Source of the DNA: Lamellibrachia columna | Lineage: Eukaryota; Annelida; Polychaeta; Sabellida; Siboglinidae | Assembly (NCBI GenBank): GCA_963662155.1 | Contig: OY759269.1 | Location: 19,316,864-19,380,863 of the forward strand | Direction of reading: 5' to 3' | DNA length: 64,000 bases | In this document: in pieces, positions 1-64,000 of the stretch | Layout of the letters: every line of letters begins with the position of its first letter | Numbering within the stretch: position 1 is the stretch's first letter | Notes under the pieces: generated by a model | Database searches by the model: none | What the model was told of the DNA's origin: nothing | The model's input: the letters and a program-made list of their open reading frames with translations, nothing else | Made by a program: the position numbers and the translations under genes

Positions 1-169
1 CAGTAAAGTTGTAATCCATTGTATATCATTTTTGTCTGCCAGAATGCAGTATAAGATTGGAAAACAATTATGCAGGATATTAATTACCTGTCATCTTTAA
101 TTTGAAACTGACATAAACAAACAAGGCATATAATAGCCATCAAAACCACTACAAATATTGTAACCTGAC

Positions 170-271
170 CTCTTCAGCAAGATTATCCTCCGGCTCATAG
201 TCTTTGAGGTCAACCAGGGAAGTTTTGAGACCTCTACTAATAGCCGCCGCATGCAGAGACTCGGCTAGATG
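170..271 (-). CDS. TYW1: TYW1-like flavodoxin domain, exon 3 (gene continues off the left edge)
   Basis: This 34-codon exon encodes the part of a flavodoxin fold just after the FMN phosphate loop, ending in the motif KDYEPEDNLAEE, which fits the N-terminal flavodoxin domain of TYW1 (tRNA-yW synthesising enzyme 1, a radical-SAM enzyme that makes the tricyclic wybutosine base of tRNA-Phe). The acceptor TTTTTCCTTCAG is strong. The donor is less certain: GAG|GTCAGG at 170 (phase 0) or AG|GTTACA a few bases further. The exon is in phase with the two exons at 1,525-1,650 and 2,555-2,653. The radical-SAM part of the gene would lie left of the window. Alternatives are other FMN-dependent diflavin reductases (CPR, NDOR1), but the KDY/PEDNL signature favours TYW1. 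Confidence 0.7.
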
Positions 272-1524
272 CTGAAGGAAAAACATCAAGGTGAACAAAA
301 TAGTATTGAATACCATCATCACTGGGCGTCGTGTAGGAGTGACTATCAGACAGAGTTTTACCATTGTGACAGCTATACTGTTATTGCAGTACCATTGTGA
401 TAGTTTCATAACTATTGCGCTACAATATCATGGAATAGCGAATAGCCAGGAAAGTCCCAAACCTTAATTAATGGGCGGCACCATTGTGGCCTTGGACACA
501 GTTGATGTTAGGTCAATAAATAAAAAAAACTAATAAAGTTGGAAAATAACATAAGAAGTGCTGCTAATTTGTTTTGTTATCTATTATTACTAAATTGATA
601 GCTGGATATGTGTACTAGTTGACGAGTAGTTTGACCAGGGTTAACTTGCACCCATTCTTGTGTATGGGTTGATCATACTTCTGAACCAATCTGTTGGTAA
701 CTTTTCCTGATGCCATGCTGCATTGCATATTTTCAGGAGCATCTCAGCCATCTTCTCTCTTCTTGCTTTCAAAACTTTAAAGATATTTCTCAAAGTATGT
801 TTCCCAGCATTTCAATACCTCGTCTGGAGCTGTTTTTTAGGTTTCCGTCACCATCCTTTGCAGCAATGATGTGTTTACATGGCTTGTTGCCGAGTTCTCG
901 CACATTTTATGCGAGTTGTTTTTATGGAAATCCTCCTCCATAACTTGTATCTTTTCCTCAAGTTGTTTTCTCTCGTGGGTTCTTATTGCTTTCTTCACTA
1001 GTATGTTCTGTTCAACAACAGATGTTCAAAGGCTCCACCAATCTTCACCTGGAACTCTTGCCTCATCTCTCTGTCACAAAGTTTATCATTATTGTACCTC
1101 TTTACTACTTTCCTGTGTGATCTTGAAACACCGGGTTTGAGATGAGAATTTCAACATATGATATAACTGATTGCGATAATTGTCTAATGCTTGCAGAATT
1201 CATACATTTTCATGAATGTTAAATATAAAAATTAACAATAACACAATCGACGTATTTGCTGTTCGTGAAATCTGAGAAGCAATGTTTTGTTCATTGTTCT
1301 GTAATATTGAAGATTTAAGCAGTGAACACACAAGTCCACTTCCATCTTCTCCGTCGTTTGACCCATCACACCTGTCATCCACTTCCGAACAAATCGCTCT
1401 CAGACTGATTGCACTGAAGTGGACACGTGTAGTTGATCTGTGTCAAAACGATGGGTGCAGATGACGTAAGCGGACATGTGTGTTTGCAGCTTTACTGTCA
1501 GATAACCACTTTGGTACCTCTCAC
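272..1524 (-). other. Intron 2 of the TYW1-like gene
   Basis: AT-rich sequence between two phase-0 exons. Short open frames on both strands (for example 710-943 and 1,282-1,464 on +) have no recognisable domain, and I see no repeat or RNA gene. Confidence 0.5.
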
Positions 1525-1650
1525 CTTGGCTGTGCCAGTCTGTGTTGCATAGAATATTTTTACTCCATCAATTTCCTTTGCTGAATTGTCATATTTCCCT
1601 TGTCTGTGGCGCTTCTGAAACTTTTGTCTGTCCAGGCCAATAGCTGCTTT
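1525..1650 (-). CDS. TYW1: TYW1-like flavodoxin domain, exon 2 with FMN phosphate-binding loop
   Basis: A 42-codon exon bounded by a CTGTAG acceptor and an AAG|GTGAGA donor, both phase 0. It starts with a basic, hydrophilic linker and ends with VKIFYATQTGTAK, the TQTGTA phosphate-binding loop of flavodoxins. This is the expected order for TYW1: short membrane segment, polar linker, flavodoxin domain. The exon was located from splice signals and the motif rather than from a long open frame. It joins in frame to 2,555-2,653 upstream and 170-271 downstream. The product binds FMN and would reduce the radical-SAM [4Fe-4S] cluster at the cytosolic or ER-associated site of wybutosine synthesis (family knowledge). 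Confidence 0.75.
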
Positions 1651-2554
1651 CTACAGACAGAACAACGGTTTTTTTAAATTGCCTAAACTAAAGGTTTGAA
1701 TTGTAACAAATATTATAAAAATACTGTAACTAACAAATGTAATTATTTTTTAAATCATAGTATTTTTTCATACATTGTAAATTGAACATGTCCAACATAC
1801 ATACAACCCTCAAATTTGTAGACAAAAATGTCAACCAGAAATGGGGCCCGAGTACATTTTTATGAGTAAAGTACGAGTACGAGTACATTGGTGATGGCCG
1901 AGTACGAGTACATTGCTCAAAGCTGAGTGCAAATATAAGTATGAGTACATTTTCCCGAGTACGAGTACATCTTGTATGATATCATAGTAACTATGTAGGC
2001 TTATTAAGCAATAATATAAAACAGTATATCAGGTGCAGAATGTAACAATAATAAATATTCCAAGTTGCAACAATTACGTCTGCATTTGAAATGCATCTGA
2101 TTCGGCATTTGAAAAACCGAAATGTTATGTTTGGGACCAAACTAGCGGTTGCATTCCATTCAAAGGTGCGATTTGCATTCAAATGTTCAATGTATGCATT
2201 CATATATGGGTTCAAATGTATTTAAATTGAAAATAGTTTCCAAAATACATTTCATAGCACAACATAACAAGAGAAAAGGAATATAACCATTAAACATGAT
2301 ATATGAATCAATGAACACTGTTAGGCATGTTGTGGCTGGCAGTGTTCACAAGTCCACAACTAATGTTTGCTGAGAGGGTGGATTAGCACCTGCCAATATT
2401 TATTATTATTTCAATCTGAGGTTACCACTTTAAAAGTAAATTGACATATATGACAAAATTTTATAATCCATATTTTAGAATTACGAATGACAACTGTAGA
2501 AGTTGAATTGTAAAACTAGTTCTGCCAACACTGTACCTTAATACTAATCTGCAC
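1651..2554 (-). other. Intron 1 of the TYW1-like gene, with a GAGTAC-rich patch
   Basis: AT-rich intron. At about 1,848-1,970 the hexamer GAGTAC recurs many times with irregular spacing, an imperfect short tandem repeat. No other feature seen. Confidence 0.5.
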
Positions 2555-2653
2555 CTTCTTACGATTCTGCAACAACAGCCAGCAGAGGGCTACACCAGCG
2601 ACACCCAGAACGAGGCTGGAGATGTTGATGTATGGTGACATGAAGTTCGTCAT
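2555..2653 (-). CDS. TYW1: TYW1-like gene, exon 1 with N-terminal membrane segment
   Basis: A 33-codon first coding exon. The start at 2,653 is followed by about 12 residues and then a hydrophobic stretch (SLVLGVAGVALCWLLLQ) and a basic NRKK end, which is a single N-terminal membrane anchor. The donor is AAG|GTGCAG, phase 0, compatible with the exon at 1,525-1,650. Vertebrate TYW1 also has an N-terminal hydrophobic segment before its flavodoxin domain. The start is the ATG nearest the hydrophobic segment. An upstream in-frame region reads open to 2,785 but is low-complexity and probably 5' untranslated or intronic. Confidence 0.55.
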
Positions 2654-2911
2654 CCCTACAAGGAAATAACAGTGAATGACGAAGGCCCTGTGATATAGTT
2701 GATTAGAACAAAAACATACAACCGATATATTTAAGCTATTATTCCCACTGGGCAGCTCTGCAAGCATCTCCATGGTATTCACCAATCAAAGGCATTTGAT
2801 TCTGTTTGGTCAGACTGTCTCAGACACTCTGAGTTGGGGTGCAACCAGTAATATGGTCACAGTTTGTACCCCTCAGAATATCCGCCTGCATATGCACTTG
2901 TACACTGATAT

Positions 2912-3095
2912 ACGCATTTGACAAATATGCATGCTAAGCAGACGCTGTAGGTCTATATAGGTGAGAGCTTTTTAAAGAACACACTAGCACTAAAGATGAA
3001 GGTAATTAAGTCAACATGGGTGTGAACTACTAGTTATTGTGACTAATCTAGCAAATAATACCAAGGTAATGAAAATGTACCAAATTAGCTATAGT
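2912..3095 (+). repeat. Inverted repeat arm, block X copy 1
   Basis: About 180 bp, recognisable by AAGCAGACGCTGTAGGTCTA, that recurs in opposite orientation at about 7,708-7,886, 14,310-14,490 and 25,050-25,236, and in the same orientation at 20,457-20,641. The arms bracket blocks X1 and X2 and may be the inverted termini of an old element of about 5 kb. I could not define target duplications, so the boundaries are approximate. Confidence 0.55.
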
Positions 3096-3608
3096 TAAAT
3101 TGTCTGGTTTATAGCAATATTGGAAATGCGGTAGTCATAGTTATTCATGATATTAGCAATATTGGAAATGCAGTAGTCCTAGTTATTCGTGATATATGAT
3201 TTCAACAAACCTACTAATATAGGGCGTACATGTAGTTGATATTACTCTAGTCAATGTTGCAACTTGCAAGTGGCAGGACTGAGCATGCGTCACTGGGATT
3301 TATATAGACATTGTCAGATTATTTAATCATGAACACTAACCCAGTATTTACGTGAAAACCAGCTTGAGTAACAACACCCAGAGAACCACCTTCACTCTGC
3401 CTCTGCACAATTTGTTTCAGAGAGGTGCATGCCCCTCTTCATGACAAATAGAAAGGCAATTTAGGTAGGTTTGGGAAACAGAAAAACATGGCTGCGCAGC
3501 CCAATGCCAACAAGGAGTGAATTATTATTCAAGCTCTCCGTGCTGTGGCGCCACTGTCTGTCTCACACATCATCACCTGGATACAAAGTGTACTTTTCAT
3601 TGTGACGG

Positions 3609-3678
3609 AAATTATGTATGCACCCTGATGCAATTATGTATGCACCCTGATGCAATTATGTATGCACCCTGATGCAAT
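3609..3678 (+). repeat. 22-bp direct repeat, three copies
   Basis: AATTATGTATGCACCCTGATGC repeats three times without interruption, and the same triplet array is present in block X copy 2 at 21,291-21,360. The triplication therefore predates the segmental duplication. Confidence 0.85.
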
Positions 3679-6044
3679 TCGAATTAACTTTAAAATATGG
3701 TTATATTGATACAACTAACCTGTCAGACTGAAAAGTTAAATTAAGCAAAAAAATTTTTTTTGTAGAATCTCGATAATCTGCTGATTAGCTGCTGGCGCTT
3801 CACGGGAATGAATACACAAAATGGAGTAATGACAGAGGGTAACTACGAGACCACGCCTCTGTCACTAATGCCAGGTTCTCTTCTCGGCGAATTTACGAAG
3901 TCAAAGGCGAGCGAAAAGGCGAGAGTCAGATAAGCGAGACTAGAGTCGAGATGTCATGTAGTAGCAATGCCGGAACTTGTTAGGCAGTGTCGACCATAGC
4001 TACATGTAGCTATGCTGGACCATTTTGAGATAATTAAGTTATTGCAAAGTGTCATACATCATTGGAAAGGACTATTATTAAGATACATCATGGTATCAGT
4101 TGTATGGCTGTATGTTAATTAGTTTTCATGTTAGAGCACTTTAAAGACACAGTTATTTTTGTGTTACTAAGTGATCAGTGAAAGACATACAATTGTTTTT
4201 TTCCGTGAATCAAGGTGAATCCTGGATTTGCGAGAATCATGAAATTTTCACCTTAAAAAACAAAATACTTTTACCTAAAAAAATAAAGTACGTTTATTCA
4301 GCTTTACAGTTATTTACAGGCATATGCACATTTTTATTATAGGTGATCTATGTCAGCTGCTATGGACCGTTAAAGGCACCCCGTATAAACGGGCCTCTGT
4401 GGGTACTAGTAGGTACACGTTTTGGTCGACTTGCCGATCGCAGCACTACTAGCGCCGCCTAACGAGCTCCGGCATTGCTACTACATGTAGGCCTGTTCGT
4501 GTCTAGCCTATTCTGTATTCAATAATTTATGACCGATACAACCTCGCAGTAAAGTATCGGCGATGGTGGTGATATGCCATACGACGCATTCGTTCGTTGA
4601 ATAATGGGTGCCATCTGTGCTAAGCAATGTCCTCCCCTTATTACCCACCTGCTCGTCGATTTGACGAAATTCTTCGAACAACAAAACACACGTTCTGGCA
4701 CACGGTAAAAATATAGCACCTATTGTTATCGGTATGACTCCACCCGTTATAACAAAACAGCAACCTCTGTCGGATAATTTGTGTCGCTACTAGAACGGAC
4801 ACAAACTCCCCACCAGCGGCGCCACTCACCATTTCACTCGAGAGGTCAGACCACAGTGCAACTTAATGTTTATTGAATGTACTACGTATTAAAGTGTGGT
4901 ATGTGAAATTAAGCAATTCATATGATGTGACATAAGTGCAATTGAGCATGCATATTCACAGGTTTGCTTGCATTTTTGAGAGTTTAACAGGCAGAAGGAT
5001 TTATGGGAATTGTTCTGCTATGGGACACGTGGGCGCATGAATACATGCATATTCATTGACGGGCTTCGCACGTGGGGGCGTTTAAAAAGAGCTGCAGGTA
5101 CGTGGTTTTGACAAAATGTGGTCAACAAGTCAATGAGATGATGACAGTTACTGTAAAAATGTTTCTAAATTGTTGATGGTCCAGGTTTCTTATAACCAGC
5201 CAAAACGTTAGCATGACCACCAATGCAATGTTACACTGTGGTACGGATGACCCCTTGTTATGCTGATTGGCGCCACTGTTGGCGAGTGTGGAACAGAAAT
5301 TCATAACGCTATTCATAAGGCGATTGACCGTACGACATTTAGACTGAGATCACGATTTCACGGCAGTACATGCATAACCAATTTTACTCAGACTGCATGA
5401 TAGTAATGATGTGTAATTTAATAGACATGGATATTTATTTAGATATGGGTGAACATAGAGTAACGCAGAGTTTTGTGTCCCTCATGTTTAGATTGCAATA
5501 TATCCATGAATTGAATATTTCCACAATATTTTCTTCAATGTCTTAAAGGATGATAGTCATTCGTGTAACTTACAAATGAATTTCATATGCAATGTAACTC
5601 AGCTGTACTAAATTTCCTCGATTTCATCAGACAGAGTACCCAGACTTAGGCTTTCTCTTTTATGTGTCATATTGAAAGTTAATACTAGATACGGTGCACT
5701 TGTTCCACACAATATCGATATTTTCTGCAATTCTGCGTATGTTTATTCTATGTCTTCTACGAACGCTACATATTATTCACGAATATGGTTTGTTGATAGA
5801 TAATTCTTCTTGGCTGCAAAGGTGACAATAATTTGTCATGAATGCAAAAGTGGTCCTTTACATCACGGTCTTATACGTCACACTAATGGTGACGTAAAGG
5901 ACGTTGTGTTTTTAAATCGTTGAAAAAAAACTATAAATAATACAGCCGATTGAATGATAAGACTACATGCATCGCACGCACGCACGCGCACACAAACACG
6001 CGCTCGCATGTGTATCATATGTACAGACGGGCATGTATACATAT

Positions 6045-7303
6045 TAGTGCCCTGGCTTGGACCAAAAGCCCGGCCCGCAGCCCGGGCCGGGCCTACATAC
6101 TGCGGGCCCGGGCCGGGCCTGGGCTGAAAACAATTTAAACACATCGGGCTTGGGCCGGGCCTGGGCCTAGTGTGAGCGGGCCGGGCCGGGCCTGGGTTGG
6201 GCCTGGACATAATAAAAATATTCATACAAAACACCGATTATTACTTTATTTTTTTTAATAAAAACTGATTATAAATTGTAATTCCGTTTAATGAATGCTT
6301 AAAATTATTTCTTTAGTATTATATAGTTGCAAATTGAGATCTTGCATGGAATATAATGACCCCATAAGTTCACTTGGCTGGAAGTAGCCAGCCCCAAATG
6401 TTTACTTTAGAAATATTTGCAGAGGCAATCAAGCCATGATTAACCATCAACTTATCACCCTTTGACCCTACCAGTGGACATTCTATTGTCTAGGTCTTCC
6501 CTCCAAACATTGCCCACCTGAAAGACCTGCCCACTGCCAAGTGCACACTAGGCCACTAGCCCACTACCCAGTACCAAACCCAGTTGGTAATTGGTATTTC
6601 TCCCCAGTCCTAATTCATTCACACTTGTACTAATTCACACATGTCTGAACATGTCTGTCTCAGGCTAGTGACTGGAGGCCTGCTGGAAATGCCACTGGGT
6701 GTCAGTGCTAGTGGGTAACATTTAATTGAAATATCATATTAAATTATGCTAACTTAGTTGAGCTAATTCAATTAACAATATAAATTGGGATTGTGGCTTG
6801 CATATGGGTTAAGTCAGGGTTAGATAAACAAATATCCTACCCTAACAATAAACCAATACATTAAAGCCAAATATAACAAATGTTACCATATTTAATAGTA
6901 ATAACACTAAGAAGTTTTTCTTTATTTTTCGTCAGGATATTCGTAAGTTTGAAGAAGTTGGTGGTGCTGGATTTTTAGAACTCATCCAGCACACTATGGA
7001 CCTTTTTTATTTAATAAAACAATAAGTCTGTTTTACAGTTTATTTGTTTTTCATCTTTGTTATAAGATTATAGGTTTATCTTCTCTAAACTTAGCGGGCC
7101 ACGGGCTTGCGGGCCGCGGGCTTACCCATCTTTGGCCCGCGGGTATGGGCCGGGCCTGGAACTTGCGGGCCGGGCCTGGGCCAAACATTCACGGTCTGGG
7201 TCGGGCTTGGGCCTAAATTCTAGTTTGCGGGCCTAGGCCGGGCCTCTAACTGCTAATTGCGGGCCGGACTTGGGATAAAATTCTAGGCCCGCGCAGGGCA
7301 CTA
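6045..7303. mobile_element. hAT-like non-autonomous DNA transposon (complete copy)
   Basis: The 1,259-bp element starts TAGTGCCCTG and ends CAGGGCACTA (10-bp perfect terminal inverted repeats) and is flanked on both sides by the 8-bp duplication ATACATAT (6,037-6,044 and 7,304-7,311). The orthologous empty site, with one copy of ATACATAT, survives at 24,630-24,637 in the paralogous unit. The 8-bp duplication and short inverted repeats fit the hAT superfamily. No transposase frame is present, so it would need one in trans. Both subterminal regions are packed with GGGCCGGGCC-type GC clusters on either side of an AT-rich core. Open frames over these clusters (5,878-6,234) are compositional artefacts. 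Confidence 0.85.
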
Positions 7304-7311
7304 ATACATAT

Positions 7312-8140
7312 ATGTCACGGCTCGTCCTCTACATCACATTATGTCCTATACGTCACAAAGTGTCATCACTTTCAGAGCAACACTATTTAGTCCCAAAATC
7401 ATTCCTGACTTAGTTCAGGTTTCGAAACTTCATATTTATAAAATATTTGTCAATCTTTCTAGCCGGTAGTTTTCTTCATTTTGTAACTGAAACGGTCGCA
7501 TCAGTCGCTTATTTTCGCCGACTCTCCAGTTTCCAAAAAAAAAACATTCTATCGTTTAGCACTAATGACCGAAAACATTAATTTTTCAGCCACTGTACTT
7601 AGATGTACTTACATGTAGTACTTTTAAAGACGCACTGGCGATTAATTAATGAATCCATTACATTACACTATTATGACAATGAGATCTTTTTTTTTGCTGA
7701 AATCCAAACAATAGCTAATTTGGTACATTTTCATTACCTTGGTATTATTTACTAGATTAGTCACAATAACTAGTAGGTCACACCCATGTTGACTTAATGA
7801 CCTTCATCCTTAATGCTAGTGTGTTCTTTAAAAAGCTCTCACCTATATAGACCTACAGCGTCTGCTTAGCACGCATATTTGCCAAATACGACTACCAAAT
7901 ATGACAACTAAATCTCAAACTTTTAAAAACCACTTAGAGCAACTAACAGTTGAGTCGAGAGAGAATACCAGTGCGCCACCTGGAAGGAATAAAGTAATCA
8001 TTATTTATAAACAGATGATGGTACTATCTGACGGGTAAATGATAATCAAGCGATTGTTTTACAATCAGAATGGGAGCAGATGTTAATGGCATAAAGCATA
8101 ATATGCACACATCTCCCGTATAAGGCAAATTGTCATTGGC
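7312..8140. other. Start of duplicated block Y, copy A: inverted repeat arm, no gene
   Basis: Non-coding. Contains the inverted arm at about 7,708-7,886 matching 2,912-3,095. The same sequence recurs at about 13,928-14,727 and 24,638-25,468. It lies immediately 3' of the glycosyltransferase gene of each unit. Confidence 0.6.
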
Positions 8141-10266
8141 TTAGACACATGCACATATCGACCTATTAGATGGCGATGACGGCGCGAGACAGCTCAGAAA
8201 ATGTTTACTGCCGATGCGGCAATCGAGCGAATGTTCAACGACAACTGGTGTGCGAATTTGTGACGAAGATAACGTGTCTTGACTGCATGACCTACACTCC
8301 TTGACCAGAGTCCGGAGAACGGCACAGTCAGTGACGAGTAGCCACAGTCCGGTCACACTGCAGGATCTGCTGCGCCTCCCACACACCGATGCGCATGACT
8401 CGGCCATGTCCAGCACCGATAACGCGATGACGTAACGACGCTGCAACTCGTACAGTGGACCGAGGCGATGCCGCGAGAGGGAGCTGTCGACGACATATTC
8501 GTTCAGGCGCCATAACGGCTTAGCGGAAACGAGGGAGAAGAACACTGAATCCTGCTCCACCACGAGCGTCTGGACGCCGTAGACACGCAGAAAGACAGTG
8601 TTGCTATAGCTGCCACGGACGACGTTCCCCAATCCGATGCCTGCCAAGTGGTGTGACGTCATCAGTCCGCCGATGTCCGCAGAACTGTGCACGAGTTTGT
8701 CGGATGAATTAAAGAAATCTGCGTCTTCAATGTACTCGATCAAGGTCGCGTGTCTGATGTAGTCCGCTATGAATTTATCGTAATTGTCTTTACGCAGCGA
8801 CGCCAGATCGTACGGAAACGAGCCTTTGGTTTCTGTGTTCACAGCCTGCGATTCGTATTTGTTGTAGGACAGCCACGGCGCCTGTAATGATGTCACGTGC
8901 AGATTGATCGTGTGGAGCACTCGGTTCACTTCCGGTTGAATGGACACCATGTTATGCTGTGAAACGATCAGCTGAAATGAATAATGGTTCAAATAATTTC
9001 ATTTATGACCACAATCAGATGAGTATTAACACTCGCATGCACAAAGGTAAATGTATAGCCGGTGTTTTTGACACATTTTGTCAGTTTTTGGCGTACAAAC
9101 GGGGCTTTGATAGGTTTTGGGCATTGTTCTGTCCGAAGTAGGTTTTGGATTGTAAAAAAACCCTTGCTTGAAGAAAGGCTGGATAATTATGTTGACAAAC
9201 CAGCTCTTATAAGACCGTCACACGGTAACAGTTATACACAGCACTTCAATGCCTATGCCTTGGGCATTAACAATGGAAAGCTGATAAAAGTGTAGGTGTG
9301 TGTTTGTGTGTGTCTGTGCGTGTGTGTGTGTGTGTGGAGGGGGTGTGGGTCAGTGGGTGTGTGTGTGTTTTCGTGCGTGTATATGAGAGAGAGAGGAAGA
9401 GTGTGTGTGAGAGAGAGTATGTGTGTGTGTGTGTATGCGCGCGCGCACGCGTGTGTGAATATAGTACAATGCACATGACGTGTGGTGTATTCCTACGCTA
9501 GCTAACCATGCAATGAACTGAAACAAGGCGCACGAACCTGAAAGAGGTTGTCCCAAATGCGTGTGTCTGTCCACGCCGGAAGCACGTGTGATCGGTAGAG
9601 GGCTCTGCTCATGAGGAACCCAAGACCGGAGAAGTGGTCGACGCGACGGAAGAAGCCCCGGTCACTGGCGCACCACGGGTACGCGTTGTCGTTGTAAAGC
9701 GAGACGGTAAACACCGTCCCATCGGACGCCATCAGTGTCCGACCAGCGCGCAAGTAGTTTAGCGCGTCGGACGATAATAGGAGGTCGTCTTCCAGTATGG
9801 CGCAATAGTTGTAGCGCAACGTCCCACCAAACACCTCAGCTAGTAGCAGACGATAGTTCTCCGATATGACGAAGCCGCGATAGGATGATCTGTTGACGGC
9901 GTTGTTGAGATGGTGGTAGGTGGCTGGAAAACTACCGTTCAACGCCTCCATGCACTTGCCTTGACAGAAGACGTGTAGGTGTGACTGCGGTATGCGGAAG
10001 TCGTCGACGAGACTGCGCAGGAGTCTGCGCAATAAGTGGAATCTGTTGTCCACTTCCAGGTAGCCAGTTAGGACAGCCACACATAACGGACCTGGTGACT
10101 CTCCTGTTGTCATCTGTTCGTATTCGTGTCTCTGGTGAGGGTAACACGTCTTTATCGGAGGAGTGTACGCCCTCAACATATCCAGTAGGCAGTGAGTATG
10201 ATCAGCAATTGCCGCTTCCAGAATCAAGAGAAACGTTAGCAGATGCATTTTCCGAAGACGTTTCAT
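8141..10266 (-). CDS. GT13-like (GnT-I/POMGNT1-type) glycosyltransferase, copy A, two exons
   Basis: Exon 1 is 9,538-10,266 (243 codons) and exon 2 is 8,141-8,971 (276 aa plus stop), joined in phase 0 by donor CAG|GTTCGT and acceptor TTCATTTCAG, giving 519 aa. Residues 7-21 are a hydrophobic signal or signal-anchor segment, so the enzyme would act in the secretory pathway. Exon 1 carries the acidic nucleotide-sugar site (AILEDDLL, about residues 160-167), then YNDNAYPWC and FSGLGFLMSRALY, the layout of GT13 enzymes that add beta-linked GlcNAc. Exon 2 supplies the rest of the catalytic domain and a cysteine-rich tail. The start at 10,266 is supported by a 1-nt indel just upstream of the ATG relative to copies B and C, which marks untranslated sequence. 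Acceptor and exact sugar are unknown. Copies B and C differ at only a handful of residues. Confidence 0.72.
9296..9456. repeat. GT/CA microsatellite in the intron of copy A
   Basis: Interrupted (GT)n with GA-rich patches, inside the phase-0 intron of the glycosyltransferase. It is shorter in copy B (15,885-15,955) and much longer in copy C (26,620-26,945). Open frames across it on both strands are artefacts of the dinucleotide repeat. Confidence 0.9.
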
Positions 10267-10821
10267 AATCAGGATGTGATCGAACTGTAAAAAATACAGT
10301 ACTGCGGTCACTGTAGATCGATACAGTGTTTCTTCAGAAGCGCACCCTTTGCAGCTGGGCATCGACTGGGAAAACTGACCGGTGAGTCGGTCGATTGCTA
10401 TCGATTGCTATACCTGATCAATTAGCACGGACAACTGCTATCGGATAAAGGCGCTAATGAACGCCTTTGACTTCATAGCAACGCCGTCGTTGCAGCTTTT
10501 CGATGTTAAAATCGATTGTGTACAATCAACAGCACATGTCCAATTCATATCGAAAAGGCAAAATTGTTGAAGTTGACCTTAGCGTGTCAGCATTGTTTGG
10601 CACATTTTGACGTATGACATCACAAATAAATTTGGGCTCTATATAATAGTCAGTACATTCGACATGCGTAATACTGAGCCTACAACGTCTTCCTTGACTC
10701 AAGGTTCCCTGCGGCTGAACCCATATTTCGACACGCAAGGCAGTATGGTAGCAGCTAGTCTTTCTAAGCTAAAACACAAACACTATCGGAAGAGAAGATT
10801 TAACAAGATTGTCATCCAAAG
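10267..10821 (-). other. 5' region of glycosyltransferase copy A
   Basis: Contains a strong acceptor-like TTTTTTACAG just upstream of the coding start in all three copies, suggesting a 5' untranslated intron, and ends at the minisatellite. The same sequence precedes copies B and C. In copy C it carries about 320 bp of extra DNA. No coding region recognised. Confidence 0.4.
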
Positions 10822-12066
10822 CAAAACAGCCAGGTGACAAGTGGACAACAAAACAGGCAGGTGACAAGTGGACAACAAAACAGCCAGGTGGCAACTGGAC
10901 AACAAAACGGCCAGGTGGCAAGTGGACAACAAAACAGCCAGGTGGCAAGTGGACAACAAAACAGCCAGGTGACAAGTGGACAACAAAACAGCCAGGTGGC
11001 AACTGGACAACAAAACGGCCAGGTGGCAACTGGACAACAAAACGGCCAGGTGGCAAGTGGACAACAAAACAGCCAGGTGGCAAGTGGACAACAAAACAGC
11101 CAGGTGACAAGTGGACAACAAAACAGCCAGGTGACAAGTGGACAACAAAACAGGCAGGTGACAAGTGGACAACAAAACAGCCAGGTGGCAACTGGACAAC
11201 AAAACGGCCAGGTGGCAAGTGGACAACAAAACAGCCAGGTGGCAAGTGGACAACAAAACAGCCAGGTGGCAAGTGGACAACAAAACAGCCAGGTGACAAG
11301 TGGACAACAAAACAGCCAGGTGACAAGTGGACAACAAAACAGCCATGTAACAAGTGGACAACAAAACAGCCAGGTGACAAGTGGACAACAAAACAGCCAG
11401 GTGGCAAGTGGACAACAAAACAGCCAGGTGACAAGTGGACAACAAAACAGCCAGGTGGCAAGTGGACAACAAAACAGCCAGGTGACAAGTGGACAACAAA
11501 ACAGCCATGTAACAAGTGGACAACAAAACAGCCAGGTAACAAGTGGACAACAAAACAGCCAGGTGACAAGTGAACAACAAAACAGCCATGTAACAAGTGG
11601 ACAACAAAACAGCCAGGTAACAAGTGGACAACAAAACAGCCAGGTAACAAGTGGACAACAAAACGGCCAGGTGGCAAGTGGACAACAAAACAGCCAGGTG
11701 ACAAGTGGACAACAAAACAGCCAGGTGACAAGTGGACAACAAAACAGCCAGGTAACAAGTGGACAACAAAACAGCCATGTAACAAGTGGACAACAAAACA
11801 GCCAGGTGACAAGTGGACAACAAAACAGCCAGGTAACAAGTGGACAACAAAACAGCCAGGTGACAAGTGGACAACAAAACAGCCAGGTAACAAGTGGACA
11901 ACAAAACAGCCAGGTAACAAGTGGACAACAAAAGAGCCAGGTAACAAGTGGACAACAAAACAGCCAGGTAACAAGTGGACAACAAAACAGCCAGGTGACA
12001 AGTGGACAACAAAACAGCCAGGTGACAAGTGGACAATAAAACAGTCATGTGACAAGTGGACAACGA
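10822..12066. repeat. 27-bp minisatellite, copy A (about 46 units)
   Basis: Unit CAGGTGACAAGTGGACAACA plus AAACAGC, 27 bp, in uninterrupted tandem. Variant units have CAGGTGGCAAG, CAGGTAACAAG or CATGTAACAAG, and the variants are interspersed, as expected from unequal exchange. Because 27 is a multiple of three and the unit lacks stops in several frames, long artefactual frames run through it on both strands (up to about 429 codons). Most units contain the E-box-like CAGGTG or CAGGTA. The array sits about 0.55 kb upstream of the glycosyltransferase start. Confidence 0.95.
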
Positions 12067-12207
12067 AGCCATTGGCTTATCGATTATGCTGCGTCATTAC
12101 TCATCGAAGTGTAACTTGCCCTTCTTAGATATTTATCAAATTTCTTTTAAACATTCACACTGAAAGAACTTATATAATCAATAGATACAGTACAGTACCG
12201 GCAACTA

Positions 12208-12388
12208 CAAGAACAATGACATCCATCGAGAACAATGCCACCCATCGAGAACAATGACATCGATCGAGAACAACAACAACCACAAGAATAATGACACCCA
12301 TCGAGAACAATGGTGACCACAAGAACAATGACACCCATCGAGAACAATGACACCCATTGAGAACAATGATACCCAATCGAAAACAACC
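12208..12388. repeat. 18-19-bp minisatellite, copy A (short)
   Basis: Tandem GAGAACAATGACACCCATC and variants (CATCCATC, ACCACAA). Short here and in copy B; expanded to over 1 kb in copy C (29,158-30,232). Confidence 0.9.
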
Positions 12389-12713
12389 ATTGATCTTTGC
12401 GCACATCTAGTTGTGGATCGAAACATTAATTCGGCCCGGACTCAGTAACACGAACATGTTCTGGATGTCACGCGAAAGGCGCTTACCCCACTAAAACACT
12501 CCTTCTGCCACATCACAAACGAGGAGCACCTCCTTATAAATATGTGTAGATAAATTAGCTGACAGAGGGCTACACATAAGATATGCGTTCACAACCTTCG
12601 CGCATGCGTGAACATTTATCATATCACTCCTGTCATAACATACATTGATGTGCAGATTAAATGTTTAAACATCTGCGCCATTGCAAGTGCGGTGACGACG
12701 GAACTATTGTTGA
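12389..12713. other. Start of block W, truncated by a duplication junction
   Basis: Matches 19,144-19,466 and 30,240-30,545. At 12,713/12,714 the sequence switches abruptly into the interior of the hAT-like element (position 6,149), which marks the breakpoint of a 6,565-bp tandem duplication. Confidence 0.75.
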
Positions 12714-13919
12714 CTTGGGCCGGGCCTGGGCCTAGTGTGAGCGGGCCGGGCCGGACCTGGGTTGGGCCTGGACATAATAAAAATATTCATACAAAACACC
12801 GATTATTACTTTATTTTTTTAAATAAAAACTGATTATAAATTGTAATTCCGTTTAATGAATGCTTAAAATTATTTCTTTAGTATTATATAGTTGCAAATT
12901 GAGATCTTGCATGGAATATAATGACCCCATAAGTTCACTTGGCTGGAAGTAGCCAGCCCCAAATGTTTACTTTAGAAATATTTGCAGAGGCAATCAAGCC
13001 ATGATTAACCATCAACTTATCACTCTTTGACCCTACCAGTGGACATTCTATTGTCTAGGTCTTCCCTCCAAACATTGCCCACCTGAAAGACCTGCCCACT
13101 GCCAAGTGCACACTAGGCCACTAGCCCACTACCCAGTACCAAACCCAGTTGGTAATTGGTATTTCTCCCCAGTCCTAATTCATTCACACTTGTACTAATT
13201 CACACATGTCTGAACATGTCTGTCTCAGGCTAGTGACTGGAGGCCTGCTGGAAATGCCACTGGGTGTCAGTGCTAGTGGGTGACATTTAATTGAAATATC
13301 ATATTAAATTATGCTAACTTAGTTGAGCTAATTCAATTAACAATATAAATTGGGATTGTGGCTTGCATATGGGTTAAGTCAGGGTTAGATAAACAAATAT
13401 CCTACCCTAACAATAAACCAATACATTAAAGCCAAATATAACAAATGTTACCATATTTAATAGTAATGACACTAAGAAGTTTTTCTTTATTTTTCGTCAG
13501 GATATTCGTAAGTTTGAAGAAGTTGGTGGTGCTAAATTTTTAGAACTCATCTAGCACACTATGGACCTTTTTTATTTAATAAAACAATAAGTCTGTTTTA
13601 CAGTTTATTTGTTTTTCATCTTTGTTATAAGATTATAGGTTTATCTTCTCTAAACTTAGCGGGCCGCGGGCTTGCGGGCCGCGGGCTTACCCATCTTTGG
13701 CCCGCGGGTATGGGCCGGGCCTGGGCCTGAAACTTGCGGGCCGGGCCGGGCCGGGCCTGGGCCAAACATTCACGGTCTGAGTCGGGCTTGGGCCTAAATT
13801 CTAGTTTGCGGGCCTGGGCCGGGCTTGAAAAATTATTGCGGGCCTGGGCCGGGCCTGGACTCTAACTGCTAATTGCGGGCCGGGCTTGGGATAAAATTCT
13901 AGGCCCGCGCAGGGCACTA
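12714..13919. mobile_element. hAT-like non-autonomous element, 5'-truncated second copy
   Basis: Same element as 6,045-7,303, missing its first 104 bp. The right end (CAGGGCACTA) and the right-hand ATACATAT are retained. The loss is explained by the tandem duplication breakpoint, not by a separate transposition. Confidence 0.85.
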
Positions 13920-14727
13920 ATACATATATGTCACGGCTCGTCCTCTACATCACATTATGTCCTATACGTCACAAAGTGTCATCACTTTCAGAGCAATACC
14001 AAAATCATTCCTGACTTAGTTCAGGTTTCGAAACTTCATATTTATAAAATATTTGTCAATCTTTCTAGCCGGTAGTTTTCTTCATTTTGTAACTGAAACG
14101 GTCGCATCAGTTGCTTATTTTCGTCGACTCTCCAGTTTCCAAAAAAAAAAACATTCTATCGTTTAGCACTAATGACCGAAAACATTAATTTTTCAGCCAC
14201 TGTACTTAGATGTACTTACATGTAGTACTTTTAAAGACGCACTGGCGATTAATTAATGAATCCATTACATTACACTATTATGACAATGAGATCTTTTTTT
14301 TTTGCTGAAATCCAAACAATAGCTAATTTGGTACATTTTCATTACCTTTGTAGTATTTACTAGATTAGTCACAATAACTAGTAGGTCACACCCATGTTGA
14401 CTTAATGATCTTCATCCTTAATGCTAGTGTGTTCTTTAAAAAGCTCTCACCTATATAGACCTACAGCGTCTGCTTAGCACGCATATTTGCCAAATACGAC
14501 TACCAAATATGACAACTAAATCTCAAACTTTTAAAAACCACTTAAAGCAACTAACAGTTGAGTCGAGAGAGAATACCAGTGCGCCACCTGGAAGGAATAA
14601 AGTAATCATTATTTATAAACAGATGATGGTACTATCTGACGGGTAAATGATAATCAAGCGATTGTTTTACAATCAGAATGGGAGCATAATATGCACACAT
14701 CTCCCGTATAAGGCAAATTGTCATTGG
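13920..14727. other. Start of duplicated block Y, copy B
   Basis: Near-identical to 7,304-8,140, including the inverted repeat arm at about 14,310-14,490. No gene seen. Confidence 0.6.
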
Positions 14728-16768
14728 CTAGACACATGCACATATCGACCTATTAGATGGCGATGACGGCGCGAGACAGCTCAGAAAATGTTTACTGCCG
14801 ATGCGGCAATCGAGCGAATGTTCAACGACAACTGGTGTGCGAATTTGTGACGAAGATAACGTGTCTTGACTGCATGACCTACACTCCTTGACCAGAGTCC
14901 GGAGGACGGCACAGTCAGTGACGAGTAGCCACAGTCCGGTCACACTGCAGGATCTGCTGCGCCTCCCACATACCGATGCGCATGACTCGGCCATGTCCGG
15001 CGCCGATAACGCGATGACGTAACGACGCTGGAACTCGTACAGTGGACCGAGGCGATGCCGCGAGAGGGAGCTGTCGACGACATATTCGTTCAGGCGCCAT
15101 AACGGCTTAGCGGAAACGAGGGAGAAGAACACTGAATCCTGCTCCACCACGAGCGTCTGGACGCCGTAGACACGCAGAAAGACAGTGTTGCTATAGCTGC
15201 CACGGACGACGTTCCCCAATCCGATGCCTGCCAAGTGGTGTGACGTCATCAGTCCGCCGATGTCCGCAGAGATGTACACGAGTTTGTCGGATGAATTGAA
15301 GAAATCTGCGTCTTCAATGTACTCGATCAAGATCGCGTGTCTGATGTAGTCCGCTATGAATTTATCGTAATTGTCTTTACGCAGCGACGCCAGATCGTAC
15401 GGAAACGAGCCTTTGGTTTCTGTGTTCACAGCCTGCGATTCGTATTTGTTGTAGGACAGCCACGGCGCCTGTAATGATGTCACGTGCAGATTGATCGCGT
15501 GGAGCACTCGGTTCACTTCCGGTTGAACGGACACCATGTTATGCTGTGAAACGATCAGCTGAAATGAATAATGGTTCAAATAATTTCATTTATGACCACA
15601 ATTAGATGAATATTAACACTCGCATGCACAAAGGTAAATGTATAGCCGGTGTTTTTGACACATTTTGTCAGTTTTTGACGTACAAACGGGGCTTTGATAG
15701 GTTTTGGACATTGTTCTGTCCGAAGTAGGTTTTGGATTGTAAAAAAACCCTTGCTTGAAGAAAGGCTGGATAATTATGTTGACAAACCAGCTCTTATAAG
15801 ACTGTCACACGGTAACAGTTATACACAGCACTTCAATGCCTACGCCTTGGGCACTAACAATGGAAAGCTGATAAAAGTGTAGGTGTGTGTTTGTGTGTGT
15901 CTGTGCGTGCGTGCGTGTGTGTGTGTGTGTGTGTGTATGCGCGCGCGCACGCGTGTGTGAATATAGTACAATACACATGACGTGTGGTGTATTCCTACGC
16001 TAGCTAACCATGCAATGAACTGAAACAAGGCGCACGAACCTGAAAGAGGTTGTCCCAAACGCGTGTGTCTGTCCACGCCGGAAGCACGTGTGATCGGTAG
16101 AGGGCTCTGCTCATGAGGAACCCAAGACCGGAGAAGTGGTCGACGCGACGGAAGAAGCCCCGGTCACTGGCGCACCACGGGTACGCGTTGTCGTTGTAAA
16201 GCGAGACGGTAAACACCGTCTCATCGGACGCCATCAGTGTCCGACCAGCGCGCAAGTAGTTTAGCGCGTCGGACGATAATAGGAGGTCGTCTTCCAGTAT
16301 GGCGCAATAGTTGTAGCGCAACGTCCTATCAAACACCTCAGCGAGTAGCAGACGATAGTTCTCCGATATGACGAAGCCGCGATAGGATGATCTGTTGACG
16401 GCGTTGTTGAGATGGTGGTAGGTGGCTGGAAAACTACCGTTCAACGCCTCCATGCACTTGCCTTGACAGAAGACGTGTAGGTGTGACTGCGGTATGCGAA
16501 AGTCGTCGACGAGACTGCGCAGGAATCTGCGCAATAAGTGGAATCTGTTGTCCACTTCCGGGTAGCCAGTTAGGACAGCCACACATAACGGACCTGGTGA
16601 CTCTCCTGTTGTCATCTGTTCGTATTCGTGTCTCTGGTGAGGGTAACACGTCTTTATCGGAGGAGAGTACGCCCTCAACATATCCAGTAGGCAGTGAGTA
16701 TGATCAGCAATTGCCGCTTCCAGAATCAAGAGAAACGTTAGCAGATGCATTTTCCGAAGACGTTTCAT
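14728..16768 (-). CDS. GT13-like glycosyltransferase, copy B, two exons
   Basis: Exon 1 16,040-16,768 (243 codons), exon 2 14,728-15,558 (276 aa plus stop), phase-0 junction, 519 aa, no frame damage. The signal segment, EDD nucleotide-sugar motif, YNDNAYPWC and FSGLGF motifs are all kept. Substitutions against copy A include a Gly to Asp change near VFDRTLRYNY, and LVYISAD for LVHSSAD in exon 2. It belongs to the 6,565-bp tandem duplicate of unit A, so it is the more recent of the two duplication products. Role as for copy A: a predicted secretory-pathway GlcNAc-transferase-like enzyme, substrate unknown. Confidence 0.72.
15885..15955. repeat. GT/CA microsatellite in the intron of copy B
   Basis: Short (GT)n tract ending in alternating GC, orthologous to the arrays at 9,296 and 26,620. 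Confidence 0.9.
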
Positions 16769-17329
16769 ATCAGGATGTGATCGAACTGTAAAAAATACAG
16801 TAATACGGTCACTGTAGATCGATACAGTGTTTCTTCAGAAGCGCACCCTTTGCAGCTGGGCATCGACTGGGAAAACTGACCGGTGAGTCGGTCGATTGCT
16901 ATCGATTGCTATACCTGATCAAATAGCACGGACAACTGCTATCGGATAAAGGCGCTAATGAACGCCTTTGACTTCATAGCAACGCCGTCGTTGCAGCTTT
17001 TCGATGTTAAAATCGATTGTGTACAATCAACAGCACACGTCCAATTCATATCGAAAAGGCAAATTTGTTGAAGTTGACCACGTAACCTTAGCGTGTCAGT
17101 ATTGTTTGGCACATTTTGACGTATGACATCACAAATAAATTTGGGCTCTATATAATAGGCAGTACATTCGACATGCGTAATACTGAGCCTACAACGTCTT
17201 CCTTGACTCAAGGTTCACTGCGGCTGAACCCATATTTCGACACGCAAGGCAGTATGGTAGCAGCTAGTCTTTCTAAGCTAAAACACAAATACTATCGGAA
17301 GAGAAGATTTAACAAGATTGTCATCCAAA
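16769..17329 (-). other. 5' region of glycosyltransferase copy B
   Basis: Paralogous to 10,267-10,821, with the same acceptor-like TTTTTTACAG upstream of the start codon. No coding region recognised. Confidence 0.4.
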
Positions 17330-18818
17330 GCAAAACAGCCAGGTGACAAGTGGACAACAAAACAGCCAGGTGACAAGTGGACAACAAAACAGCCAGGTGG
17401 CAAGTGGACAACAATACAGCCAGGTGACAACTGGACAACAAAATAGTCAGGTGGCAAGTGGACAACAAAACAGCCAGGTGGCAAGTGGACAACAAAACGG
17501 CCAGGTGGCAAGTGGACAACAAAACAGCCAGGTAACAAGTGGACAACAAAACGGCCAGGTGGCAAGTGGCCAACAAAACGGCCAGGTGACAAGTAGACAA
17601 CAAAACAGCCAGGTGACAAGTGGATAACAAAACGGCCAGGTGGCAAGTGGACAACAAAACAGCCAGCTGGCAAGTGGACAACTAAACAGCCAGGTAACAA
17701 GTGGACAACAAAACAGCCAGGTAACAAGTGGACAACAAAACAGCCAGGTGACAAGTGGACAACAAAACAGCCAGGTGACAAGTGGACAACAAAACAGCCA
17801 GGTGACAAGTGGACAACAAAACAGCCAGGTGACAAGTGCACAACAAAACAGCCAGGTAACAAGTGGACAACAAAAGAGCCAGGTGACAAGTGCACAACAA
17901 AAGAGCCAGGTAACAAGTGCACAACAAAAGAGCCAGGTGACCAGTGCACAACAAAACAGCCAGGTAACAAGTGCACAACAAAAGAGGCAGGTAACAAGTG
18001 GACAACAAAAGAGCCAGGTGACAAGTGCACAACAAAACAGCCAGGTAACAAGTGCACAACATAACAGCCAGGTGACAAGTGCACAACAAAACAGCCAGGT
18101 AACAAGTGGACAACAAAAGAGCCAGGTAACAAGTGGACAACAAAAGAGCCAGGTGACAAGTGCACAACAAAACAGCCAGGTAACAAGTGCACAACAAAAC
18201 AGCCAGGTGACAAGTGCACAACAAAACAGCCAGGTAACAAGTGGACAACAAAACAGCCAGGTGGCAAGTGGACAACAAAACAGCCAGGTGACAAGTGCAC
18301 AACAAAACAGCCAGGTAACAAGTGCACAACAAAACAGCCAGGTAACAAGTGCACAACAAAACAGCCAGGTGACAAGTCCACAACAAAACAGCCAGGTAAC
18401 AAGTGGACAACAAAACAGCCAGGTGACAAGTGCACAACAAAACAGCCAGGTAACAAGTGGACAACAAAACAGCCAGGTAACAAGTGGACAACAAAACAGC
18501 CAGGTGACAAGTGGACAACAAAACAGCCAGGTAACAGGTGGACAACAAAACAGCCAGGTGGCAAGTGCACAACAAAACAGCCAGGTGGCAAGTGCACAAC
18601 AAAACAGCCAGGTAACAAGTGGACAACAAAACAGCCAGGTGACAAGTGGACAACAAAACAGCCAGGTGACAAGTGGACAACAAAACAGCCAGGTGACAAG
18701 TGGACAACAAAACAGCCAGGTGACAAGTGGACAACAAAACAGCCAGGTGACAAGTGGACAACAAAACAGCCAGGTGACAAGTGGACAATAAAACAGCCAT
18801 GTGACAAGTGGACAACGA
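17330..18818. repeat. 27-bp minisatellite, copy B (about 55 units)
   Basis: Same unit as at 10,822. Here many units read AAGTGCACAAC instead of AAGTGGACAAC, a variant absent from copy A, so the two arrays have been homogenised separately since the 6.6-kb duplication. Confidence 0.95.
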
Positions 18819-18956
18819 AGCCATTGGCTTATCGATTATGCTGCGTCATTACTCATCGAAGTGTAACTTGCCCTTCTTAGATATTTATCAAATTTCTTTT
18901 AAACATTCACACTGAAAGAACTTATATAATCAATAGATACAGTACAGTACCGGCAA

Positions 18957-19143
18957 CTACAAGAACAATGACATCCATCGAGAACAATGCCACCCATCAA
19001 GAACAATGACATCGATCGAGAACAACGACAACCACAAGAATAATGACACCCACCGAGAACAATGGTGACCACAAGAACAATGACACCCATCGAGAACAAT
19101 GACACCCATTGAGAACAATGATACCCAATCGAAAACAACCATT
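18957..19143. repeat. 18-19-bp minisatellite, copy B (short)
   Basis: Tandem GAGAACAATGACACCCATC-type units, almost base for base the same as 12,208-12,388. Confidence 0.9.
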
Positions 19144-20316
19144 GATCTTTGCGCACATCTAGTTGTGGATCGAAACATTAATTCGGCCCGGACTCAGTAA
19201 CACGAACATGTTCTGGATGTCACGCGAAAGGCGCTTACCCCACTAAAACACTCCTTCTGCCACATCACCAACGAGGAGCACCTCCTTATAAATATGTGTA
19301 GATAAATTAGCTGACAGAGGGCTACACATAAGATATGCGTTCACAACCTTCGCGCATGCGTGAACATTTATCATATCACTCCTGTCATAACATACATTGA
19401 TGTGCAGATTAAATGTTTAAACATCTGCGCCATTGCAAGTGCGGTGACGACGGAACTATTGTTGACGTCATCGCAATGAACCTTTGTGCTAAGTGACAAT
19501 AATTGCACGGTTCGTGTTTGCAAGTACGACGAATTTGCACCACTTTTCCAACAATATGGGTTGGAACAGATTAATTTGTACGGTTGGCTGCAAGCGACAT
19601 TGTTAATGGAGCAGACATCTAATTCTAAGAAGAGGAAGTTTTGAAACTTGACTTTACACATTGCAATGTTAATGCGAATGCCATCATTATAACACAACAT
19701 CAGCTCAATAATGTATTTAATTTGAAAGGGACTGCCTATATGATTTGTCTTATTAATAATGATCGTAAGACATTTTTTTATTATTTACAATTACACTGAG
19801 AACATAATCTGGATAACAAGACAACAAGGCTGAACAGTACCAATTAAGGCTACATGAGATGACGTTGTCTTACGTAAAAACATATGGTAGCATTAAATGA
19901 TGCCCCACTTAGTAGGGACGGGAGCTTATTTCACGGCATTTTCATCGATCATGACAATAAAAGCAGATGCTTTCAATAACATTTGTAGCGTTTGTGCACC
20001 ATAACTTTTTCAATACAATAAAAGTTCATAATCACTGCCTACGATTGATCAGCTACTTCGACAGCTATGCATTATGAACACATGCCAAATACGTCAAACA
20101 CAACACGTTTGAAATAATTGAATTAGCGGGTCAACGTTATCGATTCAGCTGTCGCGGCCACAACTAACTGGATCTATACGGCTTCTGCGCGTTCGCGTAC
20201 TGATACACTAAAGGAGAATACGTAAATCCGACTGAGGAACATCATGCTTTATATTGTAGTTATCGTTTTTCAAGTGCATACATTCATAATGTAGATATAT
20301 GTATAGAGTGGCTTAC
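19144..20316. other. Block W, copy 2 (no gene recognised)
   Basis: Paralogous to 30,233-31,396. Short open frames (19,371-19,700 minus) occur in both copies but have no recognisable domain. The block presumably contains the intron 3' of the exon at 31,397-31,624. Confidence 0.5.
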
Positions 20317-20379
20317 GTTCACACTACTTCGTTGCAAGTGCGGTATCTCTAAATCAAAATACAAACGATGCTTGTTACT
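20317..20379 (-). pseudogene. Truncated copy of the membrane-anchor exon (see 31,397-31,624)
   Basis: The last 63 bp of the exon and its GTAAGC donor are kept. The 5' part is replaced by block X2, which begins at 20,380, so this copy cannot encode the hydrophobic segment. Confidence 0.55.
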
Positions 20380-22021
20380 GGTACAACCAGTAATATGGTC
20401 ACAGTTTGTATCCCTCAGAATATCCGCCTGCATAGTGCATATGCACTTGTAGACTGATATACGCATTTGACAAATATGCATGCTAAGCAGACGCTGTAGG
20501 TCTATATAGATGAGAGCTTTTTAAAGAACACACTAGCACTAAGGATGAAGGTCATTAAGTCAACACGGGTGTGAACTATTAGTTATTGTGACTATTCTAG
20601 CAAATAATACCAAGGTAATGAAAATGTACCAAATTAGCTATAGTTAAATTGTCTGGTTTATAACAATATTGGAAATGCGGTAGTCATAGTTATTCGTGAT
20701 ATTAGCAATATTGGAAATGCGGTAGTCATAGTTATTCGTGATATATGATTTCAACAAACCTACTAATATAGGGCGTACATGTAGTTGATATTACTCCAGT
20801 CAATGTTGCAACTTGCCAGTGGCAGGACTGAGCATGCGTCACTGGGATTTATATAGACATTGTCAGCTTATTTAATCATGAACACTAACCCAGTATTTAT
20901 GTGAAAATGCCATGTTATCAGGAACACATTCTGTGGTAGTTTTGCTTAGAGAATAGAACTTATATAGTTTGCCATAATTTTGGTCATATGATGGATTGCC
21001 TTTGCTCTTTGCCTCTGACATGTCACACATTTGGGGAGACCAGCTCGAGTAACAACACCCAGAGAACCACCTTCACTCTGCCTCTGCACAATTTGTTTTG
21101 GAGAGGTGCATGCCCCTCTTCATGACAAATAGAAAGGCAATTTAGGTAGGTTTGGGAAACAGAAAAACATGGCTGCGCAGCCCAATGCCAACAAGGAGTG
21201 AATTATTATTCAAGCTCTCCGTGCTGTGGCGCCACTGTCTGTCTCTCACATCATCACCTGGATACAAAGTGTACTTTTCATTGTGAAGGAAATTATGTAT
21301 GCACCCTGATGCAATTATGTATGCACCCTGATGCAATTATGTATGCACCCTGATGCAATTCGAATTAACTTTAAAATGTGGTTATATTGATACAACTGAC
21401 CTGTCAGACTGAAAAGTTAAATTAAGCAAAAAAAATGTTTGTGTAGAATCTCGATAATCTGCTGATTAGCTGCTGGCGCCTCACGGGAATGAATACACAA
21501 AATGGAGTAATGACAGAGGGTAACTACGAGACCACGCCTCTGTCACTAATGCCAGGTTCTCTTCTCGGCGAATTTACGAAGTCAAAGGCGAACGAGAAGG
21601 CTAGAGTCAGATAAGCGAGACTAGAGTCGAGACGTCATGTAGTACTAGTAGCAATGCCGGAGCTCGTTAGGCGGTGTCGACCATAGCTACATGTAGTTAT
21701 GCTGGATCATTTTGAGATAATTAAGTTATTGCAAAGTGTCATACATAATTGGAAAGGTATATTATTAAGATACATCATGGTATCAGTTGTATGGTTGTAT
21801 GTTAATTAGTTGTCATGTTAGAGCACTTTAAAGACACAGTTATTTTTGTGTTACTAAATGATCAATGAAAGACATACAATTGTTTTTTTTTGTGAATCAA
21901 GGTGAACCCCGGATTTGCGAGAATCATGAAATTTTCACCTTAAAAAACAAAATACTTTTACCTAAAGAAATAAAATACGATGTATAGCAGAGTAAAGTAC
22001 GTTTATTCAGCTTTACAGGCA
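20380..22021. other. Duplicated block X, copy 2, left part
   Basis: Paralogue of 2,839-4,322, with the inverted repeat arm at 20,457-20,641, the 22-bp triple repeat at 21,291-21,360 and about 135 bp at 20,905-21,040 absent from copy 1. No gene recognised. Confidence 0.6.
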
Positions 22022-22023
22022 TA

Positions 22024-22937
22024 TTGTAAAGTCATTGCCTTCGTTACGCAGCTAATATAGATATAATAGTGATAATAATTTTACTATTAAGAAAATCCAG
22101 GATGTTTATGTAGACTTGTAGCCTAGCGTTGGGGCAGAAGTTCAATTGTGAGTAATGGGTATTTTGTCCGAACCAAGCTACAGGCGTGGGTCGAAAGTTG
22201 ACGGTCTTCCCCGTGCCTAGAAGTTTATTAATGAGTTGTCAACCGGTTCCTCAAGATCTCACCCTGTCCTGACCCATAAGCGGGCGGGGGAAAGTTTGGC
22301 AAGATGTAGGACAGCCACCCACACCGTACACACATAATAATTATGCGAAAATGGAAATGGGTTTTCTTCAGGGAGGTTATGTGGCGTCGGCCTGTTCACG
22401 CATGCGTGAGACGGTTTTGGATGATTTTGGTAGAATTGGGAGATGTTCACGCATGCGTACCTTGGTACTAAATGTCTGAGAAAACTATTTACTTGCTTTA
22501 AAAGGGGACAGATTTGCGCACTCGAGGAGCGCGGCAGACTATTTCACCAAAACACGACGTGTATGCTCCACAAGGGAAGCTACGAAAATGCTCCCAACTT
22601 TCAGACATTAAAAATTTTCCGCATAGACAAGTCAAGCCGGCTTGCACTAGCGTTACGTTTGATTTCTAAATTACGAACTTTTCAAATTTCAACTAAAGAT
22701 GTTACCGATTATACTTATACGGTGTACTGGTGCAACGGGATGGCGATTTTATGTGATTGTGAAATGTACATGAAGTGACTTGCTGTCGAATAAATCTCTA
22801 ATCGTGACGATACCTGGACAACTGGTGTTACAACTGATTTCATTCTAGACGTGAATGAATCTGGCGAGCTAATAGCAAACTTTGTGAAAATCGACTCTCG
22901 CGCACGCGCCCAACGAGACGGGGGTCGAACTTTACAA
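22024..22937. mobile_element. TA-flanked non-autonomous DNA transposon
   Basis: The 914-bp insertion has termini TTGTAAAGT and ACTTTACAA (inverted) and TA on both sides (22,022-22,023; 22,938-22,939). The empty site GCATATGC is present at the matching position of block X copy 1 (about 4,320-4,327). TA duplication suggests a Tc1/mariner-type or related element. A 111-codon frame at 22,443-22,778 (+) has no transposase motif I recognise. Two ACGCATGCGT palindromes lie at about 22,397 and 22,448. Confidence 0.75.
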
Positions 22938-22939
22938 TA

Positions 22940-25468
22940 TGCGCATTTTTATTATAGGTGGTCTATGTCAGCTACTATGGACCGTTAAAGGCACCCCCTA
23001 TAAACGGGTCTCTGTGGGTAGTAGGTACACGTTTTGGTCGACTTGCCGATCGCAGCACTACTAGCGCCGCCTAACGAGCTCCGGCATTGCTACTACATGT
23101 AGGCCTGTTCGTGTTTAGCCTATTCTGTATTCAATAATTCATGGCCGATACAACCTCGTAGTAAAATATTGGCGATGGTTGTGATATGCCATACGACGCA
23201 TTCGTTCGTTGAATAATGGGTGCCATCTGTGATAAGCAATGTCCTCCCCTTATTACCCACCTGCTCGTCGATTTGACGAAACTATATAGCACCTATTGTT
23301 ATTGGTATGACTCCACCCGTTATAACAAAACAGCACCCTGTGTCGGATAATTATGTGTCGCTACTAGAACGGACACAAACTCCCCACCAGTGGCGCCACT
23401 CACCATTTCACTTGAGAGGTCAGACCACTGTGCAACTTCCTGTTTATTGAATGTACTACGTATTAAAGTGTGGTATGTGAAATTAAGCAATTCATATGAT
23501 GTGACATAAATGCAATTGAGCATGCATATTCACAGGTTTGCTTGCATTTTTGAGAGTTTAACAGGCAGAAGGATTTATGGGAATTGTTCTGCTATGGGAT
23601 ACGTGGGCGCATGAATACATGAATATTCTTTGAAGGGCTTCGCACGTGGGGGCGTTTAAAAAGAGCTGCAGGTATGTGGTTTTGGCAAAACGTGGTCAAC
23701 AAGTCAATGAGATGATGACAGTTACTGTGAAAATGTTTCTAATTTGTTGATGGTCCAGTTTTCTTATAACCAGACAAAACGTTAGCATGGCCACCAATGC
23801 AATGTTACACTGTGGTACGGATGACCCTTTGTTATGCTGATTGGCGCCACTGTTGGCGAGTGTGGAACATAAATTCATAACGCGATTCATAAGGCGATTG
23901 ACCGTACGACATTTAGACTGAGATCACGAGTTCACGGCACCAATTTTACTTAGACTGCATGATAGTAATGATGTGTAATTTAATAGACATGGATATTTAT
24001 TTGGATATGGGTGAACATAGAGTAACGCAGAGTTTTGTGTCCGTCATGTTTGGATTGCAATATATCCATGAATCGATTCTTTCCACTATTTTTTTTCTTC
24101 AATGTTTTAAAGGATGATAGTCATTCGTGTAACTTACAAATGTATTTCATATGCAGTGTAACTCAGCTGTACTAATTTTCCTCGATTTCATCAGACGGAG
24201 TACCCAAACTTAGGCTGTCCCCGTAGACCTGTTAAAAAAAATCGAGGTCTCGTATACATTTTATTTCATGTCCTAAAAATCTGTTTTAATTATCACTGGA
24301 TACGTATCAAATGTGTGTCCTGATATAATAACTGACACACCTATAATATGTCATTACAATTAACATCTAAAATAAAAAACCCTGTCCTTACTGTCTTGCC
24401 CTTTACGTCACGGACAATTCAGATGCCCCATTAAATGTCAAACAACATTTTTATTGAGTCACGTGGACCATACGCTGTCTCTTTTATGTGTCATATTGAA
24501 AGTTAATACTAGATACGGTGCACTTGCTCCACACAATATCGATATTTTCTGCAATTCTGCGTATGTTTACACACGCTCACACAAACACGCGCTCGCATGT
24601 GTATCATATGTACGGACGGGCGTACATGTATACATATATGTCACGGCTCGTCCTCTACATCACATTATGTCCTCTACGTCACAAAGTGTCATCACTTTCA
24701 GAGCAACACTATTTAGTCCCAAAATCATTCCTGACTTAGTTCAGGTTTCGAAACTTCATATTTATAAAATATTTGTAAATCTTTCTAGCCGGTAGTTTTC
24801 TTCATTTTGTAACTGAAACGGTCGCATCAGTCGCTTATTTTCGCCGACTCTCCAGTTTCCAAAAAAAAAACATTTTATCGTTTAGCACTAATGAATATCA
24901 ATACGACAATAGCCGAAAACATGAACTTTTATAGCCACTGTACTTACATGTACTTACATATAGTACTTTTAAAGACACACTGGCGATTAATTAATGAAAC
25001 CATTACATTACTCTATTATGACAATGAGTTCCTTTTTTTGCTGAAATCCTAACAATAGCTAATTTGGTACATTTTCATTACCTTGGTACTATTTACGAGA
25101 CTAGTCACAATATCTAGTAAGTCACACACATGTTGACTTAATGACCTTCATCCTTAGTGCTAGTGTATTCTTCAAAAAGCTCTCATCTATATAGACCTAC
25201 AGCGTCTGCTTAGCACGCATATTTGCCAAATGCGTATATATGACAACTAAATCTCAAACTTTTAAAAACCACTTAGAGCAACTGACAGTTGAGTCGAGAG
25301 AGAACACTAGTGCGCCACCTGGAGGGAATAAAGTAATCATTATTTATATACAGATGATGGTACTATCTGACGGGTAAATGATGATCAAGCGATTGTTTTA
25401 CAATCAGAATGGGAGCAGATGTTAATGGCATAACACATAATATGTACATATCTCCCAATTGTCATTGG
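22940..25468. other. Block X copy 2, right part, and start of block Y copy C
   Basis: Paralogue of 4,325-6,036 followed directly by the block Y start without the hAT element. ATACATAT at 24,630-24,637 is the unoccupied target. About 255 bp near 24,215-24,475 has no counterpart in copy 1. The inverted repeat arm lies at about 25,050-25,236. No gene recognised. Confidence 0.55.
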
Positions 25469-27754
<2,286 letters not shown>

Positions 27755-28608
27755 ATCAGGATGTGATCGAACTGTCAAAAAATACAGTACTACGGTCACT
27801 GTAGGTCGATACAGTGTTTCTTCAGAAGCGCTCCATTTGCAGCTGGGCATCGACTAGGAAAACTGACCGGTGAGTCGGTCGATTGCTAAAGAGGTACACA
27901 GATCGACTTTGTCTATGTCGCGTGGCAGAAGGCCGTGGCACAACTGAAAGTAGACGTTCAACGTATCACCTTGATTGATATAAACAAATGTGTTTTGTAT
28001 GAGTTTACCATAGTATATGGTAAACGTTTACCATAGTATATGGTAACAGTAGCTGGACAATACATGCGTTCCACCTACTCGATACCTGACCAGATAGCAC
28101 GGATAACTGCTACCGGACAATGGCGCCAATGAACGCCTATGACTTCGTAGCAACGCCATCGTTGGACAATACATGCGTTCCACCTACTCGATACCTGATC
28201 AAATAGCACGGACAACTGCTATAGGACAAATGCGGTAATGAACGCCTTTGTCTTCAACGCCGTCGTTGCAGCTTTTCGATGTTAAAATCGATTGTCTACA
28301 ATCAACAGCACGAGTCCAATACATTTTTGAAAAAAAGCAAACTTGTTGAAGTTCACCACGTAACCTTAGCGTGTCAGCATTGTTTGGCACATTTTGACGT
28401 ATGACATCACAAATAAATTTGGGCTCTATATAATAGGCAGTACATTCGACATGCGTAATACTGAGCCTACAACGTCTTCCTTGACTCAAGGTTCCCTGCG
28501 GCTGAACCCATATTTCGACACGCAAGGCAGTATGGTAGCAGCTAGTCTTTCTACGCTAAAACACAAACACTATCGGAAGAGAAGATTTAACAAGATTGTC
28601 ATCCAAAG
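27755..28608 (-). other. 5' region of glycosyltransferase copy C, with extra repeats
   Basis: Carries about 320 bp not found in A or B. It includes two consecutive copies of a near-palindrome reading GTTTACCATAGTATATGGTA (about 28,004-28,050) and a direct repeat containing CATGCGTTCCACCTACTCGA (about 28,062 and 28,170). No coding region recognised. Confidence 0.5.
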
Positions 28609-29016
28609 CAAAACAGCCAGGTGACAAGTGGACAACAAAACAGCCAGGTGACAAGTAGACAACAAAACAGCCAGGTGGCAAGTGGACAACAATACAGCCA
28701 GGTGACAACTGGACAACAAAGTAGTCAGATGGCAAGTGGACAACAAAACAGCCAGGTGGCAAGTGGACAACAAAACGGCCAGGTGGCAAGTGGACAACAA
28801 AACAGCCAGGTGGCAAGTGGACAACAAAACGGCCAGGTGGCAAGTGGACAACAAAACAGCCAGGTAACAAGTGGACAACAAAACAGCCATGTGGCAAGTG
28901 GCCAACAAAACGGCCAGGTGGCAAGTGGCCAACAAAACGGCCAGGTGACAAGTGGACAGCAAAACGGCCAGCTAGCAAGTGGACAACAAAACAGCCAGGT
29001 GACAAGTGGACAACGA
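28609..29016. repeat. 27-bp minisatellite, copy C (about 15 units)
   Basis: Same unit as the arrays at 10,822 and 17,330, but much shorter. The first four or five units share diagnostic variants with the first units of copy B (GGACAACAATACAGCCAGG), showing that the array edge is old and the interior is what expands. Confidence 0.95.
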
Positions 29017-29157
29017 AGCCGTTGGCTTTTCGATTATCCTGCGTCATTACTCATCCAAGTGTAACTTGTCGTTCTTAGATATTTATCAAATTTATTTTAA
29101 ACATTCACGCTGAAAGAACTTATATAATCAATAGATACAGTACAGTACCGACAACTA

Positions 29158-30232
29158 CAAGAACAATGACATCCATCGAGAACAATGACACCCATCGAGA
29201 ACAACGACAACCACAAGAACAATGACACCCATCGAGAACAATGACAACCATCGAGAACAATGACAACTACAAAAACAATGACATCCATCGAGAACAATGA
29301 CACCCATCGAGAACAATGACACCCATCGAGAACAATGACAACCATCGAGAACAATGACAACTACAAGAACAATGACATCCATCGAGAACAATGACACCCA
29401 TCGAGAACAACGACAACCACAAGAACAATGACACCCATCGAGAACAACGACAACTATCGAGAACAATGACAACTACAAGAACAATGACATCCATCGAGAA
29501 CAATGACAACCATCGAGAACAACGACACCCATCGAGAACAATGACACCTATCGAGAAGAATGACAACTACAAGAACAATGACACCCATCGAGAACAATGA
29601 CAACCATCGAGAACAATGACACCCATCGAGAACAATGACACCCATCGAGAACAATGAGAACCATCGAGAACAACGACAACTACAAGAACAATGACATCCA
29701 TAGAGAACAATGACACCCACCGAGAACAACGACAACCACAAGAACAATGACACCCATCGAGAACAATGACAAACATCGAGAACAACGACAACCACAAGAA
29801 CAATGACACCCATCGAGAACAACGACACCCTTCGAGAACAATGACAACCATCGAGAACAATGACAACTACAAGAACAATGACATCCATCGAGAACAATGT
29901 CAACCATCGAGAAAAACGACACCCATCGAGAATAATGACACCCATCGAGAACAATGACAACCATCGAGAACAACGACAACTACAAGAACAATGACATCCA
30001 TCGAAAACAATGACACCCATCGAGAACAATGACAACCACAAGAACAATGACACCCATCGAGAACAATGACAAACATCGAGAACAATGACAAACATCGAGA
30101 ACAAAACATCTGGTAGCATTAAGAACAATAACACCCATCGAGAACAATGGCAACCACAAGAACAATGACACCCATCGAGAACAATGACACCCATTGCGAA
30201 CAATGATACCCAGTCGAAAACAACCATTGATC
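29158..30232. repeat. 18-19-bp minisatellite, copy C (expanded, about 57 units)
   Basis: Units of the type GAGAACAATGACAACCATC alternate with GAACAATGACAACTACAA, forming a higher-order pattern of several units. Long minus-strand frames here (up to 269 codons, rich in CHCSRW) are artefacts. Confidence 0.95.
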
Positions 30233-31396
30233 TTTGCGCACATCTAGTTGTGGATGGAAACATTAATTCGGCCCGGACTCAATAACATGTTCTGGATGTT
30301 ACGCGAAAGGCGCTTACCCCACTAAAACACTCCTTCTGCCACATCACCAACGAGGAGCACCTCCTTATAAATATGTGTAGAAAAATTAGCTGATAGAGGG
30401 CTACACATAAGATATGCGTTCACAACCTTCGCGCATGCGTGAACATGTATCATATCACTCCTGCCATAACATACATTGATGTGCAGATTAAATGTTTAAA
30501 CATCTGCGCCATTGCACATGCGATGACGACGGAACTATTGTTGACGTCATCGCAATGAACCTTTGTGCTAGGTGACAATAATTGCACGGTTCGTCTTTGC
30601 AAGTACGGCGAATTTCCACCACTTTGCCAACAATATGGGTTGGGACAGAATAATTTGCACGGTTGGCTGCAATCAGCGACATTGTTAATGGAGTAGACAT
30701 CTAATTCTAAGAAGAGGAAGTTTTGAAACCTGATTTTACACATTGCAATGATAATGCGAATGCCATGATTATAACGCAACATCAGCTCAATAATGTATTT
30801 AATTTGAAAGGGACTGCCTATATGATTTGTCTTAATAATAATGATCGTAAGAATTTTTTTTTATATTTTACAATTACACTGAGAACATCATCTGGATAAC
30901 AAGACAACAAGGCTGAACAGTACCCATTAACGCAACATGAGATGACGTTGTCTTACGTAAAACATATGGTAGCATTAAATGATGCCCCACTTAGTAGGGG
31001 ACGGGAGCTTATTTCACGGCATTTTCATCTATCATGACAATAAAGGCAGATGCTTTCAATAACATTTGTAGCGTTTGTGCACCATAAACTATTCAATACA
31101 ATAAAAGTCATAATCACTGCCTACGATTGATCAGTTACTTCGACAGCTATGCATTATGAACACATGCCAAATACGTCAAACACAACGTTTGAAATAATTG
31201 AATTAGCGGGTCAACGTTATCGATTCAGCTGTCGCGGCCACAACTAACTGGATCTATACGGCTTCTGCGCGTTCGCGAACTGACACACTAAAGGAGAATA
31301 CGTAAATCCGACTGAGGAACATCATGCTTTATATTGTAGTTATCGTTTTTCAAGTGCATACATTCATAATGTAGATATATGTATAGAGTGGCTTAC
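30233..31396. other. Block W, copy 3 (no gene recognised)
   Basis: Paralogue of 19,144-20,316, probably intronic relative to the minus-strand exon that follows. Nothing else recognised. Confidence 0.45.
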
Positions 31397-31624
31397 GTTC
31401 ACACTACTTCGTTGCAAGTGCGGTATCTCTAAATCAAAATACAAACGATGCTTGTTACTTTTCCCTGCAAATTTAATTGTAGCATTGCGGTATATAAAAT
31501 AAGACAACGACACATAAAATAACCATACAGCAGCAACTAGAGTACGCGTAAGCAGTAGATAACAAACCTTAGAACATAGCCTAGACCTATCCCTGGCTGT
31601 TCTATCAAGCAAGCCTTGGAAACC
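31397..31624 (-). CDS. Candidate exon with a type II membrane anchor
   Basis: A 76-codon, phase 0-0 candidate exon bounded by acceptor TTTTTCTGTTAG and donor AAC|GTAAGC. A basic run (ARDRSRLCSK) precedes a hydrophobic stretch (LVAAVWLFYVSLSYFI) and then a polar stem: the layout of a Golgi type II protein. It has no internal start, so an upstream exon is required. A donor-like AAG|GTAGGT lies at about 31,686. It does not join in phase with the glycosyltransferase exon at 27,754, so it is either another gene or an alternative 5' exon. Function unknown. Confidence 0.35.
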
Positions 31625-32023
31625 CTAACAGAAAAATTACGATTAACGATTTCCACCGTTAGTGGCATAAAGCAATCGAACCTACCTTCACGTTCCACCT
31701 CGAATTTTTTATCGATGCAAACTTTGGTGGAATATCGACAAATATTGAAATTAAATTAATTTACAACATTTCGTTTCATTGTTGGCAAATTGACCGCGAC
31801 CAATCAATGCCGTAAATTATTCGTAAACACTCAGCTGCTGGCAACAGTAATTACGGGCACTTGGCCGTTTCAAAATTCTGTTTGTGCGTCACTGTAGCAA
31901 TCGCCAACACAAACAGACTGCCATTAGCAACAACCCGATAGTGTGCTTGCTGCTCCGCTTCATTGATCATCTGTCTGACCAACTCGTAGTCCGCCGTGAC
32001 CTTCCACGAAGGTGACGCTGGGT
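31625..32023. other. Host DNA left of the Polinton
   Basis: No gene recognised apart from the donor-like AAGGTAGGTTCG (minus) at about 31,686, which could end a 5' untranslated exon. Confidence 0.4.
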
Positions 32024-32029
32024 CACGTC

Positions 32030-32244
32030 AGTAGTTAGCAGAGGTTTCTGAGACCCCTTATCTAGGGCATCAAAAGATCAAAGTAAAAGGCCTCTAATAT
32101 CGCCCACCGCTAATGAGTGCGCGCAGCCAATCAGAAAGCAGCACTAGACCTTTGAGCGCCCCCTGGCGGCGGCGGCGGCGGCTGAGCGTGGCGCGCATGC
32201 GCGTGCCGCGCCCCTAGCGACCGGAGGAGGAACGAACAGTGACC
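32030..32244 (+). repeat. Polinton left terminal inverted repeat
   Basis: 215 bp, by eye identical to the reverse complement of 49,555-49,769. Contains a (GGC)n tract and the palindrome GCGCGCATGCGCG near its inner end. In protein-primed replication the termini act as origins (family knowledge). Confidence 0.97.
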
Positions 32245-32532
32245 TAGTTACGTGTATGTGCCGAAGGGTCGTTGACCCAGTAAGGAGACGAACGCAATCG
32301 TACGGTGCACACGTATTTTATTAAATACAACAAAGTGGCAGCAGCAGCAGTACAAACGAGGCGATCGTATACGATTGGATACAACGAGCCGGGTATGATG
32401 AAGATGATGATGAAGTGGAGGCGACTTGCGAATGGTGACCATCGCGCCAGAGGTCGCGAACTTACGGGTGTCTCCACCGCGCCAGAGGTTCGAGGGCGAG
32501 CTTACGGGTGGAGCGACCACCGCGCCAGAGGC
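32245..32532. promoter_or_regulatory. Left subterminal region: 3' end of the structural gene block
   Basis: Minus-strand AATAAA at 32,317-32,322 is a likely polyadenylation signal. Between it and the protease stop lie three copies of a GCGCCAGAGG-containing repeat (about 32,443, 32,479, 32,521), two of them joined by CTTACGGGTG. Related sequence recurs at the 3' end of the other minus-strand unit (44,255-44,380). Confidence 0.5.
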
Positions 32533-33012
32533 TCAGTATGACACGTTATAGTACGGTATACCCTTTTTCAGCAGCCTGATCCAATCGAACACGCGACAAT
32601 CGTTAGCGACCAGATCGGTGTGGAAAGCGTTGACGAAAGTTCTCATAGGAGCGCCGTTACAACGAAGCATGATATAAGTGACGCAATATTGTCCGCAAAC
32701 GTTAGACAGAGGACTCTGGAGTCTCGTGCTGTTATGAGTCCACTCGGAACAGTGTTTGTTCAAGAAGGTGCGGAACGCCGCGTGACGAGGCGGCAGACCG
32801 TACGAACAGAAGTATTCGCCGCGCCCGTCGGAGGACAGGTACAGTGCTATCCAGTGTTCGCCCGGTTCGTCGGCGTCGTCGGTGTTGCACACGAAGGCGA
32901 TCGGCAGAGCGTCAATTGTTGCAGGCAGTCCATCTCGGGGTACGACGCCACCAAAGACGGATGCGGTCTTCGGATCCATCGCCAGTAGACGGGCGATCTG
33001 CAGGGTGTCCAT
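32533..33012 (-). CDS. Adenain-like maturation cysteine protease (Polinton PRO)
   Basis: 159 aa, usual length for Polinton proteases of the adenoviral maturation (C5, Ulp1-fold) type, which cleave capsid precursors during assembly. The catalytic His lies in GEHWIALYL (His53) and the Gln/Cys pair in VCGQYC (about residues 106-111). Between them is GEYFCSYG (about 65-72), where the family normally has an acidic residue in place of the Cys; here the codon is TGT. The gene is last in the structural block, its ATG one base beyond the capsid gene stop (TGAGATG). With the acidic triad member apparently missing, activity is uncertain. Confidence 0.88.
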   Translation of the reverse strand: MDTLQIARLLAMDPKTASVFGGVVPRDGLPATIDALPIAFVCNTDDADEPGEHWIALYLSSDGRGEYFCSYGLPPRHAAFRTFLNKHCSEWTHNSTRLQSPLSNVCGQYCVTYIMLRCNGAPMRTFVNAFHTDLVANDCRVFDWIRLLKKGIPYYNVSY

Positions 33013-33013
33013 C

Positions 33014-34330
33014 TCAGTAGTCGTAGATGACGTTGCGGTTCTTGTCGATTTCCAGCACGGACTCGAATTCGGCGTAGGCGACGACGTTCACGGTGGTCTG
33101 AAGCGCTGCACGGAAATGAAATTCTAAGCGCAGGTTGCCCTTTTGTACCATATTAAAGCAGGGACCGTCGCACTGGTCGGGGGTCAGGTCGAAACAGAAG
33201 TAGGTGTAGCCGTCTCGGTACTCTTCGCGTGTCAGACAGTTCCCCTCGTCCTGCCACACCTTGCCGGTCGAGGTGAACATGCTCGCGTAGCTCCTGGCGA
33301 AGAGGTTGTCTGCGAAGTTGGGCTGGAAGGGTTTGGCGGGTATCTGACGACCGTCGACGTACACGGCGACGAAGCTGATGTCGTTGTTCTTGGCGTGAAA
33401 CGGGTTTGTGGCGTACGTGCCGTTGTAGGCGTCGTTGTCGATGCAGCACAGTACGAGGCGTTTCGGCAGGGAGCCGAGGAACAGGTTCTCGTGCGTGTGC
33501 GACAGAGCACCCGTGGGAATGGAGTACACCTTGGTTTCGACGGGTCGTAACGCATACTTGACCGTGGTCCGAGCGAGAGCCAAGATGTGAGCCTTCTGCA
33601 CGGCCGGAGCGACGGTGGCCTTCTTGACGAACAAGGACGCGTTGACGACGGTTATCAAGTACTCGTTCGCTCCAGCAGCCATCAGCGCAAACTCGGGCTT
33701 ACTGCGCACCAGGCGTAACTTGACGTCGACGCCGTTGATCAGGAATTTATCCTGCAGAAACATATCCACGTGGAGACGACCTATCATGTCGACCACGCGA
33801 CTGTTGGATATGTACTCTCGACGAGTCACGAACCCGGGGTTAGGATCGGGTCCGGCGGCTAGCTCTTTGGCGTGCATGCGACTGGCCTTGTCCATGTACC
33901 ACAGCTGATTCGTCATCTGCGTCGACTTGGCGTCGGATCCGTAACTCAACAGCGTCTCTATGAAGGCTCGATACGGATACGCGTTGAAGGACGAAGAGGT
34001 CACTTGCGTGTTGTTCAGGGAGAGGTCGACATTGCTGAACAGCGCATGCAACCAGTTGTTCACCGGTCCCACGGGTTCGCCCGCGTCGATAGGGTTACCG
34101 TTGGCTCGCGTCACCTTCACCTGCAAGTGTAGCATCGTGTTGGCGAGATCCATGTAATCGTCTCCCGATCCGGGGATGAAGAATTCTATCGGTCCTCCAG
34201 AGTCCAGAGAGGCCGTGGGTTGATGTTCCACCACGTGACTCTCGACGATGCAGGTCTGAGTGGGGGGTACGGTAAAGAGATCCAGCTCGGTCTTGACTCC
34301 CTCGCACGACTGTCTATGCACGAACGCCAT
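33014..34330 (-). CDS. Major capsid protein, double jelly-roll (Polinton MCP)
   Basis: 438 aa, the usual size of Polinton and adintovirus hexon-like major capsid proteins, which form the pseudo-hexameric capsomers of an icosahedral shell. Sequence signs include the N-terminal DSGGPIEFFIPGSGDDYMDL segment, the NTMLHLQVKV strand, NYxPYRAF-type region (FNAYPYRAFIETLLSYG, about 115-131), and the C-terminal NLRLEFHFRAALQTTVNVVAYAEF-type strand pair (only its start and end are noted here). The first 17 bases overlap the 3' end of the core-protein gene. A TATA box at 34,431-34,439 inside that gene is about 100 nt upstream and could drive a separate capsid mRNA. Frame intact. Confidence 0.9.
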   Translation of the reverse strand: MAFVHRQSCEGVKTELDLFTVPPTQTCIVESHVVEHQPTASLDSGGPIEFFIPGSGDDYMDLANTMLHLQVKVTRANGNPIDAGEPVGPVNNWLHALFSNVDLSLNNTQVTSSSFNAYPYRAFIETLLSYGSDAKSTQMTNQLWYMDKASRMHAKELAAGPDPNPGFVTRREYISNSRVVDMIGRLHVDMFLQDKFLINGVDVKLRLVRSKPEFALMAAGANEYLITVVNASLFVKKATVAPAVQKAHILALARTTVKYALRPVETKVYSIPTGALSHTHENLFLGSLPKRLVLCCIDNDAYNGTYATNPFHAKNNDISFVAVYVDGRQIPAKPFQPNFADNLFARSYASMFTSTGKVWQDEGNCLTREEYRDGYTYFCFDLTPDQCDGPCFNMVQKGNLRLEFHFRAALQTTVNVVAYAEFESVLEIDKNRNVIYDY

Positions 34331-34718
34331 CTTTGTCGTCGGTGTCGAATATGTCGGCAGTGCGTTTCGGGGACGTCCGTTTCTTGCGGCGGCGCTTGAC
34401 TGCAGTGAATGTCGCCTTTGCGGCCGTTCGTTTTATACGTTTACCAGGAGGGGCTCGAATACTGCCGATGGCGTCGGTGACGCGTCTTTTGGCAGCCGTT
34501 TTTATGTTCTGACCCGATAAGACGTCGCCGGCTATGCGAACGCCGGTCTTCAACGCTCCCCTACCCAACGCCACGGCACCTCTCTTGATGAGCGGCATGG
34601 CGCTGCGCAACAGACTGCCGAACAGACTGCCCAGTCCGTGACCTCGCTGGTATTGCGCACCGGCGAAGTAGGGCAGCGCACCGCCAGCCTGGCGCGCGTA
34701 ATAATCGTTGTAATTCAT
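34314..34718 (-). CDS. Basic pVI/mu-like core protein
   Basis: 134 aa. An N-terminal aromatic and glycine-rich segment (MNYNDYYARQAGG) is followed by an amphipathic LGSLFGSLLRSAMPLIKRG (about 29-47) and then a strongly basic C-terminal half with RRRKKR clusters. This is the composition of adenovirus minor core proteins pVI and pX/mu and of the small basic protein found beside the penton gene in Polintons and adintoviruses. It probably condenses DNA or links genome to capsid (inference). Its ATG overlaps the stop of the penton-like gene as TGATG, suggesting coupled translation. Confidence 0.75.
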   Translation of the reverse strand: MNYNDYYARQAGGALPYFAGAQYQRGHGLGSLFGSLLRSAMPLIKRGAVALGRGALKTGVRIAGDVLSGQNIKTAAKRRVTDAIGSIRAPPGKRIKRTAAKATFTAVKRRRKKRTSPKRTADIFDTDDKDGVRA

Positions 34719-35548
34719 CAGAACAGTCCGGGCTTGCGTCGACGAAAATGAAGCGTCACCGTCACTCTACCGTATTCGAATGGCACGCGTCGACCCATGT
34801 CGTTCCTTATATCCACCTCTATCGAGTCGAAGTTCGAACGCACCAGCGGTACGTAGTGCACGTTGGTGAAACGAGCGGACACCGTGTCGCCGTTACGTCC
34901 GCTGATCGGAACGGCGCGCAACAGAGGTGCGAGAGTGTCGCCCACATTACGCGGCTCCACGACGTCCGTGTAGATGTAGAGGGTGTCGAACCCCTGCGTC
35001 AGGTTCACCACATCGTCGGCCTCGATGTGGAAGGGGTACGACGAGTCGGGATGGCGGGTGTCGATGGGGAGGATGGGAGACGACACACCCGACTCCGCCG
35101 GGCTGGCTACGGGTCCGCGGAATCCCAACAAGGTCGCCACCGCGCTGTGGTACGGTATGGTGAACGTGGTGTTCGCCGTCATGTGTAACGTCATTTTCTG
35201 AGTGACGGTACTATAACTGAGCTGAGCCTGTGTCTCATACGTCCGCATATTGGACAGTCCCTTGTTGACGTGATACAGCAACGTAAACGGATCGTCGTAA
35301 TACCCACACGGCAACTTCGAACGTATGGACGAGTCCGTAGCATCGATCGTGTTGAGGAAGAACCAGACGTCGGTATCCGTGACGTTGTACCAGGTGTGCG
35401 GATACTGGACCTCGGCCAACCCACACTCCCACTCGCCGGTAAGATCGATGCGTTGGGGCAAGGCCGTGACGTAATGGGTCAAGGTGTTGTCGGGGTGCAT
35501 CTTCATGGAAGCGTTGCTAGGCAGCGTCATGTAGAAATCAGTCGCCAT
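34718..35548 (-). CDS. Minor capsid protein, penton-like single jelly roll
   Basis: 276 aa. It opens with FYMTLPSNASMKMHPDNT, continues with ECGLAEVQYPHTWYNV (about 41-56) and has a predominantly beta-strand pattern ending in a basic RRRKP tail. This corresponds to the Polinton minor capsid protein that forms pentameric vertices (family knowledge). It lies between the membrane-protein gene (11-bp overlap with 35,538-35,846) and the core-protein gene (TGATG overlap), in the conserved vertex/core/hexon/protease order. Frame intact. Confidence 0.85.
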   Translation of the reverse strand: MATDFYMTLPSNASMKMHPDNTLTHYVTALPQRIDLTGEWECGLAEVQYPHTWYNVTDTDVWFFLNTIDATDSSIRSKLPCGYYDDPFTLLYHVNKGLSNMRTYETQAQLSYSTVTQKMTLHMTANTTFTIPYHSAVATLLGFRGPVASPAESGVSSPILPIDTRHPDSSYPFHIEADDVVNLTQGFDTLYIYTDVVEPRNVGDTLAPLLRAVPISGRNGDTVSARFTNVHYVPLVRSNFDSIEVDIRNDMGRRVPFEYGRVTVTLHFRRRKPGLF

Positions 35549-35846
35549 TGCGTCTCAACGTGGGATTGGGCAGTAGGTAACCCAACGAACTACTCAACAG
35601 AGCCGTCCACAGATTAGAATCGCCGCGACCTGTCGTCAGGTTGTAAATGCTGATCAGAATGACCGTGTACAGGACGACGACCTGACACAGAAACACGATC
35701 TCCTCTTTGGGACACGCGGTACCGAAAATATGCCAGGGAGTGCTGTCTGGCTCGTTCGGTGCAGCGTCAGTACAATCCGTCTCCTCCTCGTCTATGGTGG
35801 TGAGGCAGGTCGGTGGTGATGGTGATGGTGTCGCGTCGTGTGTCAT
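35538..35846 (-). CDS. Small single-pass membrane protein with conserved C-terminal tail
   Basis: 102 aa. An acidic, proline-rich N-terminus (residues 1-45) is followed by one hydrophobic segment (IVFLCQVVVLYTVILISIY, about 50-68) and a tail NLTTGRGDSNLWTALLSSSL that ends in GYLLPNPTL. I have the impression that this W-x-x-LL...GY-LP-P tail recurs in Polinton and adintovirus proteins next to the vertex gene, but cannot verify it here. A possible RGD tripeptide lies in the tail. A TATA box at 35,882-35,890, eight bases upstream of the integrase stop, is 40 nt from its ATG. Confidence 0.65.
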   Translation of the reverse strand: MTHDATPSPSPPTCLTTIDEEETDCTDAAPNEPDSTPWHIFGTACPKEEIVFLCQVVVLYTVILISIYNLTTGRGDSNLWTALLSSSLGYLLPNPTLRRNGD

Positions 35847-35876
35847 TCCTCGAATGCAGTGTCGTCGTGTACGCGG

Positions 35877-36950
35877 CTAGGCTTTATAGTTGACGAGTCC
35901 CTTGGCATCGATCCAGCTGTTGAAGTAGGGGCCATGGCCGAACCATTTCACCAAAGCTTCCTTACGTTTACCAACCGTACGGTGTTTCAGTACCGCTTCA
36001 ACACGGTACACTTTATCAAAGGGTACCGTCACCTTCTGCAGCTCCAGTTCGTAGAAGGTACCCTCCAGCACTTCGCCGAGATCGTCCCGCAAGAGATACA
36101 CGGGTGGGTCGGAGGGGTGAACCTCGTGTACCGTGAACAACTCTTCGCTCCAGTTCGTCTCGTAGCCCTTTTCGAACGTGCGTTTGTACTTGCTGACACG
36201 CACGCGATCCGACACGTGCAACTTGGGCACGCCCTTACCGTCGTGACCGTACAGACGTTGCCACACCTCTTCTTGGTTCTGTGCATTCACCTGTGACGGA
36301 GCCATACCGATCATGCGGTGGCGGGTGTTGTTATACGATCGCATCAAGGCCGGAAGGACGTCGACGTACCGCCACGTCTGGCGTTTCGTGAAGTAGCGCC
36401 ACATGCGCGTCTTCAACGTTCGGTTGAACCGTTCCACGACGGCTGCCTTCGTCTCCGCGTTGTGCGTGGAGAAGTGATGGATGTCGTAAGCCCGCAATAT
36501 AGACTGAACGGATTTGTTCCGAAATTCTCTGCCGTCATCCGTCTGCAACGTCTGTGGCCACGAACCGTCGATGAACGTGGATTGCAGCGCTTTTACCAAC
36601 GACGCCGCGGACTTGTTCTTCATGGGAACACACCAGGCCACTTTCGAGAAGACGTCGATCACCGTGAGGAGAAAGGCCATACCGCCGTTGAAGCGTTTGA
36701 CCTTCGACATGTCCACGAGATCGGCCTGCCACTGCTGATGCATACCACCCACGATGACTTGTCGTCTCTTGAAATGACGTCTCGCTGGTTTGTGTAAGGT
36801 GTAGGTGTCCTGTGCCGACAACCATGCCTTGACGGTCTTCTGTGGCAGACGCGTGACGCGTCGCAAGCCAGCGACGCCACCATAACTGCCTACCTTCGTG
36901 GGATCGAAGTAGACCTCGCTCATGGAGCGTTCTTCTCCCCTCTGAGCCAT
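35877..36950 (-). CDS. Retroviral-type DD35E integrase with C-terminal chromodomain (Polinton INT)
   Basis: 357 aa from the start chosen at 36,950. The catalytic triad is D in WQADLVDM, D in LQTDDGREF and E in AVVERFNRTLK, with 35 residues from the second Asp to Glu. Upstream is a helical segment with a LPQKTVKAWL motif. The C-terminus (VEAVLKHR to VKWFGHGPYFNSWI) is chromodomain-like and may bind modified histones to direct integration. The frame is open to 37,151, but that extension overlaps two small genes. The ATG at 36,950 overlaps the stop of the preceding small gene as TGATG; a second candidate start is 36,923. The product would catalyse insertion with the 6-bp duplication seen here. 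Confidence 0.9.
   Translation of the reverse strand: MAQRGEERSMSEVYFDPTKVGSYGGVAGLRRVTRLPQKTVKAWLSAQDTYTLHKPARRHFKRRQVIVGGMHQQWQADLVDMSKVKRFNGGMAFLLTVIDVFSKVAWCVPMKNKSAASLVKALQSTFIDGSWPQTLQTDDGREFRNKSVQSILRAYDIHHFSTHNAETKAAVVERFNRTLKTRMWRYFTKRQTWRYVDVLPALMRSYNNTRHRMIGMAPSQVNAQNQEEVWQRLYGHDGKGVPKLHVSDRVRVSKYKRTFEKGYETNWSEELFTVHEVHPSDPPVYLLRDDLGEVLEGTFYELELQKVTVPFDKVYRVEAVLKHRTVGKRKEALVKWFGHGPYFNSWIDAKGLVNYKA
35882..35890 (-). promoter_or_regulatory. TATA box for the membrane and vertex gene group
   Basis: ACTATAAAG lies within the last codons of the integrase gene, about 40 nt upstream of the ATG at 35,846. It belongs to a series of TATA boxes placed at gene ends in this element. Confidence 0.6.
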
Positions 36951-37111
36951 CAAAAGAGGTGGAGGGTCGATGTGTTGACGGGGGCGGTGACGTTGACTTC
37001 GGATTCCCACTGCTGACGAATGACGAGGAGCACGCCGACGTGTATTAGGACGCACACTATGGCACCCACAATGACAGCGGTGGAACAACAACGAGCTAGC
37101 GGAGTAACCAT
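36950..37111 (-). CDS. Small membrane protein (53 aa)
   Basis: Too short for simple ORF cut-offs. ATG at 37,111, stop at 36,950-36,952. Residues 11-30 (STAVIVGAIVCVLIHVGVLL region) are a clear transmembrane helix, followed by a polar tail with an NVT glycosylation sequon. The start lies inside the 3' end of the 44-aa gene and the stop overlaps the integrase ATG as TGATG, an arrangement that suggests reinitiation. Similar small membrane proteins cluster here (37,096-37,510). Function unknown. Confidence 0.5.
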   Translation of the reverse strand: MVTPLARCCSTAVIVGAIVCVLIHVGVLLVIRQQWESEVNVTAPVNTSTLHLF

Positions 37112-37230
37112 AGTCGGAATAACAGCTGTTGTAGAAGAATGTCGGCTGCAACGTCTCCCAGCACGGTAAGTCCTTCGAACAATAGCGCAGCGACGATGGA
37201 TCGGTACGTGTCCTGTGGATCGATGAGCAT
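37096..37230 (-). CDS. Small hydrophobic protein (44 aa), paralogue of the next gene upstream
   Basis: The start MLIDPQDTYRSIVAALLFEG parallels MSPDPQDAVYQAIVGAIFIS of the gene at 37,259-37,483, and both continue to a QQxLF motif. Non-coding DNA upstream is also duplicated (CTACGGATACGCGTCGTACC at 37,234 against a matching stretch at 37,496), so the pair arose by a tandem duplication of about 260 bp. A TATA-like GTATAAGG overlapping the preceding stop codon lies 27-34 nt upstream of the ATG. Function unknown. Confidence 0.5.
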   Translation of the reverse strand: MLIDPQDTYRSIVAALLFEGLTVLGDVAADILLQQLLFRLWLLR

Positions 37231-37256
37231 TACTGCTACGGATACGCGTCGTACCG

Positions 37257-37264
37257 CCTTATAC
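37257..37264 (-). promoter_or_regulatory. TATA box overlapping a stop codon, for the 44-aa gene
   Basis: CGTATAAG: the TAA stop of the upstream small gene is part of the box. The paralogous position upstream of the 74-aa gene reads CTATAG, where the TAG is the stop of the 258-aa gene (37,520-37,522). Confidence 0.55.
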
Positions 37265-37483
37265 GTTGTTCCGTCCAGCCAATGACGACGACGAAGCCTT
37301 GCGTGATGAGTGGGGAGGGTGGGTGGGTGTACGAGGAATGGTCCAGTCGTCGAGCGTGGGGGGTTCGAATAACGCCTGTTGCATAAAACTTTGGAGTATA
37401 CCGTGAGCCATCATGTAGAGTCCACTGATAAATATAGCACCGACGATGGCCTGGTAAACGGCGTCCTGTGGATCGGGCGACAT
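37259..37483 (-). CDS. Small membrane protein (74 aa)
   Basis: One hydrophobic segment (AIVGAIFISGLYMMAHGIL, residues 9-27), then an amphipathic QSFMQQALF and a proline/serine-rich tail ending SSSLAGRNNV. The start at 37,483 is preferred over the in-frame ATG at 37,510 because the paralogous copy has lost the upstream ATG (it reads ACG) but keeps this one. The tail resembles the end of the 258-aa protein (LTSLAGWDDL), consistent with the local tandem duplication. Function unknown; viral small membrane proteins of this type often act in assembly or entry, but that is inference only. Confidence 0.55.
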   Translation of the reverse strand: MSPDPQDAVYQAIVGAIFISGLYMMAHGILQSFMQQALFEPPTLDDWTIPRTPTHPPHSSRKASSSSLAGRNNV

Positions 37484-37519
37484 GACGAACACTGTGCTAC
37501 GGACACGCATCGTACCATC

Positions 37520-38296
37520 CTATAGATCGTCCCAACCAGCCAATGACGTCAAAGCCTTGCGTCTTTCGGGGGGTGGGGTGGGCATGGAATGTTCCATTCG
37601 ACGGCTCTTACGGCCGAGGGGTGTCCAACTTAGCGATCTTCGTGCACTACCTGCAGCAGCAGCACGCAGAGGAGTACGTGACCGACGAGAGGGAGAGATC
37701 GACGGCTCCGGACGTATGTAGGCTCTTCTGGCGACGTTACCGACCAACGTCATGGGTAGGTTGATGGCACGGAGTTGTCGTGCGAATGGCAGCCAACCCG
37801 TCGGAGCGGTCTGTCTCTTACGCAACATATCGTTAACGAGATCCACCACGTTACTTCCGACAACCGGCGCGCCCTCGTGTATCAGTTCACCGCGAGCGGT
37901 CCACGCGATATCTCTCTTGAGATGCTCCATCAAACGGATGGCTTTGGCCTGCATGGTCTTGGGAACGGTGGCCAAGACGGTGGCCTCCAGTCCGCTAATA
38001 GGGGCTGGTGCTGTACCCGCCGACCCCGACTCCGACGCCACCTCCGACTCGTTCACCGTGACCACGCGTAGCGGTTCCTTGATGCGTTTATCGGCCAAGA
38101 CGTTGTAACGCTGCAACACCTGATTATACAGGGTCACCTTGGTCCAGTCGTCTAGGTCCGTTCTATCCAGGATGGTCTTCATCTCGTCATCGAGGGCTTG
38201 CACCTTCTTGCCTAAGGTGTCGGTCGCGGGTGGGGGTGACCGAAGCGTGTCCAACAGTCGCGGGTCCACCAAGGCCATCTTGCGTGCGTGCTCCAT
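37520..38296 (-). CDS. Conserved Polinton protein of unknown function (258 aa)
   Basis: The N-terminus ALVDPRLLDTLR, followed by an acidic helical segment with LVDEMKTILDRTDLDDWTKV-like spacing and LYNQVLQRYNVL (about 57-68), resembles a family I associate with Polintons, though I cannot confirm it here. Residues 80-100 are Ser/Ala/Glu-rich linker. The C-terminal half contains GWLPFARQLRAINLPMTLVG and an Arg/Ser-rich basic tail. The second ATG (38,278, MALVDP) may be the true start. It begins four bases after the stop of the 123-aa gene. Possibly a minor virion or DNA-binding protein; not established. Confidence 0.6.
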   Translation of the reverse strand: MEHARKMALVDPRLLDTLRSPPPATDTLGKKVQALDDEMKTILDRTDLDDWTKVTLYNQVLQRYNVLADKRIKEPLRVVTVNESEVASESGSAGTAPAPISGLEATVLATVPKTMQAKAIRLMEHLKRDIAWTARGELIHEGAPVVGSNVVDLVNDMLRKRQTAPTGWLPFARQLRAINLPMTLVGNVARRAYIRPEPSISPSRRSRTPLRAAAAGSARRSLSWTPLGRKSRRMEHSMPTPPPERRKALTSLAGWDDL

Positions 38297-38300
38297 GTAT

Positions 38301-38672
38301 CTACCTCCTTTTGTTCAGCACCTCTCGGAGCAAGGGTAGCAAGACCGAACTGGCCAACGGTGCTAGGAAGGCCGATAGGAAACCGCCGCTCTGTCCCTCA
38401 CCAACCTGTGGTTGCAGCAGTAGACGTCTTCTCCTGGCAGCTGGCGTTCGTCTATTAGCCAACGCGCGTAACCTCGTCCTGTATTTATTCAATCGTTGCC
38501 TCTGTAAAGGGGACAATGGAATGTTCTTTGTTAGTATGTTGTATGCACACTCGGCTAGTGCACACAGCAGATCGGAGTCGGCGTTGGCGATGATGGCCTT
38601 TTTAATTTTGTTGTTCTTGACTCTGGCCAGAGCCTGTATGCACACGATGTGTCTCTTCACCCGGGCAGACAT
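38301..38672 (-). CDS. Basic protein with hydrophobic C-terminus (123 aa)
   Basis: Start at 38,672, chosen because a strong TATA box (38,708-38,716) lies about 40 nt upstream; the longer open frame to 38,915 is a shadow of the ATPase gene. The N-terminal half is helical (ADSDLLCALAECAYNILTKN), the middle is highly basic (LNKYRTRLRALANRRTPAARR), and the C-terminus is GGFLSAFLAPLASSVLLPLL, an amphipathic or membrane-active helix. This basic-plus-GGFL layout recalls small virion proteins of Polintons and adenovirus-like elements. Function inferred only. Confidence 0.6.
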   Translation of the reverse strand: MSARVKRHIVCIQALARVKNNKIKKAIIANADSDLLCALAECAYNILTKNIPLSPLQRQRLNKYRTRLRALANRRTPAARRRRLLLQPQVGEGQSGGFLSAFLAPLASSVLLPLLREVLNKRR

Positions 38673-38707
38673 GATGCGAATGAAGAGACTATCCACACAC
38701 TCGGTCG

Positions 38708-38716
38708 TTTTATACC
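38708..38716 (-). promoter_or_regulatory. TATA box overlapping the ATPase stop codon
   Basis: GGTATAAAA, in which TAA (38,710-38,712) is the stop codon of the packaging ATPase. Distance to the next ATG (38,672) is about 36-44 nt. Confidence 0.65.
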
Positions 38717-39366
38717 TTCGGCAAGTACACGTACTGAACACCGTCGTCTGGAAAGATGGCCGTACGCAGACGCATGTCCTCGGGCGTGTCCTGTTTGAGA
38801 TCGACCAACAGATAACCGTACGGTATCGCCGTGGCGTCTTTAAACACCTCTTGCACGAACTTGCCGCGTCCCGGATACATCTGCCGCGCCAAGGTCGACA
38901 TCTGCGATGCATCACGTGGATTCTTGAACACCACCATGTACTGCGAATTCAGACTGATGGTGCGACTCTCTTTGTTTTTAGGGAACAGGTTCTGTACGAG
39001 ATACAGCACGGACGTGTTCCTGTGGTGACTTTTTTTAGTGAACAGGGCCGTGACCCGTTCGTCCGTTTCTGCCATGAGATCGTCTATGACGATGAGGTTC
39101 CTCGTTGTCGGATCGAACATGGCCGCCGTCGGTAACCCTTCCTCGAATCGCACGTGACCCAATTCCGTCGTTGCGTAAGCCTCTTGCCATTCTCCGTAAC
39201 ACCACGTGATCTGCTGGGGCGGTGGATCGATCATCGCAGCGGCGTGACGCAACATACGCGTCACGAAAGTACTCTTGCCGCACCCCGTCGGTCCGGCGAC
39301 GATGCACGTGAAGGGGTGTTTCCATCGCGCATCCATGAATGCGTGTGCAACGAATGCAGCGTGCAT
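38710..39366 (-). CDS. FtsK/HerA-type genome-packaging ATPase (A32-like)
   Basis: 218 aa from the first ATG, or 208 aa from MDARWKHPF at 39,336, which I prefer because a TATA-like GTATAG at the polymerase stop lies about 45 nt upstream. Walker A is AGPTGCGKS (residues 24-32) and Walker B is LIVIDDLM (91-98), followed by the sensor-like LYLVQN. The family pumps DNA into preformed capsids. It sits between the polymerase and the basic protein, as in other Polintons. Frame intact with all ATPase motifs. Confidence 0.9.
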   Translation of the reverse strand: MHAAFVAHAFMDARWKHPFTCIVAGPTGCGKSTFVTRMLRHAAAMIDPPPQQITWCYGEWQEAYATTELGHVRFEEGLPTAAMFDPTTRNLIVIDDLMAETDERVTALFTKKSHHRNTSVLYLVQNLFPKNKESRTISLNSQYMVVFKNPRDASQMSTLARQMYPGRGKFVQEVFKDATAIPYGYLLVDLKQDTPEDMRLRTAIFPDDGVQYVYLPKV

Positions 39367-39377
39367 CGCCTTTTCTA

Positions 39378-42300
39378 CTATACGTCCACCGGACCCGTGG
39401 TCACCCCGTCCTCGTGCACCACGCGTTTGGCGTAAAAGAAGGTGAGTGCATCCCTATTCTGCACGTACGTCATGACGGTGGAGTTATGCACCCGGAAACC
39501 TCGGTTCGAACCGCCTCCGCTCCGACGGTTGGTGAGCACCTCCAGGAACGCGTCCTTGTCTATGGTGTTGTGCCGTTTGCTGAGACCTTTGGTGCTGTAC
39601 TTGTCGGTGGCGCCGAAACAGTAGTACGTCTTGCTACACAACCCCACGAACCCCGCACCGGACCACTCGACCTTGAACAGACCCGGCGTCCTCTTGTCGA
39701 ATGCTCTGCGCGCCTTGCAGCACGCCTCGTCGCCGACCCACGGTCTATTGGCGAGACGACAGCGCACGTAGTCGTTCCGATGGTCGTCGCAACATTCGGA
39801 CGGCAGCCATTCCGACCGATGGCGGAAATAATGGGCTCGCAGTGTCGGGGTCACGAGGTCGTCGACGGACTCGGCGGCCAAGGCTAAATAGGCACTATCC
39901 GTATCCATCTCGCAGTACTCGAACAGAGGGCGCTCCACGTACCTGACGATGAAATCGTAATAGAACTGCAACATGCGCAACTTGGCGTACTGCAGAACGA
40001 AGAATCCCACGTGTACGGGTAGGGTGTACTTGACGGTCTTCTTGTTCAGTTCTATCTCGTACGCGTCGTCGACGACCATGTCGAGTTGACGGAATCGTTT
40101 ATCGTTGACGAGGAGCGATGCTGCCTTCTCCGTGCAGTAGCTGACGTCACGATGTCGGTCGACGTTGGTGATGGTCTTTCCGTAGCCCGAGTTCCCCAGC
40201 AACTTCATGGTGTCCGCGATGATGGTCCTGTCTCGGTGAACGTCGCCCTCGCGTCGGGCCTTGGACACTGCATCGCCGAACCGCCGGAAACACGGAACGG
40301 GATCGTATTCGACGACCTGGTACACGTGCAGCACCTCGAGACCGTGGTCCAGATACCATCGCAGCAGTGGCGTTGCGAGCAGTATCTTGTCGCCGCAATA
40401 ACTACCCACGAGCATGCGACGCGGAGTCTTCATTATGTCGTGCTCTTCGGCGTATCGGCGCATGAACGGACCGAGATCCTCCCGTTGCATACCGATGTTC
40501 TTGAACACGGGCTGCATCTCGGCAAAGTGCGCGCGCAACGCTTCCGGTACGCGTACGTCGCACTCGATCATGCCGAACACGGTTCCGGCACGCACTCCGT
40601 TCAGGATCTGTTGTGACGTCATCGTCCATTGCACGTGTCGACGTCGGGGAAATGCTGCATCCACACACTTGCGTACGGCTGGTGTTCGTCTCATCTCCTT
40701 CCACTCGCATTCCCACAACTCGACGACCGTGACAAAGTGTCGTAGATAGGCGGTGGTCTTTCGGGTCTCGGCGAGCAGTTGCGCCATGGGTTTCCCGTTG
40801 ACGGCGTTCACCTCCTCTCGGTTGCACGAGCAACCGTGAAAGAAGCAACCTTGGAACTGATAAGCCGTCTTCGTCTCGCTGCACCATCCGTCCACCCGAT
40901 GTTTGCCTATGCGCTTCTCTCGTCCGTTGATCTGATGCCGTATGGACCGTCCCGTGCGTTCGGATTCCCACGTCAACCATTCTCCGGCCATCTGTCCGTA
41001 CAGCTGCGCCGATTCGGGGCGGAAGTCCTTCTCCGCTCGTCGTCGCGTGTACCATCCCATAGGCATGTCCTGCATGAGCGACCACAGGTACAGTGCGTTC
41101 GCATCGTATCCGACGATCGCTCGACAGGGACGAGCCGCCTCTCCGTACTCGTTCCGACGTAGCGTGGTGACCCCTGTCTCGTGATAGCGATGAAAGATGA
41201 TCGAAGGCCCGCCTACAATGTTCGCTTTGACGAGGTCGTGCAGGTCTTTGTTCTTCTCGTTGAAGATGGTAAAGTAGGTCTTCTCTGGCAGGTCGTTGAA
41301 CAGGTACAGCAGGGTCAGACCGGGTACGCTGATACCTTGCTTGAACATGTCTATTCCCCGTTGTCGATAGAACGCGAACTGTCTGTCGATGGCCTGTAGA
41401 AAGGGAACCACGTCCCTGTTGTTGTACCAGACGAGAAAGTCGCGCAACGTCGTCATGCCATTGACGCGCCAGGCCTCCTGACAACTGGCGTAATCCTCGT
41501 CTGAAATCCCTTCGTTCTTCAGTCGACTGAAGAAGGCCTCTTTCGGTGGAAGTGTGGTGTCGTCGAGTCTCTCCAGTCTGTCCATGTACTCGTACGGGAA
41601 ATGACCTTTCGTCACCTCGCATCCGTACGCTTTCAGATACTTGTCGTAGCTGAACCCGGGGGCTATGTAGTTGATCATGTCTACGAATTTCAGCTGATCC
41701 GTCGAAAGACACATGAAAGTGTTGTTGCGTTTGATTACGAACATTGACCCGATGCCGTCGGTCTCGACTTTCCTGTTGCCCTCCTGCTCCCTCTCGTCCG
41801 CGGCCTCGTCCTGTTCCACGTCGGTCTTTGAAGTCGTCAGGAAGTACGGTATGAGGAACTGTTTGATGGCATTGAGATCATACTTCCCCGAATTGAACCC
41901 GACGACGGGTAACTGACGCATCCATCCATACATTTGTCCCATCAGCGTTTTGTACGGATTGGTTGCCGCTCGCCCTTTCTTCTCGCCGGCCTCCCGTGCA
42001 GCTGCGTCCCGTGCAGCCTCCTCCCGTGCGTCCCATTTCGTCAGCTCTTCTGCGAGTTGTTCCAGTACATGATCGTACGAGCCTTTGATCTTGTCGTACG
42101 CGGCCTCACTCATCGTTTGCAGGACAGTCATCATGGTGCTCACCAACTTGTTGACGTCTCCGTCCGTGACGATGCATGTCACCTGTTCGTGTCCGGGTAC
42201 GTTGGATGCCACGCTGACGCTCAACGGGACGTGACGCGCAACCCAGTGAACCTGGGCACTGTCCGCCGGAAGGTGTTCGGTGTCGAACCAACACTCGAAG

Positions 42301-43907
42301 TCGAAGGTGGCTCGGTACGGATAGTACTGCAACGCTTCGGCCACTCGGATGTTCTCGTCTGCCAGACGTTCGAACACCGATGGAGTCGAATGGTACACGC
42401 CACCAGGATAGACTCGGCGCACACCCCCCGTACACGTGCTCTCGTGGTTGCGTAGATGCCATGCGTCTTTCCACAACGAGTCACCGCACTTCCGACATCT
42501 GTACGAGTGACAGTACATGCGTCTATCCTGGATGTAGGAAAAATGCGTCCCGTGCAGATTGAGGTAGAGTGTGTCCGGGTATTTACATACCGAGCGACGA
42601 ACGAGTTCTGCGGTCGCCTTTCCACCATCCTCCTCCGCCTCATCTCCATCCGGTTTTACGAGACTGTACACGCACACGTTTGTTTCGAACGTGGTCTCGA
42701 CACGATAGAGGTCGTCCATCGTGACCCCGGCAAATGCTGCCATGGGTACGCCGTCTTGGGCGTACGTCGCGTACAGCGTCTCCACAGCCGGTTCCAATCG
42801 ACGCCGTTCACATCCGCGATGCAGGGCCAGACATCGAAAGAGACACAGGTTGTCATTGTACCTTTTGCTATACTGAGGCTCCGTGTCCAATGCGATGACG
42901 GCTCTGTTCTTCTTGATGTACATGGGAAGGTCGGTCATTCCTACACATCCTATCGGGTGATCGATGATGCGATTGACGAAAAATGTGACATTGGTCACGA
43001 GTTCGCACACCCACGCCGAATCCGGTCTTTGATTGATGGCCCATTGCAAGATGTCGGTTTCGCGGATGCGTTCGAGGAACTTATCAAAGTCCTTGCTGTT
43101 GGTGACGAGACTGGGCTCGTCCAGGTAGCGTCCACAGCAGTTGCACGAGGGATGGTAGTACTTGTATTGACCCGTGTTCTTGTTCCTCAGAACGAACCCG
43201 TAACTGAGGTTAATCTTGAACGCGTTGGTCTGTTCCTGGAACACGTTCCTCAACGACGGCTCTAGAACGGTCGTGTCCAGCGTCGTTACTCTGTAATCGT
43301 ACCTGCACTGGAGAGGACCTCTCGTTACACGTGTCCGTATGGTCGACCAGTGCGCTCGTACGACATCTAACAGTTCCGGCGACAGGTTGTCGGCGAAGGG
43401 GAGTCGGGCAGGTGGGTCTATAGGGTCGGCATCGGTAACGAGTGGATGGTTGGGTGTGGTGTCTTCCCTGATTGATGTCTTAGGTGATGGTGGCGTCGTG
43501 TCGTCGGCGTCGGCGGTACACGCATTTCGTACGTGTCTGGTCAGGTGATTGCGTCTATTGTACGTCTTTCCACATTTCGCACATGTGTACACTGTGGTCT
43601 GTTTTCTATTACTGCTACTGCTACTGCTACGGCAACGGTTACTGCTAAGACGACATACGGACCTCACATGGTCTTGCAGATCGTCCCATATGTCGAACGT
43701 TGCATCACATTTACAGGAATACTTAGTTCGCTTTGCCTGTTCGCTAGGTGGCTCCTCCCGTGGCACCTCCCGTGGCACATCTAGTGGTGGCGCCACCGAA
43801 TACGTATGTTCGATCACTGCCGGTGTCGCATGACTCGCTAGGTGGCGTTTGAGTGCTGCATAGGTGTCGAGCACCTGTCCGCAGTGACGACATTGGTGTC
43901 TTTTCAT
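39378..43907 (-). CDS. Protein-primed family B DNA polymerase with zinc fingers and OTU-like segment (Polinton POLB)
   Basis: 1,509 aa. Order: three C2H2-type fingers (about 6-25, 65-85, 109-129); an OTU protease-like segment with NDNLCLFRCLA (Cys355) and LHGTHFSYI (His455); a CxxC finger (471-491); exonuclease motifs FDFECW (Asp536, Glu538), GFNSGKYDL (Asn672) and YNNRD (Tyr828, Asp832); motif A GYDANALYLW (Asp935); a YQFQGCFFHGCSC insertion (about 1016-1028); motif B KLLGNSGYGK (1235-1244); motif C MDTDSAY (Asp1335, Asp1337). It replicates the linear genome from a terminal protein primer. Catalytic residues are all present. A TATA box at 43,963-43,972 is about 60 nt upstream of the ATG. Confidence 0.95.
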   Translation of the reverse strand: MKRHQCRHCGQVLDTYAALKRHLASHATPAVIEHTYSVAPPLDVPREVPREEPPSEQAKRTKYSCKCDATFDIWDDLQDHVRSVCRLSSNRCRSSSSSSNRKQTTVYTCAKCGKTYNRRNHLTRHVRNACTADADDTTPPSPKTSIREDTTPNHPLVTDADPIDPPARLPFADNLSPELLDVVRAHWSTIRTRVTRGPLQCRYDYRVTTLDTTVLEPSLRNVFQEQTNAFKINLSYGFVLRNKNTGQYKYYHPSCNCCGRYLDEPSLVTNSKDFDKFLERIRETDILQWAINQRPDSAWVCELVTNVTFFVNRIIDHPIGCVGMTDLPMYIKKNRAVIALDTEPQYSKRYNDNLCLFRCLALHRGCERRRLEPAVETLYATYAQDGVPMAAFAGVTMDDLYRVETTFETNVCVYSLVKPDGDEAEEDGGKATAELVRRSVCKYPDTLYLNLHGTHFSYIQDRRMYCHSYRCRKCGDSLWKDAWHLRNHESTCTGGVRRVYPGGVYHSTPSVFERLADENIRVAEALQYYPYRATFDFECWFDTEHLPADSAQVHWVARHVPLSVSVASNVPGHEQVTCIVTDGDVNKLVSTMMTVLQTMSEAAYDKIKGSYDHVLEQLAEELTKWDAREEAARDAAAREAGEKKGRAATNPYKTLMGQMYGWMRQLPVVGFNSGKYDLNAIKQFLIPYFLTTSKTDVEQDEAADEREQEGNRKVETDGIGSMFVIKRNNTFMCLSTDQLKFVDMINYIAPGFSYDKYLKAYGCEVTKGHFPYEYMDRLERLDDTTLPPKEAFFSRLKNEGISDEDYASCQEAWRVNGMTTLRDFLVWYNNRDVVPFLQAIDRQFAFYRQRGIDMFKQGISVPGLTLLYLFNDLPEKTYFTIFNEKNKDLHDLVKANIVGGPSIIFHRYHETGVTTLRRNEYGEAARPCRAIVGYDANALYLWSLMQDMPMGWYTRRRAEKDFRPESAQLYGQMAGEWLTWESERTGRSIRHQINGREKRIGKHRVDGWCSETKTAYQFQGCFFHGCSCNREEVNAVNGKPMAQLLAETRKTTAYLRHFVTVVELWECEWKEMRRTPAVRKCVDAAFPRRRHVQWTMTSQQILNGVRAGTVFGMIECDVRVPEALRAHFAEMQPVFKNIGMQREDLGPFMRRYAEEHDIMKTPRRMLVGSYCGDKILLATPLLRWYLDHGLEVLHVYQVVEYDPVPCFRRFGDAVSKARREGDVHRDRTIIADTMKLLGNSGYGKTITNVDRHRDVSYCTEKAASLLVNDKRFRQLDMVVDDAYEIELNKKTVKYTLPVHVGFFVLQYAKLRMLQFYYDFIVRYVERPLFEYCEMDTDSAYLALAAESVDDLVTPTLRAHYFRHRSEWLPSECCDDHRNDYVRCRLANRPWVGDEACCKARRAFDKRTPGLFKVEWSGAGFVGLCSKTYYCFGATDKYSTKGLSKRHNTIDKDAFLEVLTNRRSGGGSNRGFRVHNSTVMTYVQNRDALTFFYAKRVVHEDGVTTGPVDV

Positions 43908-43962
43908 GTTGCTCTGCTCTGCTCTACGTGTCTACAACTGAGAGAGTGCAGTTGTTAGTACA

Positions 43963-43972
43963 GTTATATAGT
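43963..43972 (-). promoter_or_regulatory. TATA box of the polymerase gene
   Basis: ACTATATAAC about 56-65 nt upstream of the polymerase ATG. Directly upstream of it is a (GGT)n tract (43,977-44,014). Confidence 0.65.
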
Positions 43973-43976
43973 ACGT

Positions 43977-44498
43977 GTGGTGGTGGTGGTGGTGGTGGTG
44001 GTGATGGTGGAGGTTATTGGTGAAGGGTGTATCACCTATGGTGGTATTGGCAACTGTGTGTGTGTGTGTGTGTGTGTCCCACTATCCATGGCTACGGGTT
44101 ATATTTCAACTCATGACAACACCACTAACAACACGTTTCGTTCATTGTAAGACGTTTTATTGCGTATATAAAGACATAGCGATATACATAATATACATAT
44201 ACATATACACGGTTAGACCTATATAATTACTATGATGATGATGATGTTGATTACTTGTGGGTTTGTGGGAATGTTCCATCCTCGCCAGTGACCCCTAGCT
44301 TACGGTCGTTTATCGACACGCCAGTGGCTAGTACAATGATTATTAACTTGTGGGTTTTTACACCGCGACAGAGGTTCCGTACAATGATGTAATATATATA
44401 GGTTGGTATGTATATTTATATATATATGTATTACTATATGTCTTGCAAATACAATATGTGCGCGAATACATACATACAATACAGGCGAGAGACGGTGC
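43977..44498. other. Intergenic region between the polymerase and the spliced unit
   Basis: Holds a (GGT)n tract (43,977-44,014), a (TG)n tract (44,055-44,076), and a minus-strand AATAAA at 44,156-44,161 as polyadenylation signal for the spliced unit. Two CTTGTGGGTT-containing segments (about 44,254 and 44,347) are followed by CGCCAGTG or ACCGCGACAGAGGTTC and resemble the repeats at 32,440-32,532. Confidence 0.5.
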
Positions 44499-44621
44499 TT
44501 ATTGAAATGCGGAGGTGTCAAGCATGAAATCAACAATTCCCTGTATTAAAATATGTATTGTGCGTCTTCTCTCATCCCTTGCTAGCACGGGTGCTTCCTC
44601 CACCTCTTCCTCCCTCTCCTC
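44499..44621 (-). CDS. Alternative terminal exon, cassette 3 (40 aa)
   Basis: Follows the acceptor TTTCTTGTTATGTAG; frame 0 from the first base gives an acidic start ending in VEEAPVLARDERRR, then a hydrophobic helix (TIHILIQGIVDFML) and a TAA stop. The acidic/x-PV/basic/hydrophobic layout is shared with cassettes 1 and 2. There is no ATG in position, so it must be reached by splicing. Last cassette before the polyadenylation signal. Function unknown. Confidence 0.5.
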   Translation of the reverse strand, partial: EEREEEVEEAPVLARDERRRTIHILIQGIVDFMLDTSAFQ

Positions 44622-44731
44622 CTACATAACAAGAAATGCGTCTACTGTATTCGTATACTGATATGATGTTTTCTATTATCTTTACTAATTTCAATAATGT
44701 GGTCAGCAATGTCGCTCATTAATTCATAAAT

Positions 44732-44833
44732 CTACTGTTCATCATATGTTGATATAATGTATTCAAGTATCATCACCACTAATTGTCGGCATGCCCGTCT
44801 ACGCAGTTCGATCGGTGACACAGGTACGTCATC
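44732..44833 (-). CDS. Alternative terminal exon, cassette 2 (33 aa)
   Basis: The acceptor TTTAATTTGTTCTGTAG has a good pyrimidine tract. Frame 0 reads DDVPVSPIELRRR, then a hydrophobic helix (QLVVMILEYIIS) and an in-frame TAG. It has the same architecture as cassettes 1 and 3 and is similar in length. It also resembles the end of the 270-aa exon product (EEVTVDVCRSL). Confidence 0.5.
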   Translation of the reverse strand, partial: DDVPVSPIELRRRACRQLVVMILEYIISTYDEQ

Positions 44834-44925
44834 CTACAGAACAAATTAAAGGATACCAATATATCACTCCATATTACGTCATACACCAACTACTTCTAAC
44901 TAGGTTATGTTTACTACTGCTACTA

Positions 44926-45033
44926 CTAATAATAATACTCTGTTGACGACGTCATATATGCGGAGACCAATACTCGAGATCGCTCCCGAATGCTGGCTGG
45001 GAGGACGGGTGCCTCGTCATCATACTCTTCACT
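44926..45033 (-). CDS. Alternative terminal exon, cassette 1 (35 aa)
   Basis: Acceptor TTGGTGTTATGTAG. Frame 0 reads SEEYDDEAPVLPASIRERSR, then VLVSAYM and a tyrosine-rich end before TAG. APVL is shared exactly with cassette 3. Between the cassettes the DNA is AT-rich and non-coding. Confidence 0.5.
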   Translation of the reverse strand, partial: SEEYDDEAPVLPASIRERSRVLVSAYMTSSTEYYY

Positions 45034-45129
45034 CTACATAACACCAATGTTACTATTACTAATAATACAATTATTACGTTTACTACTAATTACCACCTAT
45101 TTAAACACCAACAACAACAACAACACCTT

Positions 45130-45539
45130 CTACCTAAGCGGTCGCGTTATTGCCCGCGGTTGACGGATGGCACATCGCACGTATTGCATTGTGTGCTCCT
45201 GATATTCGGCGGAGAGTACCGTGCTGGCGAGGGACCGACACACGTCGACCGTCACCTCTTCCACCGTGGCAGGGGCGGTTCTCCGCCACAGTTTAGTTAT
45301 AAGACGTGCGAGGTGCAGTTGCATTTTGTGGAAACACACCTTGCCCGTCTTGTCCGCGTCTTCTTCTTCGTCGGTGGCGTCGTCCTCTTCGTGGGCATGC
45401 GCCGTCGACGTCGACGGCTGCGGCTCCGGCTCCGGCTCTGTGTGGGTGATGGTATGTTGATCGGGGATGTCCACCTGTTCACCGTCGCGGGTCAATACGA
45501 CGGTTTTATCCGGGAAGACATACAGGGTCGTCAGGGATG

Positions 45540-45576
<37 letters not shown>

Positions 45577-45942
45577 CTGCTTGCGCTGGACGTGTGGTGG
45601 CGACGCTGGACTAAATTGGAAGTCCGCATCGTCGACTTTCGCAGGCTCGGGGGATGACGCAATCGCATCCTCATCCTCACTGTAGTAATGGGGAGGGGTG
45701 TTTATACTCCACGCGTCTTTCTCGGACTCATCAGAATCCGATTCGACGCTCCACGGTGGTAGCAACCCCTCTTGGTTGTCCGGACACGATTCGGGATTGG
45801 TCAGGGGTGATGGTGGGTAGAACGAGGTTGTCATAGAGGATGTCTTCAGCCTCTTCGCCGCTCGTGACACCCCATCCTCGCTGTCGTCGTACAGTGCCGC
45901 CAGGTCGCGTTTATACGCGTTCTGGAGTTGCTCCAGTCCCAT
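45130..45942 (-). CDS. Acidic nuclear-type protein or exon (270 aa) with poly-Asp tract
   Basis: Begins with ATG directly after an acceptor-like TTGTGTTCAATAG, so it can be a phase-0 exon joined to the leader at 46,977-47,057 or be translated alone. It has an AAKRLKT nuclear-localisation-like cluster (about 28-34), serine/acidic blocks, a run of 12 Asp (about residues 122-133, encoded by a (GTC)n/(GAC)n microsatellite), EPEPEPQ, and a helical C-terminus. An internal phase-0 donor-like GAG|GTGACG at 45,256 would allow splicing to the cassettes and replacement of its last 41 residues. It looks like an acidic regulatory protein of the E1A type in composition only; no homology recognised. Confidence 0.6.
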
Positions 45943-45982
45943 CTATTGAACACAACGCATAGGTTACATTACGTGGGTTATA

Positions 45983-46543
45983 TTATTCCGCGTCGCCCTG
46001 CATATCGTTATTGTCGTATGTTTCGTACATACTCTTTCTGACCAATTCGGTCACTCGGTTACGCCATTTCATGGTCCCGCACGTTGCGATGACATCTATA
46101 GATAGCCACCGCAAGACGTGCATGACCATGCTGGTCGATGGCACGTAACGATCCTTATCATCGTTTAGATTCATTATGCGTTCAACCTCGTCACTGGCAT
46201 ATCGCACACTGGCGGCCTCTAGCGCCTTATAGAATATGTTTTCATTGGTCATGGCTTCGGATCTATCACGTAACCTATCTAGACCGCTAACAGTAGCCTC
46301 CATATCAGCGCTACTGCTAATGCTATAATGTGACGCCGACGACGCACTGTTCTCCCCCTGGTCGTCATCTGATATTACAATCAGTGGTGGCGGCGAACCG
46401 CTGTCCACCGAGGAGGAGAACAGTATTTCCGTGCTGTTAGACTGTAACCATTGCATTACCTTAGCGCGTCCATCTCCGTCGATGATGTCATCGCCGCTTC
46501 CGGTTGCCACTGCAGTGGCTGCCGCAGCGACGATCGAGCCAGT
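45983..46543 (-). CDS. Acidic alternative exon (186 aa), no start codon of its own
   Basis: The open frame reaches back to the acceptor CGTTGACAG and is preceded in frame by TGA. There is no ATG in the first 29 codons (the first is near 46,456), so it is best read as a phase-0 exon. It contains an SDDDQGENSASSAS-type acidic/serine segment, then a helical C-terminal domain with YVPSTSMVMHVLRWLSIDV and KWRNRVTELVRKSMYETY. The end resembles the basic-hydrophobic helix of the cassettes (R-R, L-V, ETYDN). Joined to the 27-codon leader it would give 213 aa. Function unknown. Confidence 0.55.
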   Translation of the reverse strand, partial: TGSIVAAAATAVATGSGDDIIDGDGRAKVMQWLQSNSTEILFSSSVDSGSPPPLIVISDDDQGENSASSASHYSISSSADMEATVSGLDRLRDRSEAMTNENIFYKALEAASVRYASDEVERIMNLNDDKDRYVPSTSMVMHVLRWLSIDVIATCGTMKWRNRVTELVRKSMYETYDNNDMQGDAE

Positions 46544-46559
46544 CTGTCAACGGAATGGT

Positions 46560-47768
46560 TCACACTGTGACTACTTCCATGTTGGCCACCGTGTAATTTA
46601 CGTACGGTCCTGCCATACGTTTACGAATGGTCACCATGACTCGGGCCCCCCGCAGCATGTCCAGTGCTGCATACCGCTCGGCATCTGACGTCATGTTTAT
46701 GTAATCGTTCCCCGTGTATCCTAGCAACTGGACAGCCTTGTCGTTAAATATGGTTCCCCACACTTCGCTGCCGATGGCGTCTTGTAGGAGGACACGCATG
46801 GCGAACCGATACACTACACCCCGCTGCCATCGATGAATGGGACACACATACCCGTTGTTTTCGGGAATGACCCGTTTGTTGCACTGCTGACATGATGGAT
46901 AAACGATATATTTCTCTTGAACGGCGACTTGTACTATGGTTAACGGTCGTCTTATTATATAGGTACCGTTACCTACCTGCTTCTCGAGTTGGCTCAGAGT
47001 GGTCATCATCTCGGCGTCCTGGTCGCTGGTTGTCTTGGTGACGGTGGTGGCGGCCATTTCTATGTCTCTGCTGGTGCTGATCGTGAAGGGTTTTGAAGTC
47101 GTCTGTGAAGCGGAGAGCGGTTGTATGCCTCGATCACTCCGAGTCGGGCTTATATAGTCCTCTCCCCGACTGTGGCGCGCTTTCTTATCGTCGCCCCTTG
47201 GTCGAGCGCGTGACGCCGATGCTGATGCTGCATGTCTGGTATCTGCGTCCGACCCTTGGTCGATCGCGTGATGCGGCCGCTGGATGTCTGCCATCTGACT
47301 GTACTCTGGAGTCTGATGTAATCGTATGGCCTCGCGTACTAGCATGGTTATATGTCCTAGCATGTTCTGACCGGCTTGACCACTGTATGTCAGTGCACCC
47401 CAGTATCCTTCCCGACTCTTGACCCATTCCTGCAACTGGGAATGCCCAGTGTCCAACAGTCGTTTACGTAGGGTTGGATCGCGATATTTAACGGTCACTA
47501 ATCCATACATTATTCCATATCGTTGTCTCTTCCATTCTGCGCGTAACATTTCCTTTTCTCGTATGCACTTGCTGAGCTGTTTCGCCTGTAGACCCGTGCG
47601 CGTGGCCAGCATCCTTTGCGCCGTCTGCATGTCGTCATGATGCATGCACTTCCGCCATTGATACGCGCTTTCGACACTGGTGAATTCTCTATTACAGGCG
47701 TGTATCCTGCAGGCGTAGAAATTGGACAGGAACTGTTTACCTCCTTTAAACCTTATAGGTTGGTTCAT
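46560..47768 (-). CDS. NADAR domain in frame with an RPA70-C-type zinc OB fold
   Basis: 402 aa. Residues 5-148 match the NADAR (YbiA/RibX-like) fold: FKGGKQFLSNFYACRI, FTSVESAYQWRKC, IMYGLVTVKY, LLDTG, WG and GQNMLGHITMLVREA. Bacterial NADAR enzymes remove ADP-ribose from guanine in DNA or act on ADP-ribose derivatives (family knowledge). Residues 150-237 are a low-complexity linker. Residues 265-402 resemble the C-terminal OB fold of replication protein A, with zinc ligands C293, C296, C309 and H312 (SCQQCNKRVI, YVCPIHRWQ), suggesting single-stranded DNA binding. An internal TATA box and ATG (47,057) may give a separate 165-aa OB-fold protein. Upstream promoter unclear. The fusion is open throughout but could instead be two overlapping transcription units. 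Confidence 0.75.
   Translation of the reverse strand: MNQPIRFKGGKQFLSNFYACRIHACNREFTSVESAYQWRKCMHHDDMQTAQRMLATRTGLQAKQLSKCIREKEMLRAEWKRQRYGIMYGLVTVKYRDPTLRKRLLDTGHSQLQEWVKSREGYWGALTYSGQAGQNMLGHITMLVREAIRLHQTPEYSQMADIQRPHHAIDQGSDADTRHAASASASRARPRGDDKKARHSRGEDYISPTRSDRGIQPLSASQTTSKPFTISTSRDIEMAATTVTKTTSDQDAEMMTTLSQLEKQVGNGTYIIRRPLTIVQVAVQEKYIVYPSCQQCNKRVIPENNGYVCPIHRWQRGVVYRFAMRVLLQDAIGSEVWGTIFNDKAVQLLGYTGNDYINMTSDAERYAALDMLRGARVMVTIRKRMAGPYVNYTVANMEVVTV
46977..47057 (-). CDS. Shared 27-codon leader exon with strong splice donor
   Basis: ATG at 47,057, about 95 nt downstream of a TATA box, begins MAATTVTK. After exactly 27 codons comes CAG|GTAGGT, a near-ideal donor in phase 0. Unspliced, the frame continues into the OB fold. 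Spliced, it can join any of five downstream phase-0 acceptors (46,543; 45,942; 45,033; 44,833; 44,621). The leader is also in frame with the upstream NADAR domain. Confidence 0.55.
47149..47158 (-). promoter_or_regulatory. Internal TATA box in the NADAR-OB linker
   Basis: ACTATATAAG on the minus strand, about 95 nt upstream of the ATG at 47,057. The low-complexity protein linker coincides with this promoter and 5' leader, which suggests the linker exists because regulatory DNA is being translated through. Confidence 0.6.
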
Positions 47769-48065
47769 GATGACTTTATGACGTTAACATGTACAGTTAC
47801 TGTCTTAACTACGCGGTGTTCTAGCACTGTAGAGTACGTAACCCCCTGCTTTTTCCTTGCGTGATGGATGCCAGGTGTTGGTAAGCTGACAGTTGCCGGC
47901 CGCTTATCTCTTTTCTGCCGGCCTCTTATCTGTTTTCTCATTAGTGTGGTATTGTTCCTAGGCTGACGCAGGTTCTAGCATGCTCTATATAAGACGTCTG
48001 GGTTCGTCGTGTCGTCATACCAACCACCATTGCCGTCGACATCGTTATTAGCACACACACGCATA
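47769..48065. promoter_or_regulatory. Divergent promoter region of the right arm
   Basis: Plus-strand TATA box CTATATAAGA at 47,984-47,993, about 75 nt upstream of the ATG at 48,066. Two direct copies of TGCCGGCCKCTTATCT (47,894-47,909 and 47,917-47,932) contain GATA-type motifs and lie between the divergent genes. No clear TATA box for the NADAR gene. Confidence 0.55.
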
Positions 48066-48880
48066 ATGTCTGTGTTCGGCTTGCGCGATTGCATGGAGTT
48101 CGTCGTCGTCGCCGAACTCCTGCAGGCGGTACCTCTATTACAGGCTATTGTGTGAGTATTTCTTTTATTTATTTATTTATTTATTTCTATTTTGTTACTT
48201 TCATAGCTCTCCATAGCTCATACCTGTTTTAAATTATGCCTTTGCATATTGTGACTCTTATTGTGTCCTTTACTTATTACAGCGTTCCATGTTTCAACTG
48301 GGCCTGCGTCCTCATCGAATTGATGGAGGACGCCCCCCTACGCCGAAGCTGCCAGGCGACCGTCCTGTTCCGAGAGGCGCTCTACGATGCCGGTCTCCTG
48401 TCGGCCTTCGGTCTTCATGCCAGTCGTTGGCGCCACGTAATGAGTGACATTGCGTTTATGTACGGCGATGGATATCGCACCTCGACCGCCTCCCCAGAGT
48501 CCTGGGATGACGACTTGATCGCCATCGACGCAGCCGTCACCGACGCTCACGCTGCCGACGAGGACTTCGACGACGCCGGAGAGTGGGACGACGACATAGC
48601 CGCCATAGACGCCGCCACCGAAGCCCACGAGGTCGAGGTGATGGCCTTCCGGGCTCATATGACCAAATGGGAGCGGGTGATGCACGAGTTGATGCTCATC
48701 CACGCCCCATCGACCACATCCGTTTTCAGTCACGTTCACCTCGGCCCCGTCCATCTCCCTTCACTCTTCCGGCGTCGTCGCTCTGTATCGCTACGAATTG
48801 CGTTGGCTCGCAAATTGACCGCTCGAGCCGTCCGGAGGTCGTTGCTGTCGGCATTTAACACTGTTCAACAATGCCCTTGA
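48066..48880 (+). CDS. Spliced right-arm gene of unknown function (227 aa)
   Basis: Exon 1 48,066-48,151 and exon 2 48,283-48,880, with donor GT|GTGAGT and acceptor TACTTATTACAG. The junction restores one frame (codon split 2+1) and avoids the TGA just after the donor. Exon 1 adds a hydrophobic leader rich in V, L and A. The middle holds two tandem modules, SWDDDLIAIDAAVTDAH and EWDDDIAAIDAATEAH, an internal duplication of an acidic helix. The C-terminus is basic with RRRR and KLTARAVRR. No homologue recognised. It is the only plus-strand gene in the element. Candidate polyadenylation hexamer ATTAAA at 48,964-48,969. Confidence 0.65.
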
Positions 48881-48890
48881 CTTTATTATA

Positions 48891-48930
<40 letters not shown>

Positions 48931-49554
48931 GCTTTTATATTTGTACTTGTTCTTTTTCGTTTTATTAAATTTGCATCACCTCATATTCACGTCTTGTATT
49001 GCGTTCTTGTTCCAACTGCGTGTTGGCACATTATATTATATTATATTATATTTTATGTCCATTTTCGTCCTGCTACATTTTATTTAACGAACGGTCCGAT
49101 TTCCCTCGTCCAGCGGTTATATTGTAGCCATGCATGTCGACTATTTATTCACTTTTACACATTCGTCTTATCTTTATCGGTTTTAATTTTATCACGTATT
49201 ATGTCCACTACATATAACAGGCTATAACATACAGCGGTCCCACATCAATGTCGTCACTGCAACTTAGTTGCTGTTTATCGCTTATTAACTCAGCTCACTT
49301 GCTACATTGTACAGATTAGCGTCCTTTGATCTCGCGCTATGGCTCACAGCTGGATAAACGCTTCGGCTTACAGTTAACTCCAGTCGTTCGGACGTCCAGT
49401 TGTCATTAGCTAACCACTCGGACTGGTCACTCCGTCGAGGTCACGGTCACGTGTTGTCGTGGGTGGGTGGGTGGGTGGGTGGGTGGGTGGTGGTGGTGGG
49501 TGGGTGATATTACGTGTATTTTCTTTGTTCCTATGTCCATCATAGATGACCACC
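48881..49554. other. Right subterminal region of the Polinton
   Basis: Non-coding. Holds an (ACT)n microsatellite (48,892-48,931) and a G-rich tract of repeated GGGT (49,460-49,505) that could form a G-quadruplex about 50 bp inside the right inverted repeat. No gene recognised. Confidence 0.7.
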
Positions 49555-49769
49555 GGTCACTGTTCGTTCCTCCTCCGGTCGCTAGGGGCGCGGCACGCGC
49601 ATGCGCGCCACGCTCAGCCGCCGCCGCCGCCGCCAGGGGGCGCTCAAAGGTCTAGTGCTGCTTTCTGATTGGCTGCGCGCACTCATTAGCGGTGGGCGAT
49701 ATTAGAGGCCTTTTACTTTGATCTTTTGATGCCCTAGATAAGGGGTCTCAGAAACCTCTGCTAACTACT
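49555..49769 (-). repeat. Polinton right terminal inverted repeat
   Basis: Reverse complement of 32,030-32,244 with no difference seen by eye. Followed by the second CACGTC target duplication at 49,770-49,775. Confidence 0.97.
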
Positions 49770-49775
49770 CACGTC

Positions 49776-52624
49776 GACACGCCACCAACTTGTTTACTTG
49801 ACAATCGTCACGATCTCTCGAAAGACTGAGCCCTGACCAATTTCTAATTGGTCGGATGTAACAATTTGAACGCATCGAATGTCCACACAAGAGAGGTCTG
49901 TGGTTATTTCAGATCCCAAAACTAACTAATAACAATATTTGTTTGTGACCAGTCGCAGTAGCGACGTCGACAGAACAGCTAGTTGTTGTACTGCTGCACA
50001 GGCCCGGCTGTTATCCCTTTCCACATCTCCATATCGGCAGCCTTCTCCCTCCCCTTGTCTTCCTCCTTCGCCTTTCTCACATCCCTCTTTACACAATCTT
50101 CCCATCTTAGTTGCGGTCTGCGTCTTTTCCTGCGGCCTAGCTGTTTCACCGCCGAGCTAAATTATGCATATGAAAAACACAACTACAGTTTTATTGAAAA
50201 ATGATCCAATAAATGAATGACAAAGACAAACTAATATTTGTTTTAAAAGGTGAAAGAAGCTAAATGTGATCACATGATCTAGCACATTTTCTAGGCCGAA
50301 CGCATGACGCAGCGAATTGCTTAATTAATAAAACATTCCGCATAGCGCAAATTAACACAGTGAATGAACCACAACAAAGGATTGCCATTTTGTCACCATC
50401 TGGACAGTGAGTTCGTCGAACACGTATGACAGGTGGTATTTACAGGGAAACCTTTGTAAACACAATGCGGTGTTCGTGATGTTTGCGGTCTCACGGGATC
50501 TGCTCTTCAGAAAAATGCATTAACACTACAACAAATACGATGTAAATTTATGCAGGCGCAAGTAATCAATTCATTAAAAGAACAGTGCAGATTGAATAGG
50601 CGAATGTACTCGTTTCCCCGGAGGAAAATAAATGAACGGGACACATTTATCTACTGATTGTGTTAATGGTAACCGTGTGAATATATTTAAACGTAACACT
50701 GACATATATCTAATAAGGCCGGGCGACACACAAATGAAACATTGTTGGACTTTCGATAAACCAATGGCTCCTTTGTCCACTTGCCGTGTGGAGACTGAAG
50801 CTTATCGCCTTGTGTGGCAATCTTGGTCAATCGTGTTACAAAGCGTGGACCGACAATATATTTAAATTTCTTGCTGCCAGTAGGACCTGAAAAAAATCCC
50901 CAACGTACGTGGACAAACTATCATATTTTGTTGCGAGAACACATATCTATGCACAAATCGTACTCTCTGGAGACGTGGCACTGGCATCTCTTACTGAACA
51001 TTTCTCCTCCCGTATTAAGTTATAATAACACATATCTTATAATAACAAAATATTCCCCGTATCCCACCCTTGTTGTGCATAGGAACAACGTTTATACCGT
51101 TCCTGTTAGTACCAGCACTTGTATGGATACTTGGTCGGTCGCCGTCCTTATTGCGCCTAGTACCAACACTTCCACGTATCCTAGATCAGCCTCTATTGAG
51201 CCCAGTGGCAACATGTCCAAGGTTGCTAGATCACTCCGCGCTGCTACTGCGCGTACTGCCAACGGTCCAAAGGATCCACCCAACCCGTGATGCGCCTAGG
51301 ACTAATGCTTATGGTTTCTAAGCAGCCCGCACCCCGTGCAACTACATTATACAATACAATGCGACGACGTCTATTGCAACAAATGGTTAAGCAGTCTCAA
51401 ATCAGTACACGATATTAAAGTTGTTAACATATAGATGAATACGCCGAAGAGCTAAGGTTACAGAGACAGGCCTTCAGGTGATGGCGAAAAAATTGTATTA
51501 TATTCCATGCTGATGTAACGCTAACAGGAGTGAGTTCTCAAGAGTTGGTGCTGCAACCGAGTGATCCATAATTACAATGTTTGTTTCAAAACCGGGAAGA
51601 TGAAAGTGCCTGATAGATATCGGACAGGAAGCCAATGCATACTTTTAATATTACATAATAATTTTATTTACGTAGTATTAATTGCTTGACTTTTTTTGCA
51701 TTGCTTTCAATGGGGAAAACAACAATGATATGTAGCTAATTACTCCCACTGCAGATCGAAGCCGTTTTGAATTAACATCTAACTGCAAACTTACTACAAA
51801 TTGATATAAACGTCAGCGAGTGTAGATTTAAAGATTACAACTCACCGTATGCGTGAGTCCTACTGCAAATCGACTGGATTATTACAACGCACATGTCACC
51901 GAAACAGCGCACTGTGCAAGACACCAAACGTACAAGAAGCTAGCAATAAACTCGGTATGTGTATATGCAGCGACTTATGGGAATTTAGTCTAGATATTGG
52001 GCAAATTCGATCGATCTTTTTTTGCTGGATAAACACCGGCAGATGTGTACAACTCCACGGGACTTGGTGTTGACGGGGCCGTGGCTCGAGGGACTGTAGC
52101 TATGCTGCATGCTGAGCAAAAGTACTAAATGCGGAAAATGGAATTGTTCAATGGTGTAGCGAGGAATACAACACAAACCGCTAAGCAATATGTTCAACTG
52201 GGTTAAACGTAATAGGTGTGTTGTCATCTATACAGTTCGGTATCATACAGCAAATGAACTTCTCAACAACTACAAACACTAATTGATATAATTGGCTGTC
52301 TATCGTAATGAACGGTATTTTGCCGAGTTTTTCTGACCAGGAAGGCTAATGAACGGCTTTTATTTATACATTATTTTACTTATATTATTTTACAAGTGTT
52401 GACACATTTTCTGGCCATGTTCTTTTAACAGTTCCTCTGATATTATATATTACATATATTATTTTACCTTGACTGCTCCAGTTTTTAGATGAACCTAAAC
52501 AATTTATGTTTATCATTCACTGCATGCATTCTATGCACTCGTTGCCATTACACATAGCAAAACACTATGCAGTGCGCTTGTGCAGCCACACGTAAAAGAT
52601 CATTTGAGCGGTGATTTCCTGCAG
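49776..52624. other. Host DNA right of the Polinton, no gene recognised
   Basis: Pyrimidine-rich patch at 50,030-50,100. Open frames at 50,814-51,321 overlap each other on both strands without domain or splice support. Confidence 0.5.
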
Positions 52625-52798
52625 CGGCGCTGCGTCGATGGCACCTGCATACCAACCTGTCACCCCTCGCGATGGTTCGTTCCGATCTCACCTGCCTGCT
52701 TCCATAGCGACGAACTGGAGTCTGCATATAAACGTGTTTGCATCGAGCTGCCAACGAAGAGCCGGGAACAACGTCGTCAATTCCTGGCCAGCCCATAA
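52625..52798 (+). CDS. Candidate 3'-terminal exon, cysteine-containing (57 aa)
   Basis: After the acceptor GTGATTTCCTGCAG, frame 0 reads RRCVDGTCIPTCHPSRWF and continues with two more cysteines and a charged end before TAA. The three closely spaced Cys and the strong acceptor suggest a real last exon of a secreted or extracellular protein. No upstream exon found; family not recognised. Confidence 0.35.
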   Translation, partial: RRCVDGTCIPTCHPSRWFVPISPACFHSDELESAYKRVCIELPTKSREQRRQFLASP

Positions 52799-54426
52799 GT
52801 TTATCTATTAGTCTTAGTATATGAACGTGAAGAGCAACGCATCAAATTGTAAAACGCTGCTTGTTTTAACGCGTGAGGTAAGTCTCTTTTTAAGTATCTT
52901 TTTTTAAGTCTCTTTTTTATTTACGCTGTTAAACACATTGGTGGTTCTTATTGTTGCGAACTATTTCAAAACTGTAAGTTGTAATTAAATATTGGCGTAT
53001 GTTACATAAATACAAACAATAACGGTTCAGTCAGTTTATGTCAGACCGATACCAGGCTTGATAGCCAGACGGCATGGTCTGGAAATAAACATGATTAATT
53101 AATGAACATTGCGATTGACATCGCCTGTTATACCTAATTGAGATGCGACAGTCAATATTTTGAGGTTGGAACTCCGCGGCCCAACTGGTTGGGCCACGTC
53201 TAGTCTAATATCTAGTCCAAAAATGTATCGTAATCCACCCACTCATCTAACCCATCCACCCATACACCCATCCACCCACTCACACGACCATTTGGAGTAT
53301 AAGTAACAAGGGAACACGCAGCACGGTGAAATGCATTTTACAATTCGATACTTTCGCGTATAACTATTCTGCGTAGTGAAATATGATTATATGCCTTTGC
53401 GGTCAGAATACAAAAATACACCGAACACATTTCTTTCGCATTTCCATTTTCATCAATTTGAATTTTAACCAAGGCAGCTGTAATTCTAATGGAAAATAAG
53501 TTTTAGTTTATCTAATTTTAATTTATATCACGCCTTGCATTCTGCACGTTTTGAGGATATTTATTCGGTAAATTGAGTTTACTCAGTGATGTGCAATATT
53601 GTTAAACTACGAATGATTCTAACCGTATAGTTCCTTCAAAGAGAATGTACAACGATTGTCATTGGCTAACCTAGGCCGTTCACAATTATCAATAATTACA
53701 CATTTGCACAAAGCACATTAAAGGGTCAGTGTTCGGGTACTATTTTTTTTTAATGCCGGTTGCATGAAAAATACGACCACCGTTGCAGCGCCGCTTGGTG
53801 AAGTACTATAGCACTACCAGGATACTATTTTTTAAATCGCGTAACCGTTTACGGCGCGGCGCTGTAATACAATCATATATCTTGGAAATTCACAACTTTG
53901 TAGAAAATAAGTATCAATACGCCACCATGGATTTGTTAGAAAAACACAGAACTTTAACCATAATTATTGGAGATAAATGTTTGTAAACATAGTGGACGTT
54001 TTTGAATGGTTTTTATTATTTAACCTACATAGATGTTATAAATACTAATAAATTATATTCAGTGTCGCAAAGTCCCTTAAAACAGTCGATAAGTACACCA
54101 TTGAAAATCAAGATCGTCATGCAGTCCCTTTATAACGTACATATTAATAATGGCGTATTAACCTTATCGCGTTATCGCGTTATCTCGTTATCGCGTATTA
54201 ACGTTATCGCGTTAACAACGCCAGTGGCTCCTCGGGTGTCATCTTGTTGACCATGCGGTCACGTGATCGACTTCACTGCCTGTCGAATTAAATGCATGCA
54301 GCGTAGACATGAGAGAGTCAGACATTTTAAAGTGCACGAAACAAAACAATAACACCGCAAGCTGTTCGGAACTTTAGAGGGACCTGATTCCTGGACAGAG
54401 AACGTTGGACTAACTCTCGACAACAC
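52799..54426. other. Host DNA, no gene recognised
   Basis: CCCAT/CCACC-type low complexity at 53,236-53,284. A short array of TTATCGCG repeats at 54,160-54,213. Nothing else recognised. Confidence 0.5.
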
Positions 54427-54428
54427 AC

Positions 54429-54456
54429 CTGATGACGCTATCACAGTCGCCGCCAT
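54429..54456 (-). CDS. Candidate first coding exon (MAATVIASS)
   Basis: ATGGCGGCGAC start context followed by donor TCATCAG|GTGTGT after about 28 nt. Typical of a short first exon, but no second exon was identified to the left. Confidence 0.25.
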
Positions 54457-56412
54457 ATTAGTTTATACAAATCCGCTGCTTCGTCTTACCGTTATATAGT
54501 ATCGCTAGACGTGGGTAAAAGACATTGCCATATAAGGGCCATTCTCCAAATTTGTCTGACAGTTGGCTTGGGGAAGGCCATTTTTCATGTTCTTCAATCT
54601 CTGCTAAACTTTAATCCGATAACATACATAGCCTAAGCATTTAAATTCTGAGGTTTCTTTGCTTAAGTCCGAAAACTCACTAAGTGGCAGGCGGCGCATG
54701 TCAGGAATGTTACCCTCTACTGTTACACCAGGTACCAAGGGGCCGACTTCGTTTTAACACCCTAAAGAAATATAAATAAATGCTGGAATTGAATTTTAAT
54801 AGTGGCACTAGACAGTTATTATGTTCTTCTTCGTGTTATACCAAAAACAGTGTGGGGAACATCTATCGATTTATAAAATGAGACTTTGTTCCCTGAATGT
54901 GAGTTGAAACTGCTCATGCATGCACAGTACCGTTGTATATACAAACTGGTAATTAGATTAGAACACAATTTTAAAATAACCTTTTCCCATAGAGCACTTC
55001 TAAGGGATGTTTTATAGATAATATAATCCAAAGATAGTGAACAATAAACATCGTAGTTTGGTACCGGGCGTAGCAACTATCTTTAAAACAAAGTATATAT
55101 GTATTCTATATATGTCACACTGTGCAGGACAGCAATATATATTTGTACTACACGCTATGTTACACATTTTGACTACGTGTGATTAGTTTCTTTGCGCCCA
55201 CACCCACGTCGTCGACCACGTCCACACCCACGTCCTCGACTACGTCCACAAGTGCATGTCTGGGGTTGCAAGTTCCAATATGTTTAACATTTTGTTGTCA
55301 TCTTCACCCATTTATTATAATTTCCTAGAAATGTATTGATGTTAGCATCACGGCAACAGCATTTATAACAGGAACTATCCCTTGTATAGTGGGAGGGCCC
55401 TTTCACCATCACATTGCGCACATTCCTGGAGTTGTCTACTCGGTGCTATGACCACGCGTCCATTTGGCCCTTTGCAACGAGAACGTCATTCCAAGATACC
55501 GATAAGCAGTTAAAGGATTTTTATTCTAAACATTCATCGTGTAGTGTTCTACGTGTGGATGCAGTGTAAAAGTGGTGTTTTTGTTGACATCTAGGCAGAC
55601 TGGATTTCTTTAATGTTGCTTCACACAATTTCTTTGTACACAGTTCGTTTGCACAGTACATATGTCCTCATTAAGGTTGCCACTGATCTCTTGTATCACG
55701 GCGTATTGATTCTTTGTGAGTTTGTTCGTTGTGTCAAACACTTTTCCGTGGAATATATTCCTTAGAAAACATTTCCTTATATTTTCATTTCATTTCATAA
55801 TTTTTTTATGTTCTCCAATCTCTGTTAAACTTTAATCCGATAAAATACATATTCAGCGTGTACTTCCTGGGTCGCTAACATAATCTGTATTATTTGTAGC
55901 ATCTCATGAGAAAGCTATCATATATATATACAACAATTATTGTTATTTCCGTATTAATACATTTTGAAGTAATTACTTTAATTAATTTTATCTCAACTAA
56001 CAAAGTTGGTACCGGGCGTAACCAATTAGAGTTTTAGACAATTTGTTGGACAGCACAAATATCAAAAGGAAAGGCACTTATTCAAATAACTACTATGAAA
56101 TAATACATTCGTCATAAATTTGATTATACTCTGCTTTCTAAACAAAGTTAATTTTGGAAAATCATTAATTTGTAGTATTGAAATATTGGTGCGGGAGCTT
56201 GGTATCGGGCGTAACAATAAAATGGGTTAATTAGCAAACAAAATAAGTTTTGGTTGGGGCCTGTGTCATTGTTTGTGACACACATTGGAAAGTTGACTTT
56301 AACATAATACACATCAAATGTTGAATTATCATTAGCGAATGAAAAATAATAGCTTTCTAAAATGAAAAATATTTTTGGGAAAGCTTATTTTGGTTGTTTC
56401 ACACATTAAAGA
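54457..56412. other. Host DNA with dispersed repeats, no gene recognised
   Basis: The phrase TTAAACTTTAATCCGATA-like occurs near 54,605 and 55,825 in similar context, and GGTACCGGGCGTA occurs near 55,060 and 56,008 (GGTATCGGGCGTA near 56,201). These look like parts of an old dispersed repeat. Confidence 0.45.
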
Positions 56413-56928
56413 GAAGTGGACCCTTCATTGGCATACGACTATAGGAAATGGACCCTTCATTGGCATACGACTATAGGAAATGGACCCTTCATTGGCATAC
56501 GACTATAGGAAATGGACCCTTCATTGGCATACGACTATAGGAAATGGACCCTTCATTGGCATACGACTATAGGAAATGGACCCTTCATTGGCATACGACT
56601 ATAGGAAATGGACCCTTCATTGGCATACGACTATAGGAAATGGACCCTTCATTGGCATACGACTATAGGAAATGGACCCTTCATTGGCATACGACTATAG
56701 GAAATGGACCCTTCATTGGCATACGACTATAGGAAATGGACCCTTCATTGGCATACGACTATAGGAAATGGACCCTTCATTGGCATACGACTATAGGAAA
56801 TGGACCCTTCATTGGCATACGACTATAGGAAATGGACCCTTCATTGGCATACGACTATAGGAAATGGACCCTTCATTGGCATACGACTATAGGAAATGGA
56901 CCCTTCATTGGCATACGACTATAGGAAA
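56413..56928. repeat. 32-bp tandem repeat, about 16 perfect units
   Basis: Unit ATGGACCCTTCATTGGCATA plus CGACTATAGGAA, head to tail, with no sequence difference between units except the first two bases. There are no spacers, so it is not a CRISPR array. The perfect uniformity implies very recent expansion or ongoing homogenisation. Confidence 0.95.
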
Positions 56929-59100
56929 TGTATATATTACCTGAAAGAACTTGTCGAGACAAAGCCGAAGGTATGTAATAATGCTATTTTAGATAAAGAA
57001 ATGAGCAAGTGATCAGGCGGGGAAACCTCAACATGAACTGACTGACGAGTGAGAGTTGCCCATAAATGATCGTGGTCGCTTGCGTGCATGTTCATAGAAA
57101 CGAGGCATTCAGCATGAAATAACATAATACTAATGCCACTACTAACAATAATAATAACACGTAGGCCTACGACATAATTAACTATTTGTCTGCTATGATC
57201 ATCATATATTCACGTTTTAGTTTAAGTATGAGTTTAAGTATTCATATTTTGATGCACGACGCCAGGAACCAACATGGCTCGTTCCAATTACGCAAATCAA
57301 ATCCATTACAGCTATAAGTACTTTTTTAGTTTCATTTACACTTGCAAAGTGTTCAATCAATACTACTATTACACCGTTTGAATTGCGATTACAAATACAT
57401 AAGCGGTATACGTGACCAATAATTGTTTATTCAAAACGTTTATTGAGTATTTGTTAATTGCATGGCGTGGTGTTGGCGAATTGATATATTTTGTATACGA
57501 CTAATAAAATGTGTGCGATAGTACTTTGATACCTTATGCCTGGTAACGTCTCTTATATGAAATAAATACTGTAATTAATCGTAATTGATGCAATTGTTGT
57601 AATTACACGAACTAAATCAGTTACAATTACGACAAAGAAGGAATTGCAATTACAAACATTACAAACATTGCCATGTAATCAATTACAATAATTACATAAT
57701 TGGACCCATTTGTTAACCCCCTCCTCCATGAAGCCAATCATCGGGCTGGCGAAATGCTCACGTTTCGGTAGGTTCATATAGTACGGGTCGTGACAGCGCC
57801 TTCAGTCTGCCTGGCGAAAGAACGCTTTGGTTCTCTGCCAGGTAAACATTTACCCGTTGCCTACGATACCACCTGCTTGGCCGGTTTACCCGTTGGCAGC
57901 CTCCGGTTCTATCACCGCGCTGGGAATAATATCCTCGAAATCTGCATTTCTTTATTGATTATTTACTCAGCAACGTTGGAACACAGGCGTAACGAGACAA
58001 TCGATTTGCTTGGCAGGGAAATGACTCACGTTGACGGTATTAATATACAATGGACACACGATGTGTGCGCTTCTGTTTACTGCCATTGCACACGAAATAA
58101 TGTGCGATCATCGGCCAGTAACAAACAGGGTATAACATAACAATAATAAGTAAATGAAAATGAATAAGAAATACAGAGACGCCACGCAGCAAAACTGTTA
58201 AATACAGGAAGTCAACTTTGTCGTGGAAATGTTTCCTCATCGTAGGAAAGTGTACCATTTATCCCGTTATGAATGCCTTGTTTATGCTGTTATAAACTAA
58301 CGTAGAACACAATTGAATAGTCTTGTACAAGTCAGTATAATGTTTATTTTCTTTGTCTATCGTTACGAGACAACGTGATCGTCCTCAGGCGAACAAATGC
58401 CCCCGAGCGAACACAGTTTCGCGTGCAAAATTACAATATCGGAAACTTTCGTGACCTATGCAATTAATTAACTGCCAACCATGCGTGCACCCATTGCACG
58501 CAATTATCCCATCGCCTTTCATAATTAAACGCACTGGTAATTTATTGGCAAAATTATTATTGATTCAACTGATTAACACTGACGTGAAACGTTCTCGGTT
58601 TCCCCTTCCGTTGCTGCTTTTCAGAAACTGACATTCGCACTTGGCCAACCGCACACGTGATCGATACTATTGGTTGCCCAAAATCCCGGTGGCTGTCATT
58701 TCGTGACAAATGTTGATCGACATGAGCGGGTACCCACCACCAACAGAATTGTGTTAATTGAAGAAATGGAACCGTCGCTAAGCAACTGGGTGAGGTCCCC
58801 ATGCGTGGTTTGACAACAGCATGCAAACCGCATGCGTCTCGATTACAGAAGAAGTAATGCCGATGATGGCTACGCGAATCGCGTAGAAGAAATCGACTTT
58901 CTGGCTTTTTGTCGTTATCGAGCACATACATCAAATACGTGGCATTGCCTCTCCTCAATGCGCGGGCATATCTCGACAAGCCGCCGAGGTATTGATATTT
59001 GCAAGTCGTCGCGTCCGTTTTGTTCCGCGGAACTTTTTAACAGCACCCGGACACGCGCAGAAAATCAATCATTGATGAACCAACGTTGTGCGTCGTGATT
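56929..59100. other. Host DNA, no gene recognised
   Basis: A donor-like CCAG|GTAAAC (plus) follows a 43-nt open stretch at 57,790, but no supporting exon was found. A 140-codon minus frame at 58,557-58,979 has no domain. Confidence 0.45.
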
Positions 59101-60460
59101 CCAGAAACTCGGTGTGCGGCCAATGTGACAGATCGAACAACATGCCATGGCATGAAGACGTCAAATCACAATTACAAATTCATATGCGGACATTTTAACG
59201 TTTCCTACGATTCTAGAGAAAAGCGTATCCATGAAAACTCATTAAGCTTCTTGATATCCATTGTTATTGTTTGATTGACATACTGGGCAATTTTTCGTCA
59301 AAATTACATATAATTTTTTTTACAAGGATGGTTATCGCCAATATTGACAGTTTCTGCAAGATACTAATGCGCTTGTATCGAAACAGTCACCACTATGCTA
59401 CATGTACACGTTTTCAAATCGTCTGCTCTTAATCGCTGTTAAAAGAACCGACATTATATATCCACAAACTTACCTCTTGAATGCATTTTTTCAATTAAAT
59501 AAAATCACCGATGGCATAAACAAAGCTTAGGCATTACACATGTAGTAGATGGCATTTTTTTAAGCAAAAGTGTCATCGTGAACCATATGAAATGCACGTG
59601 CTGGCTTTAATACGTTTAGCACAACCTAATCTAGAAGTCTATTGTGGTTTACCAGCGGTTCATGAATCATGGTACAATTTTCCATAGCAGAGTTTACGTT
59701 AATTTACACGCTTATTTTAGGATTCAAATCATGGGCCGAGCCATATTGTTAGATAACCCTTCGTCAGAATTGTCAATCTATCAATATTCGCTCGACGAAT
59801 GAAACTATATTTGTATACACCTATTCCTATACTTGCTAATGGAATATGGCCACGATGTATGCGCACAAACTGAACTTATGTGACATATTTTGGCATTTGT
59901 TTAATATGGAATTAATCATGGAATTATGTATCGAGATTTCAACAATGTTTAGCCTATGTGTGATCCATCCTTATCCGTTTTAGGTGATATGATACTACTT
60001 TTGAAATTTCACAATCAGTAGGTCATTTATTCCATTCATTTATTGTCCTCTGAGTAGTGATGAAGCTAGCAAGTTTGGTTAGTATTTGATCGAAAACCAG
60101 GTACACAAAACCAGTTAGGGAATGGCCAAGCACCAAATTCGAAATGATGCTGTTGTTGTTGTTTTTTATTGTTGTTTTATTATTATTATCATCATCATTA
60201 TTATCATTATCATTATTAGCATCATCAACAACATCATTATCATTATTGTATCATGCAGACTTACTGAGGCAAGATGTTCTGTCGGAAGACATCACTTCAC
60301 CGCTCCTACAGATCGAGCACTGCAAGTCGGGGTTCGAGCAAGTGTCGCAGTTGCTGATGCCCGTGCACGTACCTGGAATTTGATGGCAACGCCACATCAC
60401 ACGATTATCGGAAATGGACACGACAGTGAGGTAATGTTACTACAAGACCGAGCAGCTGAG
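59101..60460. repeat. 3.56-kb direct duplication, first copy (as far as the second copy is visible)
   Basis: Matches 62,660 to the window end at an offset of 3,559 bp with almost no differences (one seen at about 60,042 / 63,601). The duplicated unit is 59,101-62,659 and the second copy continues beyond the window. Confidence 0.9.
60265..60372 (-). CDS. Six-cysteine extracellular exon, copy 1
   Basis: A 108-bp exon with acceptor AAATTCCAG and strong donor CTCA|GTAAGT, phase 1 on both sides. The protein reads CTGISNCDTCSNPDLQCSIC and continues to a sixth Cys, spacing C-x5-C-x2-C-x6-C-x2-C-x10-C, like furin-type or EGF-related cysteine-rich modules. The phase fits the signal-peptide exon at 61,624-61,678. 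Symmetrical phase-1 exons are typical of shuffled extracellular domains. The (ATT)n/(TTG)n run next to it is intronic. Confidence 0.5.
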
Positions 60461-61623
60461 ATCGACATAGATCACGTTGTCGCCGGCATATATGCCACAT
60501 TTGATTTAGTGAAATCGATAACACAAAGACCAGCTATAGTTACTAATGTCGTGCTTGAATCGCTAGGGAAGTTTCAGATCCATGTTCGTGTTACAAAACG
60601 TGTTACAAAAGGCTTTTAATGCAGTAAATATTAAATGTGTCTGGGTTTCTGCATATAATTTCAGATCCAATGTCGTGTTAAACGAAATGTATAACACAAT
60701 GGTTACTTGTTTCGTTCTTGCATCCCTGCTTAAAACTTTTTCAGAACAATGTTTAATTAAAATGGCGACAAGGGACGGGCTATTGTACGAATAATGTGCA
60801 GGAACACTGTTTCTATTCTCTGTGGCCTGATACTGTTCAACTAAGCCTTTTAATGCAGTAGATATTAAAACGTGTCCGGATATCGCCTTTTCCTTCTACA
60901 TGAAACTGGACGGTTAACAGATAGAGAGCGCCGAGATGTGTTTAATTCTGCCTGTTTGTCAGCCAGAACACAGCCGCTAGGAACTCACCCCTCTTAGCTC
61001 TCGCCAGTAGAAGGTCAATGTACGGCGCCGCTGTCACGGCTGCAAGCAGACACGGTGTTATAAACCAGTCGACATAGCGTGCAACAGTTTACTTGGAACG
61101 ATCGACATCGCGAGATGCCGGAGGCATTAAACGAAACCAAACGAATGAGATTTTCATATACCACTGTTATCATGCTTCCAGTGTGTTTTTGTACGAGACA
61201 TTGGTGGTGCGAACTGTTTCGTTTACTGTTGCTTTTTATGGTGTCATATACACTGGTATGGCTTCTGTAAGTAAATTTACTATTCTTGTCTATAGACGAT
61301 ATGATTCATGTTTAATGTATATTTCAACGTTATCACCATAGCAACATCACAGATATCTCTCGTTGCCAAGATACAGTTTCAGTGTAGATATGATTATCAC
61401 AGATCTGCATGACATTCATTGTATGACCTTTATTAGCAGTCGTCTGGTCACATATATTCATATGCAGCCAGCCCACCTGTATGCGACGCCACGCGCCGTG
61501 ATCGATGACAACACCGGCCAGGTAAAAATAACAAACGATATATTACGGGAACACGACCAGCGCGCTGCCTACGTGTGCGACAGTAATCTAACGCGCAAAA
61601 ATCGAATATCTGCGACGCGTTAC
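60461..61623 (-). other. Intron between the signal-peptide and six-cysteine exons
   Basis: No exon recognised. GCTTTTAATGCAGTARATATTAAA occurs twice (about 60,610 and 60,846), a small internal duplication. Confidence 0.35.
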
Positions 61624-61678
61624 CTGACAGCTGCATCAGCGCTGCGAAGACGACTACCACCACCTTCAACCACATCAT
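61624..61678 (-). CDS. Signal-peptide exon of a secreted or membrane protein
   Basis: Starts ATGATG at 61,678 and encodes MMWLKVVVVVFAALMQLS plus one base, ending at donor TCAG|GTAACG in phase 1. This is a textbook signal peptide. It joins in frame to the phase-1 six-cysteine exon at 60,265-60,372, restoring a Gly codon. Remaining exons of the gene were not found in the window. Confidence 0.5.
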
Positions 61679-62443
61679 GGATGCCTGACCGGTCTTCTTC
61701 TTTCTGTTTATTCCCCGCGTCTTCCACCCTTCGAATGCTCCTCTCTGTTCAATAATCTGCAACAGACAGTAATAGTGTGCGCGAAAAGAGATATTTAACT
61801 GTCTTTGTGTTGTTCTCTGTAAGACAACTGCGACGAACACAATGTATATCAATATCATTTCTGGGGAACTTTCACCTGCTGTTGTGGGCATAAAATGTGT
61901 AATGTTTCTTTGTGACTATGTATTCAATTGCTGCTTTTTGTCACATGTGTCTCGTAAATAGGACATAATGCATATCTTTATTTGACTTAGATCGCTCTGT
62001 GTCGTGCGGCGGAACCGGATTTTATGCACTATTAAATATCTTCGATTCCTATTCATTTCTCAGTGGCCTCTATCCGCGTGCTATGCGTTCAATTCCATGT
62101 TGAATAAACTGTTATATTACTGCATTCTATCTTCGGCATTTCCCTCCCGTGCATATAACAACAACAAGGATTTTCGTTTTTATTAAATCTAACAACAATG
62201 AAATGTTGACGTAGAAACATCCGACGATGGAAAACACATCTTAAATAATTTAATACTAATTACGGCTGTGACTCCCATAGGTGAAATAGAACAACAGTTA
62301 TCTCCCACTCAGGGTGGTGTACAACGTGATCCCGTCTACAAAATGATACCTATTATACGTTTGCCATGCAAAATAATGAAAACTTGAAACTTCATGTATA
62401 ATCTGAAACGTATAACGAATATGCCGGCTATTGTAAAGGAACA
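61679..62443. other. 5' flank of the signal-peptide exon, no further gene recognised
   Basis: AT-rich. No TATA box or upstream exon could be assigned with confidence. Confidence 0.4.
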
Positions 62444-62550
62444 CGATTCAACACTAGGTGACAACGATTCAACACCAGGTGACAACGATTCAACACTAGA
62501 TGACAACGATTCAACACTAGGTGACAACGATTCAACACTAGGTGACAATG
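62444..62550. repeat. 21-bp tandem repeat, five units
   Basis: GACAACGATTCAACACTAGG plus T repeated with single-base variants, inside the 3.56-kb unit just before its duplication joint. Confidence 0.85.
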
Positions 62551-62659
62551 CATCATACGAGGGGAACAGCTAATCTTCCTCTTCGATTCATTATCATACT
62601 GGACCTGTGGCGTATTTGGGGGGGGGGCATTTGGGCATTTTGCTTCTCCGTTTTTTTTT

Positions 62660-64000
62660 CCAGAAACTCGGTGTGCGGCCAATGTGACAGATCGAACAAC
62701 ATGCCATGGCATGAAGACGTCAAATCACAATTACAAATTCATATGCGGACATTTTAACGTTTCCTACGATTCTAGAGAAAAGCGTATCCATGAAAACTCA
62801 TTAAGCTTCTTGATATCCATTGTTATTGTTTGATTGACATACTGGGCAATTTTTCGTCAAAATTACATATAATTTTTTTTACAAGGATGGTTATCGCCAA
62901 TATTGACAGTTTCTGCAAGATACTAATGCGCTTGTATCGAAACAGTCACCACTATGCTACATGTACACGTTTTCAAATCGTCTGCTCTTAATCGCTGTTA
63001 AAAGAACCGACATTATATATCCACAAACTTACCTCTTGAATGCATTTTTTCAATTAAATAAAATCACCGATGGCATAAACAAAGCTTAGGCATTACACAT
63101 GTAGTAGATGGCATTTTTTTAAGCAAAAGTGTCATCGTGAACCATATGAAATGCACGTGCTGGCTTTAATACGTTTAGCACAACCTAATCTAGAAGTCTA
63201 TTGTGGTTTACCAGCGGTTCATGAATCATGGTACAATTTTCCATAGCAGAGTTTACGTTAATTTACACGCTTATTTTAGGATTCAAATCATGGGCCGAGC
63301 CATATTGTTAGATAACCCTTCGTCAGAATTGTCAATCTATCAATATTCGCTCGACGAATGAAACTATATTTGTATACACCTATTCCTATACTTGCTAATG
63401 GAATATGGCCACGATGTATGCGCACAAACTGAACTTATGTGACATATTTTGGCATTTGTTTAATATGGAATTAATCATGGAATTATGTATCGAGATTTCA
63501 ACAATGTTTAGCCTATGTGTGATCCATCCTTATCCGTTTTAGGTGATATGATACTACTTTTGAAATTTCACAATCAGTAGGTCATTTATTCCATTCATTT
63601 CTTGTCCTCTGAGTAGTGATGAAGCTAGCAAGTTTGGTTAGTATTTGATCGAAAACCAGGTACACAAAACCAGTTAGGGAATGGCCAAGCACCAAATTCG
63701 AAATGATGCTGTTGTTGTTGTTTTTTATTGTTGTTTTATTATTATTATCATCATCATTATTATCATTATCATTATTAGCATCATCAACAACATCATTATC
63801 ATTATTGTATCATGCAGACTTACTGAGGCAAGATGTTCTGTCGGAAGACATCACTTCACCGCTCCTACAGATCGAGCACTGCAAGTCGGGGTTCGAGCAA
63901 GTGTCGCAGTTGCTGATGCCCGTGCACGTACCTGGAATTTGATGGCAACGCCACATCACACGATTATCGGAAATGGACACGACAGTGAGGTAATGTTACT
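62660..64000. repeat. 3.56-kb direct duplication, second copy (continues off the right edge)
   Basis: Begins at CCAGAAACTC preceded by a short poly-T, and matches 59,101-60,441. Confidence 0.9.
63824..63931 (-). CDS. Six-cysteine extracellular exon, copy 2
   Basis: Identical by eye to 60,265-60,372, with the same splice signals and phase 1-1. A matching signal-peptide exon would be expected near 65,183, outside the window, if the whole unit is duplicated. Confidence 0.5.

Follow-up and report, generated by a model that had tools for sequence, protein, structure and literature searches.

Does the region between two conserved genes of a Polinton in Lamellibrachia columna encode a series of separate small proteins, or one spliced unit in which a single leader exon is joined to alternative C-terminal tails? 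To answer this question, we analysed a 64,000-nt stretch of contig OY759269.1, hereafter the window, whose positions are used throughout; all features described lie on its minus strand. Two sets of relatives were used for comparison: 27 aligned copies of the same family and 19 divergent Polinton loci. The aligned OB proteins of the divergent loci are 49-73% identical, and the frames are decayed in several of these copies.

The element and the genes flanking the unit

The unit lies within a Polinton provirus (32030..49769), as the preliminary description had proposed. The element has inverted arms of 220 nt (32025-32244 and 49555-49774) and the termini AGTAG...CTACT, and is flanked on both sides by the 6-bp target duplication CACGTC; its exact ends and the duplication were judged by eye from the sequence. 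Pfam searches detected a retrovirus-type integrase (PF00665, E 5e-13) with a chromodomain, a putative packaging ATPase (Adeno_IVa2, 21.1 bits against a cut-off of 21) and a candidate adenovirus-type protease that remained under the cut-off (Peptidase_C5, E 0.047). No Pfam match and no convincing PDB sequence match was obtained for a double jelly-roll major capsid protein, and a putative candidate was assigned by size and place only. More than 100 copies of the family are present in the one 880-Mb genome. A search of viral contigs for relatives of the OB, major capsid and PolB proteins found none.

The next gene downstream of the unit is PolB-like (39378..43907; PF03175, E 2.9e-4, below the curated cut-off), and a homolog occupies this place in 17 of the 19 divergent loci. 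Just 5' of the unit is a NADAR-domain gene (47320..47768; PF08719, E 6e-17), with an upstream homolog likewise in 17/19 loci, one of these matches being weak. In the window, the leader sits in an open frame of 402 codons, the N-terminal part of which is the NADAR domain, and the window family has NADAR and OB open in one frame. In all 17 divergent loci that show NADAR, by contrast, the OB frame is interrupted between the two domains; hence the continuity in the window was taken as accidental, and a single fused NADAR-OB protein was rejected. Selection on the linker does not settle the fusion question: its pairwise pN/pS was 1.03 versus 0.47 for NADAR, and the ratios by distinct variant sites were 0.57 and 0.74, respectively, neither of them significant.

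Leader exon, retained frame and alternative tails

Direct reading of the sequence recovered the TATA box TATATAAG at 47156-47149 and a leader exon of 27 codons (81 nt; 46977..47057), which starts with an ATG at 47057 and ends in phase 0 with CAG followed by GTAGGT, all in agreement with the preliminary description. This exon would supply the common N-terminus. TATATA is present in all 27 aligned family copies, and 17 of the 19 divergent loci have a match to TATA[TA][AG] that lies 111-281 nt upstream of the donor. The 5' splice site GTAGGT (46971..46976; last exon base 46977) keeps its GT in 27/27 family copies; genome-wide, GT comes next after all 109 exact leader ends, and the donor is GTAAGT in every one of the 19 divergent loci. 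Taken alone, the identity of the V codon at the donor is weak evidence, as 6 of the 22 comparable columns hold an invariant codon. The within-family pN/pS of the leader was 0.10, a value resting on very few changes. At the other end, the sole AATAAA from the leader to the PolB gene (44156..44161) lies downstream of all tails. The variant hexamer AGTAAA was seen at 45084, 44915 and 44686.

Reading on from the leader through the intron gives a frame of 165 aa (47057-46560), whose retained part with its stop (46560..46976) holds an RPA70-type zinc OB domain. The match to Rep_fac-A_C (PF08646) had an E of 1.9e-12 and 47.6 bits, above the curated cut-off of 28.5, and a profile search of PDB also matched RPA70 chains; the proposal that unspliced RNA encodes a zinc OB fold agrees with these profiles. 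The candidate zinc ligands C56, C59, C72 and H75 were invariant across 12 sequences. DNA-binding domain C of RPA70 uses four cysteines as zinc ligands. The protein described here resembles that domain in its domain-wide Pfam and PDB profile matches and in the positions of its candidate ligands; it differs in its C-C-C-H ligand set and in being a stand-alone domain.

Alternative exon B (45983..46543; 186 codons) follows a CAG acceptor in phase 0, which was kept in 27/27 family copies and located in 17/19 divergent loci. It has an acidic region with a stretch that we take to resemble a SUMO-interaction motif, and at least 175 homologs were found in databases. Its first part is poorly conserved across clades (pN/pS 0.66). 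An AlphaFold model with a mean pLDDT of 48.6 predicted a disordered N-terminal half and five helices; the C-terminal part may be helical, at low confidence, and the model was too poor for a fold search. Of the 17 divergent loci in which both sites were located, 15 have the leader and exon B 429 nt apart, and L060 and L062 have them 428 nt apart; in the window the distance is 433 nt. As a consequence, the frame relation of OB to exon B shifts, while the phase of the exon B acceptor stays constant.

Alternative exon C (45130..45942; 270 codons) begins in phase 0 after a TAG acceptor, conserved in 27/27 family copies. It is acidic and of low complexity with a conserved C-terminal segment, and shows 13 lengths among the 27 aligned copies, every one open. 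In 17/19 divergent loci, a homologous phase-0 start without ATG was found at the acceptor. Its first codon there is ATA or ATT, in place of the ATG of the window family, and exon C therefore cannot initiate its own translation in these loci. The first 15 codons gave a pS of 0.65 and a pN of 0.235 (pooled pairs, 15 loci).

Three short tail cassettes follow, together with the remains of a fourth. Cassette k1 (44926..45033; 35 codons) has a homolog in L051 and L053, k2 (44732..44833; 33 codons) has homologs in L047, L050 and L060, and k3 (44499..44621; 40 codons) has homologs in L050, L055, L057 and L060. Comparison with family copies identified 44642..44727 as a remnant of k4 that lacks the acceptor and first codons; k4 is intact in 25 of the 27 aligned copies and truncated in the window and L012. 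The cassettes are paralogous to one another and vary in number. Each starts in phase 0 behind an acceptor with a non-ATG codon, and pN is lower than pS between families. The tails of exons B and C were also compared with the cassettes, and no relation emerged.

Evidence for one unit and the rival explanations

An AG precedes each of the five acceptors that had been claimed (46543, 45942, 45033, 44833 and 44621), and each opens a phase-0 frame, of 186, 270, 35, 33 and 40 codons, respectively. The accompanying argument, that five in-phase acceptors are unlikely by chance, stood only in part. A loose acceptor filter was passed by 24 of 85 YAG sites and failed by the k1 acceptor (45,033), and others of the passing sites likewise open frames, 87-151 codons long; taken by itself, the window gives a suggestive pattern, not a decisive one. 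It is the comparison with relatives that takes the pattern beyond chance. When donor and acceptor phases were checked in related Polintons, the donor was kept in 19/19 divergent loci and the B and C acceptors each in 17/19. Conservation of donor, acceptors and phase across divergent families, with tails that lack a start codon, strongly supports a unit of one leader and several in-phase tails.

We therefore consider it highly probable that a shared leader is spliced alternatively to several tails and that the intron-retained RNA gives the OB protein. Use of the one promoter (TATA at 47156) and the one poly(A) signal (44161) would produce a single 3'-co-terminal pre-mRNA. Translation from the leader ATG of RNA that keeps the leader intron would yield the small RPA70-type zinc OB protein. 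Splicing at donor 46977 would join the 27 codons in phase 0 to exon B or exon C, and the leader may also be joined to one short paralogous cassette, either directly or through the exon C donor at 45340. The outcome would be a protein family with one N-terminus and interchangeable C-termini. The "early" timing and the "effector" role of the tails, which the preliminary description attached to such a unit, are presumed. Retrocopies of spliced RNA were looked for in two ways and none was found: every genome site with the exact 21-nt leader end continued with GT, and no family exon C start came after an AG other than its TAG, the latter search being without a positive control.

The cassettes might be reached by either of two routes. 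Exon C contains a candidate internal 5' splice site in phase 0, AAG followed by GTGTGT (45334..45339; last exon base 45340). The second donor named in the preliminary description, 45,256, was rejected as not conserved, since divergent relatives have lost it (GCGACG in L050 and CTGACG in L057); the conserved donor is the GTGTGT at 45,340. This GTGTGT is present in the window and in 7/7 cassette-bearing divergent loci, and in 0/12 loci without cassettes. Such co-occurrence would be expected if splicing had two levels, with the 5' part of exon C, and not the leader, as the sole partner of the cassettes, an arrangement that we rate at somewhat less than an even chance. Only two clades were compared, however, and one event could explain the co-occurrence; moreover, the leader and the cassettes are also phase-compatible, and exon C holds other GT hexamers, for example GTATGT in L048 and L052.

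If the tails were instead separate small genes with their own start codons, preceded by AG dinucleotides by coincidence, exon C could start at its ATG in the window family, exon B at an internal Met near residue 30, and k1 of L053 at the Met in its third codon. Exon C also contains TATAAA, at 45915 and 45706, where internal promoters are conceivable. Against this stand the ATA or ATT starts of exon C in each of the 17 divergent loci with an identified exon C, exon B of L048 and L058 without any ATG ahead of the conserved N-terminal part, and the other cassettes with a TGTAG acceptor, none of which has a Met before the conserved core. On this start-codon evidence independent open reading frames were rejected as very improbable.

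Decay was weighed as well, the cassettes and long frames then being remnants without function. The window has one truncated cassette, and many of the divergent copies are no longer intact. Furthermore, variation of the tails within the family showed no visible constraint (pairwise pN/pS of 1.36 for the rest of B, 0.76 for C, 1.44 for k1 and 1.74 for k3), and none of the tails was significant when counted by distinct sites. Nevertheless, all frames are open in the 27 aligned copies, with no stop in any exon and every acceptor AG kept, and dN/dS between the window and L051 was 0.20-0.33 for exon C, exon B and cassette k1 (a NADAR value that conflicted with a 73% identity obtained separately was left out); we regard decay as slightly less credible still than separate genes. 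Least credible of all is readthrough or frameshifting from OB into exon B in place of splicing. This reading could draw on one group of relatives in which exon B continues the OB frame immediately after the stop TAG, and on a database protein, P0072, that reads on with no stop there. It was rejected because exon B and OB are in different frames in the window (433 nt versus 429), two stops separate them in clade 2, and exon C and the cassettes are more distal, past other stops.

Likeness to viral units and evolution of the tails

The early region of polyomaviruses, which encodes the T antigens, has a shared first exon, one promoter and one poly(A) site; small t is the intron-retained product with a zinc-binding part, and the spliced products have other C-termini. 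The proposed unit would have the same layout, a functional likeness and not descent. It would differ in its shared exon of 27 codons, in its retained product, an RPA70-type OB, and in having several other tails, some of them paralogs of one another. In adenoviruses, a virus lineage related to Polintons, E4 orf6 and orf6/7 and other shared-leader units produce one N-terminus with different tails from 3'-co-terminal RNAs through alternative 3' splice sites. Here too the likeness in arrangement would be functional rather than one of descent, and, unlike in E4, cassettes are duplicated and lost inside one family. No E4-type Pfam match was obtained for exons B or C, and searches of Pfam and PDB gave nothing convincing on their function.

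As accessory proteins of an animal Polinton-type element, the products would resemble those of Polinton/Maverick and adintovirus accessory genes. An "oncoid" class of accessory genes has been defined by short motifs (PMC11071296); the main text of that paper has no mention of OB fold, replication protein A or NADAR, and mentions splicing once, for an iridovirus. The literature searched contained no description of a unit of such architecture in a Polinton. The usual annotation of a Polinton is a collection of simple genes without interruptions. By this habit the unit would be broken up into a number of "unknown ORFs", and start-less cassettes of 33-46 codons would be missed.

We lean, with modest confidence, toward regarding the 3' end of the unit as terminal exons arranged in an evolvable array. 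A cassette, with its own acceptor and short tail, would be born by tandem duplication, diverge and be lost as a module, and the element would thereby swap the partners of one N-terminus with no need for a new promoter or start codon. In one clade the OB stop codon would double as the acceptor for the exon that follows it, one trinucleotide closing one protein and opening the next. If the proposed unit is real, Polintons share with polyomaviruses and adenoviruses the possession of a spliced unit of this kind, which is relevant to the question of whether such units predate those virus families or evolved independently; with its more than 100 copies, a single genome would then provide a natural experiment in the gain and loss of terminal exons.

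The unit and its genomic setting

The Polinton spans positions 32030-49769 of the window, bounded by long inverted repeats and a 6-bp duplication, CACGTC, which was read from the sequence. All of its genes considered lie on the minus strand: an integrase with a chromodomain and an IVa2-like ATPase, both matched by Pfam, capsid-type genes assigned by place, and a PolB-like gene (39378-43907). C2H2 zinc fingers form the N-terminal start of the PolB-like protein. Tandem repeat arrays (27-nt and 19/37-nt; 28528-30150) adjoin the element and cause spurious long ORFs. When the genome (879.7 Mb in 30 contigs) was searched for MCP, 96 places were scored, a count that is a lower bound; they were 97-100% identical, and 94 of them had no stop. 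These at least 96 MCP places and 109 exact leader ends represent a large Polinton expansion, which is probably recent.

The preliminary description had claimed a leader exon (46977-47057, donor after 46977) with a TATA box and five acceptors. On reading the sequence, all were present, and the acceptors at 46543 (exon B), 45942 (exon C), 45033 (k1), 44833 (k2), and 44621 (k3) open frames of 186, 270, 35, 33, and 40 codons, respectively. The leader frame without splicing runs into PF08646 (E 1.9e-12), the zinc OB ascribed to unspliced RNA. PDB profile matches of the OB were a putative protein (4gnx) and RPA70 chains, and its four candidate zinc ligands were invariant in an alignment of 12 sequences. 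It had also been argued that five such frames would be unlikely by chance. The acceptors and frames exist, but the window alone is not decisive, because 24 of its 85 YAG sites passed a loose acceptor filter (including four of the five acceptors; 45,033 failed) and three YAG sites within coding exons also open frames, of 87-151 codons.

Upstream of the unit lies a NADAR-domain gene (PF08719; 47320-47768), as it does in 17 of the 19 divergent Polintons (not L056 or L060; weak in L052). NADAR and OB share one open frame in the window; in each of the 17 divergent loci where NADAR was matched, the OB frame is closed between them. Selection on the linker points neither way (pN/pS 1.03 pairwise, 0.57 by distinct sites). 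We treat NADAR as a gene separate from OB. No paper bringing Polinton and NADAR together was found in the open literature searched.

Conservation of the leader donor and the long tails

The early region was taken from 35 of the 95 other MCP places, namely the 35 lowest-scoring, chosen for the widest divergence. Blast found matches in 33 of these loci and none in L013 or L025. Seven were left out of the full alignment (L028, L032, L033, L035, and L040, truncated or rearranged; L014, cut at the locus edge; L038, with a local rearrangement), leaving 26 copies and the window (n = 27). Among these 27, no stop codon was found in any exon. The leader GT was kept in all 27, as was the acceptor AG of each of B, C, k1, and k2; that of k3 was also kept in all (26 TAG, 1 GAG). 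Across the whole genome, GT followed 109 of 109 exact 21-nt leader ends, and other bases followed none. All 13 lengths of exon C (265 to 281 codons) and all five lengths of exon B were open; therefore, the length changes preserve the frame.

A PF08646 search of the genome, in which 150 of 768 candidates were scored, gave many loci unlike the window family, and 20 were taken for comparison. Nineteen were treated as Polintons; L044, without exon B, NADAR, or PolB match, was taken for a host exon and set aside. PolB lies downstream in 17 of the 19 (not L061 or L063). The OB proteins of eleven divergent loci were 49-73% identical to that of the window, with tree distances up to about 1.5 substitutions per site. 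The leader donor was GTAAGT in all 19 divergent loci, and a stricter donor motif was found in 17 of the 20. The exon B acceptor was located in 17 of 19 (not L056 or L061), as was that of exon C (L045 being placed separately from the other 16; L059, which looks alike by eye, and L063, which was not placed, are not counted). Conservation in relatives, a check that the preliminary description had suggested, was observed for the leader donor and the exon B and C acceptors.

In clade 2, the exon B acceptor lies a few bases past the OB stop (GTTGACAG|GATGAC). In clade 1, the TAG that ends the OB frame serves as the acceptor too, and most copies continue with EEDKEN or KEDKEN; this double role was seen in L045, L046, L048, L049, L052, L054, L058, and L059 (near 1861-1890 of each locus, OB on the plus strand), and exon B of L052 is broken after four codons. 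The peptide opening exon B in most clade-1 copies is presumably KEN-box-like, and exon B also contains what we take to be a SUMO-interaction-like stretch. An unlikely alternative is that exon B is reached by readthrough from OB. The distance from donor to B acceptor is 433 nt in the window versus 429 nt in most divergent loci, and this 4-nt excess alters the OB-to-exon B frame but not the splice phase, which favours splicing over readthrough.

The first codon of exon C was ATA or ATT in all 17 divergent loci where its acceptor was located, and its start, approximately I(S/H)NGLxQLRxAY, is homologous to MGLEQLQNAY of the window. For the first 15 codons, pooled pS was 0.65 and pN 0.235 (15 loci, the window and 14 others). 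A conserved, selected frame with AG at its start and without a start codon is the strongest single argument for splicing. As an arrangement of sequence, the unit is real and conserved, and we strongly infer that it is spliced.

Tail cassettes, candidate second donor, and borders of the unit

A profile built from six cassettes found three in the window, one or two in each of seven of the 19 divergent loci (L047, L050, L051, L053, L055, L057, and L060), and none in the other 12. The frame starts after TGTAG in phase 0 in the window, in whichever cassette is listed first for each of these seven loci, and in the second cassette of L050. The second cassette of L047 is frameshifted, and that of L060 matches the profile with an acceptor that could not be placed. 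The k1, k2, and k3 profiles score one another's members, not every one, above the best shuffled control. Between k2 and k3, 25 of the 27 aligned copies of the family have a fourth cassette, k4, which profile scores link to k3; the window and L012 carry a truncated k4.

The second donor had been placed at 45,256 (GAG|GTGACG). This site is kept in the window family and L051; it reads GCGACG in L050 and CTGACG in L057, and the proposal did not hold. A different phase-0 candidate donor, AAG|GTGTGT, is at 45340. Its counterpart, GAG or GAA|GTGTGT, was found in all seven cassette-bearing divergent loci and in none of the 12 cassette-free ones, where the homologous place, readable in seven, was GTTGCR, GCAGCG, or GTAGCG. 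Because this donor co-occurs with cassettes, we think that the cassettes are joined at least partly via exon C. The co-occurrence could represent one evolutionary event, since the comparison spans two clades only.

The tails all precede the single AATAAA between the leader and PolB, at 44161. A TATA-like box of PolB's own was noted by eye near 43970. These borders fit a unit with a single promoter and poly(A) signal whose alternative 3' ends are nested, an organization resembling polyomavirus T antigens and adenovirus E4. Internal promoters within exon C are possible, since TATAAA occurs inside it at 45915 and 45706.

Between families, pS and pN were 0.36 and 0.15 for k1 (window versus L051), 0.48 and 0.20 for k2, and 0.54 and 0.33 for k3 (both window versus L050). 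The dN/dS between the window and L051 was 0.13 for OB, 0.32 for B, 0.33 for k1, 0.20 for C (dS saturated), and 0.50 for the short leader. Within the family, no constraint was visible on the tails: pairwise pN/pS was 1.36 for the rest of exon B, 0.76 for C, 1.44 for k1, 0.35 for k2, and 1.74 for k3; by distinct sites, no tail showed significant constraint within the family and only OB did (p 0.04). Either the tails are under weaker constraint than OB or the family variants are young.

Wider occurrence

No such unit was described in Polinton, Maverick, or adintovirus among the literature matches listed. For Polinton-like viruses, the available part of PMC12220804 describes only group I self-splicing introns, and no others are described in the available parts of that paper, PMC11071296, PMC11071308, and PMC8363768. 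We claim novelty of the unit within the literature covered. No relatives were found in viral contigs. Searching 5.8 billion proteins by profile yielded 136 OB homologs at E < 1e-3; the 120 listed are all without a name. The donor place was readable by pattern in 83 of the 120, with V (77), A (4), or I (2) at the donor codon; the other 37 fell outside the pattern for mixed reasons. Three homologs (P0082, P0083, and P0095) read E-A-S at the leader donor place, which could be a GC donor. Exon B homologs numbered at least 175 (7999 candidates scored), and one OB homolog, P0072, runs from OB into ENKENAG, which is homologous to the beginning of exon B in clade 1.
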